Shown in pieces: positions 1 through 64,000 of a stretch of 64,000 nucleotides of DNA. Each line of letters begins with the position of its first letter. The stretch's first letter is position 1. Location of the stretch: assembly GCA_038659295.1 (NCBI GenBank), contig JASNGC010000002.1, positions 1 to 64,000 on the forward strand, read 5' to 3'. Made by a program: the position numbers and the translations under genes. The notes below the pieces were generated by a model. That model was not told the origin of the DNA and did not search any database. It worked only from the letters and a program-made list of their open reading frames with translations. The stretch comes from Enterocytospora artemiae (lineage: Eukaryota; Microsporidia).

Positions 1-246
1 TTAATTTTTGAGTATTACTCTAAATACTTATACCTATATACATATACAATATATATTATATATATTATATAATTTTTTCGTACCATATATATATACATAT
101 ACAATATAATATATATAATTTTTCACCATCTTAATGGTATCCTCCTGTACTTATCTTCTCCCATCAATAAATCCGTGATTCATTCCCTACCCAACCTTTT
201 TGCCTATTCCTTTCTCTTCCTCTCACCTTAATCCCATTCTTTTCCG
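1..246. repeat. Subtelomeric duplicated segment, copy A
   Basis: This block recurs almost unchanged at about 3778-4024. Both copies start with the same T/A-rich run (TTAATTTTTGAGTATTACTC), pass through a TATATA-rich tract and a stretch containing CTTAATGGTATCCTCC, and end near CATTCTTTTCCGTC. Small indels occur in the TATATA tract. No gene is seen in it. It is part of a mosaic subtelomere built from repeated pieces. Confidence 0.85.
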
Positions 247-319
247 TCACTCCATCTCGAAAATCATTTCATGTCTTATTCCATCACCACCTTTCCTCAT
301 TTACTCTCTTCAACACCGT

Positions 320-480
320 ATTAAAATCCCCTCGCCATGTTCCCACTTCCAGAATTAATACCGAGATCCTTTGATCAAATTTTCAACTTCTCATATCCTT
401 TACTTAACTCTTAACTATACATATTTATACTCTAATTTATTCAACAATAAACATATTTAATTTCCTGACTCTTTCCATTC
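320..480. repeat. Subtelomeric repeat shared with 5190-5400
   Basis: The stretch beginning CAACACCGTATTAAAATCCC is repeated at about 5190 with few substitutions. The copy at 5190 contains a short extra internal segment near 5220-5260. The similarity continues through the CAACAATAAACATATTTAAT and CCATCAATAAATTGTCCTT regions. No coding content is seen. Confidence 0.75.
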
Positions 481-749
481 CCCCGATACTCCCATCAATA
501 AATTGTCCTTGCTCTAACCTCACAATATATTCATTTCTGCAAAGTAGTTCATAATCTATATTTCCTAATAACGTATACATACACTATGTATAACATACAT
601 TATATATAACACATTCCATCATCTAGAATATCATATTCCTATTCTATGTACCTTCTTTACCTCTTCCACTAATAAATTATACTTATTCAACCGTTTCTTC
701 CCAATTAACTCTTTTCCCCTATATATAATATTCAATCCTTCATTCTCCA

Positions 750-1212
750 AATCCTTTCTCTCTATATCATTTTAATCCCACTGATCTTTTCATCCACACT
801 CCATCTCAAAACCATCAGAATATCGCTCTTGTTCCCACCACCCAACTCAGTCATGTGGTCAACAATTCCATCATCCATCATGAATTGATCTTCCCACCAA
901 ACTTGATCACGTACATAATCACCATCACTTCGATCACGTACATCGTCATCCCATCATTTTCATAAAGGTAATCACCACCACACCAACCATGCTTCGAAAC
1001 AGTTAGAATCAGAAGGTTTCTATTTTTATTCCTGGTTTTCTTGTACTCTTCAACCGTCCTTCTATACAACCTGACCTACCCAGCCCATTCCTCTGTTACC
1101 TCCGCATTTCGATGTTCATGGTTCTCGCCGTTGTACATCTTTGCTTCAGGATATACAAACGTCCAATCATCTCTTGTGACATTCATTGCTTTCAATAATA
1201 TCCCTCATTAAT
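750..1212 (+). pseudogene. Decayed copy of subtelomeric membrane-protein family
   Basis: The sequence follows the layout of the intact gene at 6714-7292: a TCTCTATATCATTTTAATCCCACTG-like start region, CAT/GTCA-rich repeats (CGATCACGTACAT), a TCAGGATATACAAACG segment matching the ATACAGATG region of the intact copy, and a terminal CATTAATAAAG. The start codon is lost and the frame is broken. A near-duplicate of its first part lies at about 5455-5590. Confidence 0.55.
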
Positions 1213-2610
1213 AAAGCTTGCATCCTTCCACTATTTCGTATTCACATCTCCCTAACTTCACTGGTGATACCTACAATTAAATCTTATATCCGAGATCCTT
1301 TATTTCAAAATATTAACTTCTCTCAATCCTTAAAGATCTTTTATTTTAGGTTTTAACTATTACTCTAAATACAGATTTATAACTAAAAATTTCTTCATTC
1401 TATACCATCCTTTATACCATATATACCATTTTTATACCATATCATACTATTTCATCTCTCCATTCCATAACTTCTTTCTTTATACCATCCAACTAATCCC
1501 ATTCTTCCTCCTTCCATACATTTCCTCAAACTGCACTTATAAATATCATAATTCTTTTTCCTCTGGCCGTCAATAACTAACCTTAATACTAAACTATTCA
1601 TAACTATACTAAATTCTACTCTCCATTATGGCTAAGAACATTAATACACTTTCACTTATATTTAACTAACAATACTACTCTCCACTATTCTTCTCCCCAA
1701 TTAAAAATACCTTACATTCCTCTTTCCACCCAACCTAACTCTCCATACTCTACCCTCAGTAATTACTTCTTCTATTTAATCTCTTTATTTCCCACCATAA
1801 TAATAACCCATTATCCTTTCCTCACAATCCTTATCATTCATATATTTCTCAATATCAATTCTTACCAAACTATATTTTTTTATACTATACATAATATATA
1901 TACGGTATAACTATATATTCTATATCATATATGCTATACATATCACATATACCTTTATACTACACATAATAAATCCCTGACTCCACTCCCCTTCATATAT
2001 TTGCTTTTCCTTAACCTATAACACCACTCAATTAGCCTACCATCTCTCCTAATCCAAACAGGTCATCAATATATCTCCCCTTCTCCTCTGTACACTCCCA
2101 CATCCGCAAGTCCCCTGTCTCTTCCATAAATCATATATCGTAGTCTCTAGTATTCGTCTCCCGCAAAACATCTTAAGTCCTTACCTACCACATACTCTCC
2201 ATATGTATCCACTCTCTCCTGCAAACCTAATCTTGGTTTTTCTCCTTGTCCATTAGCCAATCTTCTTCAGTCCTCAATTTCCATCCTTCCTCTGACTCCC
2301 ACTTCAATTTTCATACTAGTTCCCCTTCGTCAATCTTAGCCTCCTCTAACTATCCACTAAAGTATCCGTCTTCTATTCCTGACCTATCCCCAAAAACTGC
2401 ATCTTCTCCCAAAACACCAATAAGTCTCATGACTGGTCTAGTATATGACTTTCATTTCTTAACTTACTCCTCCTGACCCTTCTAGTCAAGTTCTTCTTCT
2501 ACCAACTATCATCTAATCATATCTCGTCCATCATATTCCTTGGTCTTTTATCTTTTCCGTTCCTCTCTATCTCGAATCTTCCCAATAACTTCTCAAATCT
2601 GTCTTACTTC
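1213..2610. other. Subtelomeric sequence without recognisable gene
   Basis: Pyrimidine-rich (C+T) plus-strand sequence with short TATATA tracts (around 1870-1980) and recurrent AATAAA-containing fragments. The open frames here are short, lack family resemblance and are explained by the strong C/T bias. I see no gene, tRNA or telomeric repeat array. Confidence 0.6.
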
Positions 2611-2696
2611 TAGCTGCTCATAACTGAATTTTTCGTTTACGAATATTTCTTCATAGCTACTCATAACTGAATTTTTCGTTTACGAGTATTTCTTCA
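2611..2696. repeat. 43-bp direct repeat, two copies
   Basis: Two tandem copies of a 43-base unit beginning TAGCTRCTCATAACTGAATT, at 2611-2653 and 2654-2696. They differ at a couple of positions. No coding role is seen. Confidence 0.85.
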
Positions 2697-3777
2697 TTAT
2701 ACTACATATCCTTTACACTATACATAATAGCATTTTCTTATCATATACTATATATAACATTTTCTTGTCACATACACTGGAATATTCTGCCTTTCCACTC
2801 TTTCCCCAGAATCTGAGTTCTTACTCAATGTATCTTCCGACATCCTTTTATACATTCCCTGCTTCATGCCATTTCATATCTTCATCTTCTGATATCTATC
2901 TCATCCCCTATCACTCTTACTATTATACTATCCACACCCTATTTATATCTGATAAAGCTTTTCTCCGGTCATATTAATCTTTTTGTCCAATCTCCATAGT
3001 CTGTACCACTTCGTGATCTCTACAACTAAATCGTCTATCTGAGAACCACTATTTCGATCCTTTGATTCAAAATATTGATTCCCTATAAATTCATTTTTAA
3101 TCCTTAACCATATCTTATACACAACTCGATTTAATTTATTCTGTAGCATCAATTTTCCTGAAATATAAAAATATTTAAATTTCTTATTCTGACTCTTTCC
3201 ATTTCTTCACTTAGTACTCTCCAATCAATAAATCTTTGATCTAACATCATCAATACACCATATTCATATCTTTTATCTGTACATCACATCTTCTTGATAT
3301 ATACTATATATAATATTTTATACCATATACACATATGATACCTATCACTTCATAATATTCATATATCATATTCCACTAGTCATCATAACCCTATCTAGTA
3401 TGTTGCTTCTTTACTTCTCCAATTAATAATTTCATAATTTTTTCTATCTAACTAACTTCATCTCCATATAAGTATTCTGTACAGACCATCTCCTCTAACT
3501 TTATTTCCACCGATTCCATCTCGAAACGCCCATTCAATATCTTTCCTCATCTCCTACAACTAACTATTCATAACTTTAGTTCTCCTCTTCAATTCAATCC
3601 CCCACGGTGTACTAAGGTCTTTATTCCGAGGTCCTTTTATAGATTCCCTGCTGCTTCCACTATCTTTATATCTACCATGAGATTCTCTCTTTAATAAACT
3701 TTTGTTCCAACCACTATTTCGATTGTCTCCATTGTCCTGATATCTACAATTCAATCTTCTATCTGAGATCCTTTATT
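2697..3777. other. Subtelomeric sequence without recognisable gene
   Basis: AT-rich and C/T-biased. A fragment near 3640-3700 (TTTATATCTACCATGAGATTCTC followed by TTTAATAAAC) resembles the 3' end of the subtelomeric membrane-protein family, so this stretch probably holds further remnants of it. No intact gene is seen. Confidence 0.55.
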
Positions 3778-4024
3778 TTAATTTTTGAGTATTACTCTAA
3801 ATACTTATACCTATATACATATACAATATATATTATATATATTATATATTTTTTTCGTACCATATATATATACATATACAATATAATATATATAATTTTT
3901 CACCATCTTAATGGTATCCTCCTGTACTTATCTTCTCCCATCAATAAATCCGTGATTCATTCCCTACCCAACCTTTTTGCCTATTCCTTTCTCTTCCTCT
4001 CGCCTTAATCCCATTCTTTTCCGT
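3778..4024. repeat. Subtelomeric duplicated segment, copy B
   Basis: Second copy of the segment at 1-246, offset about 3777 bases. After about 4024 it runs into a decayed member of the small membrane-protein family, whereas copy A diverges at the same point. The duplication boundary therefore lies inside the family's signal-peptide coding region. Confidence 0.85.
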
Positions 4025-4400
4025 CGATACTCCTCGAAAGCACCATGAGTCCATCCCCATCATTCTTGTAGATACTCTACTAGTCACAAAAGTAAATCCC
4101 ACCAAACCTAATCACGTACATAATAATGTCCGTCACTTCGACCACACTGATAATCATTCATCACAAAAGTAGTGTCTCTCACATCAGCCATCCCTCTCAA
4201 CAAGATGAATCTGAACATTCCGTTTTTATTTCTGGTCTCGTCTGTCCGTCAACTGAATCTGCATGGGCCTTTACCTGGCTATCCATTCTCTCATCGTTTC
4301 TTCTGTGTTTTGACCTTTTCTTCATAGTTCTCGTCTTCCAGACATACTAACTGTTCTCCACCCATCTTATTTCTATCTTGCTCCATGAGATTATCCCACT
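3985..4400 (+). pseudogene. Decayed copy of subtelomeric membrane-protein family
   Basis: It begins CTCTTCCTCTCGCCTTAATC, matching the signal-peptide coding part of the intact gene at 6714. It continues with GCACCATGAGTCCATCCC, CACAAAAGTAAAT and hydrophobic-coding C/T-rich sequence, ending in GAGATTATCCCA at about 4388. The ATG is replaced (the ATTCCTTTCTC context) and the frame is interrupted. Confidence 0.6.
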
Positions 4401-4884
4401 AACTGAGCTTCCATCCTATCTCCATTCCGTATTAATATCTCCTTAGTTCGCAGTACCACTTCATGATCCCTACAATTAAATCATCTATCTCGAACCTTGA
4501 TTCTTAACCATATCTTATACACTTGACTCCATTTATTCAGCGATCCCAATCTCTCCGGAGTATCAAACGTATCTCGACAAATTCTTATTCTGACCCTTTC
4601 CATTCCACCGTGTACTCCCCATCGCAATAGATTCTCTTTGCTCTACTCTCTCCAATACACTATATTCATTACCTCATATCTTCTTAAATACTGCATTTCC
4701 ATACCATATATTATATATAGCGCATATACTCCTTTCCATCAACTAGAACGTCATAACCCTGCTCTAGTTATCTTCTTTACTTCTCCCATTAATAAATTCA
4801 TAATCCATCTGTTTATTTTTTACTAATTCTCCCCTATATATATAGTATTGTATAATATCCAAATAGCCTCTTCCTCTCATTTTA

Positions 4885-5180
4885 ATCCAACTGGTCTTTC
4901 ACACTTTCTTCATCTTCTCGAAAGGAATGATATTCCTGATCCCATCATCCGTCACAAAAAATGGCATTCTGTCAACCTGCTCTCCAAAAATCTGAAATGA
5001 TGATTCCTAGCGGTTTCTTCTCTCCTACCCTTCAACCGAATCCACCTGAGCTTTTGTACAAAGTATCTTGTTCATTCCTCGGTGCTTTTATATCTTCCTG
5101 GTTCCATCATTTCATATCTTATTGCATGTTCTCCACCTTCCACATCTTATTTATATCTGTTACGAGATTATCCCATTAAT
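4885..5180 (+). pseudogene. Decayed copy of subtelomeric membrane-protein family
   Basis: It starts CTCATTTTAATCCAACTGGT (compare the intact copy at about 6729) and passes through CGTCACAAAAAATGG. It ends with the family 3' signature ACGAGATTATCCCATTAATAAAC at 5160-5182. No continuous reading frame links these parts. Confidence 0.6.
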
Positions 5181-5189
5181 AAACTTCTC

Positions 5190-5650
5190 TTCAACACCGT
5201 ATTAAAATCCCCTCACCATGTTCCCACTTCTGAATCCTATGGTTCCATCCCTCCCACTTCCAGAATTAATATCGAGATCCTTTGATCAAATTTTTAATTT
5301 CTCATATCCTTTACTTAACTCTTAACCATACATATCTATAATCTAATTTATTCAACAATAAACATATTTAATTTCCTGACTCTTTCCATTCCCCCGATAC
5401 TCCCCCATCAATAAATTGTCCTTACCATAACATCACAATATATTCATTTCTCCAAATCCTTTCTCTCTATATCATTTTAATCCCACTGATCTTTTCATCC
5501 ACACTCCATCTCAAAACCATCGGAATATCGCTCTTGTTCCCACCACCCAACTCAGTCATGTGGTCAACAATTCCATCATCCATCATTTCGTATTGACTCT
5601 CCCTAACTTCACTGGTGATATCTACAGTTAAATCTTCTACCTGAGATCAT
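5190..5650. repeat. Mosaic duplication of 320-890
   Basis: Two blocks are shared with the left end: CAACACCGTATTAAAATCCC onward (compare 320-500) and TATATCATTTTAATCCCACTG to CCATCATCCATCAT (compare 758-880). The sequence between them in the left copy (about 540-720) is missing here. No functional gene is seen. Confidence 0.75.
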
Positions 5651-5940
5651 TTATTTTAGTTTTTAGGTATTACTCCAAATAAGGTATCCAAGTGAAAGTT
5701 TCCTCATTTTATACATATATATAATATACAATATATACACATATATATAATATATAATTTTTTATACATATATAATATTTTTGTACCATACAACATCATC
5801 TCATATAAAATTATCCAAAACCCCCCATATTCCCATTTTAATATCTACTCACCCACTAATAAATCCATTACCTACCCTGCATTGTTTACTAATTAACCTT
5901 TTCGCCCATATATATATTATTCCATAGAATATAGACCCAA

Positions 5941-6320
5941 ATGTTTTCTCTTCCTCTCATCTTAATCCCATTCGTCTTTTCTGTCGATACTCCATCTCGA
6001 AAGAACAACGAGTCCATCCCCATCATTGATCATGCAGATAATGACTGTTCCATCACGAAAGTGATCATTCCATCAAGCTCAATCACACAAATAATCACCG
6101 TCATGTCGACCATACTCCTCAACAACCAAAATCCAGAGATCCATATTTTCTTTTCGGGTTTATCTTCTTGGTTTGCCTTTTAATTCCTAGATCCGCAAAA
6201 GAAGAGCTTTTCATATCTTTATCTCTGGATATGCAGACGTAAACTCTCTCCGTCCGCTCTAGCACTCATCACCCTAGTGTATTACTTTGCACATGTTGTT
6301 TGTATTAACACCTCCATAGT
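5941..6320 (+). pseudogene. Truncated copy of subtelomeric membrane-protein family
   Basis: An ATG preceded by GACCCAA opens a frame beginning MFSLPLILIPFVFSVDTP, nearly identical to the signal peptide of the intact gene at 6714. The frame stops after 80 codons at 6183. Downstream sequence still resembles the intact gene's 3' half out of frame (GGATATGCAGACG at about 6230). It could still make a short secreted peptide, but frameshift decay is more likely. Confidence 0.6.
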
Positions 6321-6713
6321 CGTGGCCCACCACCGTCCTGATCTCTGCAATTAAATCTTCTGCCTGTGAATCAATATTTCGACCTTTTAATTCAAGATAT
6401 TACTTCCCCAGTCCGTAACAGATTCTTAACCACCTTGGGTAAATTTATTTGATATGTCGATCTCCCTGAAATATAAATGTAATTTCCTGGCTCAATACTC
6501 CACAATATAACATACTATAAGTTTCATGTGTTTTACCTATACATCACATCTTCCAAATATACCCTGATGTGCGTCTGCATACTCCTACTCTGGTATGCAC
6601 CTTTATTTCATCCATCAATGAACCCAGAGCTATTTTCCTCCCCATAACTAGACTACTTTTGCCAATTAGCTCTTTTCGGCCACACATATATTATTCAATG
6701 TTCCATTCCCCAA

Positions 6714-7292
6714 ATGTTTTCTCTTCCTCTCATTTTAGTCCCACTGGTTTTTTGCGTAGACACTCCAAAGCATCGTGAGAGTGTCGATCCCATCATTGAT
6801 CAAGATAGTCCTATTCGTCACGAATGTGTGGATCGCGTAGATAGTCCTATTCGTCACGAATGTGTTCATCACGTAGACAATCATCCCACCAAGCTTGATC
6901 GTGTAGATAATACCCAGCCCCATCACGTGGATCGTGATCCCATCATTGGCCACAAAAATAACGATTTCACCCAACTTAGCCATGTGGGTGATGACTGCAT
7001 TAGCCGTGCAGATAGTGACTGTGCTGTCAACCACACTTCTCAGCAGTCAAAATCTGATGATTCTTCCATCACCTCCTTCCTCCTCATCTGGCTTCTTTTG
7101 TGTAAATCGGAAAGAGATCTACGCAATTCCATCTTTGGTCTCCTTGTCATTTCGATATTTTGCCTGCTAGCCTTCGCTGCCTTGTATCTTTGTCGCCAGA
7201 TATACAGATGTGTGGTGCTCTATCCCGCCGCCTCCACTATTTTCACCATTATGGGCCTTACCGCATTTTGTTTATGCCTGCTGCTTCGATGA
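6714..7292 (+). CDS. Small secreted/membrane protein, subtelomeric family
   Basis: 192 residues, unknown function. Residues 1-15 (MFSLPLILVPLVFCV) look like a signal peptide. A polar Asp/His-rich middle follows with an internal repeat: SPIRHECV occurs twice, at about 32-39 and 44-51, with more VD and HVD units to about residue 75. The C-terminal third has hydrophobic segments at about 119-130, 140-160 and 174-191, so it is probably membrane-anchored. The ATG follows CATTCCCCAA, the CCC-type element seen across this window, and the stop is followed by a CCCATTAATAAAG (AATAAA) signal. At least five broken copies lie between 1 and 6320, which marks it as the intact member of a subtelomeric family. 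No known domain is recognised. Confidence 0.6.
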   Translation: MFSLPLILVPLVFCVDTPKHRESVDPIIDQDSPIRHECVDRVDSPIRHECVHHVDNHPTKLDRVDNTQPHHVDRDPIIGHKNNDFTQLSHVGDDCISRADSDCAVNHTSQQSKSDDSSITSFLLIWLLLCKSERDLRNSIFGLLVISIFCLLAFAALYLCRQIYRCVVLYPAASTIFTIMGLTAFCLCLLLR

Positions 7293-7492
7293 GATTATCC
7301 CATTAATAAAGTTTGGTACCACCTTTTAATCGATTATATCAATGATTTAAAATATCTGGTCTGGATATCGATCATTCCCACAATTAAAGAACCAATGAAT
7401 ACATAACACCATTAATAAATTCATTACCACACCAACATATCTTTATTCACTACAGCTATACACACCAGCATAGCACGTGCCCTCCCCGATCT
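7293..7492. other. Spacer between membrane-protein gene and minisatellite
   Basis: It holds the AATAAA-type signal downstream of the 6714 gene and more ATTAATAAA fragments near 7410. Nothing else is recognised. Confidence 0.4.
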
Positions 7493-7996
7493 ACCACACC
7501 AACATATACACACACCACACCAACATATACACACATTTTATATATACTACCACACCAACATATATACACATTTTATATATACTACAACACCAACATATAC
7601 ACACATTTTATATATACTATACAACATATACACACATTTTATATATACTACCACACCAACATATACTACATATACACACATTTTATATATACTAACCAAC
7701 ATATACACACATTTTATATATACTACCACACCAACATATACTACATATACACACATTTTATATATACTACCACACCAACATATACTACATATACACACAT
7801 TTTATATATACTACCACACCAACATATACACACATTTTATATATACTACCACACCAACATATACACACATTTTATATATACTACCACACCAACATATACT
7901 ACATATACACACATTTTATATATACTACCACACCAACATATACTACATATACACACATTTTATATATACTACCACACCAACATATACTACATACAC
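7493..7996. repeat. Minisatellite flanking the SSU rRNA 3' side
   Basis: More than ten tandem units built from CCACACCAACATATAC, an optional TACATATAC insert and ACACATTTTATATATACTA. Unit length is roughly 35-45 bases and varies by presence of the insert. Long open frames on both strands here are products of the repeat, not genes. The array stops about 45 bases before the SSU rRNA 3' end. Confidence 0.9.
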
Positions 7997-8039
7997 ACAC
8001 ATCCATGCATCCCACGACACATCACCTCACAAAATCCGT

Positions 8040-9317
8040 AATGATCCTGCGGCTGGTTCACCGACCGCAACCTTGTTACGACTTGTACCTTATCTAGCTA
8101 TGACTATTCAGAACCGGGGCTCTTCATCTCCATAACCATCTGAGATAGTGACGGGCGGTGTGTACAAACTACAGGGACTCATTCACCATGACTTAATGAA
8201 TCATCGTTACTAGGAATTCCTCGTTCATAGCTCATTTACAAGAGCTAATCCCTCGCACTCCAAAATCCATCTGCAAGAACATCGAGTATTGTATTGCGCG
8301 TGCCGCCCAGGGCATCTGAGGGCATCACTGATCTGTTATCGCCTTCTCCTTCCTGTGCCATTCTGCACCTGTCTCCAAAGATCTCACTGATTATAGCACT
8401 TAAGCTGAAAGTCATCCCATCAATTTCCAACGACCATGCACCACTCCTGCTGCGCTCACGTAGTCGATCTCTGCGCTGCTTGGTCCTGGTAAGTTTTCCC
8501 GCGTTGAGTCAAATTAAGCCGCACAATCCACTCCTGGTAGTGTAGTTCCGTCAATTTCACTTTAAGTTTCACCCTTGCGAGCGTACTATCCCCAGAGCCC
8601 GAAAACTATGATTTCTCCCAGCAAACACTCCCGTGTCCTGCTTGTCGGCATCGTTTACTGCTGGAACTACAGCGGTATCTAATCACTTTCGATCCTCCAG
8701 CCTTCGTCCTTGATCCCCAGACTCGTTCAAGTGCATCGCTTTCGCCTCCGTCAGTCCAGGCGGGGTCTTGGTCATTTCATCTCTCGCCCGCCTATACTAT
8801 GCACTCTGCCCGTTCCGCCATCCTTAGCAAACCCTGCACCCTTGACCGGTGCCCTTCAATTGCATATACAACTACGGACTTTTTAACTGCAGCATCCACC
8901 ATAGACACTCTTGGAGTCGGTATTACCGCGGCTGCTGGCACCAAACTTGCCCTCCAATACTCAAAGCACTTGTTTACTGTGCCCTCTAATCTACGTCTCA
9001 TAACTGCCTCCTCACCAAAGAGTGGGCAATTTTCGCGCCTGCTGCCGTCCTTGGACGTGGGAGCCATCTCTCAGGCTCCCTCTCCGGAATCAAACCCTCA
9101 TTTCCCGTCACCCGTCATCGTCTTGGTAGTCCTTTACACTACCAACTAACTGATAGGGTTGCGTCTTATTCTTGCCTCTTAGCCACAGCTTGCCGTGGTT
9201 ATCTGTACCATCAAGAGCAAATCATCGCAACATTACTGAGCCGTTCGCCATTTCTATTAAGCATGCATGGCTAAATCTCAGAGACTAGCATCTACGTCAG
9301 GCAGAATCAACCTGGTG
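8040..9317 (-). rRNA. Small-subunit (16S-like) ribosomal RNA, microsporidian type
   Basis: Read on the minus strand, the gene begins CACCAGGTTGATTCTGCC at about 9317. It contains GTGCCAGCAGCCGCGGTAAT (about 8923-8942) and the ATTAGATACC region (about 8673), and ends GTAACAAGGTTGCGG...GCAGGATCATTA at about 8040. The length, near 1.28 kb, is far below the usual eukaryotic 1.8 kb and typical of microsporidia. It lies downstream of the LSU on the same strand, separated by about 400 bases. Ends are placed by recognising conserved terminal sequences and may be off by a few bases. Confidence 0.95.
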
Positions 9318-9719
9318 TCCTGTCATCTCCCCCGTGGCCTATCCCAATCCTGCAAATCCGTGGCAATCCATTGCCCACATCACACTCTTGCCTCTATCCA
9401 CAGACCCACACGCATTTCCGCCTCGCCAAAATGCCTGTGCACACGGGTTTCCCCACGCTCGTACCCCCCTGCCGCGCATGTCCATTGCTGGGCCATGTGT
9501 CGCGAGGCGCACAGAATGTCGCACAATGTCATAGCATGGTACAATGTCATGCTAATGCACATATCAGCCTGCACAATATCATGCCAATGCACATACCACA
9601 ATATCCTGCACACACCACCACACAATATCATGCACAACATCACTACCCACCACGACCCGCTTCCCCACAAAAAGGCGCAGGCCTGCCTGAAACACTCGTA
9701 ATGTATACTCGCTTCGCAC
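9318..9719. other. Spacer between LSU and SSU rRNA genes
   Basis: About 400 bases, GC-richer than the subtelomere. It carries short imperfect repeats around CACAATGTCAT / CACAATATCATGC and CCAATGCACAT (9510-9640). On the transcribed (minus) strand it follows the LSU 3' end and precedes the SSU 5' end. No 5S rRNA or tRNA is recognised. Confidence 0.6.
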
Positions 9720-9902
9720 AGCAGCCCCCTTACGTGCGTCGTCTCCGCACCCCCGTGTCCCCAAGTCCCCATTCTGGCTTAGAGGCTTTCAGCCATTACA
9801 GGCTGGATGTAGCTGCGCCCCCGCCTTAACAGACGAGCGCCCGACCAGTGATCCAGACCAGAACTTCCTCTCGTACTACTCTGGCCTGCTCTCAGACACC
9901 TG

Positions 9903-9957
<55 letters not shown>

Positions 9958-10060
9958 GTTGGTGGGTGAACAATCCAACACTAGGTGATTTCTGCTTCAC
10001 CATGCTAGGAAGAGCCGACATCGAAGAATCAAAAAGCGGCGTCGATACGATCTCTCGGCC

Positions 10061-10093
<33 letters not shown>

Positions 10094-10372
10094 CGTCACT
10101 TCTGCACCTAACCGTTGCAAAAGATCTCTAGGCCCCTGTTTCCAGTCATCAATACGTGCGTCTGCACCTATGTCAAGCTCGCTTTTGCCCTTATGCTCCA
10201 CGAGTGGTTTCCATCCCCTCTAAGCGAACCTTTGGACGTCTGCGTTACTTTGTAGCAGTCGTGCCGCCCCAGCCAAACTCCCCATCAGGCAACCAACCGT
10301 CTAGTCACGGGCGCCAGTGGTCTCACACAGTAACCCACCTCGCTACGACACCCAGACTAGCCAATCTGCCTC

Positions 10373-10409
<37 letters not shown>

Positions 10410-10481
10410 GCATATCCCAAGCCCGTTCCCTTGGCTGTAGGTTCGCAAAGCAGTAGGTAGGGACAGTGGGAATCTCGTTGC

Positions 10482-10559
<78 letters not shown>

Positions 10560-12165
10560 AAGTGCGTACCTAAAATTACTTCCTTAACGTCCCAAGCACT
10601 GGGCAGAATTCACTTTGCATCCACACAAAGCTATGTTTTTATTAAACAGTCAGATTCCCCTTGTAAGCCCAGTTCTAGCATGCTAGAGCCAATAATTATC
10701 CCTAGGTTTTTCATCCATTTTGCCGATTTCCCTTACCTACCTTTCCTTGTGAATCGGGCTCCTAACCCCTGAGCCCTGATGCGGTTCGGTACGGCTGGCG
10801 GCCCTCTTTTTCCACGGGCAAGTCCGTCTGCGTCTCCGTATGACTCTCGGCACACCTCCGCGCGGTACAGCAAATTCTCACTCCGCGCTCCCTTGCCGTC
10901 ATCCCTGTTTCGCAACCTCGGCCGCCACCATGCAAATTTCTATGCATCTCCCTTTCGCTTAGGTCCGCATCACCTCCTTCTATCCAAAGGACGAACCCGT
11001 CTCAACATTCACTTCGTAAAGATGCTACTACTTCCAAGATCTGCTCCTAATGTCGTTCCATCAGCGGTCGCCCGCGCACTTCCCAACAACAATAGTGCCC
11101 GCCTACTACTCACAGAGTCGAGGGCCTCACACCGCTGATCAGCGCCATCCATTTTATGCCGTCGCAAATTCGGTAGGTACGTTGCAACACGTTTCTTAGC
11201 GGATGCCAACCTCCATGGCCACCGCCCTACTGTCTGGATTTGCCTACCGCATTTATGGGTTCTCTGCTCAGCCTTTGGCTGTTTATCCCTCTGTCAGGTT
11301 CATACCTTCTTGCAGACCAAGCTTACCTCGGTCTGCCCACTGATGCGTCCTAGGCCCCAGCGCTAGTACACACTTATTACGCTGCCACAGCTTCGGAGTT
11401 TGTTGAAATTTTCCACATCCTCTCTACACCATGTCCCTAGTTTCCCGCATCGCTGTCCTGAGAGACATTTCGGCTGGAACCAGCTACCAGGTAGTTCGAT
11501 TGGTCTTTCGCCCCTTTCAGTAGCTCATGTCATCGAGTTGAACATCAGAATGACTCAGATCCTCCATCAGAATTTTTCCTGACTTCAATCAAACCGCTGA
11601 AAGTTCACTACCTTTCGGGTCTTACCCTCCCAACTATCAAATCGCTTCCGGGCCCGCACTTCACATGCTTCTCCTCGCTGGGAATGTAATCTCCTTGGTC
11701 CGTGTTTCAATACGGGTCCGAGTCTCTCGGCTTACCTCCTTGTACTTTCACTATTTCACTCCCTTACCGGGACTTTTTCACACTTCGCTCGCGCTACTTC
11801 TCCGCTATCGGTCACCGACTATATTTAGACTTGGATGCTGTTACCACCCCTTCACACTGCACTACCAAGCAGCACTACTCTCTCCCTCTCCGCGCTCCAA
11901 GGACTATCACCCCCTCCGGTCGGCCTTTCCATGCCCGTCTCTCTGCGCTCTGCTACAACGGGGAGCACGCCCCCTTACAATCGGGTCTTCTCCATGTTCA
12001 ATCGCCTCTACTACTGGAATCTCCGTTGATTTCTTCTCCTATCCTTAATAATATGCTTAAGTTCAGGATGTTGTCCTGCACAACGTGCACAATTAGAATC
12101 TTATTGTCGTGTCCTTCACGTTCGTCATCGCTATCGGTACCTATCGATCCCGTACAAGGAATAAC
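9720..12165 (-). rRNA. Large-subunit rRNA with fused 5.8S-like 5' domain
   Basis: On the minus strand the 5' part carries AGCGATGACGAACGTGAAGG (about 12106-12125), the 5.8S core. It runs straight into GCATATTATTAAGGATAGG (about 12035-12055), the 5' LSU core, without an ITS2; this fusion is a microsporidian hallmark. Near the 3' end are ACCGTCGTGAGACAGGTTAG (about 9918-9938) and the sarcin-ricin loop AGTACGAGAGGA (about 9868-9879). Both outer ends are estimates. The length of about 2.45 kb fits microsporidian LSU. The order relative to the SSU (LSU upstream) is reversed from the common arrangement. Confidence 0.9.
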
Positions 12166-12490
12166 GCAATTGTATCATGTATCAATCGTCATGCACTTGC
12201 GCACACCACAACAAACAATACCAATATCTCACATGCAGGGCTTCCCCCACACGTCCCTACCCACCCTCCCCCACGTGCGCTAAATTAACCCATATACTGC
12301 ATAACACACACACAATACTACATGTATACAACATACACACAACACACACAATCCTAGTACAGAATATCCTATTAGTATTTCGCATTCAATACGTTCTGCT
12401 CTTTCTTAACTCCTCAATCATTTGAGCACTTCATTATAATGGCTACATCAACTATATTTTCTCACTTATGAGCCATATTCAAAAATTAAT
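12166..12490. other. Sequence upstream of the LSU rRNA
   Basis: ACACA/CATACACA-rich sequence (12290-12350) lying 5' of the LSU on the transcribed strand, so any rRNA promoter should be here. No SSU sequence is present on this side. No gene is seen. Confidence 0.45.
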
Positions 12491-12651
12491 CATCTTCATA
12501 CTATCCGTTAAATCATCTTCATACTATCCGTTAAATCATCTTCACATTATCCGTTAAATCATCTTCATACTATCCGTTAAATCATCTTCACATTATCCGT
12601 TAAATCATCTTCATACTATCCGTTAAATCATCTTCATATTATCCGTTAAAT
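12491..12651. repeat. 23-bp tandem repeat, seven copies
   Basis: Unit TCATCTTCATACTATCCGTTAAA, with alternating variants (CATACTATCC versus CACATTATCC). It lies next to the decayed LRR gene on the minus strand. A 23-base unit shifts frame each copy, so it is not a protein repeat. Confidence 0.9.
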
Positions 12652-12779
12652 TTCTATCCTTCAACGTTCTCTGTAACCCCACTGTGCCACTTCAAATTCC
12701 AAACTATTCAAGTCTGCCTTACCAAGTAAATCAACTACAGGTGATACCTCCTTATTCCTAGCAATTCAAATCCTCACCT

Positions 12780-13456
12780 TTAATGTCCATATGGTACATA
12801 TTTTAATATTTCACCAGCCATGTCATTATTACTAAACCCTGCTAAATCAACTAATTCCAATCTATATACCTCTTTAGATACCTCTTTGGACACCTCTTCT
12901 CCCCAATACTCTTCCAAACCACTACTTTTAGTTTACACTCTACAAACACATCAAATATACTATACCATATATATAATGCATTCTTTGGTACAAATTGTGA
13001 GAACATCTTCTGTGTCCTTCCATCTCTTAACTCTGCTGTGCCTAGTATTGCTTTGTAATTTCATTTGAGTATTCTACTTTTTTTACCATCACTATGTTCA
13101 AACAAGTATCCCAGTACTTCTATTTTCTCTTCGTTGTTGTTGATCATTCTATTGTACACATTTGTGAAGAAACCGTCGGGTATGGTAAGGTTAAATCTCT
13201 CATCACAGAGCATCAGATACTTCATGGTCAATGCAATAGGATGTGGTGGTGCTGCATTCTCATATCCACTGAATGTAAGTTTAGTATCCGAGACAGAGTG
13301 CATTGCAGAATTTCCACTACTAATTTTTAGCTCCATCTTGACCTCTCCCAGCTCTCCCGGGTTAATTGTATTTCCAAAGGTAAGTGGTGTATCCCCAATC
13401 TCTTCTGTCGTCCTTTGTAAATCCTCTAATTGATTTGATTCCACATTTAACTTCAC
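12780..13456 (-). pseudogene. Decayed 3' part of a secreted LRR-family gene
   Basis: The minus-strand frame of 131 codons has no ATG. Its end reads KIEVLGYLFEH, matching KIELLTYLFEH in the intact LRR protein at 23382-25301. Just downstream, in a shifted frame, come LEEYWGEEVSK and EILKYVPYG, matching LKEYWGNEISK and EVLKYISYD of the same protein. The homology is therefore continuous but frameshifted. It probably belongs to the same original gene as the frame at 13821-14795, split by stops and the 21-bp tandem repeat between them. Confidence 0.7.
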
Positions 13457-13613
13457 AATTACGATGTTTTAGCCTATCAATCAATTCCCTAAACTTATTT
13501 AATATTCCTCCAAAACCCCTCTAAGCTTGTATCTGCTGGAGATACTTCCGTAGCCATTACAATCACATTCATCATACTTATCATTCCTCATCTCACCTCA
13601 TTCTTTACCAACC

Positions 13614-13737
13614 CTTCTTATACACACTCATCACCTTCTTATATACACTCATCACCTTCTTATACACACTCATCACCTTCTTATACACACTCATCACCTT
13701 CTTATACACACTCATCACCTTCTTATACACACTCATC
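13614..13737. repeat. 21-bp tandem repeat, six copies
   Basis: Unit CTTCTTATACACACTCATCAC; the second copy is a variant and the last is partial. On the minus strand a 21-base unit keeps frame and would encode VYKKVMS-like repeats, so it may have expanded inside the coding sequence of the LRR-family gene before or during its decay. Confidence 0.9.
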
Positions 13738-13820
13738 TATCAAATATTCCCCTTCATCCCTAGGCGTATACCCTCCTAAACCTCGTACTACCCTAGACCA
13801 TTCCTTTCTTCTGTCTGCCG

Positions 13821-14795
13821 TCATTGTGAATTCTCTATTCCAACATTTCTACAGAATTTCTTCAACGGTAAACTTTCTTCCAATCCCAGGTGTTCTAATG
13901 AATAGTGCTGTCCTTCCATATCCCAGAATAAGCAGTTGAAAAGATGAAGTAGTGTTATTTCTGCACAATCCGTGAATTTTTTGGTTTCATCAAATGTATT
14001 ATCTTTTCTTATGTATATTGGAACTGGTGTATTCACTCTGGAATATGGAAATATGTTAATAATCCTATAAAATTCACTGAATGTTTCTGTGAAATGATCA
14101 CTCATACCATATTCGTCTATTTCGTATGATTTATCCTCAATTTTCTCTAATATTTTATCGAGATACAATCCCAACTCTTCCTCGGAATCTAGTACTTTGA
14201 CCATAAACCCATGGATCAAAAGAAGCTTAAGTTCTTTCTCCTTCCCCTTGAACAATTCTGATTTGGATTCCATCCCGGTATTGTATATTATTCGATTAAC
14301 GGTATATTTGATTTTGTCTTGTTTAGACTCAGACAACCTGGCTACATTTGTTTCACTTCCTGTCAGCATTCTGACAAATACATCTGCCATCACTTCTATG
14401 CCTTTGTTACATCTATCTTTTTTGGCTTTTTCCTCAGTGATCTTGGAGAAATAGTGATACCCAAAATTATTCATCATATTTCTAAAAGGACACAATATGC
14501 CTGCTGGGGATGGGAATAGATCTATCATAAGACTAACAAAAGGATCATCGCTTTTATCTTCTCCAAAGTCTCTTCTGCCACTTTCATACGTAACTTTAAT
14601 TTCTGGATTATACCTTCGTAAGTTGGGTCCACAGTTTCTCAACCATAAATATCCAAACATTGGATTGAGAATTGTTTTTCTCATACTTTCATATTTTTCC
14701 ATGCCAATTACCTTGGCTATCTGGTCCATTGATATTTCCGAAAGCACTTGATCCAGAAACAACAAACTGTAGAATGGCTGATAGCGGTATCTCAT
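13821..14795 (-). CDS. Secreted protein, N-terminal part of LRR-like family
   Basis: 324 residues starting MRYRYQPFYSLLFLDQVLS, a signal-peptide-like sequence clearly related to the start of the LRR protein at 25301 (MKYTQQLIYGLLFLHQVTS). Both ATGs follow a GTATCC/GTACCC element. The C-terminal part has a Cys-Asp motif followed by an aliphatic helix (DCAEITLLHLFNCLFWD, about 277-293). From memory, this resembles a motif found ahead of the repeats in some microsporidian LRR proteins. No LRRs are in this frame; a decayed LRR-family segment lies downstream on the same strand. It is either the surviving 5' piece of a broken longer gene or a short family member. Function is unknown; export to the host is an inference. 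Confidence 0.5.
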   Translation of the reverse strand: MRYRYQPFYSLLFLDQVLSEISMDQIAKVIGMEKYESMRKTILNPMFGYLWLRNCGPNLRRYNPEIKVTYESGRRDFGEDKSDDPFVSLMIDLFPSPAGILCPFRNMMNNFGYHYFSKITEEKAKKDRCNKGIEVMADVFVRMLTGSETNVARLSESKQDKIKYTVNRIIYNTGMESKSELFKGKEKELKLLLIHGFMVKVLDSEEELGLYLDKILEKIEDKSYEIDEYGMSDHFTETFSEFYRIINIFPYSRVNTPVPIYIRKDNTFDETKKFTDCAEITLLHLFNCLFWDMEGQHYSLEHLGLEESLPLKKFCRNVGIENSQ

Positions 14796-15811
14796 GGATA
14801 CCGGTGCTAATGTCTCTATTTATTACTCCTCTTCACCCTTAACATCACTAATATATCTTTCCAAGATATTGATAAAGTATTAAACATAATAACAACTACA
14901 TCAATATGTATATTGTTTATGAATAGTACCCCTTTCTCCCTAACTCTACCAATAATATCACTCCTGGATATAGTGATCATTTAATTGCAAAATTTGAAAT
15001 ATTTCGGCTCCATATTGTGGCTTAACTACTTAATCAACCATTAATACCATCTTATATCCTTGAAGAACATGTAATTCCATTTTCAGAATTGGTCTCAATA
15101 TCCTTGAATTGGTTAAAGCATTCTAAATGTTCACACCAACAACTGAGAGTGATACTACGAACAAATGAGTGGTACTGGGCCAACAATTACACATATTTAA
15201 CATATTAATAAATTGTTCATCCCCAAATCGTGTTTATCTTTTGATTCTGTTAATCCTTACAGGTATTAAGATAGTAGGAAATACTGCTTTGGTTATAGCA
15301 ACTATTCATTCAAATATATCCTTTGTCACTGCCACTCTGTATAAATTACCTATTCCACTCAATCAGCCTGAATCATTTACAGTATATTGTAATGGTAGTT
15401 ATACTCTGTTATTATGTATTGATAAGTACATTTACTGTGCTATGGCTCGGTTCAGCTACAGTTACATCTTAGTAAAGTACTCGACCCCTTCAGAACATGG
15501 TACTGTAGTCTTGTTCTCCACTACAAAAAATCATCACAATACATTGCGATGGTCCTCTATAATCTTTTATATTAAAGGTTACGAGTACTGATAGTCCATG
15601 TAGACAACAGGCCATAATAGTATATTTGTATCTGTCTCATCAATATGAAATCCACACTTATCAACATATAACCGGTGATGGTGAGTATCTCTCATAAATT
15701 CAACCTCAAGATTTATATACCTTGGAGGATGTCTCTATACCTCATATTATGAACATTTAAATGGACAATCTGTGATTTTAATTTTTTGAAGAGAAAGTCT
15801 GCCCTAAGAAC
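14796..15811. other. Probable gene graveyard, no intact gene
   Basis: A 140-codon plus-strand frame at 15169-15591 begins with GTG directly after an in-frame stop and has no ATG or upstream CCC element. On the minus strand around 15570-15660 a short stretch reads FHIDETDTNILLWPVVYMDYQY. I read this as old coding sequence in decay but cannot identify the family. Confidence 0.35.
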
Positions 15812-16249
15812 ATGCTACCAAAATATCTGATTGTTATATGTAATTTTTGTTTTGCTGAGGACAATGATAGGGAATTTCTATCAGATGCTATTTCAAACAG
15901 ATACACTACACAAACTAGTCCAAGAGATGATATTTCCCCGTCAACTGAAAAATTTACTTATTCTGAATATTCCACAGGGGATGATCTAATTGAATACGGG
16001 AAAGAACACTCCAACTATAACCATACTTCACTTAGGAAAGTGCTACCCAACTGTTTAAGGGGTGAATATTCATTATGTCATTATATAGTTTTCATGATCA
16101 TTGCTTATTCAGTTGTATTTTCAATTATCTATTTCCTTCAAAACCCCAGCAAGGGTCTCCTATATACTATCTTACGTTACTTTATCTCAATTATACTAGT
16201 AGTCCTGGTGATTTGTTATATTCTTGATTTATCATTATCATCAAGCTAA
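15812..16249 (+). CDS. Small hypothetical membrane protein
   Basis: 145 residues. A short hydrophobic N-terminus (MLPKYLIVICNFCFA) could be a signal peptide or anchor. It is followed by an acidic Ser/Thr-rich segment (16-85) and two strongly hydrophobic helices near 92-110 and 118-140. The ATG follows GCCCTAAGAAC, consistent with the local start element. It has no recognised domain and lies in an accessory region with decayed neighbours, so its status as a real gene is moderate. A surface or host-exposed role is only a guess from topology. Confidence 0.45.
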   Translation: MLPKYLIVICNFCFAEDNDREFLSDAISNRYTTQTSPRDDISPSTEKFTYSEYSTGDDLIEYGKEHSNYNHTSLRKVLPNCLRGEYSLCHYIVFMIIAYSVVFSIIYFLQNPSKGLLYTILRYFISIILVVLVICYILDLSLSSS

Positions 16250-16258
16250 AAAATCCCA

Positions 16259-16453
16259 ATGGGATTTGAGTTTGATCCTTACAACTCAGTTACAAAGAAC
16301 TTATCTTTCCCATTGATACAACTTGATGACATTCCTCTCACCATAGTATCACTCTTTGGTTATAATGTTAATCATCAGCATATCTCGATTAATTCCATAA
16401 ATACTTATCAATATATGATTAAATACACCATTATAACTTCCTATGCTATTTAA
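16259..16453 (+). CDS. Possible 64-residue ORF
   Basis: The ATG directly follows AAAAAATCCCA, nine bases after the stop of the preceding frame. The product has no recognised domain or membrane segment. The CCC context is the only positive sign; it may be chance. Confidence 0.2.
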   Translation: MGFEFDPYNSVTKNLSFPLIQLDDIPLTIVSLFGYNVNHQHISINSINTYQYMIKYTIITSYAI

Positions 16454-16594
16454 TACCAACTTCTATTTCTTGAATTTTATTAATAAATTATCATTACATA
16501 TGATTAATACATATTCTAATATCAAATTGTTATAATGAATATTGGTAGTCATACAAAATTAATTACCTCATGAATATTTAAACTTCTTTTCATA

Positions 16595-17006
16595 AGAGAT
16601 ACAAATACTATTGATCCAAGTAATGCAAACTACAACTTAATGAGCATTTTACCTGGAAGCATACAATAAGCTATTCATAAATACAACAGTAACATACTAG
16701 ACTTGGATGTCAGAGGCAACATAAGATTGACGGATACAGAAGAAGAACTGGATATTTTGTTCCAACCTGTAGAGTTTGTAAAAAGTGAAATATTTGATAT
16801 TTTGTTCGAATCACCAATGGATGATGTTGATAGTGCATCCAATGTCAATTGTCCTTCTTCATAAAGAGTACTACAGTATATGTAGATACTAATAATAAAG
16901 CTGTCGACACATTGAGAACATTCACAGGTATCAAGTTACAAGATGACATGATGATCTCAATCAATCAAACTCTACACATCCGTCCTTAGTCACTGGATAT
17001 TGGCAA
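16595..17006 (+). pseudogene. Decayed gene of unknown family left of the inverted repeat
   Basis: A plus-strand frame reads NANYNLMSILPGS, an in-frame stop, then LDLDVRGNIRLTDTEEELD and ILFQPVEFVKSEIFDILFE before another stop at about 16862. Shifted fragments follow (VDTLRTFTGIKLQDDMMISI). The composition looks like real protein but it is broken at least three times. I do not recognise the family. Confidence 0.4.
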
Positions 17007-17828
17007 ATTAGAAACGACTTACAGTAGACAGTTAGATTCTGGTTGGCCATCAGAACACAAGGTCATCTCTGGATAAATTTCTATTTTGATAAGAGTCTTA
17101 TTCTGAAAATGATTGGTTTACATGCATTACCCAGTCCATTCTCCCTGTGTCACCTGTGGTTGTGGATTGTTGAAAATCAGCTGCTTCATAGAATTCGTCA
17201 GTGGTGAATCCTCATTTAGCTTTAGGTGTTCTAGAGCCTTTCTCCCATATTCCAGAACAGGCAGTTCACAGATGGAAAGTCCCCTCCAGCACAGCCCGAG
17301 AATGTCTGCTTTGTATTCAAGCCATCACCACCTCTTGTGCATGGTGGGTCTGTGTCTGTTCTGCCAGTCAGTTTGCGATTTTGCCGTATGTTGCTAATTG
17401 GAAAATCAATTTGCAGTACGAAATATCTGTTTTGCTAGGGTCTTTTAATTGATTAATTAAAAATGCCATTAACAATAATTCAAAGTGTCTCGTCAAAGAT
17501 AGTTTGCTGATTCATTGGTGTTTCCAACACATCAATTTTCCTGTGAGAATCAGCACTAAAATTTGTAGCTTAAATATTTTAGAAAAACCGGCCCCATGAA
17601 TATGTTGGCAGGGTATCTGATTGCTGCATGTATCTTGTGTCTCGCCGAGAGTAGTACTGGGGGGATTGTGGATGTGCTGCACCCTTCTGACTACACATTG
17701 GCTGTGTGCCCAGATAAACCTGCATCACAGGCTGGAGCAATATACGATGATCCATCACTCATCAACCCAATTCTAGAATCTATTGATTATGAAGGTACCT
17801 TCAATGAAAATAGAGAAGTTCTATCTGA
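17007..17828 (+). repeat. Inverted repeat, left arm (promoter plus signal-peptide module)
   Basis: These 822 bases are the reverse complement of 21854-22675. In the parts I compared there is one difference (A at 17531, opposite the base at 22151). The arm contains about 590 bases of upstream sequence, the GGCCCC start element and the first 77 codons of the gene at 17596. Homology stops sharply inside both genes after the codon for Ser77. Positions mirror around a sum of 39682. Confidence 0.95.
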
Positions 17829-19596
17829 ATTTTTATTTCCAGACCCTCAAGATATGAATCTCAATTCCACTAATATAACCATCTCTATAAATGGACCAGA
17901 CAATGTTGGTAAAACCTTACAAACACTGTTCTTACCAGATTCTTTTCAAATTTGTTCTGGGATTTATGATTATGATGGCCAAATGAAAGCATTGGATAAG
18001 GAAAACAATCTGAGGCATTGGTGGTTCGAAACTGCCAGTAATGAAGAATTTGTTTCAAGTATAATGCGTGCTGTTAAAAACCGCTGGTCTACAATCCCGT
18101 CAAAGCATTTTGTGGTATTTGATAGGGGAGCAGTAATGTTTGAGGCCGTTTGTATTGCTAGAATTGCATTTAAAGATCAATGTGACCTAAAAAAAGCTGA
18201 ACAAACATACGAGAATATCAAAAAACAATTGGGCATTTCAATTCCCAGAGAAGATATCCGAATATTATTGAAACATGGCAAAAACCTAAAGGAAAGCGTG
18301 GAAATTACTCTGAATCGGGAAGATAAGTATGATGATTCGTATAAAAAATACCAGGAGTTGTTTCAACAGCAACTAGCCAGCCAGGAGTCTGACAAGGTTT
18401 ATACTAACACCATTAATGTTACAAGCATGTCTGTTATCCAAGTTCAAAATGAAATTCGATCAATAGTTAATCAGTATACGAACTCAAAACTTTTAAAGCC
18501 AATGTTTGAACATGTAACTGCTATTATAGCATTTGGAGGCCTTTCTGAAGCTGGGAAGAGTTGTTTGGCTGAAGATATTTGCAGAAAACTGGATACAAGA
18601 GGTATTAAATCTTCTCGCTTAAAAATTGGTTACTTTCTGGAGCAATATCCGGATGTTTACCAACTAACTCCGAATAAACAAGCTGAATTTCTGATTAAAC
18701 AGCTTGATAGGTACCTACAATGTCATTATTGGCTTAGAGTTATAACCATCGAAAGCTGTCACAGATTAGAAAGTACACAACAATTACAAAAATTCCTGGG
18801 TAAGCTTCTCCAGATAGTTTATGTGGATGCATCCTTAGAAACACGAAAGAGACGTTCTTGTACAGATATAGATGAGTTAGTTGTTAAAGACATAACTAAA
18901 ATATCCCGAGGAGCAGATAGAATCAAGACAGAAACTGATTGTTTTGTTGTTTATAATGAGAAAAACACGGTGGATGAATGTTCAAACCTTATTTATGACA
19001 AGTTAATTCAAAAATATGAAGCCATATCTCTACAAGAACTTCTCCGTAACAGATATTCTGGAAAGATTAGCTTGTTTTCCCACCAATTTGTTTTGAGTGT
19101 TGGTTCTGTACTAATCCATAAATCACAAAGAAGAATTTGTCTCATACATCAACTAGATGGTAAACAGGAATGGTTGTTACCTAAGGGACGTAAGGATATT
19201 GATGAGACCTTACATGAGTGTGCATTACGTGAAACCTATGAAGAGACGGGTTTTTATTGTTCACTGATGCCTCTCAACATGGAAACTAGAGCTACTCCAT
19301 CAGGTAATGCACATCATCCTGATGTCTCGAGGAAACTGAATGCCAGTACAGAACCTTTTATGATTTATCTGCATAAAGTTGGGGATTCAGTACCTAATCA
19401 TAAGATTGTCTTTTGGTATGTGACTCAAGTGGATGAGTATAAACCAAGAAGAGATAATACCCAAATGCCAAATGAGAATTTTGAAGCTAGGTTAGTTTCA
19501 CTTGATGAAGCTTGTGATCTTTTGAGTTTTGAGGAAGATAGGTTGCTTGTGCAGGAAGTTTTCAAGTTATTTGAGGATACCTACAAAGATAATTAA
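17596..19596 (+). CDS. Secreted kinase-kinase-Nudix fusion protein
   Basis: 666 residues. Residues 1-18 (MNMLAGYLIAACILCLAE) form a signal peptide. Residues 1-77 are identical to the start of the facing gene at 22086. Domain 1 (about 93-270) resembles a thymidylate-kinase-type P-loop enzyme, with GPDNVGKT at 100-107 and FDRG at 175-178. Domain 2 (about 305-475) is a second P-loop kinase-like unit: GGLSEAGKS at 314-322 and a late SRGAD motif near 437-441, of adenylate- or dephospho-CoA-kinase-like type. Domain 3 (about 495-660) is a Nudix hydrolase; the box G531, E537, R545-E546 and E549-E550-x-G552 is complete. The ATG follows CCGGCCCC. A role in processing nucleotides outside the parasite cell is inferred from the signal peptide. 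The enzyme body looks bacterial-like and may be transferred. Confidence 0.75.
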   Translation: MNMLAGYLIAACILCLAESSTGGIVDVLHPSDYTLAVCPDKPASQAGAIYDDPSLINPILESIDYEGTFNENREVLSEFLFPDPQDMNLNSTNITISINGPDNVGKTLQTLFLPDSFQICSGIYDYDGQMKALDKENNLRHWWFETASNEEFVSSIMRAVKNRWSTIPSKHFVVFDRGAVMFEAVCIARIAFKDQCDLKKAEQTYENIKKQLGISIPREDIRILLKHGKNLKESVEITLNREDKYDDSYKKYQELFQQQLASQESDKVYTNTINVTSMSVIQVQNEIRSIVNQYTNSKLLKPMFEHVTAIIAFGGLSEAGKSCLAEDICRKLDTRGIKSSRLKIGYFLEQYPDVYQLTPNKQAEFLIKQLDRYLQCHYWLRVITIESCHRLESTQQLQKFLGKLLQIVYVDASLETRKRRSCTDIDELVVKDITKISRGADRIKTETDCFVVYNEKNTVDECSNLIYDKLIQKYEAISLQELLRNRYSGKISLFSHQFVLSVGSVLIHKSQRRICLIHQLDGKQEWLLPKGRKDIDETLHECALRETYEETGFYCSLMPLNMETRATPSGNAHHPDVSRKLNASTEPFMIYLHKVGDSVPNHKIVFWYVTQVDEYKPRRDNTQMPNENFEARLVSLDEACDLLSFEEDRLLVQEVFKLFEDTYKDN

Positions 19597-19806
19597 CTGT
19601 TATTATATATAATACGACTATTAGGGCGTGTCAATTTTTTCTATTGATAAGCCTTATCATACGTATTAATAAATGGTATAGTTACAAGAGTTTTAATTGA
19701 TAATATAAATATTAACTAATGCAAGGTTATGAATAATATAATTATTCATTCTTATTTTCATTATTATCCTCTTATTAAAGTTAAATAATATGTGTTTTAT
19801 AATATT
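19597..19806. other. Intergenic region between convergent genes
   Basis: 210 bases of AT-rich sequence between the 3' ends of the two inverted-repeat genes. It contains TTATTAAAG/TAATAAA-like motifs that could serve as polyadenylation signals. No gene is seen. Confidence 0.4.
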
Positions 19807-22086
19807 TTATTGAAGTAATACTTTTACGATATCATCAAGATCATTAATACTTCTTATCGAGGTTAAAATTACGCCTAAGGCTAAATTACCAAAAAATACA
19901 TCCGATCTCTTAGAAAAATTCCTGGTAAGAAGGGAACAACAAAATAATGCTTGCCCAAAGGTATTAACCCAATTATCGCTCAGTTGGAATTCCTCACAAT
20001 TTTTAACAAAATCTAGGAATGGAAGTAGAAGATATCGTTTCTTTATTTCAAATATTGAAGAACTAATCAAACTTTTTGGTAGTGAAAGTTCTATTTCAAT
20101 TGTATTATCCTTGGATGTCAAATCCACCCTTATCATATGTCTGTCAAAAAGTTCTTCGTTGGATGTCACCAAATCAGAATAAAATAAATTAAAAAAGATG
20201 TCATTATAAAAGGGTTTGGCTAAATCTAGGATAGGAGAATGAAATCCAGCCACTTCATAATCAATATGTAGATACCTATAAGTCTCATTTTTCTGTTTCT
20301 CTTTCCCTACCATAACATTCGCTGAATGGCCATCCCCCATACCACAAATCACCATTTGGTTTTGAAAATTGGAAGGGTGCAACATTTGAGATGCCTTATT
20401 CATAATTTGTGTTAAATTTCCGTAGTTTCTTCCATTTATCAACAAGTCCTTAGATTTCAAATCTTGGAGTGTTAATTTTTCGCCTAGATAACTAATACCA
20501 TTTCGATAAAACTCGTCAAAGCGTCCATTATTCATTAAACGATCATAGAAAAATCGATGAATTCCCGGTGTAGATTCTTCTTTTTCCATTTTTGCAGAAG
20601 TACAAAATGCTTGAAGTAAATCTTCACATCTCTGAAGTTCCACAGTTAAAATGACAGGGTCCAATGATTGATGACCTTCGAATTCTTGTTTTACACATTC
20701 CAATCTTAAGTCAGATAACAATGTTCCATCAAAAAATGGATAGAAAACTATACCTTTTTTCTGATCAACCATTAGAGGAACTTGTATAAAAGGATAGTAT
20801 TGTGAAACTAATCTGCAACCTTCTAATTCCTCAGATATAAATCTGGTTATTTTCCAAAATATTTTAAGATTGATTTTACAAGATCCACTTTGCGAGTTTG
20901 ATGAAAAATCTGTATTGTAGTGTTGGAACAAATTTAAAATAGTGCTATCCACACTTTGAAGTGTCTGTGTTTTTAGTCCTTGTTTCTTCCTTACCAGACT
21001 AACTTCTGGCTGTTTACCCCAGAAACAACATTGGTGACGAATCAAATCTTTCCTACATTCACAATCCTGTTTGATTTTTAGATCAGAATAATATCTTTTA
21101 AATCTATTTTCTAGGTCTTTACGAAAAAAGTCTGGAAATTTGTTAATATTTTTTAAAACTAGCATAAACTTCTCTTGACTTAGTGATGCTGTGTGGAGCC
21201 TTTGGTATTTTGAGAATAAACTCTTAGTTATACATTCGCCAGTTAAAGACCCATCGTCATAAACCCAGGACCCTGTCATCAGTAAATCAGTGGTAGCCCC
21301 AAAAATTGCAGCAGAGATACCATGGTTTTTACAGGAGTCAGTCAGGAATATATCCATATCATGCAAAATCACCAAGTTATTGTCTAGCCGAGTTGCTTGT
21401 TGGATTCGAACCTGGTTAATAATGTCGTTAATTTGATATTCTGCAACTCTTACTTCCTTGAATGACAGAAGATTAATAAAAGAGGGTTGATCTTCTTGAA
21501 GGATTTTAGTTAAATAGTCCACAGCTAATATCTTTGTTCCTTTTTTAATATTTTCACGTGTCCGGCCAGCGAAACGAACACCATGAAAAGCTTCGAATAA
21601 ATTTGATGTAGGTAAAGGTACTCTCAATTCTGGATATTCTTCATATTTTATGCCAAGGAGATTACATAACTCTTGTCGATGTTGATTGACAAGAGCTACG
21701 ATATCATTTTTTTGTTTAACAAGTATTATTCCATCCCAGTCTTTGGAGTTTTCTAATTTTCCCAATTTGTGTTTGTATAACATACTTCCTCCAAAAAGTA
21801 CCCCCACAATGTTGAGTTTTTTCAGGTCACTTGTTAAATTAATGTAGTTATAATCAGATAGAACTTCTCTATTTTCATTGAAGGTACCTTCATAATCAAT
21901 AGATTCTAGAATTGGGTTGATGAGTGATGGATCATCGTATATTGCTCCAGCCTGTGATGCAGGTTTATCTGGGCACACAGCCAATGTGTAGTCAGAAGGG
22001 TGCAGCACATCCACAATCCCCCCAGTACTACTCTCGGCGAGACACAAGATACATGCAGCAATCAGATACCCTGCCAACATATTCAT
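19807..22086 (-). CDS. Secreted nucleotidyltransferase- and phosphotransferase-like protein
   Basis: 759 residues. Residues 1-77, including the signal peptide, are the module shared with 17596. The next region (about 85-215) has a nucleotidyltransferase-like pattern: GGS at 99-101 and D116-W-D118. The C-terminal half (about 430-740) resembles an aminoglycoside-phosphotransferase/kinase fold, with GDGHSAN at 584-590 as a Brenner-type catalytic loop and HIDYE at 607-611 as the metal-binding motif. The middle is Cys-rich around 342-355 (CEC, CC). The substrate is unknown. It faces the kinase-Nudix gene, so the pair may act together. Family calls rest on motifs only; other nucleotidyltransferase or kinase clans are possible. 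Confidence 0.6.
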   Translation of the reverse strand: MNMLAGYLIAACILCLAESSTGGIVDVLHPSDYTLAVCPDKPASQAGAIYDDPSLINPILESIDYEGTFNENREVLSDYNYINLTSDLKKLNIVGVLFGGSMLYKHKLGKLENSKDWDGIILVKQKNDIVALVNQHRQELCNLLGIKYEEYPELRVPLPTSNLFEAFHGVRFAGRTRENIKKGTKILAVDYLTKILQEDQPSFINLLSFKEVRVAEYQINDIINQVRIQQATRLDNNLVILHDMDIFLTDSCKNHGISAAIFGATTDLLMTGSWVYDDGSLTGECITKSLFSKYQRLHTASLSQEKFMLVLKNINKFPDFFRKDLENRFKRYYSDLKIKQDCECRKDLIRHQCCFWGKQPEVSLVRKKQGLKTQTLQSVDSTILNLFQHYNTDFSSNSQSGSCKINLKIFWKITRFISEELEGCRLVSQYYPFIQVPLMVDQKKGIVFYPFFDGTLLSDLRLECVKQEFEGHQSLDPVILTVELQRCEDLLQAFCTSAKMEKEESTPGIHRFFYDRLMNNGRFDEFYRNGISYLGEKLTLQDLKSKDLLINGRNYGNLTQIMNKASQMLHPSNFQNQMVICGMGDGHSANVMVGKEKQKNETYRYLHIDYEVAGFHSPILDLAKPFYNDIFFNLFYSDLVTSNEELFDRHMIRVDLTSKDNTIEIELSLPKSLISSSIFEIKKRYLLLPFLDFVKNCEEFQLSDNWVNTFGQALFCCSLLTRNFSKRSDVFFGNLALGVILTSIRSINDLDDIVKVLLQ

Positions 22087-22675
22087 GGGGCCGGTTTTTC
22101 TAAAATATTTAAGCTACAAATTTTAGTGCTGATTCTCACAGGAAAATTGAGGTGTTGGAAACACCAATGAATCAGCAAACTATCTTTGACGAGACACTTT
22201 GAATTATTGTTAATGGCATTTTTAATTAATCAATTAAAAGACCCTAGCAAAACAGATATTTCGTACTGCAAATTGATTTTCCAATTAGCAACATACGGCA
22301 AAATCGCAAACTGACTGGCAGAACAGACACAGACCCACCATGCACAAGAGGTGGTGATGGCTTGAATACAAAGCAGACATTCTCGGGCTGTGCTGGAGGG
22401 GACTTTCCATCTGTGAACTGCCTGTTCTGGAATATGGGAGAAAGGCTCTAGAACACCTAAAGCTAAATGAGGATTCACCACTGACGAATTCTATGAAGCA
22501 GCTGATTTTCAACAATCCACAACCACAGGTGACACAGGGAGAATGGACTGGGTAATGCATGTAAACCAATCATTTTCAGAATAAGACTCTTATCAAAATA
22601 GAAATTTATCCAGAGATGACCTTGTGTTCTGATGGCCAACCAGAATCTAACTGTCTACTGTAAGTCGTTTCTAAT
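21854..22675 (-). repeat. Inverted repeat, right arm (promoter plus signal-peptide module)
   Basis: Mirror copy of 17007-17828. It supplies about 590 upstream bases and the first 77 codons to the minus-strand gene starting at 22086. The spacer between arms is 4025 bases. Because both genes begin in the arms and point inward, recombination between the arms would flip the spacer without breaking either frame. Confidence 0.95.
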
Positions 22676-22706
22676 ATCTTAAGATAACTAAGTGACATAG
22701 AGCATA

Positions 22707-23142
22707 ACATGTTGAAAAAATTATTCGAACTCATGAGAATGACTCACTGATTATATTGAGATATGGAGATGAGTTTCTACTGGCAAGGAAAAGTAGGAAG
22801 ATCGGAGCTAGACTCTGGAATGCATACGGGGGAAAGAAGGAGCCCGGTGAGACGATTCTTGAATGTGTAAAGAAAGAGCTTCTTGAGGAATCTGGCATAT
22901 TGTGTGAGGAACTTGTTGATGTTGGGATGTTTATGGTCTAAATAAATAATGAATGCATACAATTATTTGTTGGAGAGAAGTGGAAAGGCATCCCACAAGA
23001 AACTAAGGAGATGTTGAATCCTACATGTTCAGCTTTGATGAATTACAATACCCTGAAATACTTTCTAATACCAAGTACTGATTCTCTTTCATCTTCAAGA
23101 GAAAGAAAATTGTAGTGGATGAAGTAATGGATGATATTTGAG
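22707..23142 (+). pseudogene. Decayed MTH1/NUDT1-type Nudix hydrolase
   Basis: The family (oxidised purine nucleoside triphosphate cleaning) is recognisable in pieces. An ATG at 22709 is out of frame with the body. The body reads ILRYGDEFLLARK, then GGKKEPGETILECVKKELLEESG (a full Nudix box, about 22828-22896), then a stop at 22939. After the stop come FVGEKWKGIPQETKEM in frame and FSFDELQYPEIL in another frame, matching the WKGxxxETxEM and WFxxxEIP parts of MTH1. At least two frameshifts and two stops show it is dead. It starts just outside the right inverted-repeat arm. Confidence 0.7.
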
Positions 23143-23381
23143 CTAGTGTTGTGGGATCATATTGAATGCATATCTATTATTTGAGTTTATATCGTTTATT
23201 AGTCTTATAAAAATCAAAAGTGAATAAAAGTAGTTCTTACAACTTAACTAGTCTTAGCATCCGTGGATAATACCTAACTTCTCATTCCTTGAATTTATAT
23301 ATTTTAAAATAACAAAGACAGGTTTTTAAAGTACATCTTATAAATTACAATCTCTCATTTAATATTAAATAATTTATTTTA

Positions 23382-25301
23382 CTACCACATTACAAAAGAG
23401 ACGCACACTCCTTTGTATTTGAGAAGATTTAACAATTCTCTGGTATCTTTATCTATTGATTCGAAATCACCACAATAAATTTTAAACTTCTCCAAACTAG
23501 GAAGTTTTATAATCGATTTGAGTATTGTATTCCAATCAGAACTGTTAAATCTTACATCAATCATATCTAAATCTGTCAAATCCTCTAAAGATTCAAGTGC
23601 AGTTGCAAACTGTTGAACCGCCTCTGATCTCACAACCATTCCTTCTCCCAACTCTTTACCCAATGGATTATTTGACAAATTCAATGTTTCAATAGACCTA
23701 TTATTCTCAATGATTTTTGTTATCATATCCAAATCATTTAGACATAAATTATTTCCTCTTAGATTTATGGATGTCAATTTCTTTGAACTTGTTATTCCAT
23801 CTGAAATATGTGAAAGACCTATTGAGCCTAGATTACACCAGACAAGAGTTAGAGTCTTCAATTCTGGCATATGTTTCAATACTTCCCCGATTTTTTGGAT
23901 ACCTTCATAATTCAAGCTGCTGAATGAAATGTCAAGTGATTCTATTCTAAAACTGTCATCAATAAGTTCTTCATCACATAATTGGTCATCAAAATAACGT
24001 CCATCAATCTTTATATCAGTTAACTTTTCATGTTTATGTATTGAATTAAAGAATTTTGTAACACTCATCTCTCCAGTATAACTTCCTCCCAAACATAAAC
24101 TTTTTAAATTGGGAAACCATTCTAACATTTCCTCAACTCCTTCTATTGTACTGCATAAATTATTGTCATACAAACTTAAAAATTCTATTTTGTCCCTGGG
24201 CAGTATAATGTAGTCTTTTCCGTACGTATGTCCTGATTCGTTACCATTCATGATAGATAACATATGATTTGAGGTCAGTCTATTGTTATCCAAGTAGAGT
24301 ATTTTTAGCTCTGGCATCTTTGACAATAATTCTGAAAAAACTGATGCCGCTTCACCTCTATTAAGCATATTTAAGCTATAGTCTAAGCTTTCAATATTTA
24401 GTTTTGTTATTGATTCTGCAAATATTTTAGTTCCCTTTAACCCTAACCTATTCAAACCAATATCTAATTTTTTCAGTGGCTTCATTTCCCCTATGGCTTT
24501 AAACAATTGTTCTAAATGGAATGAACTATACCATCCAATACTATTGCCACTGATATCAAGAGACTCAAGATTCCGACAATTCTCCAACATTCGAATAAAT
24601 AGGTTTGTCTCATTATCAGATGATGGATGAATGTCTAGTTTAAGATGTTTTGGTGAAATATTCTTCAGCGACTCTGCAATGCAATTTAAATTTGTTTCAT
24701 TTAAATCTTTGCCTACAGATAACTCCAAATTATTTGGCTTTTTAATGCCCCTAAGCAAGGGTATTATGAATGATATCTCTATATCCTTGATTATTGAAAT
24801 CTTCAATACTTCCAATGAATCATAAGATATGTACTTTAATACTTCATCAACTGTATCACTATAATCATATGACATGGTTAGGTCAATTGAATTAAGTTTG
24901 GATATTTCATTCCCCCAGTACTCTTTCAAAGCATTGGACTCTAACTTACATGCTTCTATAAACACGTGAAATATATTATATCCTATATATGGTGTATTAT
25001 TGGGTAAAAATGGCGAGAACATCCTTTGTGTAAGTGAATCTGTTAATTCTACCGTATCTAATACTTGTTTTGTAGTTTTATTTGCGTATTCCACAAATTC
25101 CTTGTCATCTTTTTTCTCAATCTTATGTTCAAACAAGTATGTCAGTAATTCTATTTTGTCTTTATCACTGCTAATATTCGACAGGAGTAGTTCAATTGTC
25201 TCGAATGGTTTACAAGTAGTGTCCATCGGCATGTTATTAAGAAATGAAGTGACTTGATGCAGAAACAGCAAGCCATATATTAACTGCTGAGTATACTTCA
25301 T
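23382..25301 (-). CDS. Secreted leucine-rich-repeat protein
   Basis: 639 residues. The signal-peptide-like start MKYTQQLIYGLLFLHQVTS matches the protein at 13821-14795. About residues 30-130 form a helical region (KIELLTYLFEH). From about 150 to 630 there are many ribonuclease-inhibitor-type LRRs, for example LESLDISGNSI, LKKLDIGLNRLG, LKILYLDNNRL, LTSINLRGNNL and IETLNLSNNPLG. No transmembrane segment is seen after the signal. The ATG follows TCCCGTACCC. LRR proteins of this kind form expanded secreted families in microsporidia. A host-interaction role is inferred. The locus at 12780-14795 appears to be a broken longer relative. Confidence 0.75.
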   Translation of the reverse strand: MKYTQQLIYGLLFLHQVTSFLNNMPMDTTCKPFETIELLLSNISSDKDKIELLTYLFEHKIEKKDDKEFVEYANKTTKQVLDTVELTDSLTQRMFSPFLPNNTPYIGYNIFHVFIEACKLESNALKEYWGNEISKLNSIDLTMSYDYSDTVDEVLKYISYDSLEVLKISIIKDIEISFIIPLLRGIKKPNNLELSVGKDLNETNLNCIAESLKNISPKHLKLDIHPSSDNETNLFIRMLENCRNLESLDISGNSIGWYSSFHLEQLFKAIGEMKPLKKLDIGLNRLGLKGTKIFAESITKLNIESLDYSLNMLNRGEAASVFSELLSKMPELKILYLDNNRLTSNHMLSIMNGNESGHTYGKDYIILPRDKIEFLSLYDNNLCSTIEGVEEMLEWFPNLKSLCLGGSYTGEMSVTKFFNSIHKHEKLTDIKIDGRYFDDQLCDEELIDDSFRIESLDISFSSLNYEGIQKIGEVLKHMPELKTLTLVWCNLGSIGLSHISDGITSSKKLTSINLRGNNLCLNDLDMITKIIENNRSIETLNLSNNPLGKELGEGMVVRSEAVQQFATALESLEDLTDLDMIDVRFNSSDWNTILKSIIKLPSLEKFKIYCGDFESIDKDTRELLNLLKYKGVCVSFVMW

Positions 25302-26079
25302 GGGTACGGGATTAATTTTTCGTATTTATATACTTTTTTCCCTTTAGGGATTATCAAATAAACTATTAGTTGAATATCACATAAAATAAGTTTCATAATA
25401 GGACACAACTTTACTTTACTATACTATCATATTTTATATTATCCAAAATTTATTACACTATACTTACATATTTTTTATAATAAGTTAGTTAAAATTTTGA
25501 TATACATATTGGTTTAATATTTTCTACAAGTTTTTATCAAGAATTTTATTCCAATATTTTATAGTAGCTTAGTTTATTCTAATCAACAGTTTAAAATTTA
25601 GATATTGCTTTTTATAATAAAAATTTTCAAATTATTATCTACTGTTTATCTAAAATGTTAGAAGTGAATCTCAATATTTAATGTATGTCCCCATTTGAGA
25701 TTAATACAATCATTTAATAGTTACATTTAAATATTTTCCATAAGGTAAAATTCTTTTTAGATAGTAACTAACTAAACATTAATGATTTTTTCAATACTAT
25801 ATTGAGTAATACATATATAATTTTAGAGACATTGTATATGTTTAAGTCATAAATAGATGCAAATTTTATAAATATGAAGAAAAAATATCATAAACAAATT
25901 ATAAGAATGTGCTTGATGATGATTTTACTTTGCAAAGTTAGGAAAAAAGTATTTAATAAGCTAATCTTAATCCAATAAATTTCAAAAATATTATTTATTA
26001 ATTATAAAAACTTAATAAGAAAAATAACTATAGAATTGATAGTTGAACAGTAATCATAATTTATAATTAAAGCTATTTA
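25302..26079. other. AT-rich intergenic region
   Basis: 778 bases of very AT-rich sequence between two minus-strand genes. No open frame of note, tRNA or repeat array is seen. Confidence 0.5.
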
Positions 26080-26553
26080 TTATTCAAGCATAAAAAGATT
26101 ATTTCTATAGTTTTTAGAGCGATTTCTTTTATTTATAAACCAATTATTAACTTGCTTTAATGTAATAGAACACACATCTACTAATCTAGACTTTTCTTCA
26201 TCTGAGGGATATTTTTGCCTGGTAAAACTAGCCTCTAAAATTTTAATTATTTGTTTTGAAAATCTTTTTGTCTTTTTATTTTTGGGAAATGAATAATAAG
26301 AATCTTGAAAAATGATAAAATTATCCATTAAATTATTAATCATTGAGATAAATTGCTCTTTTGATTGCAATATCTTATCAGCCAGATGATTCTTTACACT
26401 TAAAGAGATCATTGGTATAAAATTTTTATTATAATAGGTTAAATCCTTTTTACTTTTATGAACTTCAGATAGAATTCTACTGATTATTTGAGCATATAAA
26501 TGTTTTAATTCAGCTATTTTCTTTATTTTTGGATTATTTGGTGGTATATTCAT
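26080..26553 (-). CDS. Homeodomain transcription factor
   Basis: 157 residues from the ATG at 26553. A longer frame starting with TTG at 26625 is rejected because TTTTTGTCCTTAT, the local start element, sits directly before this ATG. The homeodomain is at about residues 93-147. Helix 3 carries VNNWFINKRNR, with the invariant W138, F139, N141 and R143. The spacing and sequence resemble the divergent, TALE/HD1-like class reported from microsporidia and from fungal mating-type loci. The N-terminal part is helical and basic, with no other domain. It probably binds DNA in the nucleus; targets are unknown. A 28-base near-palindrome lies about 500 bases upstream. Confidence 0.75.
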   Translation of the reverse strand: MNIPPNNPKIKKIAELKHLYAQIISRILSEVHKSKKDLTYYNKNFIPMISLSVKNHLADKILQSKEQFISMINNLMDNFIIFQDSYYSFPKNKKTKRFSKQIIKILEASFTRQKYPSDEEKSRLVDVCSITLKQVNNWFINKRNRSKNYRNNLFMLE

Positions 26554-26566
26554 ATAAGGACAAAAA
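26554..26566 (-). promoter_or_regulatory. Start-proximal T/CC element
   Basis: Minus-strand TTTTTGTCCTTAT immediately before the ATG. It matches TTTTCACCCTT before the nucleoporin gene and decides the homeodomain gene's start. Confidence 0.6.
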
Positions 26567-27281
26567 TTTAATAGAAAATATTTTAAAAATTCATATTTAA
26601 TATAGAGATTTAATATATCAATCAAGAATATCTTGAAATAAATAACAAATAACTTTATTCAATACCATAGTTATATTAAATGAAATTTCACAAGAGGAAA
26701 AAAATATTGTATTACCATAGAACTACCATTCTATTATAATAAAATAGTTGCTTTTAAACATAGTTGGTGAGTAAATACTTTTATAAAAATATTTAAGGTT
26801 TATCAATAATACTTTTTTTGTATTCATTTTCATACCGTAACCATTTGAATAAATGGTGGCTAAATTTGCACAATATGATTATGTGCATAATAGTAAAATA
26901 AAAATAACAACTCCATTGTTAAAATAGGATAATATTTCAACAACCAAATAGACCAAAATTTTAATTTTTTGTAAAATCTTAAATAATTGAAATGTTTATA
27001 TATGATATACTTTTTATTTCCAATTTATTTATAACTGAACACTTGTAAATCTATAAGTGTTAACACTTACAGATTGGGTCTTCTAAGTTAATAAAATAAT
27101 AAATAAATACAAGCAAACAACTCTTATTTCTTTTGAATACACAGTTCATTACTGATCCATATATTTATAAAATATTAATCAGTTTTTAAGTCAATAAACT
27201 ATTGAAATCTCTGGAAATGTAGAAATACACAATTAATTCAGCATTTGCACCTTCTGAAATTAAGTTCTTATTTTCACCCTT
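26567..27281. other. Divergent intergenic region
   Basis: About 700 AT-rich bases between the homeodomain gene (minus) and the nucleoporin gene (plus), so both upstream regions are here. The only structure seen is the near-palindrome at 27048-27075. Confidence 0.5.
27048..27075. promoter_or_regulatory. 28-bp near-perfect palindrome
   Basis: The core AAGTGTTAACACTT is perfectly palindromic. It extends on both sides to 28 bases (AATCT...AGATT) with one mismatched pair. In a region of near-random AT sequence this is striking and could be a dimeric DNA-binding site or a hairpin. Function is inference only. Confidence 0.5.
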
Positions 27282-30233
27282 ATGAAAAACTCCGAAATTG
27301 TTGAAGCAATTATTAATCGTAGTCAACCCCATCCAAATAAAAGAGAAATATACAGTACTGGAAACACTGTATACAGTAATTTCAGCACAATGAGGCTTAA
27401 GAGAGAGTATCTTGTCTCATTTGATATTAATAAGGGTTTGGCAAATGCAGCATCCGATTGTAAATCCAAATGCAGTAATAATTTCTCTCAAATAACCACT
27501 GGAATTCTTCCAGAAATTTCTACAATTTGGCATTCCGAGAACAATTCCCTTTACTTATTTAATTATGAAGCAAATTCATCTGAAACCATCCATAATTTCA
27601 GTGGGGATATACAGTTTGCACAATGTTTTAAACCAACATCCAATATATTTAATTCTAAAATTGAATATTGTTTGTTTATTTGCACTGAAGTCGACTGTAT
27701 GATCTATGCAATAGATAAGGAAACAGGTAGCATAATCAACACTGATTTTAGTTGCAAATTGATATCCAAGGTTTCATGCATCGCTGTTTCTGATTTTACA
27801 GTTTTACTGGGCTGTGAAGACGGGAATGTATATAGTTTAATATATAAATCATTAGAAATAATCGACTATAAACACATGAGTCTTTATACACCTGGAAATT
27901 ACATCGTAAATAGTATTAAAAGTTTATTTAAAAGGAAGACTCATAAAATTAAGAGCCTATCAGCACATGGAAAGTATGCTGCTGCTATTGGGAAATATAT
28001 TGAAATATTCAATATTGAAGGGGGGATCTTCAAGGTTAAGGAAATTCTCCCTAATTTTGATTATTCCGCTATTCAGATTATTGATGACTCACCGCTTGTA
28101 TTTTATTGTATACATGAGAATGGCTCCAGGGATATTTTTGATATAAATGGTTTTATAAGAACAATATCAGCTGGAAATTCCTTTTTGAAATATTCCTTGA
28201 CGTCTACAACTCCAAGCAAATGCGTCCTAGTGAGTGAATCTGGTTTATCATTGTTTTCACTCAATGAATACCAGCTAAAGTCGTTTAGCAAGATAAATCC
28301 TATAGAAAATATGGAAATGGACAATTTTCTAAATTCTGTAAAATTGCTTGATATAAAAATATCTAATCAAAAGTTGATCATTTTAACTGACCAATTAATA
28401 TTAGAATATGAAATGTTAAAAATTAAAAATTTTATACTGAACTGTAGATCTGAGGAAGTTTACAAGATGTACACATTTCTAGGTGATATTGAGTTTATGA
28501 AAATATTTTATGAGATGCTCAGTGAAAATGAAGATATAAGTAGAATTGAAGGATTCTGTAAAAATGATGAGATTAGGATTCAGGCAATCTACGATTTAAT
28601 AGCAGAAATCATTGAGCCATATTGGACTGTCAATTTGGCTGCCCTAACTCTACCCCAAATCTCCAGCCTAAATTTTAATATGAAAAAGCTTAAAAATTTG
28701 AAAGCTAAAATCCCGTTTAATAATGTTGTTGGATGCATTGAAGAAATAGTTCAGACAATATTCTACACGAACCTGTTAAACCAGCACGGTGTATTTTATA
28801 AAGAATCTTTTCAGAGCATCTTGACAGATGATAAAAGTCATTTTAAGGATGAGTCACTAAAGAGTCTTTTGAATATCTGTTCTGAAAATGTGGAACCTAT
28901 AATAAAGATTCTTAAAAGTAACTCTCCAATTTATATTCCACTTGACCAACTTAATTACAGAAGAGGAATGAATTTATTGAGACAGCCCACCGTAAGCTCT
29001 ACAGATTTGCAAGAAGCCACGAATCTATTTAAATCTATTCCATTAGATTTTGAAATTATCAAATTATTTAATACATTCAAATATTTTTATGGATCAATAT
29101 TTTTAATCCGTGAAAACTTTTATAATATCAAAGGGCAGAATGATACTGAAACCGGCAACCAATTGACTAGTGCAATCTCGGAAGGCTTGATTGAAACCAA
29201 GAAGCCATTAGAATATTTGGCGGCGGTTAAGCTGTTCTCAAACTCAATTAAATGCCATCGATCGATGGATTACGCCCTGAATGATTCACGAGAGGAATTT
29301 GTGTATCCACTTTTTGAGTCTTTACTGTTGGGTGTTAATTTTGAAAAGTGTACATGCTGCAAGCAATTCAAAGACTTTGTTCCATCTGATTTGATAAAGA
29401 TTCAAAATCCACTCTTTAGAGTTTTTTTGCAAGAGAAAGTGTCTACGGACGAAAAAATCTATAGCCTTTTCTGGAAATATTTGCTGATTAGGGGAGAGAA
29501 GATCAATTCCATTGAGGAATTGCTAAGACTGAGCAATAGACATGATTTGTCCTTGGAAAGCAAGGTAGGATTCCTAAAAACGGCACTTTCAATAAGTTCT
29601 GCACATAATGTACAGAATACAGAGTTTGAATCAAATTCCAATAAACTTACCAGTAACTTATCGGAATCCATAGAATTGATGAAGTATAATGGCCTTATAA
29701 AAAACATGCTGAAATTATATGAAATTCAGAGTATCTTCCAGGATAGACACCCAAATATACACATAAATTCCCTACTTCCTGCTGATATTCTTCTAAACGA
29801 CTATTGTTATGAAGAGTATGACTTGGCTATTAGGATTCTTGATTTATCTAATATCACGAAATATGAAAGTTCAACAGTCCAACCATCGAAAAAAGCCATC
29901 CTTAAAGATTTTTATAGTAAGTTCTTCACGAATGCTAGGTTGACTGAGTGCTATGATTTGCTTTCCAAAATAAAAAACAGGGATTTGGAGCTTATCTTGG
30001 AGTTTCTATTAAACAAGCCTGATTTGGAAAATCTATGCCTCAATTTAACTAAAGTTGGATTTGAATACAATGAAATAGTTCATGGAATTAAGGCAGCCCT
30101 ATTAAATGGAAGCAACCGACATCCTAAAACTAAAAAAATGCTATTGGACGAACTAAGGAGCTTTTCAAGAAATAATGAGTTTGAAGAATGCCGAGAGTAT
30201 GTAGAAAAAAATTATGGAATTTGCACTAAATAA
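27282..30233 (+). CDS. Nuclear pore scaffold protein, Nup155/Nup170-like
   Basis: 983 residues; animal Nup155 is about 1390, so it is reduced. The N-terminal half fits the beta-propeller of this family: ISKVSCIAVSDFTVLLGCEDGNVYSLIY (about 161-188) matches the conserved region that reads I-F-G-G-x-D-G-x-L-Y-E-I-x-Y in larger orthologues. It is followed by a basic linker and a long alpha-helical C-terminal solenoid. No membrane segment is seen. The protein should build the inner ring of the nuclear pore. The ATG follows TTTTCACCCTT. The call rests on overall layout and this motif; another large propeller-solenoid nucleoporin is less likely. Confidence 0.7.
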   Translation: MKNSEIVEAIINRSQPHPNKREIYSTGNTVYSNFSTMRLKREYLVSFDINKGLANAASDCKSKCSNNFSQITTGILPEISTIWHSENNSLYLFNYEANSSETIHNFSGDIQFAQCFKPTSNIFNSKIEYCLFICTEVDCMIYAIDKETGSIINTDFSCKLISKVSCIAVSDFTVLLGCEDGNVYSLIYKSLEIIDYKHMSLYTPGNYIVNSIKSLFKRKTHKIKSLSAHGKYAAAIGKYIEIFNIEGGIFKVKEILPNFDYSAIQIIDDSPLVFYCIHENGSRDIFDINGFIRTISAGNSFLKYSLTSTTPSKCVLVSESGLSLFSLNEYQLKSFSKINPIENMEMDNFLNSVKLLDIKISNQKLIILTDQLILEYEMLKIKNFILNCRSEEVYKMYTFLGDIEFMKIFYEMLSENEDISRIEGFCKNDEIRIQAIYDLIAEIIEPYWTVNLAALTLPQISSLNFNMKKLKNLKAKIPFNNVVGCIEEIVQTIFYTNLLNQHGVFYKESFQSILTDDKSHFKDESLKSLLNICSENVEPIIKILKSNSPIYIPLDQLNYRRGMNLLRQPTVSSTDLQEATNLFKSIPLDFEIIKLFNTFKYFYGSIFLIRENFYNIKGQNDTETGNQLTSAISEGLIETKKPLEYLAAVKLFSNSIKCHRSMDYALNDSREEFVYPLFESLLLGVNFEKCTCCKQFKDFVPSDLIKIQNPLFRVFLQEKVSTDEKIYSLFWKYLLIRGEKINSIEELLRLSNRHDLSLESKVGFLKTALSISSAHNVQNTEFESNSNKLTSNLSESIELMKYNGLIKNMLKLYEIQSIFQDRHPNIHINSLLPADILLNDYCYEEYDLAIRILDLSNITKYESSTVQPSKKAILKDFYSKFFTNARLTECYDLLSKIKNRDLELILEFLLNKPDLENLCLNLTKVGFEYNEIVHGIKAALLNGSNRHPKTKKMLLDELRSFSRNNEFEECREYVEKNYGICTK

Positions 30234-30434
30234 AGTTACTAAGGTAGTTATGCCATTTGTTTCTCAAAAATTGAAATATATTCTGAAATAGGTGCTATAC
30301 ACTGTATGTAATCATCAATCTATAAGTGAATGTTGATTTTTAAAATATTAAAAATGTATTTTGCTAGCAGCATTAATTAATGGAATATTGATGCATAGTA
30401 TATTCTATAAATCTTTTTATAAAAATTTCCCCAA

Positions 30435-30782
30435 ATGAAAATTATTAACAAAATAGTTAAGATTTTGTCAAATGCGGAATTTAAAAATATTCTGAAAGGA
30501 TCGGAGTGTTCTGAAACCAACAATTTAAAAAATCAAAAGTTTATCCAGCAAGTTACAAATTTTGAGGAGATGGATGAGTCTGTCATCAGAACCTTGAAAG
30601 AAGAGTTGCAGAAGTTTGAACTTACGGAATTTGAAATTATTAATCTGATAAATAATCAACCCAAATCACTTGTGCATTTGCAAGTTTTAATTGATGAAAT
30701 GGTGGATAGACTAACCAATGATCAAATGAATCAAATATTGAATGTTATTCAAAGCTTGACAGAAAAAAATCAAACAGTTTGA
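30435..30782 (+). CDS. RNA polymerase Rpb4/Rpc9 (C17)-type subunit
   Basis: 115 residues. The C-terminal HRDC-like helical domain (about 45-110) has the pattern LTEFEIINLINNQPKSLVHLQ...ERLT-like...QILNVIQ, typical of Rpb4 and its Pol III paralogue Rpc9/C17. These partner Rpb7/Rpc8 in the polymerase stalk. The LTxxEIxxLIN-xxP-x-S/T-x-VxLQ style slightly favours the Pol III form. It is close to the minimal family length. The start follows TTTCCCCAA. The next gene (Elp2) is convergent. Confidence 0.6.
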   Translation: MKIINKIVKILSNAEFKNILKGSECSETNNLKNQKFIQQVTNFEEMDESVIRTLKEELQKFELTEFEIINLINNQPKSLVHLQVLIDEMVDRLTNDQMNQILNVIQSLTEKNQTV

Positions 30783-30941
30783 TTAACAAATTCAAGAAAA
30801 TAAAATATGCTGATCAAACCTTTATTTAAATTTCATACATTGAAGTCCATTCGATTTTGTATCATTGAATATTGTTATTAATAAATACTAATTTCTATTC
30901 GACAGATTCCACAAAAGTATAAAAATTATTTTATAAATGCA

Positions 30942-33239
30942 TTATATTATCAGCTTATATGTCTGGATCATACCATCTGATCCACCAACCACAACCATTG
31001 AACCTTTCATCTTAATACAGTTGACTTGACCTCCCACAGATCTACATTTGTAAATTTGATCCAAATTGTAATTTAATATGACAATACGGCCCTCTTTTGT
31101 TCCACATATAATGCTATCCCCAGCTTTATTAAACTCTACAGCCGTAATAATATCTTCATGGAACTCTTTTTCAATAATCTTATCTAACTTATCTACAGAA
31201 TATATGATAATTTTCCCATCCCTTGATACAGTTGCAAAGTACATTCCATCTCGTGAAAATGAGCCATCCCACACAGCTCGATTGTGATAGTAGAATTTTT
31301 TGATTAATTTTAGAGGTTTTGGCATGCTTTCCAAATCTAAACTGCAATCCGCAGTGAGCGAATAAATACAAACTGTTTTGTCTCTACTAACACTAAGAAT
31401 CATTGACTCATCTTCATTTACAACAATCTTTTGAATCCCCAGATCATGCTCCTTCAAATATTGTATTTTTTTTCCGTCATAATCCCAAACATATATACCA
31501 GAATGTGCCTTGAGTGATCCTAGGTTGCAGCTCAAAATATACTTCTTTGTAACAGTAACATTTTTAATATCAAAAAAGTGGCCGTATATTTTGTTAGTTT
31601 CCTTAAAGACTTTACAACTCAAGGTATTTTCAGAAATATTTTGAGATTCAAAGTCATTCAGAATTGTGTTTGTCAAATTCAATTCTGCCAATGCAGCAGT
31701 TTGATCATATTGAATATCAGAGTTATAAATTTTAAGTGGGAGATGTCTGGCGAAATCATTAACATCACTGAGTTCAGATTCATTTCTAATTGTTCCTTTT
31801 TTATTCAAAACAACTTTCTCTGAAAAATTATCCTCGTAAACAGTGTCCTCTGCTGCTGTACAGTTGCTTATAAACTCCTCAGTGGCTTCATAAATCCGCA
31901 AAATTGTCTCCTGAGCTCCACTCACAAATCTCAATCGATCAGAGAACAGAAATTTCACTGAAGAAATCGGCCATCCATGAATCTGTGGTCTGCCCACTTC
32001 TTTTCCCTTATAAAATATTCTAGAGGTTTTATCCAAAGAACTTGACAAAACCATATAATCCATAGTAGCCTGGAATCTCGAATTAGCAGATATATCTAAA
32101 CCATTCTCTACTATGACCTCCCTAATATCTAAATCTGTCACTTCATTTTGATGACCTGAGATGAAATATTCGTTAGTTTCTAATTTATCAATTCCTCCAG
32201 TTTTGGCTTGGCCCAATACTGTGTCATTGTAAATTACTACACCCAAGAATGCAGAAGAGCCGCCAAATATTCTAGAAAATTTGAATATTCCATTATAAAC
32301 TTCCCAGCATCTTACGGTTTTGTCAGAAGATGCACTATATAGGGTGGAATTATCCCAACAAAGTTCATTAACCCAATCAGAATGTCCATTTAGGGTTTGG
32401 AAGAGAGAAAGAGATATGATGTCAGGTTTTGAGGCACTGGAGAGATTGTCCTGTGTAGGAATATGAGATGATACTGGTGGATCACTTTCTATATTTCTAA
32501 GAGGGATAAAATTAATATTAGAATCGTTAAGTTCAACAATAATGTTCCATACCTTAACATTATTATCTTGTGAGCAACTAGCAATTAAAATTTCTCCATC
32601 AATTACCGTACCTTTGATATCTTTAATGGATTCCAAATGAGCATCGATTTTCTCAACAAAAATCAGGTTATTGTTAAAACATCTGTATATATGAATGCAT
32701 CCATTCAAATCACCAACCAGTAGTAAGGTTGTATTTTTAGAAGGAATATGAACTGGCCAGATACAATTCATCAAATATTTTACCTTAACTTGTGAACATT
32801 CATAATTTCCAATAGTTCTGCCTGTAAAAGATATCAAATGGAGAGTATTCAGGGTAGAGAATATGAAAGCGTCGTCTGTCATTGCGCAGCAATCAAAAAC
32901 TTTACCTCCGATATTTATGGTTTTATCCATCTGAGTAAAATTTGAGATGTTTTTTGAAGTTGGATTATGCGATTCCTCAAAATATTGTGAATTAATGCAG
33001 GAAATGTTATCTTCATACAAAACATGACAGCTACCATTTTCCTCTCCAACCAATACCTTTCCATGAGCAACATTGATACAGTTTATTGGAGATTCAAAGT
33101 GCTTTACACTTGTGGCAATAAAAGCATTGCACTGTATCAAATTGCAATTTGCGGAGTAGTAAAACCTTTTTTCAGATGCTGAAATGGATTTGTTTTTGGT
33201 ATTGCATCCGATAAATGTGCTTTTCAATGATAATTCCAT
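30942..33239 (-). CDS. ELP2: Elongator complex protein 2
   Basis: 765 residues, close to the usual length of about 790. It is a double WD40 propeller. Diagnostic parts are the SASSDKTVRCWEVYNG repeat followed by FGGSSAFLGVVI, GHQNEVTDLDI, and IHGWPISSVKFLFSDRLRFVSGAQETILRIYEATEEFI, which is the strongly conserved Elp2 segment. The C-terminal half holds further WD repeats (VSRDKTVCIYSL, VSRDGKIIIYSV). Elongator modifies wobble uridine of tRNAs. The start is placed at 33239, not 33278, because AATTTTTCCCATCTA directly precedes that ATG. Confidence 0.85.
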   Translation of the reverse strand: MELSLKSTFIGCNTKNKSISASEKRFYYSANCNLIQCNAFIATSVKHFESPINCINVAHGKVLVGEENGSCHVLYEDNISCINSQYFEESHNPTSKNISNFTQMDKTINIGGKVFDCCAMTDDAFIFSTLNTLHLISFTGRTIGNYECSQVKVKYLMNCIWPVHIPSKNTTLLLVGDLNGCIHIYRCFNNNLIFVEKIDAHLESIKDIKGTVIDGEILIASCSQDNNVKVWNIIVELNDSNINFIPLRNIESDPPVSSHIPTQDNLSSASKPDIISLSLFQTLNGHSDWVNELCWDNSTLYSASSDKTVRCWEVYNGIFKFSRIFGGSSAFLGVVIYNDTVLGQAKTGGIDKLETNEYFISGHQNEVTDLDIREVIVENGLDISANSRFQATMDYMVLSSSLDKTSRIFYKGKEVGRPQIHGWPISSVKFLFSDRLRFVSGAQETILRIYEATEEFISNCTAAEDTVYEDNFSEKVVLNKKGTIRNESELSDVNDFARHLPLKIYNSDIQYDQTAALAELNLTNTILNDFESQNISENTLSCKVFKETNKIYGHFFDIKNVTVTKKYILSCNLGSLKAHSGIYVWDYDGKKIQYLKEHDLGIQKIVVNEDESMILSVSRDKTVCIYSLTADCSLDLESMPKPLKLIKKFYYHNRAVWDGSFSRDGMYFATVSRDGKIIIYSVDKLDKIIEKEFHEDIITAVEFNKAGDSIICGTKEGRIVILNYNLDQIYKCRSVGGQVNCIKMKGSMVVVGGSDGMIQTYKLII

Positions 33240-33255
33240 TAGATGGGAAAAATTT
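33240..33255 (-). promoter_or_regulatory. Start-proximal T/CCC element of ELP2
   Basis: Minus-strand AAATTTTTCCCATCTA ends at the ATG. It selects Met14 of the longer frame as the start. Confidence 0.6.
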
Positions 33256-33278
33256 ACAATTTTATTTTTTAAATTCAT

Positions 33279-33646
33279 GCGACATTCAAGTAAATTGCTT
33301 CATACAAACCTACGTAGATATAATCCATTTCAACATTTGTATTTATATATAAGTTACACTTAATACAAATCGATTTTTCTAAGATCTGTGCAAATAACTA
33401 CATACTAACACTTATTGGTGAGATTCATCCTACTATAATTATAGAATTTAATGTTGCATCTGTTCATTACAAAACCAATAATATTAGTGATGCTATCTTC
33501 GGAGCATAAGACAATGGATTTTTGCATTATAATATTTCAAATATTATCCTTTAAATTAATAGTGGTGTAAAATCAGACGAAAATGCAGTTTTTATCACAG
33601 AAGGCTGAGGCATCAAATCTTTATGTATTTTATTTAAATTAATATA
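33279..33646. other. Intergenic region between ELP2 and BMS1-like genes
   Basis: AT-rich, with AATTTAAATT/AATAAA-like motifs near 33550-33640 that may end the BMS1-like transcript. No gene is seen. Confidence 0.4.
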
Positions 33647-36052
33647 CTATGCTTTACGCTTTCGTACTTTGCGTTTCTTACAAACCTTCTTTTTGTAGTT
33701 CTCGATTGCATTTTTTCGTCTTTTTTCCTGCCTCTCCTCATCTTCTTTTCTTTTCTTTTCCTTAACATCAGAGAATTCGATAGTTGTTTCTTCTTTGTAA
33801 AATGGAATCTGTTTTTTAAGTGATTCAATCTCTAAATTTAACTTGTTAAGAATAGGATCACTTTCCAGACTAGAACCATCGTAACAAAGGGAGGTTTTTT
33901 GACCAATATCTAGGGTAGCTTTTGTAGGCTGAACAACATTTCTTACGGCTGGATACGATTTAGTATCATCCTTCTCTAACAAGATTTTATATTTTCTTGT
34001 ATCTTCATATTTCTTTCTGAGAACTAATTCTATTCTATCACCAACTAATAGATTCCCTTCGAAAGTCCCCCGAAATTCTCCATATTTTCCAATGCTGCTT
34101 TTAATAATTCCCCTAATTCCACTCTTACTGACAATTTTGCCATTCGCAAACTTTTCCACCTCCTTCGAGCTATTAAACATTCCCTTAATTATAGAGTTAT
34201 TTCCTGTTGAATTTTTGACATATCCTATTAGACTCTTTTTCTGTATCTTTTGACTTACACATCCATTATTCACCTCTTCTATTTTCCCACTTCCAATAAT
34301 TCTGTATTCACTATTTTTATTGTAAATATAGTAGTTCTTCAATCCCTTACAGTTTGGCCCATTAAAGAGTATACCTTCAATATTGGTAAGTTTCTTATCG
34401 GGATGATCAATTATTAAATTTTCATTCGAAAACGCAATTTTTGAATATATCCTGTGCCATCCTATCGAAATGGAACAATAATCATCCCATTCAAGATTAT
34501 GGTTACTCTTAAAAAACCACTTGTTTGCCCTGAAGCTTCCTTCCAACAATACGCTTTGATGATGGCTACCTAGGGCGTATGCTCCCAATAAAAGCAAACT
34601 AGCACCACCAGCGATTATTTTGTTATAGGTATTCTGATTTATGCTAATTTCAACATAATTCCCTGGTAAAATACTCTCAGTAATTTGCTCTAATTCCTTC
34701 ATATTATCAAGTTCCTTTTTTTTACTCTCAATTAAAAAATTTGACCCTTTAGAGTTGTTAGATTTTTTACTACTTCTGTCAAATCTTTCTTCAAATTTCT
34801 CAATTAAATCTTCCTCATCATTCAATGATCTAAATCTATTAGATAGTTTATTTTTAAGTCGATCTATGGACTCATATTCAGATCTATCAGCAGTATCAGA
34901 CATATCCTCCTTATCAACAGAACTATAAACTTCATCAGCCAAGCAGTCATTGCTACTTTCTTCTGTTTGGATATTTTCTTCCTCATATTTGGTGTTCGAA
35001 TATACCTTCTCTGGTTGTGGAAATATAGAATATTCATCATTACTAAAATCCATTTGCTCAGCATCACTAACATCTATATCCACATCCTGTTCTTCAATCA
35101 TGGGTGCATAAATACCTCTGAAGTCATCTCCCGTAGGGTCTGAAATGGCTTTAATAGAGTAAATATCATTTCCACTTAACATTCCAATAGATGGAACACA
35201 AAATTTGGTGGAGAGATCTGTAGAAAGCGAAGCACCCCTCAGGTACCCTGACAATATAAATACTGTGTCAGCAGATTGGGCACACAACTCGGTTAAGTTG
35301 CGATTTTCAAAAATACCAGTGGATTTCTGATCTCTTAAAACACTAACCCCATTCAAATCTTTCATTCTTATCTTATCGACTACAATATGTGGATTATTAC
35401 ACTTCCATTCCACAGGTCTTACTTTTATACTTCTCAATCCTATATCAAAAATATTTGTATATATTCCGTTGGAATATTCCAACCTTGTTGGTTTAATTTT
35501 GTATGTAAATTCTTGGCTAAGTCTCTTAACAATCTCATTGTATCTTACGGATAGTCGAGTTTTACTTGAATTTGTTTTTTCCCTACTAGAATAGACAAAT
35601 AACATCTTTATCACTCCCTGCGCATTAATCATGTTGATAAATTCAAAAATTTCTTTCTCCAGTTTATCACAAATTGTAAATATCACAATATCTGACACTT
35701 TTAAACAATCTACAACATTATCTAAGTTATTGTCGGAATCATAAAAAGAAAATCTTTTATTTCCAAGAGAAATCGTGGTAGGAAAAAATAGTGAACTGAG
35801 TGCCTCATTAATGCAACTGTAGCCGGTAGCTTTTCTACCATCTTTTGTTGAGATATTTTTGATACTTTCAGATAGTTTTTTATCACCACAACTTTCCAAA
35901 ATCGATCTGTAAAGCGTACTTTTTCCACTACCAGGTGGTCCAACTATACTTACAAAATAAGGAGCACTATCTTTATATGCCATATTCTTAATTGTTTGAT
36001 GGGAATGTGATTCGTTGTAAATATCAGCACGTTTCTGTTTAGAAATCTTCAT
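33647..36052 (-). CDS. BMS1: Ribosome biogenesis GTPase, Bms1-like
   Basis: 801 residues; yeast Bms1 is 1183. The N-terminal P-loop GPPGSGKST is at 38-46. Bms1/Tsr1-type features follow: a DIVIF segment with EIFEFINMINAQG, then IYxxxLRGASLS and GIYAPMIEE. An acidic middle (about 325-430) precedes the C-terminal translation-factor-like domain with SISIGWHRIYSKIAF, LFNGPNC, MFNSSKEVEKFANGKIVSKSGIRGIIK and RGTFEGNLLVGD. The C-terminus is a basic coiled tail (KKRKEDEER...RKRKA). Bms1 acts in 18S rRNA/40S assembly with Rcl1. Tsr1 is the alternative, but Tsr1 usually lacks an intact P-loop. The start follows TTTCCCCTTTT. Confidence 0.7.
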   Translation of the reverse strand: MKISKQKRADIYNESHSHQTIKNMAYKDSAPYFVSIVGPPGSGKSTLYRSILESCGDKKLSESIKNISTKDGRKATGYSCINEALSSLFFPTTISLGNKRFSFYDSDNNLDNVVDCLKVSDIVIFTICDKLEKEIFEFINMINAQGVIKMLFVYSSREKTNSSKTRLSVRYNEIVKRLSQEFTYKIKPTRLEYSNGIYTNIFDIGLRSIKVRPVEWKCNNPHIVVDKIRMKDLNGVSVLRDQKSTGIFENRNLTELCAQSADTVFILSGYLRGASLSTDLSTKFCVPSIGMLSGNDIYSIKAISDPTGDDFRGIYAPMIEEQDVDIDVSDAEQMDFSNDEYSIFPQPEKVYSNTKYEEENIQTEESSNDCLADEVYSSVDKEDMSDTADRSEYESIDRLKNKLSNRFRSLNDEEDLIEKFEERFDRSSKKSNNSKGSNFLIESKKKELDNMKELEQITESILPGNYVEISINQNTYNKIIAGGASLLLLGAYALGSHHQSVLLEGSFRANKWFFKSNHNLEWDDYCSISIGWHRIYSKIAFSNENLIIDHPDKKLTNIEGILFNGPNCKGLKNYYIYNKNSEYRIIGSGKIEEVNNGCVSQKIQKKSLIGYVKNSTGNNSIIKGMFNSSKEVEKFANGKIVSKSGIRGIIKSSIGKYGEFRGTFEGNLLVGDRIELVLRKKYEDTRKYKILLEKDDTKSYPAVRNVVQPTKATLDIGQKTSLCYDGSSLESDPILNKLNLEIESLKKQIPFYKEETTIEFSDVKEKKRKEDEERQEKRRKNAIENYKKKVCKKRKVRKRKA

Positions 36053-36640
36053 AAAAGGGGAAATTTTTCAAAATGGGGGATAACTCACTAATTCAATAAA
36101 ATATTATAATCGAAATATTAGATATACAGTATCAGTCAATGAATTTTATTGATGTTTATCATAGATATTACTGTATAATGATTAGTATGCCAAGGTATAA
36201 TATTTAATCTGATATTATGTATGCTGCATTAGTTAATTCACGTTTCCATCATATTTATTAACTAATAGTTAATATTTCTAGTATTCATAAGAAAAGAATA
36301 GATACTAGTTATATATTGCTTTTGGAATATAGTTATGAAGATTTATGTGATAATATTTTGCTGAGTTGATAAATCTTAATCATCTATAAAAATCATTATC
36401 TTATTAGACAGTTCTATGTTAAAATGATAGATTGCTAACTTAAGATTATTTTCCACCAACATCAGTTTTTAAATCCAATGTGATATATAATTTAAAACAA
36501 CAAAACCTAAAATTTTTGATTCTTTTATCTTCAGTTTATTCTAAGATACAAGATGTGGCTGATTTTTCAGAGAGATGGAGTGCATCAATAACTCTAGTTA
36601 CCTATTAAAACCACAACTTTTTTCCTCATTTTGTTCAATA
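36053..36640. other. AT-rich intergenic region
   Basis: 588 bases between two minus-strand genes. No open frame, RNA gene or repeat is recognised. Confidence 0.5.
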
Positions 36641-37753
36641 CTAAAATCTATACACGTAATTGTCAATATTGTTGATTATACTATTTATATCTTTGTATCT
36701 TTTATAATCAAACGTTTTTTCTATATCTGAAGTCAATTTTGAACCTTTTGATTGATGAATCATTTGATCAAAATCTTCAATGTTAACCTTATTATATTTG
36801 TCGGGAAAAGTGCTTTGGGTTGTAGGTATATACCCAATCATTTTTGAGTTAGTTTTATTTCTTTTGCAAGGCTCTGCATTTTTTTTTTCGTCATCACGTT
36901 CATCAGATTGACTAGATTGGGTGCTTTCCTCATGTTGTGATCTATAACCATGGTAATGCTTGTGCAATTTTGCTAATCTTTTCTTTGGTATCATGAAATT
37001 GTCAAATGATTTACCACCTCTCTTTGGAGTTCTTTTACCAAAACATCCCTTACTATCACACTCATCTGAATAACTAGAATAGTCATCTTCTGAATAATCA
37101 TAGACATTTGGTCTCATTCTTACATATTTATCGACAGTTCCACCTTTCGTAGAGTTCTGATGCGGTCGCACAACCCTCTGTGTCACAGTTTCTGTAACTG
37201 TTGTAGTTGTTGATGAAATAGACACATTAGTAACTGTTTGAACCGATGTGGTTGTAGTTGGCCTATCAATCGTCGAAGTACTTTTGATTGTAACTGTATG
37301 CGTAACAATTTGGGTTGTCTTGATTTCAGGCTTGGCTTCTTGATTGATCTTAGATAATGTATCATCTGAAATAATTTCAAATTCTTCTGCACTATCACAA
37401 CCTTCAAAGTAAAATAAATCTTCCGATTTCCTATAAGTTAGACATTTGCTATTCCATTGTAATATTATACCTTTGTTACCTTGTGAAGTATAGAATTTTT
37501 GATTATCATTGTTTGTTATCGTATACAATATCAAGTAGGAATACCCCCCCTTGACATCAAGAACTTTTTTAGATTCATCTTTGAACCAGTATTTTTGATT
37601 GGATGTCTTTTCAACCTCGAAATTTATTGCTGATTTAAAGTCTGTAAATTTTATTGTATTGTTCACAGAACCAAAATATTTATCTTCATTCAATTTTTTA
37701 AAAATCATTCCGAAAACCACATTCAAAACCAAAAGGAGATCGAGCATTGCCAT
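36641..37753 (-). CDS. Secreted ricin-B-lectin protein with Thr-rich stalk
   Basis: 370 residues. The signal peptide is at 1-15 (MAMLDLLLVLNVVFG). Residues about 20-130 form a ricin-B-lectin-like trefoil, with YWFKDESKKVLDVKGG, LYTITNNDNQKFYTSQGNKGIILQWNSKCLTY and YFEGCDSAEEFEI. Residues about 145-200 are almost entirely Thr/Ser/Val, mucin-like and probably O-glycosylated. The rest is basic and His-containing (HKHYHGYRSQHEE, about 264-276), with acidic YSEDDYSSYSDE near 219-230. Lectin-domain secreted proteins are known in microsporidian spore wall and polar tube. That location is inferred here. The ATG has a weaker upstream element (TTTTTTACAAAT). Confidence 0.65.
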   Translation of the reverse strand: MAMLDLLLVLNVVFGMIFKKLNEDKYFGSVNNTIKFTDFKSAINFEVEKTSNQKYWFKDESKKVLDVKGGYSYLILYTITNNDNQKFYTSQGNKGIILQWNSKCLTYRKSEDLFYFEGCDSAEEFEIISDDTLSKINQEAKPEIKTTQIVTHTVTIKSTSTIDRPTTTTSVQTVTNVSISSTTTTVTETVTQRVVRPHQNSTKGGTVDKYVRMRPNVYDYSEDDYSSYSDECDSKGCFGKRTPKRGGKSFDNFMIPKKRLAKLHKHYHGYRSQHEESTQSSQSDERDDEKKNAEPCKRNKTNSKMIGYIPTTQSTFPDKYNKVNIEDFDQMIHQSKGSKLTSDIEKTFDYKRYKDINSIINNIDNYVYRF

Positions 37754-38231
37754 ATTTGTAAAAAATGAATTTTAACTACCATGAAACACGTTTTAAATTT
37801 GTTTCATGAAATTTCTATCTTACAATACAACAATATCCTTTGAGTTGGATTATAAAATTGATTAATAATTATACTAAAATTAAAATTTCCCATCAATAAG
37901 TTATTTGTAAAATATTAAATTCTAGATTATATACATGCTATCTCATTTATATAAAGAAAAAATAATACTGTTAAATTGGTATTTGGAATAATTTTCTAAC
38001 GTATCAAATCTAATATATAAGGATATATCTTCTAAAGATAAAAGTAATTAATAGAATACTATTAGTTACCTTTTTAATATGCAGGATTATTCCCCAAGAA
38101 GTTCATATTTTTTGAATCCAACATAATTTATTAAAGATATTAATTCAAACCTCAAAAAAATGCATGACTATAAATTTAATCAAGACAACAACATTTTATA
38201 ATGCCAACTATGCCACAGTACTCGCTAGCCC
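37754..38231. other. AT-rich intergenic region
   Basis: 478 bases. No gene or structured RNA is recognised. Confidence 0.5.
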
Positions 38232-38891
38232 CTAATGATTGGCATTGTGTACCTCCTGTAAAATTTGTTGAATGGTTTCAATACTTCCATCACCCATATA
38301 TTCCATTAGTAAAATCTCTCTAGAAGATCTCATAACTACCAATGCCCAATCTGTATAAGTATCCAACTCCAGCCTATTCGGATCCATAATAAATGTAATT
38401 TTGGGGTTTATAGATGGTTTTGAAATATTTCCCACTGAACGATACACTGTTTTATCAATATTTAAACAATAAACCTTTGGTAGAAAAAATTTTTGAATTT
38501 TCAATATTTCGATAACTCTGTTAATCCCTTTTACAATCCCCTTTATGTAAAGCAAGAGATTCTTATTATCATTATTATCGACCATTCTAGAATCAATAAT
38601 TTTAATATCTACATTTAACGATGCATATTTTCCTATAACTTTCTTGTATATTTTATGAAGACAGTTTAAGAGCAGTTTGTTATTGTTGCTAGTTGAAATG
38701 TTCAATCCATTGGAATCTTTAACGTAGGTAATAACAAGAGTGGCTGAGGGGATTCCATTCTTATCTTCTTTCGGAGATTTTTGATTTAGTAAAATAATAT
38801 TGGGATATTCCTCCATGGTATATTCTATGCATTCATTCATATTTCTGTAATCCACTCTTTGATCAATTTCTCGAAGTTGTTGTACTATCAT
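38232..38891 (-). CDS. Possible RNase PH-fold exosome subunit
   Basis: 219 residues, a size fitting the small ring subunits of the RNA exosome. The C-terminal part reads TFIMDPNRLELDTYTDWALVVMRSSREILLMEYMGDGSIETIQQIL, following the second RNase PH domain pattern: D-P at the strand end, a strand of small/aliphatic residues, G-x-G/S, then a helix. The N-terminus (REIDQRVDYRN) faintly resembles the R-x-D-x-R-x-x-x-x-R opening of the family. No catalytic residues are evident, as expected for eukaryotic ring subunits. The ATG follows CTAGCCCCTTTTA. The call is tentative. Confidence 0.45.
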   Translation of the reverse strand: MIVQQLREIDQRVDYRNMNECIEYTMEEYPNIILLNQKSPKEDKNGIPSATLVITYVKDSNGLNISTSNNNKLLLNCLHKIYKKVIGKYASLNVDIKIIDSRMVDNNDNKNLLLYIKGIVKGINRVIEILKIQKFFLPKVYCLNIDKTVYRSVGNISKPSINPKITFIMDPNRLELDTYTDWALVVMRSSREILLMEYMGDGSIETIQQILQEVHNANH

Positions 38892-39313
38892 TAAAAGGGG
38901 CTAGGGAATTTTAAAAGTGTAAGATATTGACTAGGAAACAATAAGGAAGACCAATTTGTCATGTCTTGGTATGGGTTCTGAAAAATAGTCGATAAAAAAT
39001 GGAAAATACCTTTTGGTGATAAAAACAAATTGAGATTTTTCCACCGTAACAAACATAATTCTGATAGTTAACCAATATTATTTAAATACACATTACATAT
39101 ATTGTGTATTTCACTTTATTTACAACTACTAGGAATCTAGCCTGTCTCATTTATAATGATAACTAGAGTACCTCTATTGTCTTGAACTGTTAAAACCATG
39201 GATGATTAAGGATAAAGGTTATACAGAATGTCAGAACGTGCGATTATTGTCTTTAGAACCTATTTTGTACCATTATGTAATTTAACATATTTTTTTCCAA
39301 ATTTTTTGATCCC
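38892..39313. other. Divergent intergenic region
   Basis: 421 bases between a minus-strand and a plus-strand gene, so both promoters lie here. Start-proximal elements are at both ends (AGCCCCTTTTA and TTTTTTGATCCC). Nothing else is seen. Confidence 0.5.
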
Positions 39314-40420
39314 ATGTATTCTTTTGAACAAAAAATTCATCTTATCGAGAGGAATTTACAAGAAATCACAGAAAATGATAGAGTAATCTTACGTAAAATT
39401 GTAGAAAAAAGGCCGCTCAAAATATATTGGGGAACTGCTATTACCGGAAAGCCCCACATTGCCTATTTTTTACCAATTATGAAAATTGTTGATTTTCTCA
39501 ATGCCGGCTGTGAAGTTACAATTCTATTTGCTGATATCCATGGGTTTTTGGATAACTTAAAGGCACCTATTGAGAAAGTAAATTTCAGGTATGATTACTA
39601 CAACAAATTGATCGAGTCTATGCTGGATTCTACAATCAGGGAAAAATACAATAACGGTAGAAGTATACACATTTCTAACAATACTACTAGTTCTGAAATT
39701 TCTAAGCTAGAAAATCTTTCTATCTCATCATCTGAAATGGCTTCTACTAAACATTTTTTGGAATCTGGTCAACTAAAATTTGTGAAAGGCTCAGACTATC
39801 AAAAATCAGAAGATTACGTATTCGATCTATATAAATTAAGCTCGTATACCACTGAAAGAGATGTGAAGCGAGCAGGCGCAGATGTTGTAAAACAATCCGA
39901 TAACTGCTGTTTAAGTTCTTTAATCTATCCGAACATGCAAGCTCTTGATGAAGAGTACTTGAAAGTAGATGCCCAATTTGGTGGAGAAGACCAAAGAAAA
40001 ATATTTATGCATGCAAAAACATTTCTACCAAAAATCGGCTACAAAAAAAGAATTCATCTGATGAATCCTATGATGCCTGGCCTAAATTCAGACAAGATGT
40101 CGTCTTCCGATGAATTTAGCAAGATAGATTTATTAGATACCAAAAAGCAGATATCTAAGAAGATAAATAAATGCTTCTGTGAAGAAGGAAATGAGAAGAC
40201 AGGTATATTGATTATGTTCAAATACATTTTGTTTCCATATTTTTCCAAACCATTTTTTGATTGTGCCACATATGAAGAGTTGGAAAAAAAATTTCAAGGT
40301 AAAGAAATCCATCCAAGTGATTTGAAATGTGTCTGTGCAGAGTATATTGATCGTATGGTAGAACCGATTAGAAATAAAATGAATGAGGATGTGGAAATGA
40401 TAAAACGGGCATACAATTAA
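39314..40420 (+). CDS. YARS: Tyrosyl-tRNA synthetase
   Basis: 368 residues, the length of a cytosolic eukaryotic/archaeal-type enzyme without appended domains. The class I signatures are present: KPHIAY at 46-51 (HIGH motif) after IYWGTAITG, and KMSSS at 261-265 (KMSKS motif). ADIHGFLDNLKAP and VDAQFGGEDQRKIFMHA are the Tyr-binding and catalytic-domain blocks. It charges tRNA-Tyr for cytoplasmic translation. The start follows TTTTTTGATCCC. Confidence 0.92.
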   Translation: MYSFEQKIHLIERNLQEITENDRVILRKIVEKRPLKIYWGTAITGKPHIAYFLPIMKIVDFLNAGCEVTILFADIHGFLDNLKAPIEKVNFRYDYYNKLIESMLDSTIREKYNNGRSIHISNNTTSSEISKLENLSISSSEMASTKHFLESGQLKFVKGSDYQKSEDYVFDLYKLSSYTTERDVKRAGADVVKQSDNCCLSSLIYPNMQALDEEYLKVDAQFGGEDQRKIFMHAKTFLPKIGYKKRIHLMNPMMPGLNSDKMSSSDEFSKIDLLDTKKQISKKINKCFCEEGNEKTGILIMFKYILFPYFSKPFFDCATYEELEKKFQGKEIHPSDLKCVCAEYIDRMVEPIRNKMNEDVEMIKRAYN

Positions 40421-40597
40421 TAAAATAAATATCACTTGCTTAAATAAAAAATAGCCTTTTCACAGGATTAAAGTGTTTATTCGAAATTTCGTATCAAATG
40501 AATCTAACCTTACATTGTTATATACTATTTCAATTAAACCTTCCAATGATGCTAAGTACAGAAACAATATATCTGTAGTGTATGCCTTGATCAGTAT

Positions 40598-42190
40598 TTA
40601 AACTAATGTTTGCTTTATTTTCAACTCCTTTATCTTAGTTACTAGAGCATTTATAATATTTCGATATTTAATGTTTAAACTCTTTTCTATTTTCAGTTCT
40701 CTATCTATTATTTCTTCTTTACTCTCCAAACCTTGCATTTCCTGAACTATATTTAATCCTTGTTGAGCCAGTCTATCGATTGTATTTTCAAAACTATCTA
40801 TTGTTTCCATAGAACTAGTTTCATGCAAAAACTTAGAGTTATAAGCCCCGCTTATTTCTTCTATGGAGGTTTTCTTTATATTCCTGTACTCATCTTTCAT
40901 ACACAAAGTTGATTTTCTAAAACTATAATTTTTACCTGTAGTATTTGGCCTAGTATTGGCCATGCTGTTCTGATCTAACATTTCAATCAACCTAGAGATC
41001 TCATGATTCTTTTGATTGAGAGTAAAAGTAACTTGTTCCAACTTATTTTTTTCTTTCTCTAGTTCACTATCTTTCCGTTTAATTGTTTCATTCTGTTTTT
41101 GGATCAAATCATCCTGCAGTCTTAATTGATTCTCCAATGCTTGAATTCTTTTATTTATTTCTGTATTATTATGCTCAAGATGAAAAATATCACTTTTTTC
41201 GGAATTATCCTGAACAAGGCTCAATTTACTAAATTTTTGATTTTTACCTGAATTGTTTATATAATCATTGGATAGAAGGATAGTATTCTGATCAGATGAT
41301 ACATTATTTTCCATGACCTGCACAATTTCGTCTCCATTCCTTATTTCTGCCACGTCTATAGATAACTGATTCATCACAGTCTCATCCATGCCACACAAGT
41401 TTGGTTTTTTATTTATATCGTATGAATATGTAAAACTATTTTCAGGAACAGTTGTTTGAAATATATTCTCGGTTGAGAAGTTTTTACTTCGAAGCAAAGA
41501 ACCCGAAACTGAAGATCTATTGTCTTTTTTAGAAGAATGATTAATATTTTTATAGTATTGGTCTTGTATATTAGTAGATTTACATTTCTCTCTAAACCTA
41601 CTATGGCAATCCTTTGATATTGAACTACAGGCTTCAATATCAAATTCTAAGGAATTAAAATTAGCTTTCTCTATATTTTCATTAACATATCTATTTATAA
41701 TATCTGTTTTTAATAACTCAGCTCTCCAAAATGATTGCATAGAGCTAGATAATAAATTTCCTACCGATGTCTGTCCAAAAGAATCAATGAAGCAATACTT
41801 TACCCTCTGGCTACAGCCATCCATATCAAAAGATGTCCGTGACTCATCACAGGTTGATTTCTCTGGCTTATGTGGAATCATTGAAGCAACATCCACATTA
41901 TTGCTCTTAATACATGAATGTTGGTCTGATTTCGTGGAAATTTTTGAATTATTCTCTAATATGTCTATAGAAGAATAAATCACAGGACAGTTTTGATTAA
42001 AATATTTATCAGATTGAAGTGCATTTCTTAACTCTCTACTATTACACTGTGATTGATCAGAATTGAAACCACCTGAATTCAGTATAAGATTGTTGCCATC
42101 ATTTACACTAGTGTCTTCTATATTGGAAACCATATCCGTGATATCTTCCTTAGAAATTTGGGTTTTATTTAAATCGCTATTAAAAAACAT
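40598..42190 (-). CDS. Hypothetical coiled-coil protein
   Basis: 530 residues from the ATG at 42190, chosen because CATTTTCTGAACCC directly precedes it; an open frame eight codons longer begins with TTG. The first 330 residues are polar, Ser/Asn-rich and low in recognised structure. A strong coiled coil lies at about 340-400 (NKRIQALENQLRLQDDLIQ, ETIKRKDSELEKEKNKLEQV) and a second at about 455-530. It could be a spindle-pole, kinetochore or vesicle-tether protein, but nothing in the sequence decides this. Confidence 0.55.
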   Translation of the reverse strand: MFFNSDLNKTQISKEDITDMVSNIEDTSVNDGNNLILNSGGFNSDQSQCNSRELRNALQSDKYFNQNCPVIYSSIDILENNSKISTKSDQHSCIKSNNVDVASMIPHKPEKSTCDESRTSFDMDGCSQRVKYCFIDSFGQTSVGNLLSSSMQSFWRAELLKTDIINRYVNENIEKANFNSLEFDIEACSSISKDCHSRFREKCKSTNIQDQYYKNINHSSKKDNRSSVSGSLLRSKNFSTENIFQTTVPENSFTYSYDINKKPNLCGMDETVMNQLSIDVAEIRNGDEIVQVMENNVSSDQNTILLSNDYINNSGKNQKFSKLSLVQDNSEKSDIFHLEHNNTEINKRIQALENQLRLQDDLIQKQNETIKRKDSELEKEKNKLEQVTFTLNQKNHEISRLIEMLDQNSMANTRPNTTGKNYSFRKSTLCMKDEYRNIKKTSIEEISGAYNSKFLHETSSMETIDSFENTIDRLAQQGLNIVQEMQGLESKEEIIDRELKIEKSLNIKYRNIINALVTKIKELKIKQTLV

Positions 42191-42204
42191 GGGTTCAGAA
42201 AATG
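42191..42204 (-). promoter_or_regulatory. Start-proximal CCC element
   Basis: Minus-strand TTTTCTGAACCC directly before the ATG at 42190. It decides the start of the coiled-coil gene. Confidence 0.6.
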
Positions 42205-42441
42205 AAAATGTCAATGCTCATAAAACACAAATCTAATAGAATACACTTGCATAGTATAGCATAAAAATTCCACTATAAAGCGCAAATAAATATATGCATC
42301 CAACAGCCAAATATAACATATGAAAAGCTTCAACCACTTAAGACAATAGGCATTATAAAACAACATTTACATTCTATTCTTATTTCATTTCTCTATGTAG
42401 CATATGCATCTGTATTAAATTTTTTTGAGCCCCGCTTTCCA

Positions 42442-44046
42442 ATGAAGGATTATAAATGTCCCAGACGCCGAAAAGATAAATCTCAAATTTCTACAATTGA
42501 TAAAGTACTTGATCCCAAAACGCTTGAGATTTTAAAAAATCTTCAGTCCCGTAATAAACTGTATGATTTGAGTGGATGTATATCAACTGGCAAAGAGGCT
42601 AATGTTTATACCGGAATGTGCTCATTGGAATTAAATTCTAAGTTTACTCAACTGGACACCACACCCAATACCAGTCCTGATTGCGATACTATTTTGAATA
42701 ATCCTTGTTGTAAAGGTACCATAAGTTTTGTGGATGACAATTTGTCAAGCTTATGTTCCGACAACAATTTTGTCCCTTGTGCTATTAAAATATATAAAAC
42801 CTCAACCATGTGTTTTAAAGATAGAATAAAGTATATTATCAACGAGAAGAGATTCAATAGCTTTTGTGTAGGAAACTCTAGAAAACTCATAAAAATATGG
42901 TCTGAGAAGGAAGTGAGGAATTTAAAAAGATTGAGAAAGCATGGCATACTATGTCCTCGTCCACTGTATTTAAAGAAAAGCATACTGATAATGACTATGG
43001 TAGATGCAGTTTCCAACAATAGCGTCATATCTTTGGATTCTAATAATAGGTCTGCTACTTGCAGCATAAAGTTAAATATTGCTCCAAGATTGAAAGATTT
43101 TCTGCCCCATCAGATATATGCCAATACTGTTAAAGATGCTTTTCCATCATGCACCCATAGTGATGTGTATGCGTTTACAATTTTGTACAATCAGTCTATT
43201 AAGCTCTTGGCTGATATGTTCCAAAAGGCTGGGTTAGTACATGCTGATTTTAGTGAATACAACCTGCTGGTTAGTATTAAATTAGAAAAAGGGTTTATTT
43301 TGGAAAATAACACGTTGCAATTATTTGTAATTGATGTAGGCCAGAGTGTAGAAAGAAATCATGAAAATGCATTGACATTCCTAGTAATTGATATTTTGAA
43401 TAATAATGTATTTTTTAAAAACAAAGGTGTGGATGTGAGGGATGAAAAAGAGATATTTACGGAGGTTACTGGATTAAAAATACCCGAATATTTGCAAGAC
43501 ATCAAACTTAACAAGGAGTCATTCATACCTAGTAATTTGAGTGAAATATCAAATTTGGAAGATGTTAAATTATTTATCGAGGCATATAGGGAAATAAAAG
43601 GAACTAGTGCTGAATCTGAGGATGTTGATGATATTATTGATAGTGATTACCTGAGTAGTGATGAGATTGTGGATGACGATGATATATTAGATGGAGATCA
43701 TACACTGTATGATGATACAGAATCGCAATCTGATGCTTCTTGTTCATCGAGTGAAGACACTAGTCAAGATTCCACTTATAATGATAGTGAGAGCAGTTTA
43801 AAGCATACAGAAAGCTATAGTTCAGAAATGGATCAGTCCGTTGGGTCATATGTTGCCTCAGAAAATATTAATATTTTAGTTCGAAAACCAAGTAAAAATG
43901 CAGACTTTAATAGGGAAATCAACAAGCTGAGAAAGAAAATGGTCAAGGAATTAAATATTGAGCGAAGAAAAAATAGAGTTGATAAAAAGAAAATTACGAA
44001 GAAAAAGGACAGAAACAAAAAGAAATCGAGACATAATAGAAAGTAA
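42442..44046 (+). CDS. RIO1: RIO1 family atypical protein kinase
   Basis: 534 residues. The RIO signature is clear: STGKEANVY at 48-56 (flexible P-loop), the ATP lysine in CAIKIYK (K116), VHADFSEYN with H267/D269 (catalytic loop), and FVIDVGQS with D298 (metal loop). The segment from about 60 to 112 between P-loop and lysine contains a Ser/Asp-rich insert longer than usual. The C-terminus has a very acidic stretch (about 390-450) and a Lys/Arg-rich tail (about 495-534). Rio1 acts in the last steps of 40S maturation, matching the Bms1, Cbf5 and Rrb1-like genes nearby. The start follows GAGCCCCGCTTTCCA. Confidence 0.9.
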   Translation: MKDYKCPRRRKDKSQISTIDKVLDPKTLEILKNLQSRNKLYDLSGCISTGKEANVYTGMCSLELNSKFTQLDTTPNTSPDCDTILNNPCCKGTISFVDDNLSSLCSDNNFVPCAIKIYKTSTMCFKDRIKYIINEKRFNSFCVGNSRKLIKIWSEKEVRNLKRLRKHGILCPRPLYLKKSILIMTMVDAVSNNSVISLDSNNRSATCSIKLNIAPRLKDFLPHQIYANTVKDAFPSCTHSDVYAFTILYNQSIKLLADMFQKAGLVHADFSEYNLLVSIKLEKGFILENNTLQLFVIDVGQSVERNHENALTFLVIDILNNNVFFKNKGVDVRDEKEIFTEVTGLKIPEYLQDIKLNKESFIPSNLSEISNLEDVKLFIEAYREIKGTSAESEDVDDIIDSDYLSSDEIVDDDDILDGDHTLYDDTESQSDASCSSSEDTSQDSTYNDSESSLKHTESYSSEMDQSVGSYVASENINILVRKPSKNADFNREINKLRKKMVKELNIERRKNRVDKKKITKKKDRNKKKSRHNRK

Positions 44047-44559
44047 TGTGTATTATGAAGCATTGAAATTCTTAAATAAAGTGATTAAGTAAGAGAATTG
44101 TGAGATTTTAGTTACTGCAACAGTAATAGATTTTCTAATAAAATAGAATACGTCCTTTATTTTGTAACTAGTTGAATTATGATGACGAACTGCCAAACTA
44201 GATGCTTTCTACAGTGTTAAAGTTAGTAAACTAACTTTTATTCTGAATAATGTTTATTCATAAAAATACCATTGATAAATTAATGAAATATTTTGTTTGG
44301 TAATCTTCCAAGCTCTACTCTGAACAGTTTAATGGATGATATGTTTGGAATTGAAATATGATCAGTGGTTTTAGATAATAATAAAGTAACCAATAACCTA
44401 AAAAGCTAGCCAAGCAAATATATCATATACCATTATCATATTCTTTTTATAAAAAAATTACAAAATATGAAGCATTATGGAAACTGCAAGAACACAGTAA
44501 AACCATCTAAATGAATATTGTTTTATCATATATCTACTGTAATTCAAAATCTCTGAATT
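44047..44559. other. Intergenic region between convergent genes
   Basis: 513 AT-rich bases holding the 3' ends of the RIO1 and CAP-Gly genes. AATAAA-like motifs occur at about 44075 and 44138. No gene is seen. Confidence 0.5.
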
Positions 44560-45363
44560 TTATACCTCAATGTTGTATTTTCCCATAATTTTGCAAAATT
44601 CTTCATACAATGAATCAACTTGGACGAAATCTTTCTTTAAATACATTTGAAATATTTGGAAAATCAATCTTATAATTCTTAAATCATCACTTGAATAATC
44701 AGTAACATTTTTCTTAATAGAAGCATTTCTATTGTTTTTAAGCTTTTGAAATATATTTGCGACAGATTTTTCTAGTTTCTCTAGTTTTTCCAAATGTACT
44801 TTCAGTCTGTCGAGTATGTCCGCAGAATTCTCTTTGCTAGGTAACATTTGAGTTAAAATATCGGTATCCTGTTTATCTTTAAAATGTTTGATAGGTTCTT
44901 CGTCATTGAGATTTGGGCTGGAATTTCTTGTAATATGTGAGACGATTTGAGAATTCCGACTATTAAACTCTACAGGACACTCGCTGTAACTTTGATATGT
45001 ACTCTCTTCATTTTCCTGAATAGGAGGCTTACTTACCAAATCAACCGTATCGTTGGTTTTAATAGAATATTTTTGTAATAATTTTTTTATTTGATCTTGT
45101 TCTTCAGAGTTGTTAAATGTCTTAGTTTTGTTATCATCGACACTGTTTATTCTGTCATATTTTATAAATATACCATGATTTTTTTCACATTCAAAATACC
45201 TTTTCCCATTATAGCTACCATCATTTCTTCCAGAACCTCTATCGAGTTCCACACCAACCCATTCACCACACTTGCCTTCAATGCGTCCAATATATCGAAT
45301 TATTCCAAACAACTCCTTGTTCTTATTATTTAACTTAATTCTATCATTCACGGAAATTGACAT
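44560..45363 (-). CDS. CAP-Gly domain microtubule-binding protein
   Basis: 267 residues from the ATG at 45363; the longer frame starting TTG at 45450 is rejected. Residues about 1-73 are a CAP-Gly domain: FGIIRYIG, GEWVGVELD, and GRNDGSYNGKRYFEC with GRNDG at 45-49 in place of the canonical GKNDG, then HGIFIKYDRI. The middle is disordered and Ser-rich. A coiled coil lies near 185-215 (ILDRLKVHLEKLEKLEKSV). An N-terminal CAP-Gly followed by coiled coil fits the Bik1/CLIP-170 or dynactin p150 type better than tubulin cofactor B, whose CAP-Gly is C-terminal. Confidence 0.75.
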   Translation of the reverse strand: MSISVNDRIKLNNKNKELFGIIRYIGRIEGKCGEWVGVELDRGSGRNDGSYNGKRYFECEKNHGIFIKYDRINSVDDNKTKTFNNSEEQDQIKKLLQKYSIKTNDTVDLVSKPPIQENEESTYQSYSECPVEFNSRNSQIVSHITRNSSPNLNDEEPIKHFKDKQDTDILTQMLPSKENSADILDRLKVHLEKLEKLEKSVANIFQKLKNNRNASIKKNVTDYSSDDLRIIRLIFQIFQMYLKKDFVQVDSLYEEFCKIMGKYNIEV

Positions 45364-45380
45364 ATAAATAAGGATAGAAA
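45364..45380 (-). promoter_or_regulatory. Start-proximal T/CC element of CAP-Gly gene
   Basis: Minus-strand TTTCTATCCTTATTTAT ends at the ATG at 45363 and decides the start. Confidence 0.5.
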
Positions 45381-45680
45381 CGTCGTAAATAAAAAATATT
45401 TTTACAGATTTGGCTGTTGTATCATTATACATTATAAGTAATATCGACAAATATATTCTATTGATAGTGGTTCCGCTTCTTCATAGTGTTATCAGATTTT
45501 AAATAGAGTATAAATAAGAATACAATTGGTTAAGTGCATCTTTGGATTATATCCCTAATTTTAGATACATTATTATCAGATACAATCTTCATTACACATT
45601 TGTAGCTTACTAATGGATCTTCAGAAGTATATTCTTGTTGCTTGCATAGCTTTTTCATTTAGTTTATCTTTAACCATTTG

Positions 45681-45694
45681 TTTGTTCGCCCTTG
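45681..45694 (+). promoter_or_regulatory. Start-proximal CCC element
   Basis: TTTGTTCGCCCTTG directly before the ATG at 45695. It places the start one codon after the TTG of the open frame. Confidence 0.6.
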
Positions 45695-46825
45695 ATGCGT
45701 TTGGTAGATTTGAGAGATAGAAGAGAATTCCTTATTTTACAACAGAAGAAACTAACCAGAAAGCTAGAAGAATTTGTTTCAGAAAACATAGAAGAAATAG
45801 ATAAAATAATGAACAACAAACCTGAAAGAATATTGGATATGGAAGAAGTTATCATCAGTTCCTCTAATTGTGAAGATGAGGTTTCAAGTGGTGCAAACAA
45901 TCGGCAATCAGGTATATTAAAGGACGAAACTGGATTTATAGAGTATTTTTCTCCCAAATCTTTATCACATAGTTATATAAACTTACACTATTATGTCCTA
46001 TACAAATGTAACTTATTCGTAGAAATGTCCAATTCTCAGATCGAGAACATTTTTAGAAATTTAATATATTCGAAAATCAAAATTGATGTTATGGATTTGG
46101 AAAAAATTATTATTATAAATGAAACTTTTAAGTGTATTAGAGAGAAAGTTATGAAGAAAATAGATAATGTGGATTGCATTGATGAAACAGGCAATTATAT
46201 TGCTGGTAAATCTATTCAAAACAATGATATGGTAAGTTCTAGTAACAATTCGAGTATTCTGGTAAATATTAATTCTGGAGACATTAGAATTAACTCTACT
46301 GTGTTGTTACCTGATAATAATATTAACCAAACCTCTATCAACTCTATTTTTAAGAATGATTTGTTTGCATTTCCCAATTTGGAAATGCTATTTAATAAGG
46401 AATTTGTGATTAATTTAAAAAACATTAATAAGATTAGTGAAGAGAGAAAGCTATTGGAAATTACCAAAAAGATAAGTGAAATTGTAGAGATGAGTGTAGA
46501 AGATGCAAAATACCTAAGTACATTAGAATATTATGACACATATGGATATAATGAAATTATACCAAGAATGTTGTGTTTTGGTAACTCAACCTATATAAAT
46601 GCAGAGTATGAAGCAACCAGCTCAAGAAATACAAATGTTGTAGACGAATCTAACTCTACAAATGTATTGCGGTCTAACCTTATTGAGATAATAGATTCTC
46701 TTGGTGAGAATAAGATTCCAATATTAAACTTTTTACTGAATATAGCACCTGGCTTGAAAATTGATGTGAAAAAGTATAAAAATGATAAAATGTATTATTT
46801 GGTACAATGGGCTGAAATATTGTAA
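45695..46825 (+). CDS. Hypothetical protein
   Basis: 376 residues, no family recognised. A helical, charged N-terminus (MRLVDLRDRREFLILQQKKLTRKLEEF) may form a short coiled coil. An acidic, Ser-rich linker follows at about 55-75. The folded part contains LHYYVLYKCNLFVEMS near 100, and the C-terminus ends IPILNFLLNIAPGLKIDVKKY...YYLVQWAEIL. No signal peptide or membrane segment is seen. The upstream CCC element and AT-rich codon use like its neighbours support a real gene. Confidence 0.6.
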   Translation: MRLVDLRDRREFLILQQKKLTRKLEEFVSENIEEIDKIMNNKPERILDMEEVIISSSNCEDEVSSGANNRQSGILKDETGFIEYFSPKSLSHSYINLHYYVLYKCNLFVEMSNSQIENIFRNLIYSKIKIDVMDLEKIIIINETFKCIREKVMKKIDNVDCIDETGNYIAGKSIQNNDMVSSSNNSSILVNINSGDIRINSTVLLPDNNINQTSINSIFKNDLFAFPNLEMLFNKEFVINLKNINKISEERKLLEITKKISEIVEMSVEDAKYLSTLEYYDTYGYNEIIPRMLCFGNSTYINAEYEATSSRNTNVVDESNSTNVLRSNLIEIIDSLGENKIPILNFLLNIAPGLKIDVKKYKNDKMYYLVQWAEIL

Positions 46826-47493
46826 CTAACTAATAAAATCACAGAATATATATAGTCAATAAAGTTACAGATATGTTTTAATATGCTAAATGGTGTTAAA
46901 TCTTGGAGATTCATTTGATCATAGACTTAAATGTCAATCTTTATACTAACCTAATTCGTTTTAATTATGCAATCTTGTAATAATCCACACGTCCTTGATT
47001 TGAATATATTCTCTAACATCATTACATAATCAACTATTATTAAGACTTTGGTGAGTATAATTTTCACATGGATATTAAAGCAATACTATATCAAATCATC
47101 ATTTCTAACAAAAGAACAATGAATTGTGTTGATTTTTGAAGCTTACGGCTTAAAACCATACTTTCACTGTAGAACATACCATAAAGTTTATGATATCGAT
47201 ATATTATTACAAGGTTACCTGTGAAAACATATACTTTTACCAGTTAATTAAGCAGGGGATTCAAGGTTTAAGAATAAACATTTGGTAAATGAATGTATTG
47301 CAATTAATATTTGTAGTATTATGTGACAAACAACAGTTTTCATTACTATTAGTATACTTTCTTTGACTTAATTTATGAGAATTTAAATATAGAAAGAACT
47401 TATTTAATAAATATGAATACAAAATTTTGGACCAAAATTAATTAACCAATTACGGTCATTATAATATAGGAATATTTTTGTTCTACTCCCATA
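46826..47493. other. AT-rich intergenic region upstream of the folate block
   Basis: 668 bases. No gene, tRNA or repeat is recognised. It ends in TTTTTGTTCTACTCCCATA, the start element of the CADD-like gene. Confidence 0.5.
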
Positions 47494-48180
47494 ATGAGGT
47501 TTATAGATGATCTCAATGACGAGTTAGAAAAATTGTTTTTGCTGAAGCATCCATTTTATGAAGCATGGACGGAGGGAACCATACCAATAGAAATTTTAAG
47601 GTTGTATGGACAAGAGTACTCTCACCATGTGGCTGCGTTTCCAAGATACATCAGCCAAATTCATGCATTGTGTGATGATATTGAATGCAGGCAAGTCCTA
47701 CTCAATAACTTGATTGAAGAGGAGAAAGGAGAAAAGAATCATCCTGAGCTGTGGATGCAGTTCATTGATGGAATGGGTGGATCACGAGATTTCAGTAGAG
47801 AGGCACAGGTAGAAGAATCAAGGCAATTGGTTGATAAATATTATGACTTGGTGAAGACTGATTATGCAACAGGACTTGGAGCTTTGTACGCTTATGAGAG
47901 ACAAACATCAGAGGTATCTAAATCGAAGATGAATGGGCTAATGGAGCATTATGGAATCAAAGACTCTAGAACCTTAGAGTTTTTTGCAGTTCATTCCGAA
48001 GTTGATATTTGGCATACAGAAGAGCTTATAGGTCTGCTGAACAAACTTGATGAAAATTCTCAAAAACAAGCTTTTAAAGGGGCTATTGAGGGAGCAAAGT
48101 TATTATGGGGATTTCTTGATGGAATGGAGAGGCAGAGATTATCATTAGGTAAGGCTATTAATTTGGATCTATCTAAATAA
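47494..48180 (+). CDS. CADD-family protein, probable self-sacrificing pABA synthase
   Basis: 228 residues, TenA/PqqC-like haem-oxygenase fold, single domain. Its sequence is clearly of the CADD type: KHPFYEAWTEG, EYSHHVAAFPRYISQIHALCDD, LIEEEKGEKNHPELW, GLGALYAYERQ and FAVHSEVDIWHTEE. The dimetal ligands expected for CADD are all in place (E76, H83, E135, H167, D171, H174). So are the tyrosine thought to become pABA (Y22), a second active-site tyrosine (Y38) and the lysine proposed as amino donor (K145). In Chlamydia CADD replaces PabABC for 4-aminobenzoate. Here it sits beside FolE, FolC and a FolB-HPPK-DHPS fusion, which supports the same job. A thiaminase-II role is less likely. Bacterial origin is inferred. 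Confidence 0.82.
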   Translation: MRFIDDLNDELEKLFLLKHPFYEAWTEGTIPIEILRLYGQEYSHHVAAFPRYISQIHALCDDIECRQVLLNNLIEEEKGEKNHPELWMQFIDGMGGSRDFSREAQVEESRQLVDKYYDLVKTDYATGLGALYAYERQTSEVSKSKMNGLMEHYGIKDSRTLEFFAVHSEVDIWHTEELIGLLNKLDENSQKQAFKGAIEGAKLLWGFLDGMERQRLSLGKAINLDLSK

Positions 48181-48800
48181 AATTGTAGTGCAATCAATAT
48201 GCTTTGAAATCATCTAATTTAAACAATTGTGTTACTCGAAATACGGATTATCCACATAGATGTTGATACATACCATTCTGTTAATTAGTAATTCTGAGTA
48301 ATAGATTCTCTTAACTCGTTATTATGTTATTTCTATCCATTTAATATTCTTACCTCTATATGTATTACCTTCACAACAACCATAATTCATAATTATAACT
48401 AGTTTAAGCTATTATCTGAATTAAAATTTCAAAGGTTCATTTGCTATAGTCTAATGAGTCATTATAACTAGTATTTTTGTATCTGAAAAGTATATCATTT
48501 TTATCCATTAATTTTCCTTCAATTTTGTATTAAAAACATTTGAATGAAAATCAACATTTAAGGTATTTTTGGTAATATAATTGTTATCAATTTAGCCTTT
48601 CATTGTATCAGTATATTTGTCACTTCTCTAACAATTTTTAAAAACATGAAGCCAGTTAATTATACATAAGATTTCTACAATTTATGAGAATGTTCTTTTG
48701 GCTTCAATGATACCTCAGTAAAGTGTTGGAACAAACACTAATTTTTTAAATCAGTATTTCATTCACGTGACTAAAATTTTAATTTTAGAATATCCTTTAA
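48181..48800. other. AT-rich intergenic region
   Basis: 620 bases between the CADD-like gene and GTP cyclohydrolase I. No gene is seen. Because the gap is large and AT-rich, the two genes are probably separate transcripts rather than an operon. Confidence 0.5.
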
Positions 48801-49358
48801 ATGGTAAATGAAGAAAAAATAGTAAAAGCTATTAAAATGATAATAGAGGCAGTAGAAGAAGATCCAAACAGAGAAGGACTCTTGGAAACCCCAAGTAAAA
48901 TAGCAAGATTCTATAAAGAGGTATTTTCTGGAATGGGACAAAATGCCAAAAATCATTTAAGTAGAGTATTCACCGTAGAAAATAATGATTTGGTGGTAGA
49001 ACAAAATATAACTTTTTATTCTATGTGTGAACATCATTTCTTACCTTTCTATGGAAAAGCCCACATAGCTTATATTCCAAATGGAAAAGTTGTTGGGTTA
49101 TCTAAGTTAGTTAGAACAGTTGAAGTTTATTCCAGGAAACCTCAACTCCAAGAGAGACTTACATCCGAAATTAGTGCAGCTATAATGAAGTATCTAGATG
49201 CACAAGGAGTCATGGTCATAATGGAGGCGGAGCATATGTGTATGATTATGAGGGGTGTTGGGAATTCAGGAACTAAGACAACGACAGTTTCTTACAAAGG
49301 AAAATTCGTGGAAGATGGCGGTTTAAGAAATGAGATATTTAATATGATAAAAAATTGA
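48801..49358 (+). CDS. folE: GTP cyclohydrolase I
   Basis: 185 residues, the length of a minimal FolE1. It converts GTP to 7,8-dihydroneopterin triphosphate, the first step to the pterin of folate. Conserved blocks: [18 protein letters not shown] (21-38), [18 protein letters not shown] with zinc ligand C76 and H79, [23 protein letters not shown] (99-121), and [18 protein letters not shown] with zinc ligand C147. All catalytic positions I can check are present. The start follows AGAATATCCTTTAA. It lies in the folate block between the CADD-like gene and FolC. Confidence 0.95.
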
Positions 49359-49480
49359 ATATGTTTGTGTCTATATTATGTATTAAGCCGTTTGTGGATA
49401 GAACAATGTATAGGTAGTACCTTTATCAGAATCAGTTATGATGAATGTTTTTAATATAATTTGTGATGAAATATCATTTG

Positions 49481-50818
49481 TTATTTCAAGTTAGATCTCC
49501 ATGGATCAACATCGAGAAGTTGATATACATTAGAAATTAAATATAATGATCCAAAGATTATGTACATCTTTTTGCCTGCGTTTCTATTTTGTATATCTTC
49601 TAATATTTCTTCCAGTGATTTTGTTTCTGAATGTATCAAAAGCTTTATATCAGATTGTAATTTAGTAGAATTATTAGATTCAATCCATGGCATGTTACTT
49701 GGAGTTGTAAATCTGGTTAAAATAATACTCTGCTTTATTTTCAAATTATTTCTTAATAAAATACTAAGCATTAGTTCGGAATTTTTGCCCTTAGTAATTC
49801 CTGCAACCCAAACGATTTCCGTGATGTTGTCCTCAATAGAGTAATTTTCAACATAGTTTTTCAGTTGTAATATACCAGCTATGTTATGTGCTCCATCTAC
49901 TAACAAGTAGTTGTAGATCCAGGTTAATCGACCAGGCCATATTACATTCTTACATCCTTGTTCGATATGAATTAAACAAATAGATTCAAATAATTTTCTT
50001 ATGTTGTCATTGGGTTGTTTTGTAGATAGATTATTTTTCAAGTACATTATGGCATGAATAGCTAGAGATGAGTTCTTGATTTGAAACTCTCCATGCAATG
50101 ATAATTCATATTCGATTATTTGGTTCTGGACTGTGCAAGTATAGCGTTTATTTCTTTCCCTGGAAATATCAACTAACATTAATGGGATATGATTTTTGTC
50201 ACAGTATTGCTTAATTATTAATTCGATGTTCTTACCTTTCATTATTGTATTACATCTAGAAATGGCATCATCTTGTTTAATAGCCATTATTGGTATTTTA
50301 GGTTTTCCTATCCCTAACTTATTAATCAGGATATTTTCCATAGATGGTCCAATATGCTCTTCATGATCAAATGAAACTGATGTGACCAGTGCGATCAACA
50401 GATTATCACTAAATATATTTGTTCCATCATGCAACCCACCCATTCCTACCTCTACAATACAAAGACCACAACAAAACTGTTTAAAGATACATATTGAGGC
50501 TACAACTTCTTTCTCAAAAATACTCAACTTGATATCCCACCGGCTGCAGTTAGTTTCGATCTTTGCAATCATTTGGTGATACAAATCTGAAGATATCGGT
50601 AAACAATTAATCTGTATGCCATCACTAGGGCAAATCAATGAAGGTGAGTTAAATGTACCTATATTTATTTTGTTATTATTTTGAGACAGAATAGTGGCAA
50701 TGATTCTAGAAACAGATCCCTTTCCATTCGTTCCAGTAATATGTATGATGGGTAAGTCATTCTGAGGATTATCAATCATTCCAAGATACTTTTTTATTCT
50801 TCCAGTGCCAAACTCCAT
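49481..50818 (-). CDS. folC: Folylpolyglutamate / dihydrofolate synthase
   Basis: 445 residues. The ATP-binding loop HITGTNGKGSV is at 26-36. Mur-ligase-type blocks follow: IVEVGMGGLHDGTN, VTSVSFDHEEHIG, WPGRLTWIYNYLLVDGAHNIAGI and IVWVAGITKGKN. The DHFS/FPGS hallmark DGAHN is intact. It adds glutamate to dihydropteroate and/or folates. The start is put at 50818, where GATTGTCCTTATTA precedes the ATG, not at the TTG four codons upstream. It is divergent from the FolB-HPPK-DHPS gene with only 149 bases between, suggesting a shared regulatory region. Confidence 0.9.
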   Translation of the reverse strand: MEFGTGRIKKYLGMIDNPQNDLPIIHITGTNGKGSVSRIIATILSQNNNKINIGTFNSPSLICPSDGIQINCLPISSDLYHQMIAKIETNCSRWDIKLSIFEKEVVASICIFKQFCCGLCIVEVGMGGLHDGTNIFSDNLLIALVTSVSFDHEEHIGPSMENILINKLGIGKPKIPIMAIKQDDAISRCNTIMKGKNIELIIKQYCDKNHIPLMLVDISRERNKRYTCTVQNQIIEYELSLHGEFQIKNSSLAIHAIMYLKNNLSTKQPNDNIRKLFESICLIHIEQGCKNVIWPGRLTWIYNYLLVDGAHNIAGILQLKNYVENYSIEDNITEIVWVAGITKGKNSELMLSILLRNNLKIKQSIILTRFTTPSNMPWIESNNSTKLQSDIKLLIHSETKSLEEILEDIQNRNAGKKMYIIFGSLYLISNVYQLLDVDPWRSNLK

Positions 50819-50967
50819 TAATAAGGACAATCTATAGGAGCTATAAATATGACTACCATTGAATTTTTATTAATACAGAAACTATAAATTAATTATAAAT
50901 TAAAAAATGTTTTTCGAATTTGGTATATTATTTTTTTAATTTATATTTTCTGAAATTTGGACCCTTT
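50819..50967. promoter_or_regulatory. Shared divergent upstream region of folC and FOL1
   Basis: 149 AT-rich bases. The minus-facing end carries GATTGTCCTTATTA before folC and the plus-facing end carries GAAATTTGGACCCTTT before the ATG at 50968. No other motif stands out. Confidence 0.5.
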
Positions 50968-53145
50968 ATGAACAAATTGGAACAAATTCAATTGTCAGAG
51001 TTGCAAATGGAGTCTCCAGTTACATTTTCTGATAGTGATCACAAGGAAAAAAAGCTGATTAGCTTGACCATGAAGCTCGAAGTTGATATGTGTAAGGCAT
51101 TTCATACTGATGACTTAGCGGACACAATCTGTTTTAAAGAATCTTCTAGTAAGCTAAAGGAATATACTAAAAGCTTGGAAACAAGAATTTATATTACTGA
51201 ATATGCAAGAAATGCTATTCAAATATTACATAACATTGCACAGAAAGATATTCCGGTAGAGTTAACTATTAAAATGCCAGGAAGTTGCAGTATTAATAGA
51301 AACATTGCCTATAGCATTCAATATAGAAACACTGTTTTTATAGAAAAAATGATTATCAAAGATCTAGAATGCAAGGCAAAGGTTGGCTGTAGCGAATTAG
51401 AAAGATCACAGTTTCAAACAATTTTGATAGATTTAGAATTGAAATATCCGGACTCAAAAACGAGTTTCTTACACAGTTTTAATGTGTCGTCCATAGGCAT
51501 GGCAATAACTACATATGTCCAGAATACACATGTTGCCACAATAGAGTGCTTGACAAATAAAGTCCTGGAATTTATTGAAGAGAGATATTGTTTTACAGGG
51601 ATTTGCATATTTTTACAAAAGATATCGGCAATAGGGAAGTCTTTTAGTTCGGGGATCAGAATATCGAGGGATACAGTACACAGTAAGATGATTAATCAAA
51701 GATATTTGATGCTACCTAATAAAACGGATAGAAATAATGTAGTATATTTGTTGCTGGGATCCAATCTAGGAAATAGATTGGAAAATATTCATAAAGCCTT
51801 AGGGATATTGAAGCAAAATGCCTTAACCATAGTTAATACTTCATTTATGTATAACACGCGTTATATTGGATCAGGTTCTGACCAAGCACCTGATGTTTTA
51901 AACTGTGCCATAAAAGCAATAACATCCCTTGGTCCTAGGGATTTACTGAAAGCAGTAAAAGATATAGAAAGTGCAATGGATAGAATAAAATCCCAGGTGC
52001 CCGATAACAGGGTCATAGATATAGATATTTTATTGTATAACAATTTAGAGTTGACTGCAGAGGATATTACAATACCACATAAGAAAATGCATATGAGGGA
52101 ATTTGCTCTAAGACCTTTACTAGATATTAACCCATACTTTATACATCCAGTTTTTAAGGTATCTATGGTTGATTTATTAGGAAAATTGCTAATCAAAGAT
52201 ATTCCAACGATTCCTCGACATTTTGAGATAGAAGCACTGCCATTTGCAAATGTTGAGAGGGTAATTGGACTTGGAGAAACATTCTATAATTGGAAGTCCT
52301 GTGATACTTTGGTAATGGGTACATTAAACATTACACCTGATAGTTTTTCTGATGGTGGTTTATATTACAATAATGCTAGTAAGGCTGCAGAACATGCAAT
52401 TAATATGTCCCAAATGGGTGCTAATATTATAGATGTGGGAGGTGTATCTACTAGACCTGGTGCAGACCCAGTTTCTACAGATGAAGAATATAGGAGAGTG
52501 ATACAAGTTGTAGAAAAGATTGTAGAAAAAGATCCAACGATACTCTTGTCAATTGATACAACCAATTCTTATATAGCAGAAGAATGTCTTAAAAGGGGAG
52601 TTTGTATAATCAACGATGTTTCTGGTCTTTGTGATAACATCGATCTTTACAAAGTAGCTGCAAAATACAATGCTCCATTGATTGTGATGCATTCTAAAGG
52701 AACTCCAAAAACAATGAATGAGCTGAGTAAGTCTTATAAGAGCAAGAGCATGCTTTTGGATGTTTCTAAGGAGATGAATTTTATTCTAAGTAATGCATTG
52801 AGTGCAGGTGTTTACAGATGGAACATAATATTAGACCCTGGTGTTGGGTTTGCAAAGAATGCACTTCAAAGTATACATGTGCTCAAAAACTACAAGCAAT
52901 ATCATCCATTTTCTGAGTATCCATGTTTGGTGGGCCATTCAAGAAAAAGCTTTATTAAAGTGCTTGGAATTCTTCCTAGTGAAAAATTAGAATGCAATCA
53001 TGATGAAAGACTTTGGGGCACTTTGGCAATATCAGCTCTTTCGTCATATCATGATGCTTTTATCATAAGGGTTCATGATGTATGTGAGAATGCATTGGTA
53101 ATTAAACTGTCAAATGTTCTTAAAGATAATCCTTTAATGAAATAA
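50968..53145 (+). CDS. FOL1: Trifunctional folate synthesis protein (FolB-FolB-HPPK-DHPS)
   Basis: 725 residues from the ATG after GGACCCTTT (the TTG-start frame adds 16). Residues about 20-110 and 115-235 look like two tandem dihydroneopterin-aldolase (FolB) units, the second clearer (ILIDLELKYPD, IECLTNKVLEFIEERY). HPPK follows at about 258-420 with LLLGSNLGNR (G264 onward) and RVIDIDILLYNN, IPHKKMHMREFALRPL. DHPS occupies about 443-715 with MGTLNITPDSFSDGG (M450 onward), IIDVGGVSTRPGA, LSIDTTN, INDVSG, ILDPGVGFAK and GHSRKS (656-661), the pterin/pABA and sulfonamide-binding regions. The two-FolB architecture is that of fungal Fol1/Fas, so this piece looks fungal-type while the CADD neighbour looks bacterial. 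Confidence 0.92.
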   Translation: MNKLEQIQLSELQMESPVTFSDSDHKEKKLISLTMKLEVDMCKAFHTDDLADTICFKESSSKLKEYTKSLETRIYITEYARNAIQILHNIAQKDIPVELTIKMPGSCSINRNIAYSIQYRNTVFIEKMIIKDLECKAKVGCSELERSQFQTILIDLELKYPDSKTSFLHSFNVSSIGMAITTYVQNTHVATIECLTNKVLEFIEERYCFTGICIFLQKISAIGKSFSSGIRISRDTVHSKMINQRYLMLPNKTDRNNVVYLLLGSNLGNRLENIHKALGILKQNALTIVNTSFMYNTRYIGSGSDQAPDVLNCAIKAITSLGPRDLLKAVKDIESAMDRIKSQVPDNRVIDIDILLYNNLELTAEDITIPHKKMHMREFALRPLLDINPYFIHPVFKVSMVDLLGKLLIKDIPTIPRHFEIEALPFANVERVIGLGETFYNWKSCDTLVMGTLNITPDSFSDGGLYYNNASKAAEHAINMSQMGANIIDVGGVSTRPGADPVSTDEEYRRVIQVVEKIVEKDPTILLSIDTTNSYIAEECLKRGVCIINDVSGLCDNIDLYKVAAKYNAPLIVMHSKGTPKTMNELSKSYKSKSMLLDVSKEMNFILSNALSAGVYRWNIILDPGVGFAKNALQSIHVLKNYKQYHPFSEYPCLVGHSRKSFIKVLGILPSEKLECNHDERLWGTLAISALSSYHDAFIIRVHDVCENALVIKLSNVLKDNPLMK

Positions 53146-53861
53146 AAATATTTTTACTAGACAATGAGTTTAATTTTGTACGTTGTATGTTTCTTCACGA
53201 AAATCCTATATATATAATTTATCTGATAATCAGATCTGAAAATTCATACAAAACATACATTTAAGTTATTAGTATAAATTAGAATGTTTTTCTAAAGTTT
53301 CTGATTGGTTTTTTTGTTCAATAAAAAATGTTACTTTTGCAGTATATCCTCTGGAAATAATATGGAAAACCAACTGGATATGTATTACTATATGGAACAT
53401 ATAATATGTATATGTGGAGGATTAAGTAATTAATGGAATAATATTATACTGATGGAAGATATAAAAATATAATTTATCTGATATTTTTGTTATAAGGAAT
53501 ATGCATTCCAATAAAAAATAGTAAGTATAGCATAATAAATAACACTTGAATGATTAAGGACTGGCATCTCTTCATCATGAATTGTATATAAAAAAGGTAT
53601 ATAGTAAAGGTTTCTATGAATATATTAAACATTTCAAATACAGGCATTAATAATCCTCATTTAACTCTTTCCTACACCATTTCGTTACAAAGCATTTTAT
53701 GAAAATGTATGTGTGACATTAACTATGGCTACAACCATTTAGTTAATCTTAACATCTTCTTGAATATTTACTATGGTCTTTTACTTAACACATTATATGA
53801 TATTGCTTTCTAATGAATTGTCTAGTTTATACTCTTTTTTAAATGCCCTTTTACTCTTTTA
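53146..53861. other. AT-rich intergenic region
   Basis: 716 bases. Several ATATAATATGTATA-like stretches, no repeat array and no RNA gene recognised. It ends in GCCCTTTTACTCTTTTA before the next start. Confidence 0.5.
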
Positions 53862-56138
53862 ATGATTTTTCGTGGTGTTGTAGTGGTAAAGGAAGAATAT
53901 AAATCAATTTATATTAAGACCAATGAAGCTACAACTTCCAAAGAAGTCTGGAACAACATAGAAATTCAAAATTGCAAGGATATCATTCAAAAAGAAGTAA
54001 ACAATAATGAGTACTGCAATATTCCTGAAAAGGAAAATGGAAGCATAATTAAAGGACATAATAACCCTCAAATCTGTATAAGCAGTAGCATTGAAGATTC
54101 AGGCGGAAAAGTAGCAAATAATCTTATGTACTTAAATAGCTCGTCTATTGTACCTTCATCAACGCTTATAAATGGGTCATTTGCCTCATCGTCTTTTGGA
54201 AATGAATTATTAGCATCTTCCAACGATACAATGAACTGTGCTGCCCTCAATAATAAAATCTGTTCTCAGCAATATTTTACAGGTTATAGAATTGTATTAC
54301 AAGACGAGCATTCCTATAAAACCAAGAATAAATGTGGAGACACATTTACTCTCTTATTCACAGAAGATGCACTCAAATATTTTGAAAAAATTGATTTATC
54401 CACGTGCTTGCTAGTTGACAACATGATTGATAAAAGTTATTTGATATTTGATAAATATTCTGAAGAAATCAAAAATGGAGTTACTAGTAGAGTAAATATT
54501 GATGAAATAAGGGACGAGATAGATTCCGGCAAGGTAACGATTGATACAACAAATGAAATAACTAGGTATGACTGCGAAAACGAGGAAATGGGTAGCAAGA
54601 CCGTACTGATAACTGTAGGTAGAATAGAATCTGATTTTGTTGATCCGATTGATAAGATTAATTCTAATAATTATTTGGATATTGAGGGGCTGGTTATAAA
54701 GCATTTTCCACTCATAAAAAGTAGAGGAACAGATTGGGTATTTTCGATTGTGGTTTATGATTTTTCAGGAACAGTGGATTTAAAGGTATTTCTAAAAACA
54801 GAATCTGCATTTGATTTTTATAGGATTAATAATATAGATTTTAATACACCGCAGATTCTATCGATCAAAAATATCAAAAAAGCTAGAAATTTGCAAAATG
54901 CCATACTGTTGAATCCACAATCAATAGAACTTGCTGAAAATTCATTGAGAAGTATGTATATAAAACAGCAATTTTATCAATCCCAGTTTTATCCCAATGA
55001 TAGTTCCGAATGTTTAGCGGAATTTGGTGAAAAAAATAAAACTATGATGGCTGATGGAAATGCCATTTCTTCGGAGAGCATTACCAATCATGTAGATGAA
55101 ACCAACGCACAATTTGCAGGTCAGTGCAATCCAGATCCAATTAAAAGAAGCAAAGTTGAAGATAAAAGGTCTGTGGAAAATGATTTTGGTGCCGAGAATG
55201 ACATTCCAAAAGTTAATAATAAATCAAATACTACTCAGGTATGTGAATGTAATCAGAATGCCGATGTAATTTCCGAGGCAAACAATATTAAAAATATTGA
55301 GATTGTTCAAAAGTATAACACAATAACCATTGAAAATATTAGACAAAATTCTATCTGCAATGTTATTGGAAAAGTAGTATTTGTATATCCAGGTGAAACT
55401 TTTACACTTTGTATCGTTGATGGAACAGCCTTTAACGGACTGGACACATACCTATTAGAAAACACATATGCTCTTAATAGTGTATTATTCATAAATATTG
55501 ATAGATCATTTATGAGACTAATTGAAGCTGCTGAGCAATGTATACTCAATAGAGAGTATTTATTCCAGGGAATTTTGATTTCAGAAATTGAAAGCTGTCT
55601 TTCTGGAGACTTGATCAATGGATCGGATATTTTTAATATAGAAAAGGGATACATATTAAATCGAAAGACAAATGAATGTAGACAGATTATTAACTTAACC
55701 GGAAAAACCCATGACCATCAATCTATTGCTGATGATGCTCAATCAAATCACAGTTTAGCCATTTTTAATAAAAATTTAGGCCATAATCTTTACCACAATA
55801 TATGTAATGACGACAATATCTATTTCTGTCAATGTTCTATTCGTACAGTTATTTCACCAGGAAAGTACTTGATTGAGTGTCGAGTGAAGGGAATCAATAT
55901 TGTGAATGTGCAGGGTAAGGAGATTAAAGAAATGGTTATTTTGGGAAAGAATTGTATAGAGAGTGGTGACAATTTGTATAAAGGCTGTATGCCTATAAAT
56001 ATAGCAATTGGGGATAAATTATCATCACATATTTTTGATGGAGATGAGGTGAAAGAGATATTCACAAAGAAGTTCTTCAAATGTGTGATATATTCATCAG
56101 ATAGATTCTACTTAGAAAGCATACTAGTGAGTGAATGA
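53862..56138 (+). CDS. POT1-like telomere end-binding protein (OB folds)
   Basis: 758 residues. An OB-fold with POT1/telomere-binding features spans about 270-360: YLDIEGLVIKHFPLI, then KSRGTDW at 286-292, then VFSIVVYDFSGTVDLKVFLKTE. The (K)S-(R/K)-G-x-D-W block followed by a D-x-S strand is the recognised signature of the Pot1 Telo_bind fold. A long polar linker (about 380-490) leads to another beta-rich region (NVIGKVVFVYPGETFTLCIVDGT, about 500-525) that may be a second OB fold. Fission yeast Pot1 is about 555 residues, so this is longer. The predicted role is binding the telomeric single-strand overhang. Another OB-fold protein (RPA-like) is the alternative. Confidence 0.55.
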   Translation: MIFRGVVVVKEEYKSIYIKTNEATTSKEVWNNIEIQNCKDIIQKEVNNNEYCNIPEKENGSIIKGHNNPQICISSSIEDSGGKVANNLMYLNSSSIVPSSTLINGSFASSSFGNELLASSNDTMNCAALNNKICSQQYFTGYRIVLQDEHSYKTKNKCGDTFTLLFTEDALKYFEKIDLSTCLLVDNMIDKSYLIFDKYSEEIKNGVTSRVNIDEIRDEIDSGKVTIDTTNEITRYDCENEEMGSKTVLITVGRIESDFVDPIDKINSNNYLDIEGLVIKHFPLIKSRGTDWVFSIVVYDFSGTVDLKVFLKTESAFDFYRINNIDFNTPQILSIKNIKKARNLQNAILLNPQSIELAENSLRSMYIKQQFYQSQFYPNDSSECLAEFGEKNKTMMADGNAISSESITNHVDETNAQFAGQCNPDPIKRSKVEDKRSVENDFGAENDIPKVNNKSNTTQVCECNQNADVISEANNIKNIEIVQKYNTITIENIRQNSICNVIGKVVFVYPGETFTLCIVDGTAFNGLDTYLLENTYALNSVLFINIDRSFMRLIEAAEQCILNREYLFQGILISEIESCLSGDLINGSDIFNIEKGYILNRKTNECRQIINLTGKTHDHQSIADDAQSNHSLAIFNKNLGHNLYHNICNDDNIYFCQCSIRTVISPGKYLIECRVKGINIVNVQGKEIKEMVILGKNCIESGDNLYKGCMPINIAIGDKLSSHIFDGDEVKEIFTKKFFKCVIYSSDRFYLESILVSE

Positions 56139-56460
56139 ATTGGTATAAAATATCGAGCAATTATACTAGATTGTATACACTTGATATTATTAAGCACGGG
56201 ATCAAAATCCGATATATCACTTACCATATGTGGTTCAATATGTTGACTACGAACGATAATTTTTTGTATATTGTTATAAGTGCTAATGAGTTGTATTTGT
56301 ACAGTATGTTCTCAAATATTATTTCAATTTTTGATGTTACAAAATGGACTTTATAAATTAAAAATACAGCTTTGATCTTGTAAGTATTGAACTAACAGTT
56401 CAGAAATAAGTAAAATTAAGGAATATCTTCTTAGCTTCCTTATTTTTGTGCCCCTATAGG
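56139..56460. other. Intergenic region; overlapping 73-codon frame not supported
   Basis: 322 bases. An ATG frame overlaps the stop of the POT1-like gene and runs 73 codons to 56356, but it has no start element of its own and no domain. The stretch ends in TTTTTGTGCCCCTATAGG, the YEATS gene start element. Confidence 0.45.
56443..56460 (+). promoter_or_regulatory. Start-proximal CCCC element of YEATS gene
   Basis: TTTTTGTGCCCCTATAGG directly before the ATG at 56461. It rejects the TTG start at 56446, which lies inside the element. Confidence 0.6.
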
Positions 56461-56943
56461 ATGTCCTTACTTAAAGGATATAAGTCAGCCCATATTTTGT
56501 ATGGATCTATTGCTAGATTTATACCTACAAATGAAAGAAGGAGTGGCTTAACCGACCTAACCCATTGTTGGACTGTATATGTTCGTGCGCCAGAGGGATT
56601 AATTAAATCAGTTACATTCAAGTTGCATGAGTCATTTGCTGAGCCGTATGTTACTGTGAGTAATTATCCCTTTGAGATAACACAATATGGTTGGGGTGAG
56701 TTTACAGTTCAGATTAAACTAACATTATTTAATGATGAGAAAGTAAATATGTCACACTATTTACAACTACATGGGCAGAGCATCAATTCCCCTGTTATTT
56801 CAGAGAAGATGGATATCATATTTTACAAGGGAAAAATAAAATTTAAAAATACAGTTGAGATATCGGATGATACAGCAGAATATAATAAAATAAACAGTTG
56901 CATAGATTATGTTTTGGGACTAATTGAAAAGGAAGGATTGTAG
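56461..56943 (+). CDS. YEATS domain chromatin protein, Yaf9/Taf14-like
   Basis: 160 residues, almost entirely one YEATS domain. Typical blocks: HCWTVYVRAPEG, VTFKLHESFAEPYVTVSNYPFEITQYGWGEFTVQIKLTLFND, with the aromatic GWGEF strand that forms the acyl-lysine reader pocket, and YLQLHGQ. The C-terminus (about 145-160) is a short helix, as in Yaf9, which joins SWR1 and NuA4. A Taf14 role (TFIID/TFIIF, SWI/SNF) cannot be excluded. It should act in the nucleus on acylated histone tails. Confidence 0.85.
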   Translation: MSLLKGYKSAHILYGSIARFIPTNERRSGLTDLTHCWTVYVRAPEGLIKSVTFKLHESFAEPYVTVSNYPFEITQYGWGEFTVQIKLTLFNDEKVNMSHYLQLHGQSINSPVISEKMDIIFYKGKIKFKNTVEISDDTAEYNKINSCIDYVLGLIEKEGL

Positions 56944-57391
56944 AACTAGGTCATATCATATTTTTGAAATATAAATTATATGTTGACTTTAATAATATTT
57001 TAGGTATGTAATATCCTAAACAAATCTATGCGCTTGATATTGCAAATATCACTGTAGAAAACTATTTTGTCAAAAGTACGAATCTTCAATAAACTTAAAA
57101 GAATTAAATTTTAAAGTTTGAACCAATGTGTTAATATGTTATATTTAGCTCCTCACACTGGTACCGGATAAAGTTTCACAAATGTTGGAAGTCTCCAATT
57201 CAGCACGTTGGTTATGAATATATAACTATAATAAAGAAATAGGTTTTACTCTTTAATATATAACTCTGTGATACATAAAACAATAATATCCCAGATAAAC
57301 TTTTAACTTCTTAAAGCATATAGATTAATAAACTTTAATAATAACCGGAGGTTCATTTACTTGTTTAATTTTTCAAAAATATTTTCAACCC
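56944..57391. other. AT-rich intergenic region
   Basis: 448 bases. No gene or structured RNA is seen. It ends in ATTTTCAACC, the PCNA start element. Confidence 0.5.
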
Positions 57392-58177
57392 ATGTTTGAA
57401 TTAGAAATATCCCCGAGTACATCGGATACAAGTTTCGTCTCAGACAGAGTCAATATGTTTAAAAAGGTGCTTGAAAGTTTATCGGATATTGTGGAGCAAA
57501 TAGAAATTAAAGTATCTGCTGGAGGTCTTAATATTCAAGTTATGGATTCTATGCATGTTGCTCTTGCAGATGTATTTTTTTCAACAGAGTTATTCTCCAG
57601 ATTTAGATGTGACAGGGATTTACAGTTAGGTGTTCCACTAAAGAGCTTTTTGCAAATTCTTAAGAACATTAATATTTCAGATAAGAGTGTTTTTATCCTG
57701 AGCTGTGAGGATAATCCAGAGACAATACATATTAGTCACAATGATGATATGACAAAACTAGATACTGATTTGTTACTATTTCAAATTGGTTGTGAGAATT
57801 ATGACTTGCCAGACATAGAATATAGCTCTACCATCGAGATGGCAACTGCAGATTTTAGGTCTATTACCAAGACAGTTGGTATGTTTGGAGAATATATCAG
57901 CTTTAATGTTCAGAAGAGTGAGGCAATTATTAGTCAAGATGGTGATATGGTTAAATCCAAAATATTGGTTAAATCAAATGATCAAACAACCTCTATTAGC
58001 TCTACATCCCCTGTAAAGTTAGAAATAGCCATGAAATATATTAATTTAGTCAACAAAGTATCAAATGTCAGTGATTTGATCGTAATTTCTATGCATCAAG
58101 AAGCACCAATTTTCTTTAACCTGAAATTATTTAATATGGGATACATCAGGTTCTATGTTGCACCAAAAATGGGGTAG
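57392..58177 (+). CDS. PCNA: Proliferating cell nuclear antigen (sliding clamp)
   Basis: 261 residues, the standard PCNA length. Both clamp domains are visible: FKKVLESLSDIVEQIEIKVSAGGLNIQVMDSMHVALADVFF at 23-63 is the DNA-binding helix and strand block, then LGVPLKSFLQILKN. A short interdomain connector region lies near 118-135, and the C-terminal FFNLKLFNMGYIRFYVAPK matches the usual terminus ...GHIRFYLAPK. It forms the trimeric processivity clamp for replication. It is convergent with the Cbf5 gene. Confidence 0.93.
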   Translation: MFELEISPSTSDTSFVSDRVNMFKKVLESLSDIVEQIEIKVSAGGLNIQVMDSMHVALADVFFSTELFSRFRCDRDLQLGVPLKSFLQILKNINISDKSVFILSCEDNPETIHISHNDDMTKLDTDLLLFQIGCENYDLPDIEYSSTIEMATADFRSITKTVGMFGEYISFNVQKSEAIISQDGDMVKSKILVKSNDQTTSISSTSPVKLEIAMKYINLVNKVSNVSDLIVISMHQEAPIFFNLKLFNMGYIRFYVAPKMG

Positions 58178-58258
58178 ATAAATTAATTCAAAATATTTGG
58201 GCATGCAAACAGCACTAAAATCTCCCATATTACTACTTTTGTTTTTTATTAATTTAGT

Positions 58259-59308
58259 TTATTTGCTCTCTAATAGTTCTCCATCTTCGGACAATACCTC
58301 ATATTCATTCATAATTCCCCAACATCTCGGATATAAATCTTTCTCCATAATAACACGTTTTGTCTTTGTAATAATTCCATTTTCCAAATCTGCCAATTGA
58401 CAAGTAGCCACAAGAGGCTTAACCAGAGCAACTGCTTCGCCTTTTGCCGTAATCAGAACAGCTATTTGATTTGTATCAATGTTTGGATCGTATTTGTATA
58501 CCCCCTTTACAGACAGTTGTCCACCATAGCATATTGCATTGACAGCCGAGTCCTTGATCATTATTCTTGGATAATGAACTAAAAGGCTTTCTAATGGCTT
58601 AATCACTTTTCTCAAATATTTTTCATCATTGTGAGCTTTATATAGATAGTATGCATCTTGTAGATCATGTAAGGTTACACATTCGGTTTCATCAATATGT
58701 CCACTTTGAATTCGTCTCAAGTCTGCCATAACTGCCCCACACCCTATAAATAACCCAATGTGTGTACATAAGGTTCTTATGTAAGATCCAGCCTCACATC
58801 GAACTTCAAAAAGGGCCCTTTTGGGAGTAAACTCCAGATTTTTTATTTCATAAATCCATCTCAACCTTAAATCTCTCTTCACAGCACACATTAAAGGAGG
58901 GCGTTGGAACAAATGTCCAGTAAGCGAATTAAGCGCTGATATGTACTTTTCTTTAGTAGTCTCTTTATTGAATTCTATAATACAAACATAAGTCTTTCCT
59001 GCATTCTGTTGGCTCTTAGCTAACCGGGTAGATCTATTAAGACAGATGCTTAAAACACCAGAAACTTTTGGATCAAGAGTTCCACTGTGTCCGGTCTTTT
59101 CACAGTTTAAAATATTTTTTACCCAAGTGACTACTTCATGTGAGGATGGGTTGGATGGCTTGTCTATTGTAACCACTCCATACTTTAAATATTCATTAAT
59201 CGGTCTGTTTAGAGGCATTGATCCAGATCCCGTGGGCTGATAGTCTTTGTCTTTTAAAATCATTTTTTCATAGTCCTTCAAAAGCAACAAGTCATTCAAT
59301 TTGGTCAT
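58259..59308 (-). CDS. CBF5: H/ACA rRNA pseudouridine synthase Cbf5 (dyskerin)
   Basis: 349 residues; yeast Cbf5 is 483 with a long basic tail, which is absent here. Blocks: YGVVTIDKPSNPSSHEVVTWVKN, GHSGTLDPKVSGVL with catalytic D79, QNAGKTYVCIIEF, RPPLMCAVKRDLRLR, GSYIRTLCTHIGLFIGCGAVMADLRRIQSG, and a PUA domain near 255-330 (AICYGGQLSVKGV, EAVALV). It guides pseudouridylation of rRNA with Nop10, Gar1 and Nhp2. The start follows AAAATCCCCCTAA. Confidence 0.93.
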   Translation of the reverse strand: MTKLNDLLLLKDYEKMILKDKDYQPTGSGSMPLNRPINEYLKYGVVTIDKPSNPSSHEVVTWVKNILNCEKTGHSGTLDPKVSGVLSICLNRSTRLAKSQQNAGKTYVCIIEFNKETTKEKYISALNSLTGHLFQRPPLMCAVKRDLRLRWIYEIKNLEFTPKRALFEVRCEAGSYIRTLCTHIGLFIGCGAVMADLRRIQSGHIDETECVTLHDLQDAYYLYKAHNDEKYLRKVIKPLESLLVHYPRIMIKDSAVNAICYGGQLSVKGVYKYDPNIDTNQIAVLITAKGEAVALVKPLVATCQLADLENGIITKTKRVIMEKDLYPRCWGIMNEYEVLSEDGELLESK

Positions 59309-59587
59309 TTAGGGGGATTTTAAAGAAAATAACAAAAATAAATTATTTCAAAGAAGCTTTTTGATAATAATAGTGTTACATTTTTGCAGTATCCGTAGAT
59401 CTGTTATAATATCTAATAGCTCAATATGAAGGAACGGACTATTCAACCTAAAAGCAGCATATTAATCTTTGATAAAAACACAAACCTAGCTGTGGTGCAG
59501 AGCAAATTAAAAAATAAGTTGGGCTAAATAAAAATTCATTCAATCAGAATAGACAAATTGTTTAGACGGTTTTCATATAATGAAAAA

Positions 59588-60592
59588 TCACTCATTTGAA
59601 TCAGCATCTTCCAGTGGAAGACTCATTCCAAATGAAACTGGCTCAAAGATAGAAATACCATCTTGAGTTGTAGTAATAACAATATTGTCTGAAAACACAA
59701 TATCTTTGTAAAAGTGTTGTCCCTGATGCACAAACAATAGATATTTACTAAACTCCCAATCATCTTCCATAGTTATATCCCACAGGCACAATTGTTCTTC
59801 GGAACATGATGCAAATATTTCCGAATCTTTCCACTTAACCATTTCTATAGAAGAAGTATGCCATGCTATCTTTTCTATTTTCTGGGTGTTTATGTCAATT
59901 AAAGTTATAATTCCCTCATCATCTCCAAAAATAAGCTTGTCAGATACAATATCTAAGCAATTCACCTCGACTCCATTATTTTCATAAATTTGATGTGTAA
60001 CCCCCAAAAAATCAGTGACTTTTACTGTAGAGTCCGTAGAGGCTGTATATATTAGCTTATTACACACAGCAATACTTTCTATAGAACTTTTGTGCAGTTT
60101 GAATCTGGAAATAAGCCCTAGGTTTGAATCAAATACTTCTATAAATCCATCGTTTGTAGAAGCAATAATATTTTCCGAGTCTACCCAAAGCCCATACCCG
60201 TAGTTACCACTCTTGGATTTCATCAGTTTTAAATCTTCACCGTATACAACAATTTTATCATCTGACACACATACAATGGAAGTGTTTAACCTCAATCTAT
60301 TAATTACCTGATCAATAGGTGCTTTTTCAAATAAAAGTTGCTTAAAGTCAGTATCCTCTAAATTAATTTTAATGAGTGAGGGTGCGCCTTTTTCAGGATT
60401 TGTAGCCAGAAATAGCAAATTATCTCTAAATGCCAAAGTTTGAGATGGCCAATCCAAGTCTATATGTTCCAGCAAATTGTATGCTCTCTCATCAACTTCT
60501 AAGTCTTCTGCCTTATTACTTGGCTTATATACTTCCATGTCTTCCGAACTGAAATCTTCATCGTTCAGTTGCTCATTATTTTTAGAGGACAT
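59588..60592 (-). CDS. WD40 ribosome-assembly protein, Rrb1/GRWD1-like
   Basis: 334 residues; yeast Rrb1 is 511, so it is shortened. The N-terminus EVYKPSNKAEDLEVDERAYNLLEHIDLDWPSQTLAF (about 20-55) matches the characteristic segment before the propeller in the Rrb1/GRWD1 group (acidic, AY..., WP.L.F). WD-like repeats follow: IYTASTDSTVKVTDF, LIFGDDEGIITLIDI and IFASCSEEQLCLWDI. Rrb1 chaperones ribosomal protein uL3 in 60S assembly. An Msi1/RbAp48-type or Pwp1-like WD protein is the alternative; the missing long acidic loop weakens the call. The start follows TTTTACTCCAATA. Confidence 0.6.
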   Translation of the reverse strand: MSSKNNEQLNDEDFSSEDMEVYKPSNKAEDLEVDERAYNLLEHIDLDWPSQTLAFRDNLLFLATNPEKGAPSLIKINLEDTDFKQLLFEKAPIDQVINRLRLNTSIVCVSDDKIVVYGEDLKLMKSKSGNYGYGLWVDSENIIASTNDGFIEVFDSNLGLISRFKLHKSSIESIAVCNKLIYTASTDSTVKVTDFLGVTHQIYENNGVEVNCLDIVSDKLIFGDDEGIITLIDINTQKIEKIAWHTSSIEMVKWKDSEIFASCSEEQLCLWDITMEDDWEFSKYLLFVHQGQHFYKDIVFSDNIVITTTQDGISIFEPVSFGMSLPLEDADSNE

Positions 60593-60985
60593 TATTGGAG
60601 TAAAAATATTAGAAAATTTTCAAAGAGTTAGATTATGATCTCTTTAGCTTTAATAAAAACATTTAGTGTAATAACAATATTGCAGTAGTGAGTATTGTAA
60701 GCTAGTATTTACTATAAGATTTGGTTTGATATTCTCAAATGTCTTCAAACTCAATAGCATGCCACAAAATAGGACTACTTTTATCTCGGCATCGATAGAC
60801 CCTACCTACAAATCATCTTTAATATTGTACTTTCCCAAATTTCATATACTAAATTATTTGCATTAGCTGTTGTATATTGAAGTATTAGAATAATGTTTAA
60901 AATATCACTATACTTTATTTACACGGGTTTTTTTCCTTTCACTTCCATATGAGAAAATTATTTTTGTTTTATTATAATCCTTAAA
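60593..60985. other. Divergent intergenic region
   Basis: 393 bases between the WD40 gene (minus) and the HEAT-repeat gene (plus), so both upstream regions lie here. No RNA gene is recognised. Confidence 0.5.
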
Positions 60986-62488
60986 ATGTTATCTGATTCT
61001 GATGAGTTAACCTCTCTGCAGGAATCTTTTGGAATAGACCATAATGCAATAAAAGCTGCATTTGACAAACTTAAATCAATCAATTGCGCAAAGAAACACT
61101 TGCCGATTTGTGAATTGTTACTTTTGGAAGATTTGGATGAGGCAACACCAATCATTGGCCATATTTTGGAAAAGGATTTTGATTTGAAATTCTTACAAAC
61201 ACTACAAAGTAGCAAATATTATCAGCAAAGGGCTTCAGTTCCTAAAATCATCCGAAATATTCGGTTTCCAGAAAAAAAAGAAATACTTAAAAATTCACTA
61301 AAAGACAGGATTATTCAAGTTAATAGAGAGGCTGTTGAAGCAATAGTATATTGTTATCGAAATTGTGAGGTGATTTTTAATAACGAAGAGTTATTTGATT
61401 TAGCAGTCGAGACATTTCATGACAAATATGTGCAGAGACGTATTTTGGCAATAGAGTTACTTCTACTGAATCAGGAGTCAGGTTTCCTCTTGAATAGTAT
61501 GATTTCTGATTCTTCTTGGAGAATGAGGCTGAATATGGCTCGTAGATTAAATCGATTTAATTTGTGTGATCAAGAGAAAATAATTGAAGGATTGAAAAAA
61601 GATTCGGTAGACGAGGTCAGATATCATCTGTGCAAACACATTTATGATTTAAAGCATATTGGATTTATGGATGATTCTGATGAGAATGTTCGCGCTGCTT
61701 ATTTGAATAATAACATCAATTTAATTGACTCCCAGGAAATATTTGATAAACTGATTAGAGATCCCAGCTGGATTGTAAAAAAATCATTGTTGAAGCTGAA
61801 TGATTATTGGTTTAAGAAAGTTACCCTTCCTCTTCTTGAAACGATGAAAAATATGCAATGGAGACATTTAATAGAAATACTGGATGTTTTGGAAACAAGA
61901 ACTGAAGATTATGGAGTGTCAAGATTGCTTATAGGTGTCTTAATAAATAACCTGAAAAATAAAAACAACGAAATTAGATTTAAATCAAGTAAAATCCTGC
62001 TAAAAATTCTCAAGAACTTTGATTTCATTTCAGATTTCGAGAGTGACCTGGCTGAAATTACAAATTCAACGAATTATAGATATCGATTGGTAATAATCCC
62101 ACTTTTGGTTGAATATGATAAAAAATTTGGTACGGGATTGGCTGAGACTTTAAAAAAAGATCCAATTGATGTGGTAAAATTTTCATTGAAAGAATATGTT
62201 TGTGACGGTATCATTACCGGCTCATGGGCCATAAATTCGACCATAGATCAAATAAATGAACAGATTAATAATTGTGTTAAGAAGATGCCGAAGCAAGAAT
62301 CGAATAAAAAACCTTTGGAATCTGGTGGTGATCAATGGGCAGGCCAAACTGATTCAGGTATGATCAATAATTTTTCGGAAGAAAAAGATGTTGATGTATC
62401 AATAGGATTAAACAATACTTCTGAATACAAATCCGATGGCTCAGGTAAGCAATTGAAAATTTCACAGCTGGAAAACAAATTAAAGTAA
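60986..62488 (+). CDS. HEAT-repeat protein, PP2A scaffold (A subunit)-like
   Basis: 500 residues; the PP2A A subunit is about 590 with 15 HEAT repeats. The first about 420 residues are continuous helical HEAT pairs, including SDSSWRMRLNMARRLNRFNL (about 175-194), which resembles the D-x-S-W-R-V/M-R repeat signature of the PP2A A subunit. Others are DSDENVRAAYLNNNINLI, DPSWIVKKSLLKL and NEIRFKSSKILLKIL. The last about 80 residues are polar and probably disordered. It likely holds a phosphatase catalytic and regulatory subunit together. Other HEAT proteins cannot be excluded. The start follows TATAATCCTTAAA. Confidence 0.55.
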   Translation: MLSDSDELTSLQESFGIDHNAIKAAFDKLKSINCAKKHLPICELLLLEDLDEATPIIGHILEKDFDLKFLQTLQSSKYYQQRASVPKIIRNIRFPEKKEILKNSLKDRIIQVNREAVEAIVYCYRNCEVIFNNEELFDLAVETFHDKYVQRRILAIELLLLNQESGFLLNSMISDSSWRMRLNMARRLNRFNLCDQEKIIEGLKKDSVDEVRYHLCKHIYDLKHIGFMDDSDENVRAAYLNNNINLIDSQEIFDKLIRDPSWIVKKSLLKLNDYWFKKVTLPLLETMKNMQWRHLIEILDVLETRTEDYGVSRLLIGVLINNLKNKNNEIRFKSSKILLKILKNFDFISDFESDLAEITNSTNYRYRLVIIPLLVEYDKKFGTGLAETLKKDPIDVVKFSLKEYVCDGIITGSWAINSTIDQINEQINNCVKKMPKQESNKKPLESGGDQWAGQTDSGMINNFSEEKDVDVSIGLNNTSEYKSDGSGKQLKISQLENKLK

Positions 62489-62730
62489 ATTTAATTTTTT
62501 TCTTACAAAAGATTTACTTTATCAATATCCATGCAAAAGAATATAGCCTCCAACGTATTGCATTTGTGCTAATCATGTCCTCATAATGTTTGATATCTAA
62601 AATTTTGTGGAAATTCACCCGGGAATGGTATTTGTAAACTCAACCAATCTTGTTTCTTTTTCATAGATTCTAAGAGTTGTAAATTTCGTGAAAAATTTCG
62701 TTGCTTTTCATTATCATTCTTATAAATATA

Positions 62731-62753
62731 TTTTTTATGGTCCCAGGATATCT
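62731..62753 (+). promoter_or_regulatory. Start-proximal T/CCC element of Ulp1 gene
   Basis: A T-run, then ATGGTCCCAGGATATCT directly before the ATG at 62754. It argues against the GTG-started longer frame from 62688. Confidence 0.5.
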
Positions 62754-63875
62754 ATGAGTAACTATTCTGAAAACTTTAATCTTTGCGAAGGTGTGACTAA
62801 TTCCAAAAAAATGCCGAAAAATATAAAGGGACGGTTGTTAGAATCGGCAGTACCGGAGGTAATGGATGAAATACTTGAACAATGGAAAAATTCCAAAGAA
62901 GTTGGAGAAATTAAGGAAAACGAAGGAGTTTTACCAAAATTTGGTGCTATAGACACATCAATATCAAAAACTGAATCGACTTTGGCCAATATATCACAGA
63001 GAAATAGTACCTGCGATATTGGACAAACAAAAATTTCGAAATCGGTTTGTAAACTTGGAAATATTCAAGAAGATACATGTGATATTGGTGATAATATTTA
63101 CGGTATAGGAACCAACCCTATATTACGGAGCACTAGCCTGGTAAGTGATGTTATAACCACGGCCCGTGACAAAAAATCCTCTTCGGACGAAATAATTTTG
63201 AGTGATTCTGAAGATTCTTCTTTTTACACAGAACCTCTCAGTATACCAAATCAGAGAATCAAAAATTCATCTACTATGTCCATATATTTGAAGAATATTA
63301 AAAAAATAGAAAGAAATGGTGTCGTTTTATATTCTGATGATCTAAGAAGACTTGAAAACAACAGATGGCTAAATGACAAAATAATAAATGTTTATTTGGA
63401 CTTAATGAATCGAGATAATAGTGAGATATTTTGCTTTGATACATTTTTTAGCGGATCCTTGTTAAAGCACGGAGTAGATCAGGTTGTTAAATGGATAGTA
63501 GAAGATAAACGAATTTGTAAGATTTTTAACTGCAAATACTTAGTGTTTCCAATCCATTCAAACTCTCATTGGTCCACCCTTATATTTCAGAATGAAGTTC
63601 TCTGTGTATATGATAGCTTAAATGCCTTGGATTATCGTTCATTTCTGTGCATAAGGTCTCTACTCCTCAACGTTTTAGGAGTTAAGTTTATAAAAGGAAA
63701 AAAAATGAGTAATATTCCCAGACAAATGAATTGCGATGACTGTGGTGTATTTGCTTGTATGTATGCTAAATTTGTTGGATATGATTTACAGATGTTTGAA
63801 AGTTTCCAGGTTCCAAAGCTAAGAAACCAAATGCTACATGAAATATTAGCATGTAAAATACTTTATAAAGAGTAA
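62754..63875 (+). CDS. SUMO protease, Ulp1/SENP family (C48)
   Basis: 373 residues. The N-terminal about 165 residues are polar and variable, with a SUMO-interaction-like acidic patch (EIILSDSEDSS, about 150-160). The C-terminal about 190 residues are the cysteine protease: NNRWLNDKIINVYLDLM, FFSGSLLKHG, the histidine in SHW (H272), aspartate in VYDSL (D287), RQMN with the oxyanion glutamine, and the nucleophile in DDCG (C330). All catalytic residues are present. It processes or removes SUMO, probably at nuclear pores. It is the last gene in the window. Confidence 0.92.
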   Translation: MSNYSENFNLCEGVTNSKKMPKNIKGRLLESAVPEVMDEILEQWKNSKEVGEIKENEGVLPKFGAIDTSISKTESTLANISQRNSTCDIGQTKISKSVCKLGNIQEDTCDIGDNIYGIGTNPILRSTSLVSDVITTARDKKSSSDEIILSDSEDSSFYTEPLSIPNQRIKNSSTMSIYLKNIKKIERNGVVLYSDDLRRLENNRWLNDKIINVYLDLMNRDNSEIFCFDTFFSGSLLKHGVDQVVKWIVEDKRICKIFNCKYLVFPIHSNSHWSTLIFQNEVLCVYDSLNALDYRSFLCIRSLLLNVLGVKFIKGKKMSNIPRQMNCDDCGVFACMYAKFVGYDLQMFESFQVPKLRNQMLHEILACKILYKE

Positions 63876-64000
63876 AGATAAACTATTGAATGTGTTTTTA
63901 GATGTATAATTATTTTATTGAACTAAAAATAGTCTTGGTTCTATTGTTAATGTATTTACATTTCGAGGCTGGGAATTTTTTTAATTTCGTATAAATTAAT

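What the first reader, a model, noticed from the sequence alone, without database searches (positions are those of the whole stretch)
47494..53145. Folate-synthesis block containing a CADD-type pABA synthase in a microsporidian-like genome
Four genes in a row cover pABA supply (CADD-like), the pterin branch (FolE, FolB, HPPK), joining (DHPS) and glutamylation (FolC). Most eukaryotes make pABA with PabA/B/C-type enzymes or import it. CADD is established in Chlamydia as a protein that sacrifices its own tyrosine. Here all six predicted metal ligands (E76, H83, E135, H167, D171, H174), Y22 and K145 line up. Folate genes gained by transfer are known from some Encephalitozoon species, but I do not know of a CADD partner described there. 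A parasite with its own one-shot pABA source would be folate-independent of host pABA.
Basis: partly seen in the sequence, partly recalled or inferred. Interest (0 to 1): 0.92.

Follow-up and report, generated by a model that had tools for sequence, protein, structure and literature searches.

The report
Self-sacrificing pABA synthase in a microsporidian
A microsporidian parasite genome carries, beside three other folate genes, a bacterial-type enzyme that makes the folate building block pABA out of its own amino acids, so this eukaryote can probably make folate without the usual chorismate route.

Summary
Four intact ORFs at 47494-53145 encode a CADD-type pABA synthase, FolE, FolC and a FolB-FolK-FolP fusion (FolBKP). 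The first passes the CADD model TIGR04305 (262.9 bits, cut-off 200) and fails PqqC; its three best solved structures are pABA synthases. The sacrificial Tyr and Lys and all six metal ligands are present. The contig carries microsporidian SSU rRNA and eukaryotic neighbours; CADD has local codon usage and the local CCC upstream signal, so contamination is unlikely. The 3.0-Mb assembly gave no hit for PabB, PabC or chorismate synthase; its only amidotransferase hit is CTP synthase. DHFR, thymidylate synthase and SHMT are present. CADD is nested among Rickettsiales-type sequences, FolE resembles Clostridia, FolBKP groups with the microsporidian Astathelohania contejeani. The second-best CADD relative and the second-best FolBKP relative both come from a contig of exactly 9112 bp, so a second microsporidian probably carries both genes. 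Best reading: a mixed-origin, chorismate-free folate pathway in a eukaryote, with pABA from a one-shot enzyme of Rickettsiales-like origin. Caution: Ser43 replaces a Tyr kept in 120 of 120 listed relatives. Not tested: activity, reads, FolC origin. My paper searches listed no report of a eukaryotic CADD.

The parts
47494..48180 (+). CADD-type self-sacrificing p-aminobenzoate synthase (heme-oxygenase-like dimetal oxygenase), 228 aa; sacrificial Y22 and K145, metal ligands E76, H83, E135, H167, D171, H174; Y134/F163 at the metal-selectivity positions; unusual S43
   Evidence: TIGR04305 262.9 bits over cut-off 200; PDB pABA synthases, E 1.3e-41 to 1.5e-39; residues
47488..47490 (+). CCC upstream signal shared with most window genes, just before the CADD start codon
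   Evidence: CCC in last 20 nt of 15 of 21 non-folate ORFs against 4.5% of background 20-mers
48801..49358 (+). FolE, GTP cyclohydrolase I, 185 aa, Clostridia-like
   Evidence: NF006826 256.4 bits over 162, TIGR00063 224.1 over 181.6; 69% to Haloimpatiens and Clostridium polyendosporum; CEHH and HMC motifs
49481..50818 (-). FolC, dihydrofolate/folylpolyglutamate synthase, 445 aa; origin not determined
   Evidence: TIGR01499 232.6 over 162.65; FPGS/DHFS structures; GTNGKG and DGAHN motifs
50968..53145 (+). FolB-FolK-FolP fusion (dihydroneopterin aldolase, HPPK, DHPS), 725 aa; divergent start about 150 bp from FolC
   Evidence: PF02152, PF01288, PF00809; clade with Astathelohania contejeani and five unnamed rows, 100/99 support
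50962..50964 (+). CCC upstream signal before FolB-FolK-FolP

Best explanation
This is a gene cluster for de novo folate synthesis in a microsporidian. FolE, then FolB and FolK, make the pterin half from GTP. The CADD-type protein makes pABA by using up itself: its dimetal centre activates O2, a radical is passed along aromatic residues to Tyr22, the Tyr22 side chain is cut off as the ring of pABA, and Lys145 gives the amine. FolP joins the halves, FolC adds glutamate, and DHFR, TS and SHMT encoded elsewhere reduce and use the product. Because no chorismate is needed, one acquired gene stands in for both the shikimate pathway and PabABC. Shown here: family membership, conserved catalytic residues, the downstream pathway, no detected PabABC or chorismate synthase, Rickettsiales-type ancestry. 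Inferred: activity, expression, and that the supply matters to the parasite. Predicted: Y134/F163 at the two metal-selecting positions (Y/Y in CADD, F/F in NePabS) matches the state of the NePabS F148Y variant, so the enzyme may work with Fe/Fe or Mn/Fe.
For: TIGR04305 262.9 bits, cut-off 200; PqqC 30.9 against 240. Best PDB entries 9pj4, 1rcw, 8va9, named 4-aminobenzoate synthase or CT610; the fourth and last, 7twa (4-chloro-allylglycine synthase), is far weaker at 2.9e-9. Y22, K145 and the six ligands: seven of the eight invariant in 120 of 120 listed hits, H174 in 119 of 120. PF00425 0 hits, PF01063 0 hits, PF01264 0 hits, PF00117 only CTP synthase, while DHFR, TS and SHMT were found by the same method. 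Codon-usage z +0.01 against 21 window genes; CCC signal. CADD nested in Rickettsiales-type sequences with P0001 and P0002 as sisters, 84/91. P0002 (CADD) and P0122 (FolBKP) each list one contig of 9112 bp from the same source; this is the only length shared between any two of the CADD, FolBKP and FolE hit lists. CADD identity window-P0002 is 63.6% against 43.0% for FolBKP window-P0122, which suggests retention under selection if P0002 and P0122 sit in one organism.
Against: Ser43 replaces Tyr found in 120 of 120 listed relatives, P0001 and P0002 included; its role is unknown, so a changed or lost activity is possible. No expression or biochemical data. None of the other five FolBKP contigs of this clade, that of A. 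contejeani (26,781 bp) included, has a CADD hit of equal contig length among the 120 listed of 3836, so CADD looks patchy; and no FolE hit with a 9112-bp contig is among the 120 listed of 7988. The sister grouping with P0001/P0002 is not strongly supported. CADD GC (0.381) and GC3 (0.345) are the highest of the 25 ORFs. The DHFR match is partial, positions 4-129 of 159. In Chlamydia the protein is also reported to act in host apoptosis (PMC11965152, Introduction and Discussion), so a second role cannot be excluded.
Confidence: 0.86

Rival explanations
1. The CADD gene is contaminating or misassembled Rickettsiales DNA (for example from an endosymbiont of the same host) and does not belong to the microsporidian.
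For: The 28 organism-named rows among the 120 listed CADD hits are 27 Rickettsiales and 1 Legionellales (counted by eye; orders partly recalled); such bacteria and microsporidia share arthropod hosts (established knowledge). CADD has the highest GC of 25 window ORFs, 0.381. No reads to check.
Against: Flanked by eukaryotic genes on both sides, codon-usage z +0.01, CCC upstream signal as in 15 of 21 neighbours, at most 62% identical to the named Rickettsiales rows, sister to a sequence whose contig length equals that of a microsporidian-type FolBKP contig.
Confidence: 0.04
2. The protein is a true CADD descendant but no longer makes pABA: it serves another role such as acting on the host, or is decaying, and pABA is taken from the host.
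For: Ser43 at an otherwise invariant Tyr; CADD of Chlamydia has a second reported role in host apoptosis (PMC11965152, Introduction and Discussion).
Against: All eight catalytic residues kept; it lies beside the three genes that use or process its product; intact frame; more conserved than FolBKP over the presumed same pair of organisms. By eye, no hydrophobic N-terminus.
Confidence: 0.09
3. The protein is a TenA-like thiaminase or PqqC-type oxidase rather than CADD.
For: PF03070 TENA/THI-4/PQQC matches, 2e-13, over its cut-off; some sources name relatives pyrroloquinoline-quinone synthase.
Against: TIGR04305 over cut-off, PqqC far under; no TenA or PqqC chain among the four PDB matches at E 0.001, while pABA synthases score 1.5e-39 or better; sacrificial Tyr and Lys present.
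Confidence: 0.01

Closest known systems
CADD / CT610 of Chlamydia trachomatis (PDB 1RCW, 8VA9)
   Same: Family, similar length, six ligands, sacrificial Tyr and Lys; clustered with folate genes (PMC11965152, Introduction); intracellular parasite
   Different: Eukaryotic genome; F163 where CADD has Y170, and S43 where CADD has Tyr; a FolBKP fusion nearby
NePabS / NE1434 of Nitrosomonas europaea
   Same: Self-sacrificing pABA synthase with the same Tyr/Lys pair (PMC11965152)
   Different: NePabS has Phe at both metal-selecting positions, the window protein Y134/F163; the NePabS gene lies by shmT, not in a folate cluster
CADD-family proteins of Wolbachia, Rickettsia, Tisiphia and Fokinia
   Same: Closest named sequences, 56-62% identity; same Y/F state
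   Different: Bacterial; S43 in none of the 120 listed hits
FolB-FolK-FolP fusion and other folate genes of Encephalitozoon hellem
   Same: A microsporidian with a folB-folK-folP fusion (PMC4224340, passages)
   Different: No CADD partner mentioned in the passages seen; the primary report on its transferred folate genes was not held and is recalled only
FolBKP of Astathelohania contejeani (P0124)
   Same: Same fusion, 43% identical, same three-row clade at 98/88
   Different: No CADD hit bearing its name among the 120 listed of 3836

Membership tests
CADD-type self-sacrificing pABA synthase | Match over the curated cut-off of TIGR04305 | tested here: met
   262.9 bits against 200
CADD-type self-sacrificing pABA synthase | Three His and three carboxylate metal ligands | tested here: met
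   E76, H83, E135, H167, D171, H174; which CADD residues are the ligands is recalled, the 3 His/3 carboxylate rule is from PMC11965152
CADD-type self-sacrificing pABA synthase | Sacrificial Tyr (CADD Y27) and amine-donor Lys (CADD K152) | tested here: met
   Y22 and K145, invariant in 120 of 120 listed hits
CADD-type self-sacrificing pABA synthase | Chain of redox-active aromatic residues from cluster to Tyr | tested here: inconclusive
   Y38, Y42, Y134 kept; F163 where CADD has Y170 and NePabS F177; S43 replaces an otherwise invariant Tyr whose role I could not look up
CADD-type self-sacrificing pABA synthase | Seven-helix heme-oxygenase-like fold | not tested
CADD-type self-sacrificing pABA synthase | Makes pABA, rescues a pabABC deletion | not testable with these tools
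   Needs the bench
PqqC / TenA | Match over the PqqC cut-off, or nearest structure TenA/PqqC | tested here: not met
   30.9 bits against 240; none among the four PDB matches at E 0.001
Chorismate-dependent pABA route (PabABC) | PabB, PabC, PabA and chorismate synthase in the genome | tested here: not met
   0 hits for PF00425, PF01063, PF01264; the one PF00117 hit is CTP synthase
De novo folate pathway | FolE, FolB, FolK, FolP, FolC, DHFR all encoded | tested here: met
   (DHFR match partial but over cut-off; FolB over the domain model but under the stricter TIGR00525); the dihydroneopterin triphosphate phosphatase was not searched for

The most novel reading that the evidence does not exclude
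Before the split of at least two microsporidian lineages, an intracellular eukaryote took up a Rickettsiales-type self-consuming pABA synthase and, with a Clostridia-type FolE and a fungal-type FolBKP, kept a chorismate-free de novo folate pathway: to my knowledge the first eukaryotic use of a stoichiometric self-sacrificing enzyme for vitamin supply.
Probability: 0.68. Interest if true: 0.86.

Novelty: new variant of a known kind. Interest (0 to 1): 0.8.

Why it matters
Animals do not make pABA (established knowledge), and this genome shows no chorismate synthase, so a kept DHPS raises the question of where its pABA comes from; this answers it with one gene. If true it extends self-sacrificing pABA synthesis to eukaryotes, shows a pathway built from bacterial and fungal parts in a very small eukaryotic genome, and predicts that this parasite does not depend on host pABA or folate, while its DHPS makes it a candidate for sulfonamide sensitivity. 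Both predictions can be tested.

Tried and rejected
TenA/PqqC identity was tested and rejected. Contamination was tested indirectly and judged unlikely. A genome-contig scan with the CADD protein, by six short peptide patterns, returned 7 loci at 31-47% identity, six bacterial and one archaeal, useful only as far outgroups. In the first tree (128 rows, quick) several of those were very long branches, so I dropped all seven and 68 of the 120 listed hits (near-duplicates, mostly Wolbachia-type, and some others), and built a 53-row careful tree rooted on P0070/P0078/P0079, an arbitrary choice. The FolBKP tree used 47 of the 120 listed hits plus the window; the three bacterial rows meant as outgroup were not one clade there. 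The FolE tree used all 120 listed hits; none of them is named as eukaryotic, so it can only say where among such rows the window falls (sister of a metagenome row, P0265, at 87). The reduced-folate carrier search is uninformative because no control genome rang; BT1 gave 0 hits with 4 of 14 controls ringing. TRF reported no telomere-type array in 1-14000.
Full report
What is there. They match, over curated cut-offs, CADD (TIGR04305, 262.9 against 200 bits), FolE, FolC, and FolB/FolK/FolP (TIGR01496 DHPS 254.6 against 162.6; TIGR01498 FolK 97.3 against 54.1; the FolB domain TIGR00526 66 against 45.05, while the stricter TIGR00525 FolB model is under its cut-off, 56.9 against 72.15) (Pfam). Motifs expected of working FolE, FolC and DHPS are present (the motifs are recalled from general knowledge).

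Which organism. The window is the first 64 kb of contig C2 in a 3,015,070-base, 5-contig genome. It holds the microsporidian SSU rRNA family at 8039-9317 and an LSU rRNA at 9667-12093, both on the minus strand. Neighbours are eukaryotic: Pfam matches for a nucleoporin, Bms1/Tsr1, a class I Trp/Tyr-type tRNA synthetase, a RIO kinase, CAP-Gly, YEATS, PCNA, a TruB/DKCLD/PUA protein (Cbf5-like) and an Ulp1 protease; some ORFs matched nothing. The FolBKP protein groups with Astathelohania contejeani, a microsporidian. The species itself was not identified.

Is the CADD gene part of this genome? Its codon usage scores z = +0.01 against 21 non-folate window genes; its GC (0.381) and GC3 (0.345) are the highest of the 25 ORFs examined, though not by much (next 0.367 and 0.319). 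In 15 of 21 non-folate ORFs there is a CCC within 20 bases before the ATG, against 4.5% of background 20-mers; CADD and FolBKP have it, FolE and FolC have only CC, which 31% of background 20-mers also have. No reads were available, so misassembly is not formally excluded.

Is it a pABA synthase? Aligned with Chlamydia CADD (1RCW), Y22 matches Y27, K145 matches K152, and the six ligand positions match. Across 120 listed hits, Y22, E76, H83, E135, K145, H167 and D171 are invariant and H174 is kept in 119. PqqC is far under its cut-off. At the positions that set metal choice (CADD Y141/Y170; NePabS F148/F177; of PMC11965152 I saw the abstract, the Introduction, part of the Methods, passages, the section on divergent residues and the Discussion), the window has Y134/F163, as do all 120 listed relatives. 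The NePabS F148Y variant has that combination and works about equally with Fe/Fe and Mn/Fe, which is my basis for predicting a permissive enzyme. Against a simple reading, S43 stands where all 120 listed relatives, P0001 and P0002 included, have Tyr; of 7 distant genome loci 5 have Tyr, 1 Phe and 1 Gly. [quoted passage not shown] I could not check whether this Tyr is part of it, because the primary papers are not held.

Is there another pABA source? PabB/TrpE (PF00425), PabC (PF01063) and chorismate synthase (PF01264) gave 0 hits in the genome; the controls rang in 14, 13 and 14 of 14 genomes. The only PF00117 hit lies in an ORF that reads as CTP synthase (my reading of the translation). DHFR (partial, positions 4-129 of 159, over cut-off), TS and SHMT were found by the same method, which shows that it works on this genome. 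These three lie elsewhere (C4, C2:536711, C1), so of the genes looked for only the synthesis genes are clustered. Uptake of pABA or folate is not excluded: BT1 had 0 hits, the folate carrier search had no working control.

Where did the parts come from? Of 3836 CADD homologues, 120 were listed; 28 of these carry an organism name (counted by eye), 27 Rickettsiales and 1 Legionellales, with the orders of the genera partly recalled. In a 53-row tree the window protein sits inside this set as sister of P0001 and P0002, support 84/91; in the 128-row quick tree the same three group at 92. For FolE, the 18 of 120 listed hits with an organism name (counted by eye) are all Haloimpatiens, Clostridium, Eubacterium or Sarcina, up to 69% identical. 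FolBKP falls in a seven-row clade (100/99) apart from the other fungal rows used: window, A. contejeani and P0121 in one half, P0122, P0123, P0125 and P0126 in the other. Only A. contejeani of those is named; that the other five are microsporidian is inferred from the tree.

A second organism. P0002 (CADD, second-best hit) and P0122 (FolBKP, second-best hit) each come from a single contig of 9112 bp in the same source. Among the distinct contig lengths of the three listed hit sets (117 for CADD, 116 for FolBKP, 117 for FolE), this is the only length shared by any two sets, so chance is unlikely, though I could not read the contig. If it is one contig, CADD occurs in both halves of the FolBKP clade, and over that pair of organisms CADD is 63.6% identical while FolBKP is 43.0%, which points to long retention under selection and to one gain before the split. 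Against a wider spread, the other five FolBKP contigs, that of A. contejeani (26,781 bp) included, share no length with a listed CADD hit, and no listed FolE hit has a 9112-bp contig; the lists are capped at 120.

What is known. The self-sacrificing reaction is established for C. trachomatis CADD and for NePabS, and relatives are noted in Wolbachia, Rickettsia, Chloroflexi, Sphingomonas and Nitrosomonas, all bacteria (PMC11965152 Discussion); my own scan also met a relative on an archaeal MAG contig (L009). A microsporidian folB-folK-folP fusion is on record for Encephalitozoon hellem (PMC4224340 passages). The report of transferred folate genes in Encephalitozoon is recalled; the paper is not held. 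Ten searches combining microsporidia, CADD, pABA, folate, GTP cyclohydrolase, dihydropteroate and related terms listed no paper whose title or abstract opening describes CADD in a eukaryote; several of these lists showed only the best 12 to 25 of hundreds of papers. Two recent microsporidian genome papers do not contain the word folate in the main text (PMC12558613, PMC12449221; passages only). Only open-licence papers are held, so this is not proof of novelty.

Verdict. The finding is sound and its interpretation is the best one. It is a new variant of a known kind: a known bacterial enzyme family put to the same use inside a eukaryotic, mixed-origin and apparently chorismate-free folate pathway. 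The main open points are enzymatic activity in view of Ser43, read support, and how widely microsporidia carry the gene.

Noticed in passing
window 17007-17828 and 21854-22675: An 822-bp inverted repeat, 99.9% identical, gives two opposed genes (17596-19596 + with a C-terminal NUDIX domain, 19807-22086 - with a weak EcKL match) the same upstream region and the same first 77 or so codons with a hydrophobic N-terminus, after which they differ.
   Followed up: partly
window, ORF starts 17596-63875: CCC within 20 bases before the ATG in 15 of 21 non-folate ORFs against 4.5% of background 20-mers, a local gene-start signal.
   Followed up: partly
window 47494-48180, codon 43: Ser at a position that is Tyr in 120 of 120 listed CADD relatives; role unknown.
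   Followed up: partly
window 1-8000: Strong C over G skew (to -0.69) and many AT-rich tandem repeats at the contig end before the rRNA genes, with no telomere-type array reported.
   Followed up: no
protein P0134 (Physocladia obscura): A chytrid FolBKP listed with an extra GTP cyclohydrolase I domain (PF01227), a possible four-function fusion.
   Followed up: no
window 26080-26553: A homeodomain gene with markedly lower GC (0.232) than its neighbours.
   Followed up: no
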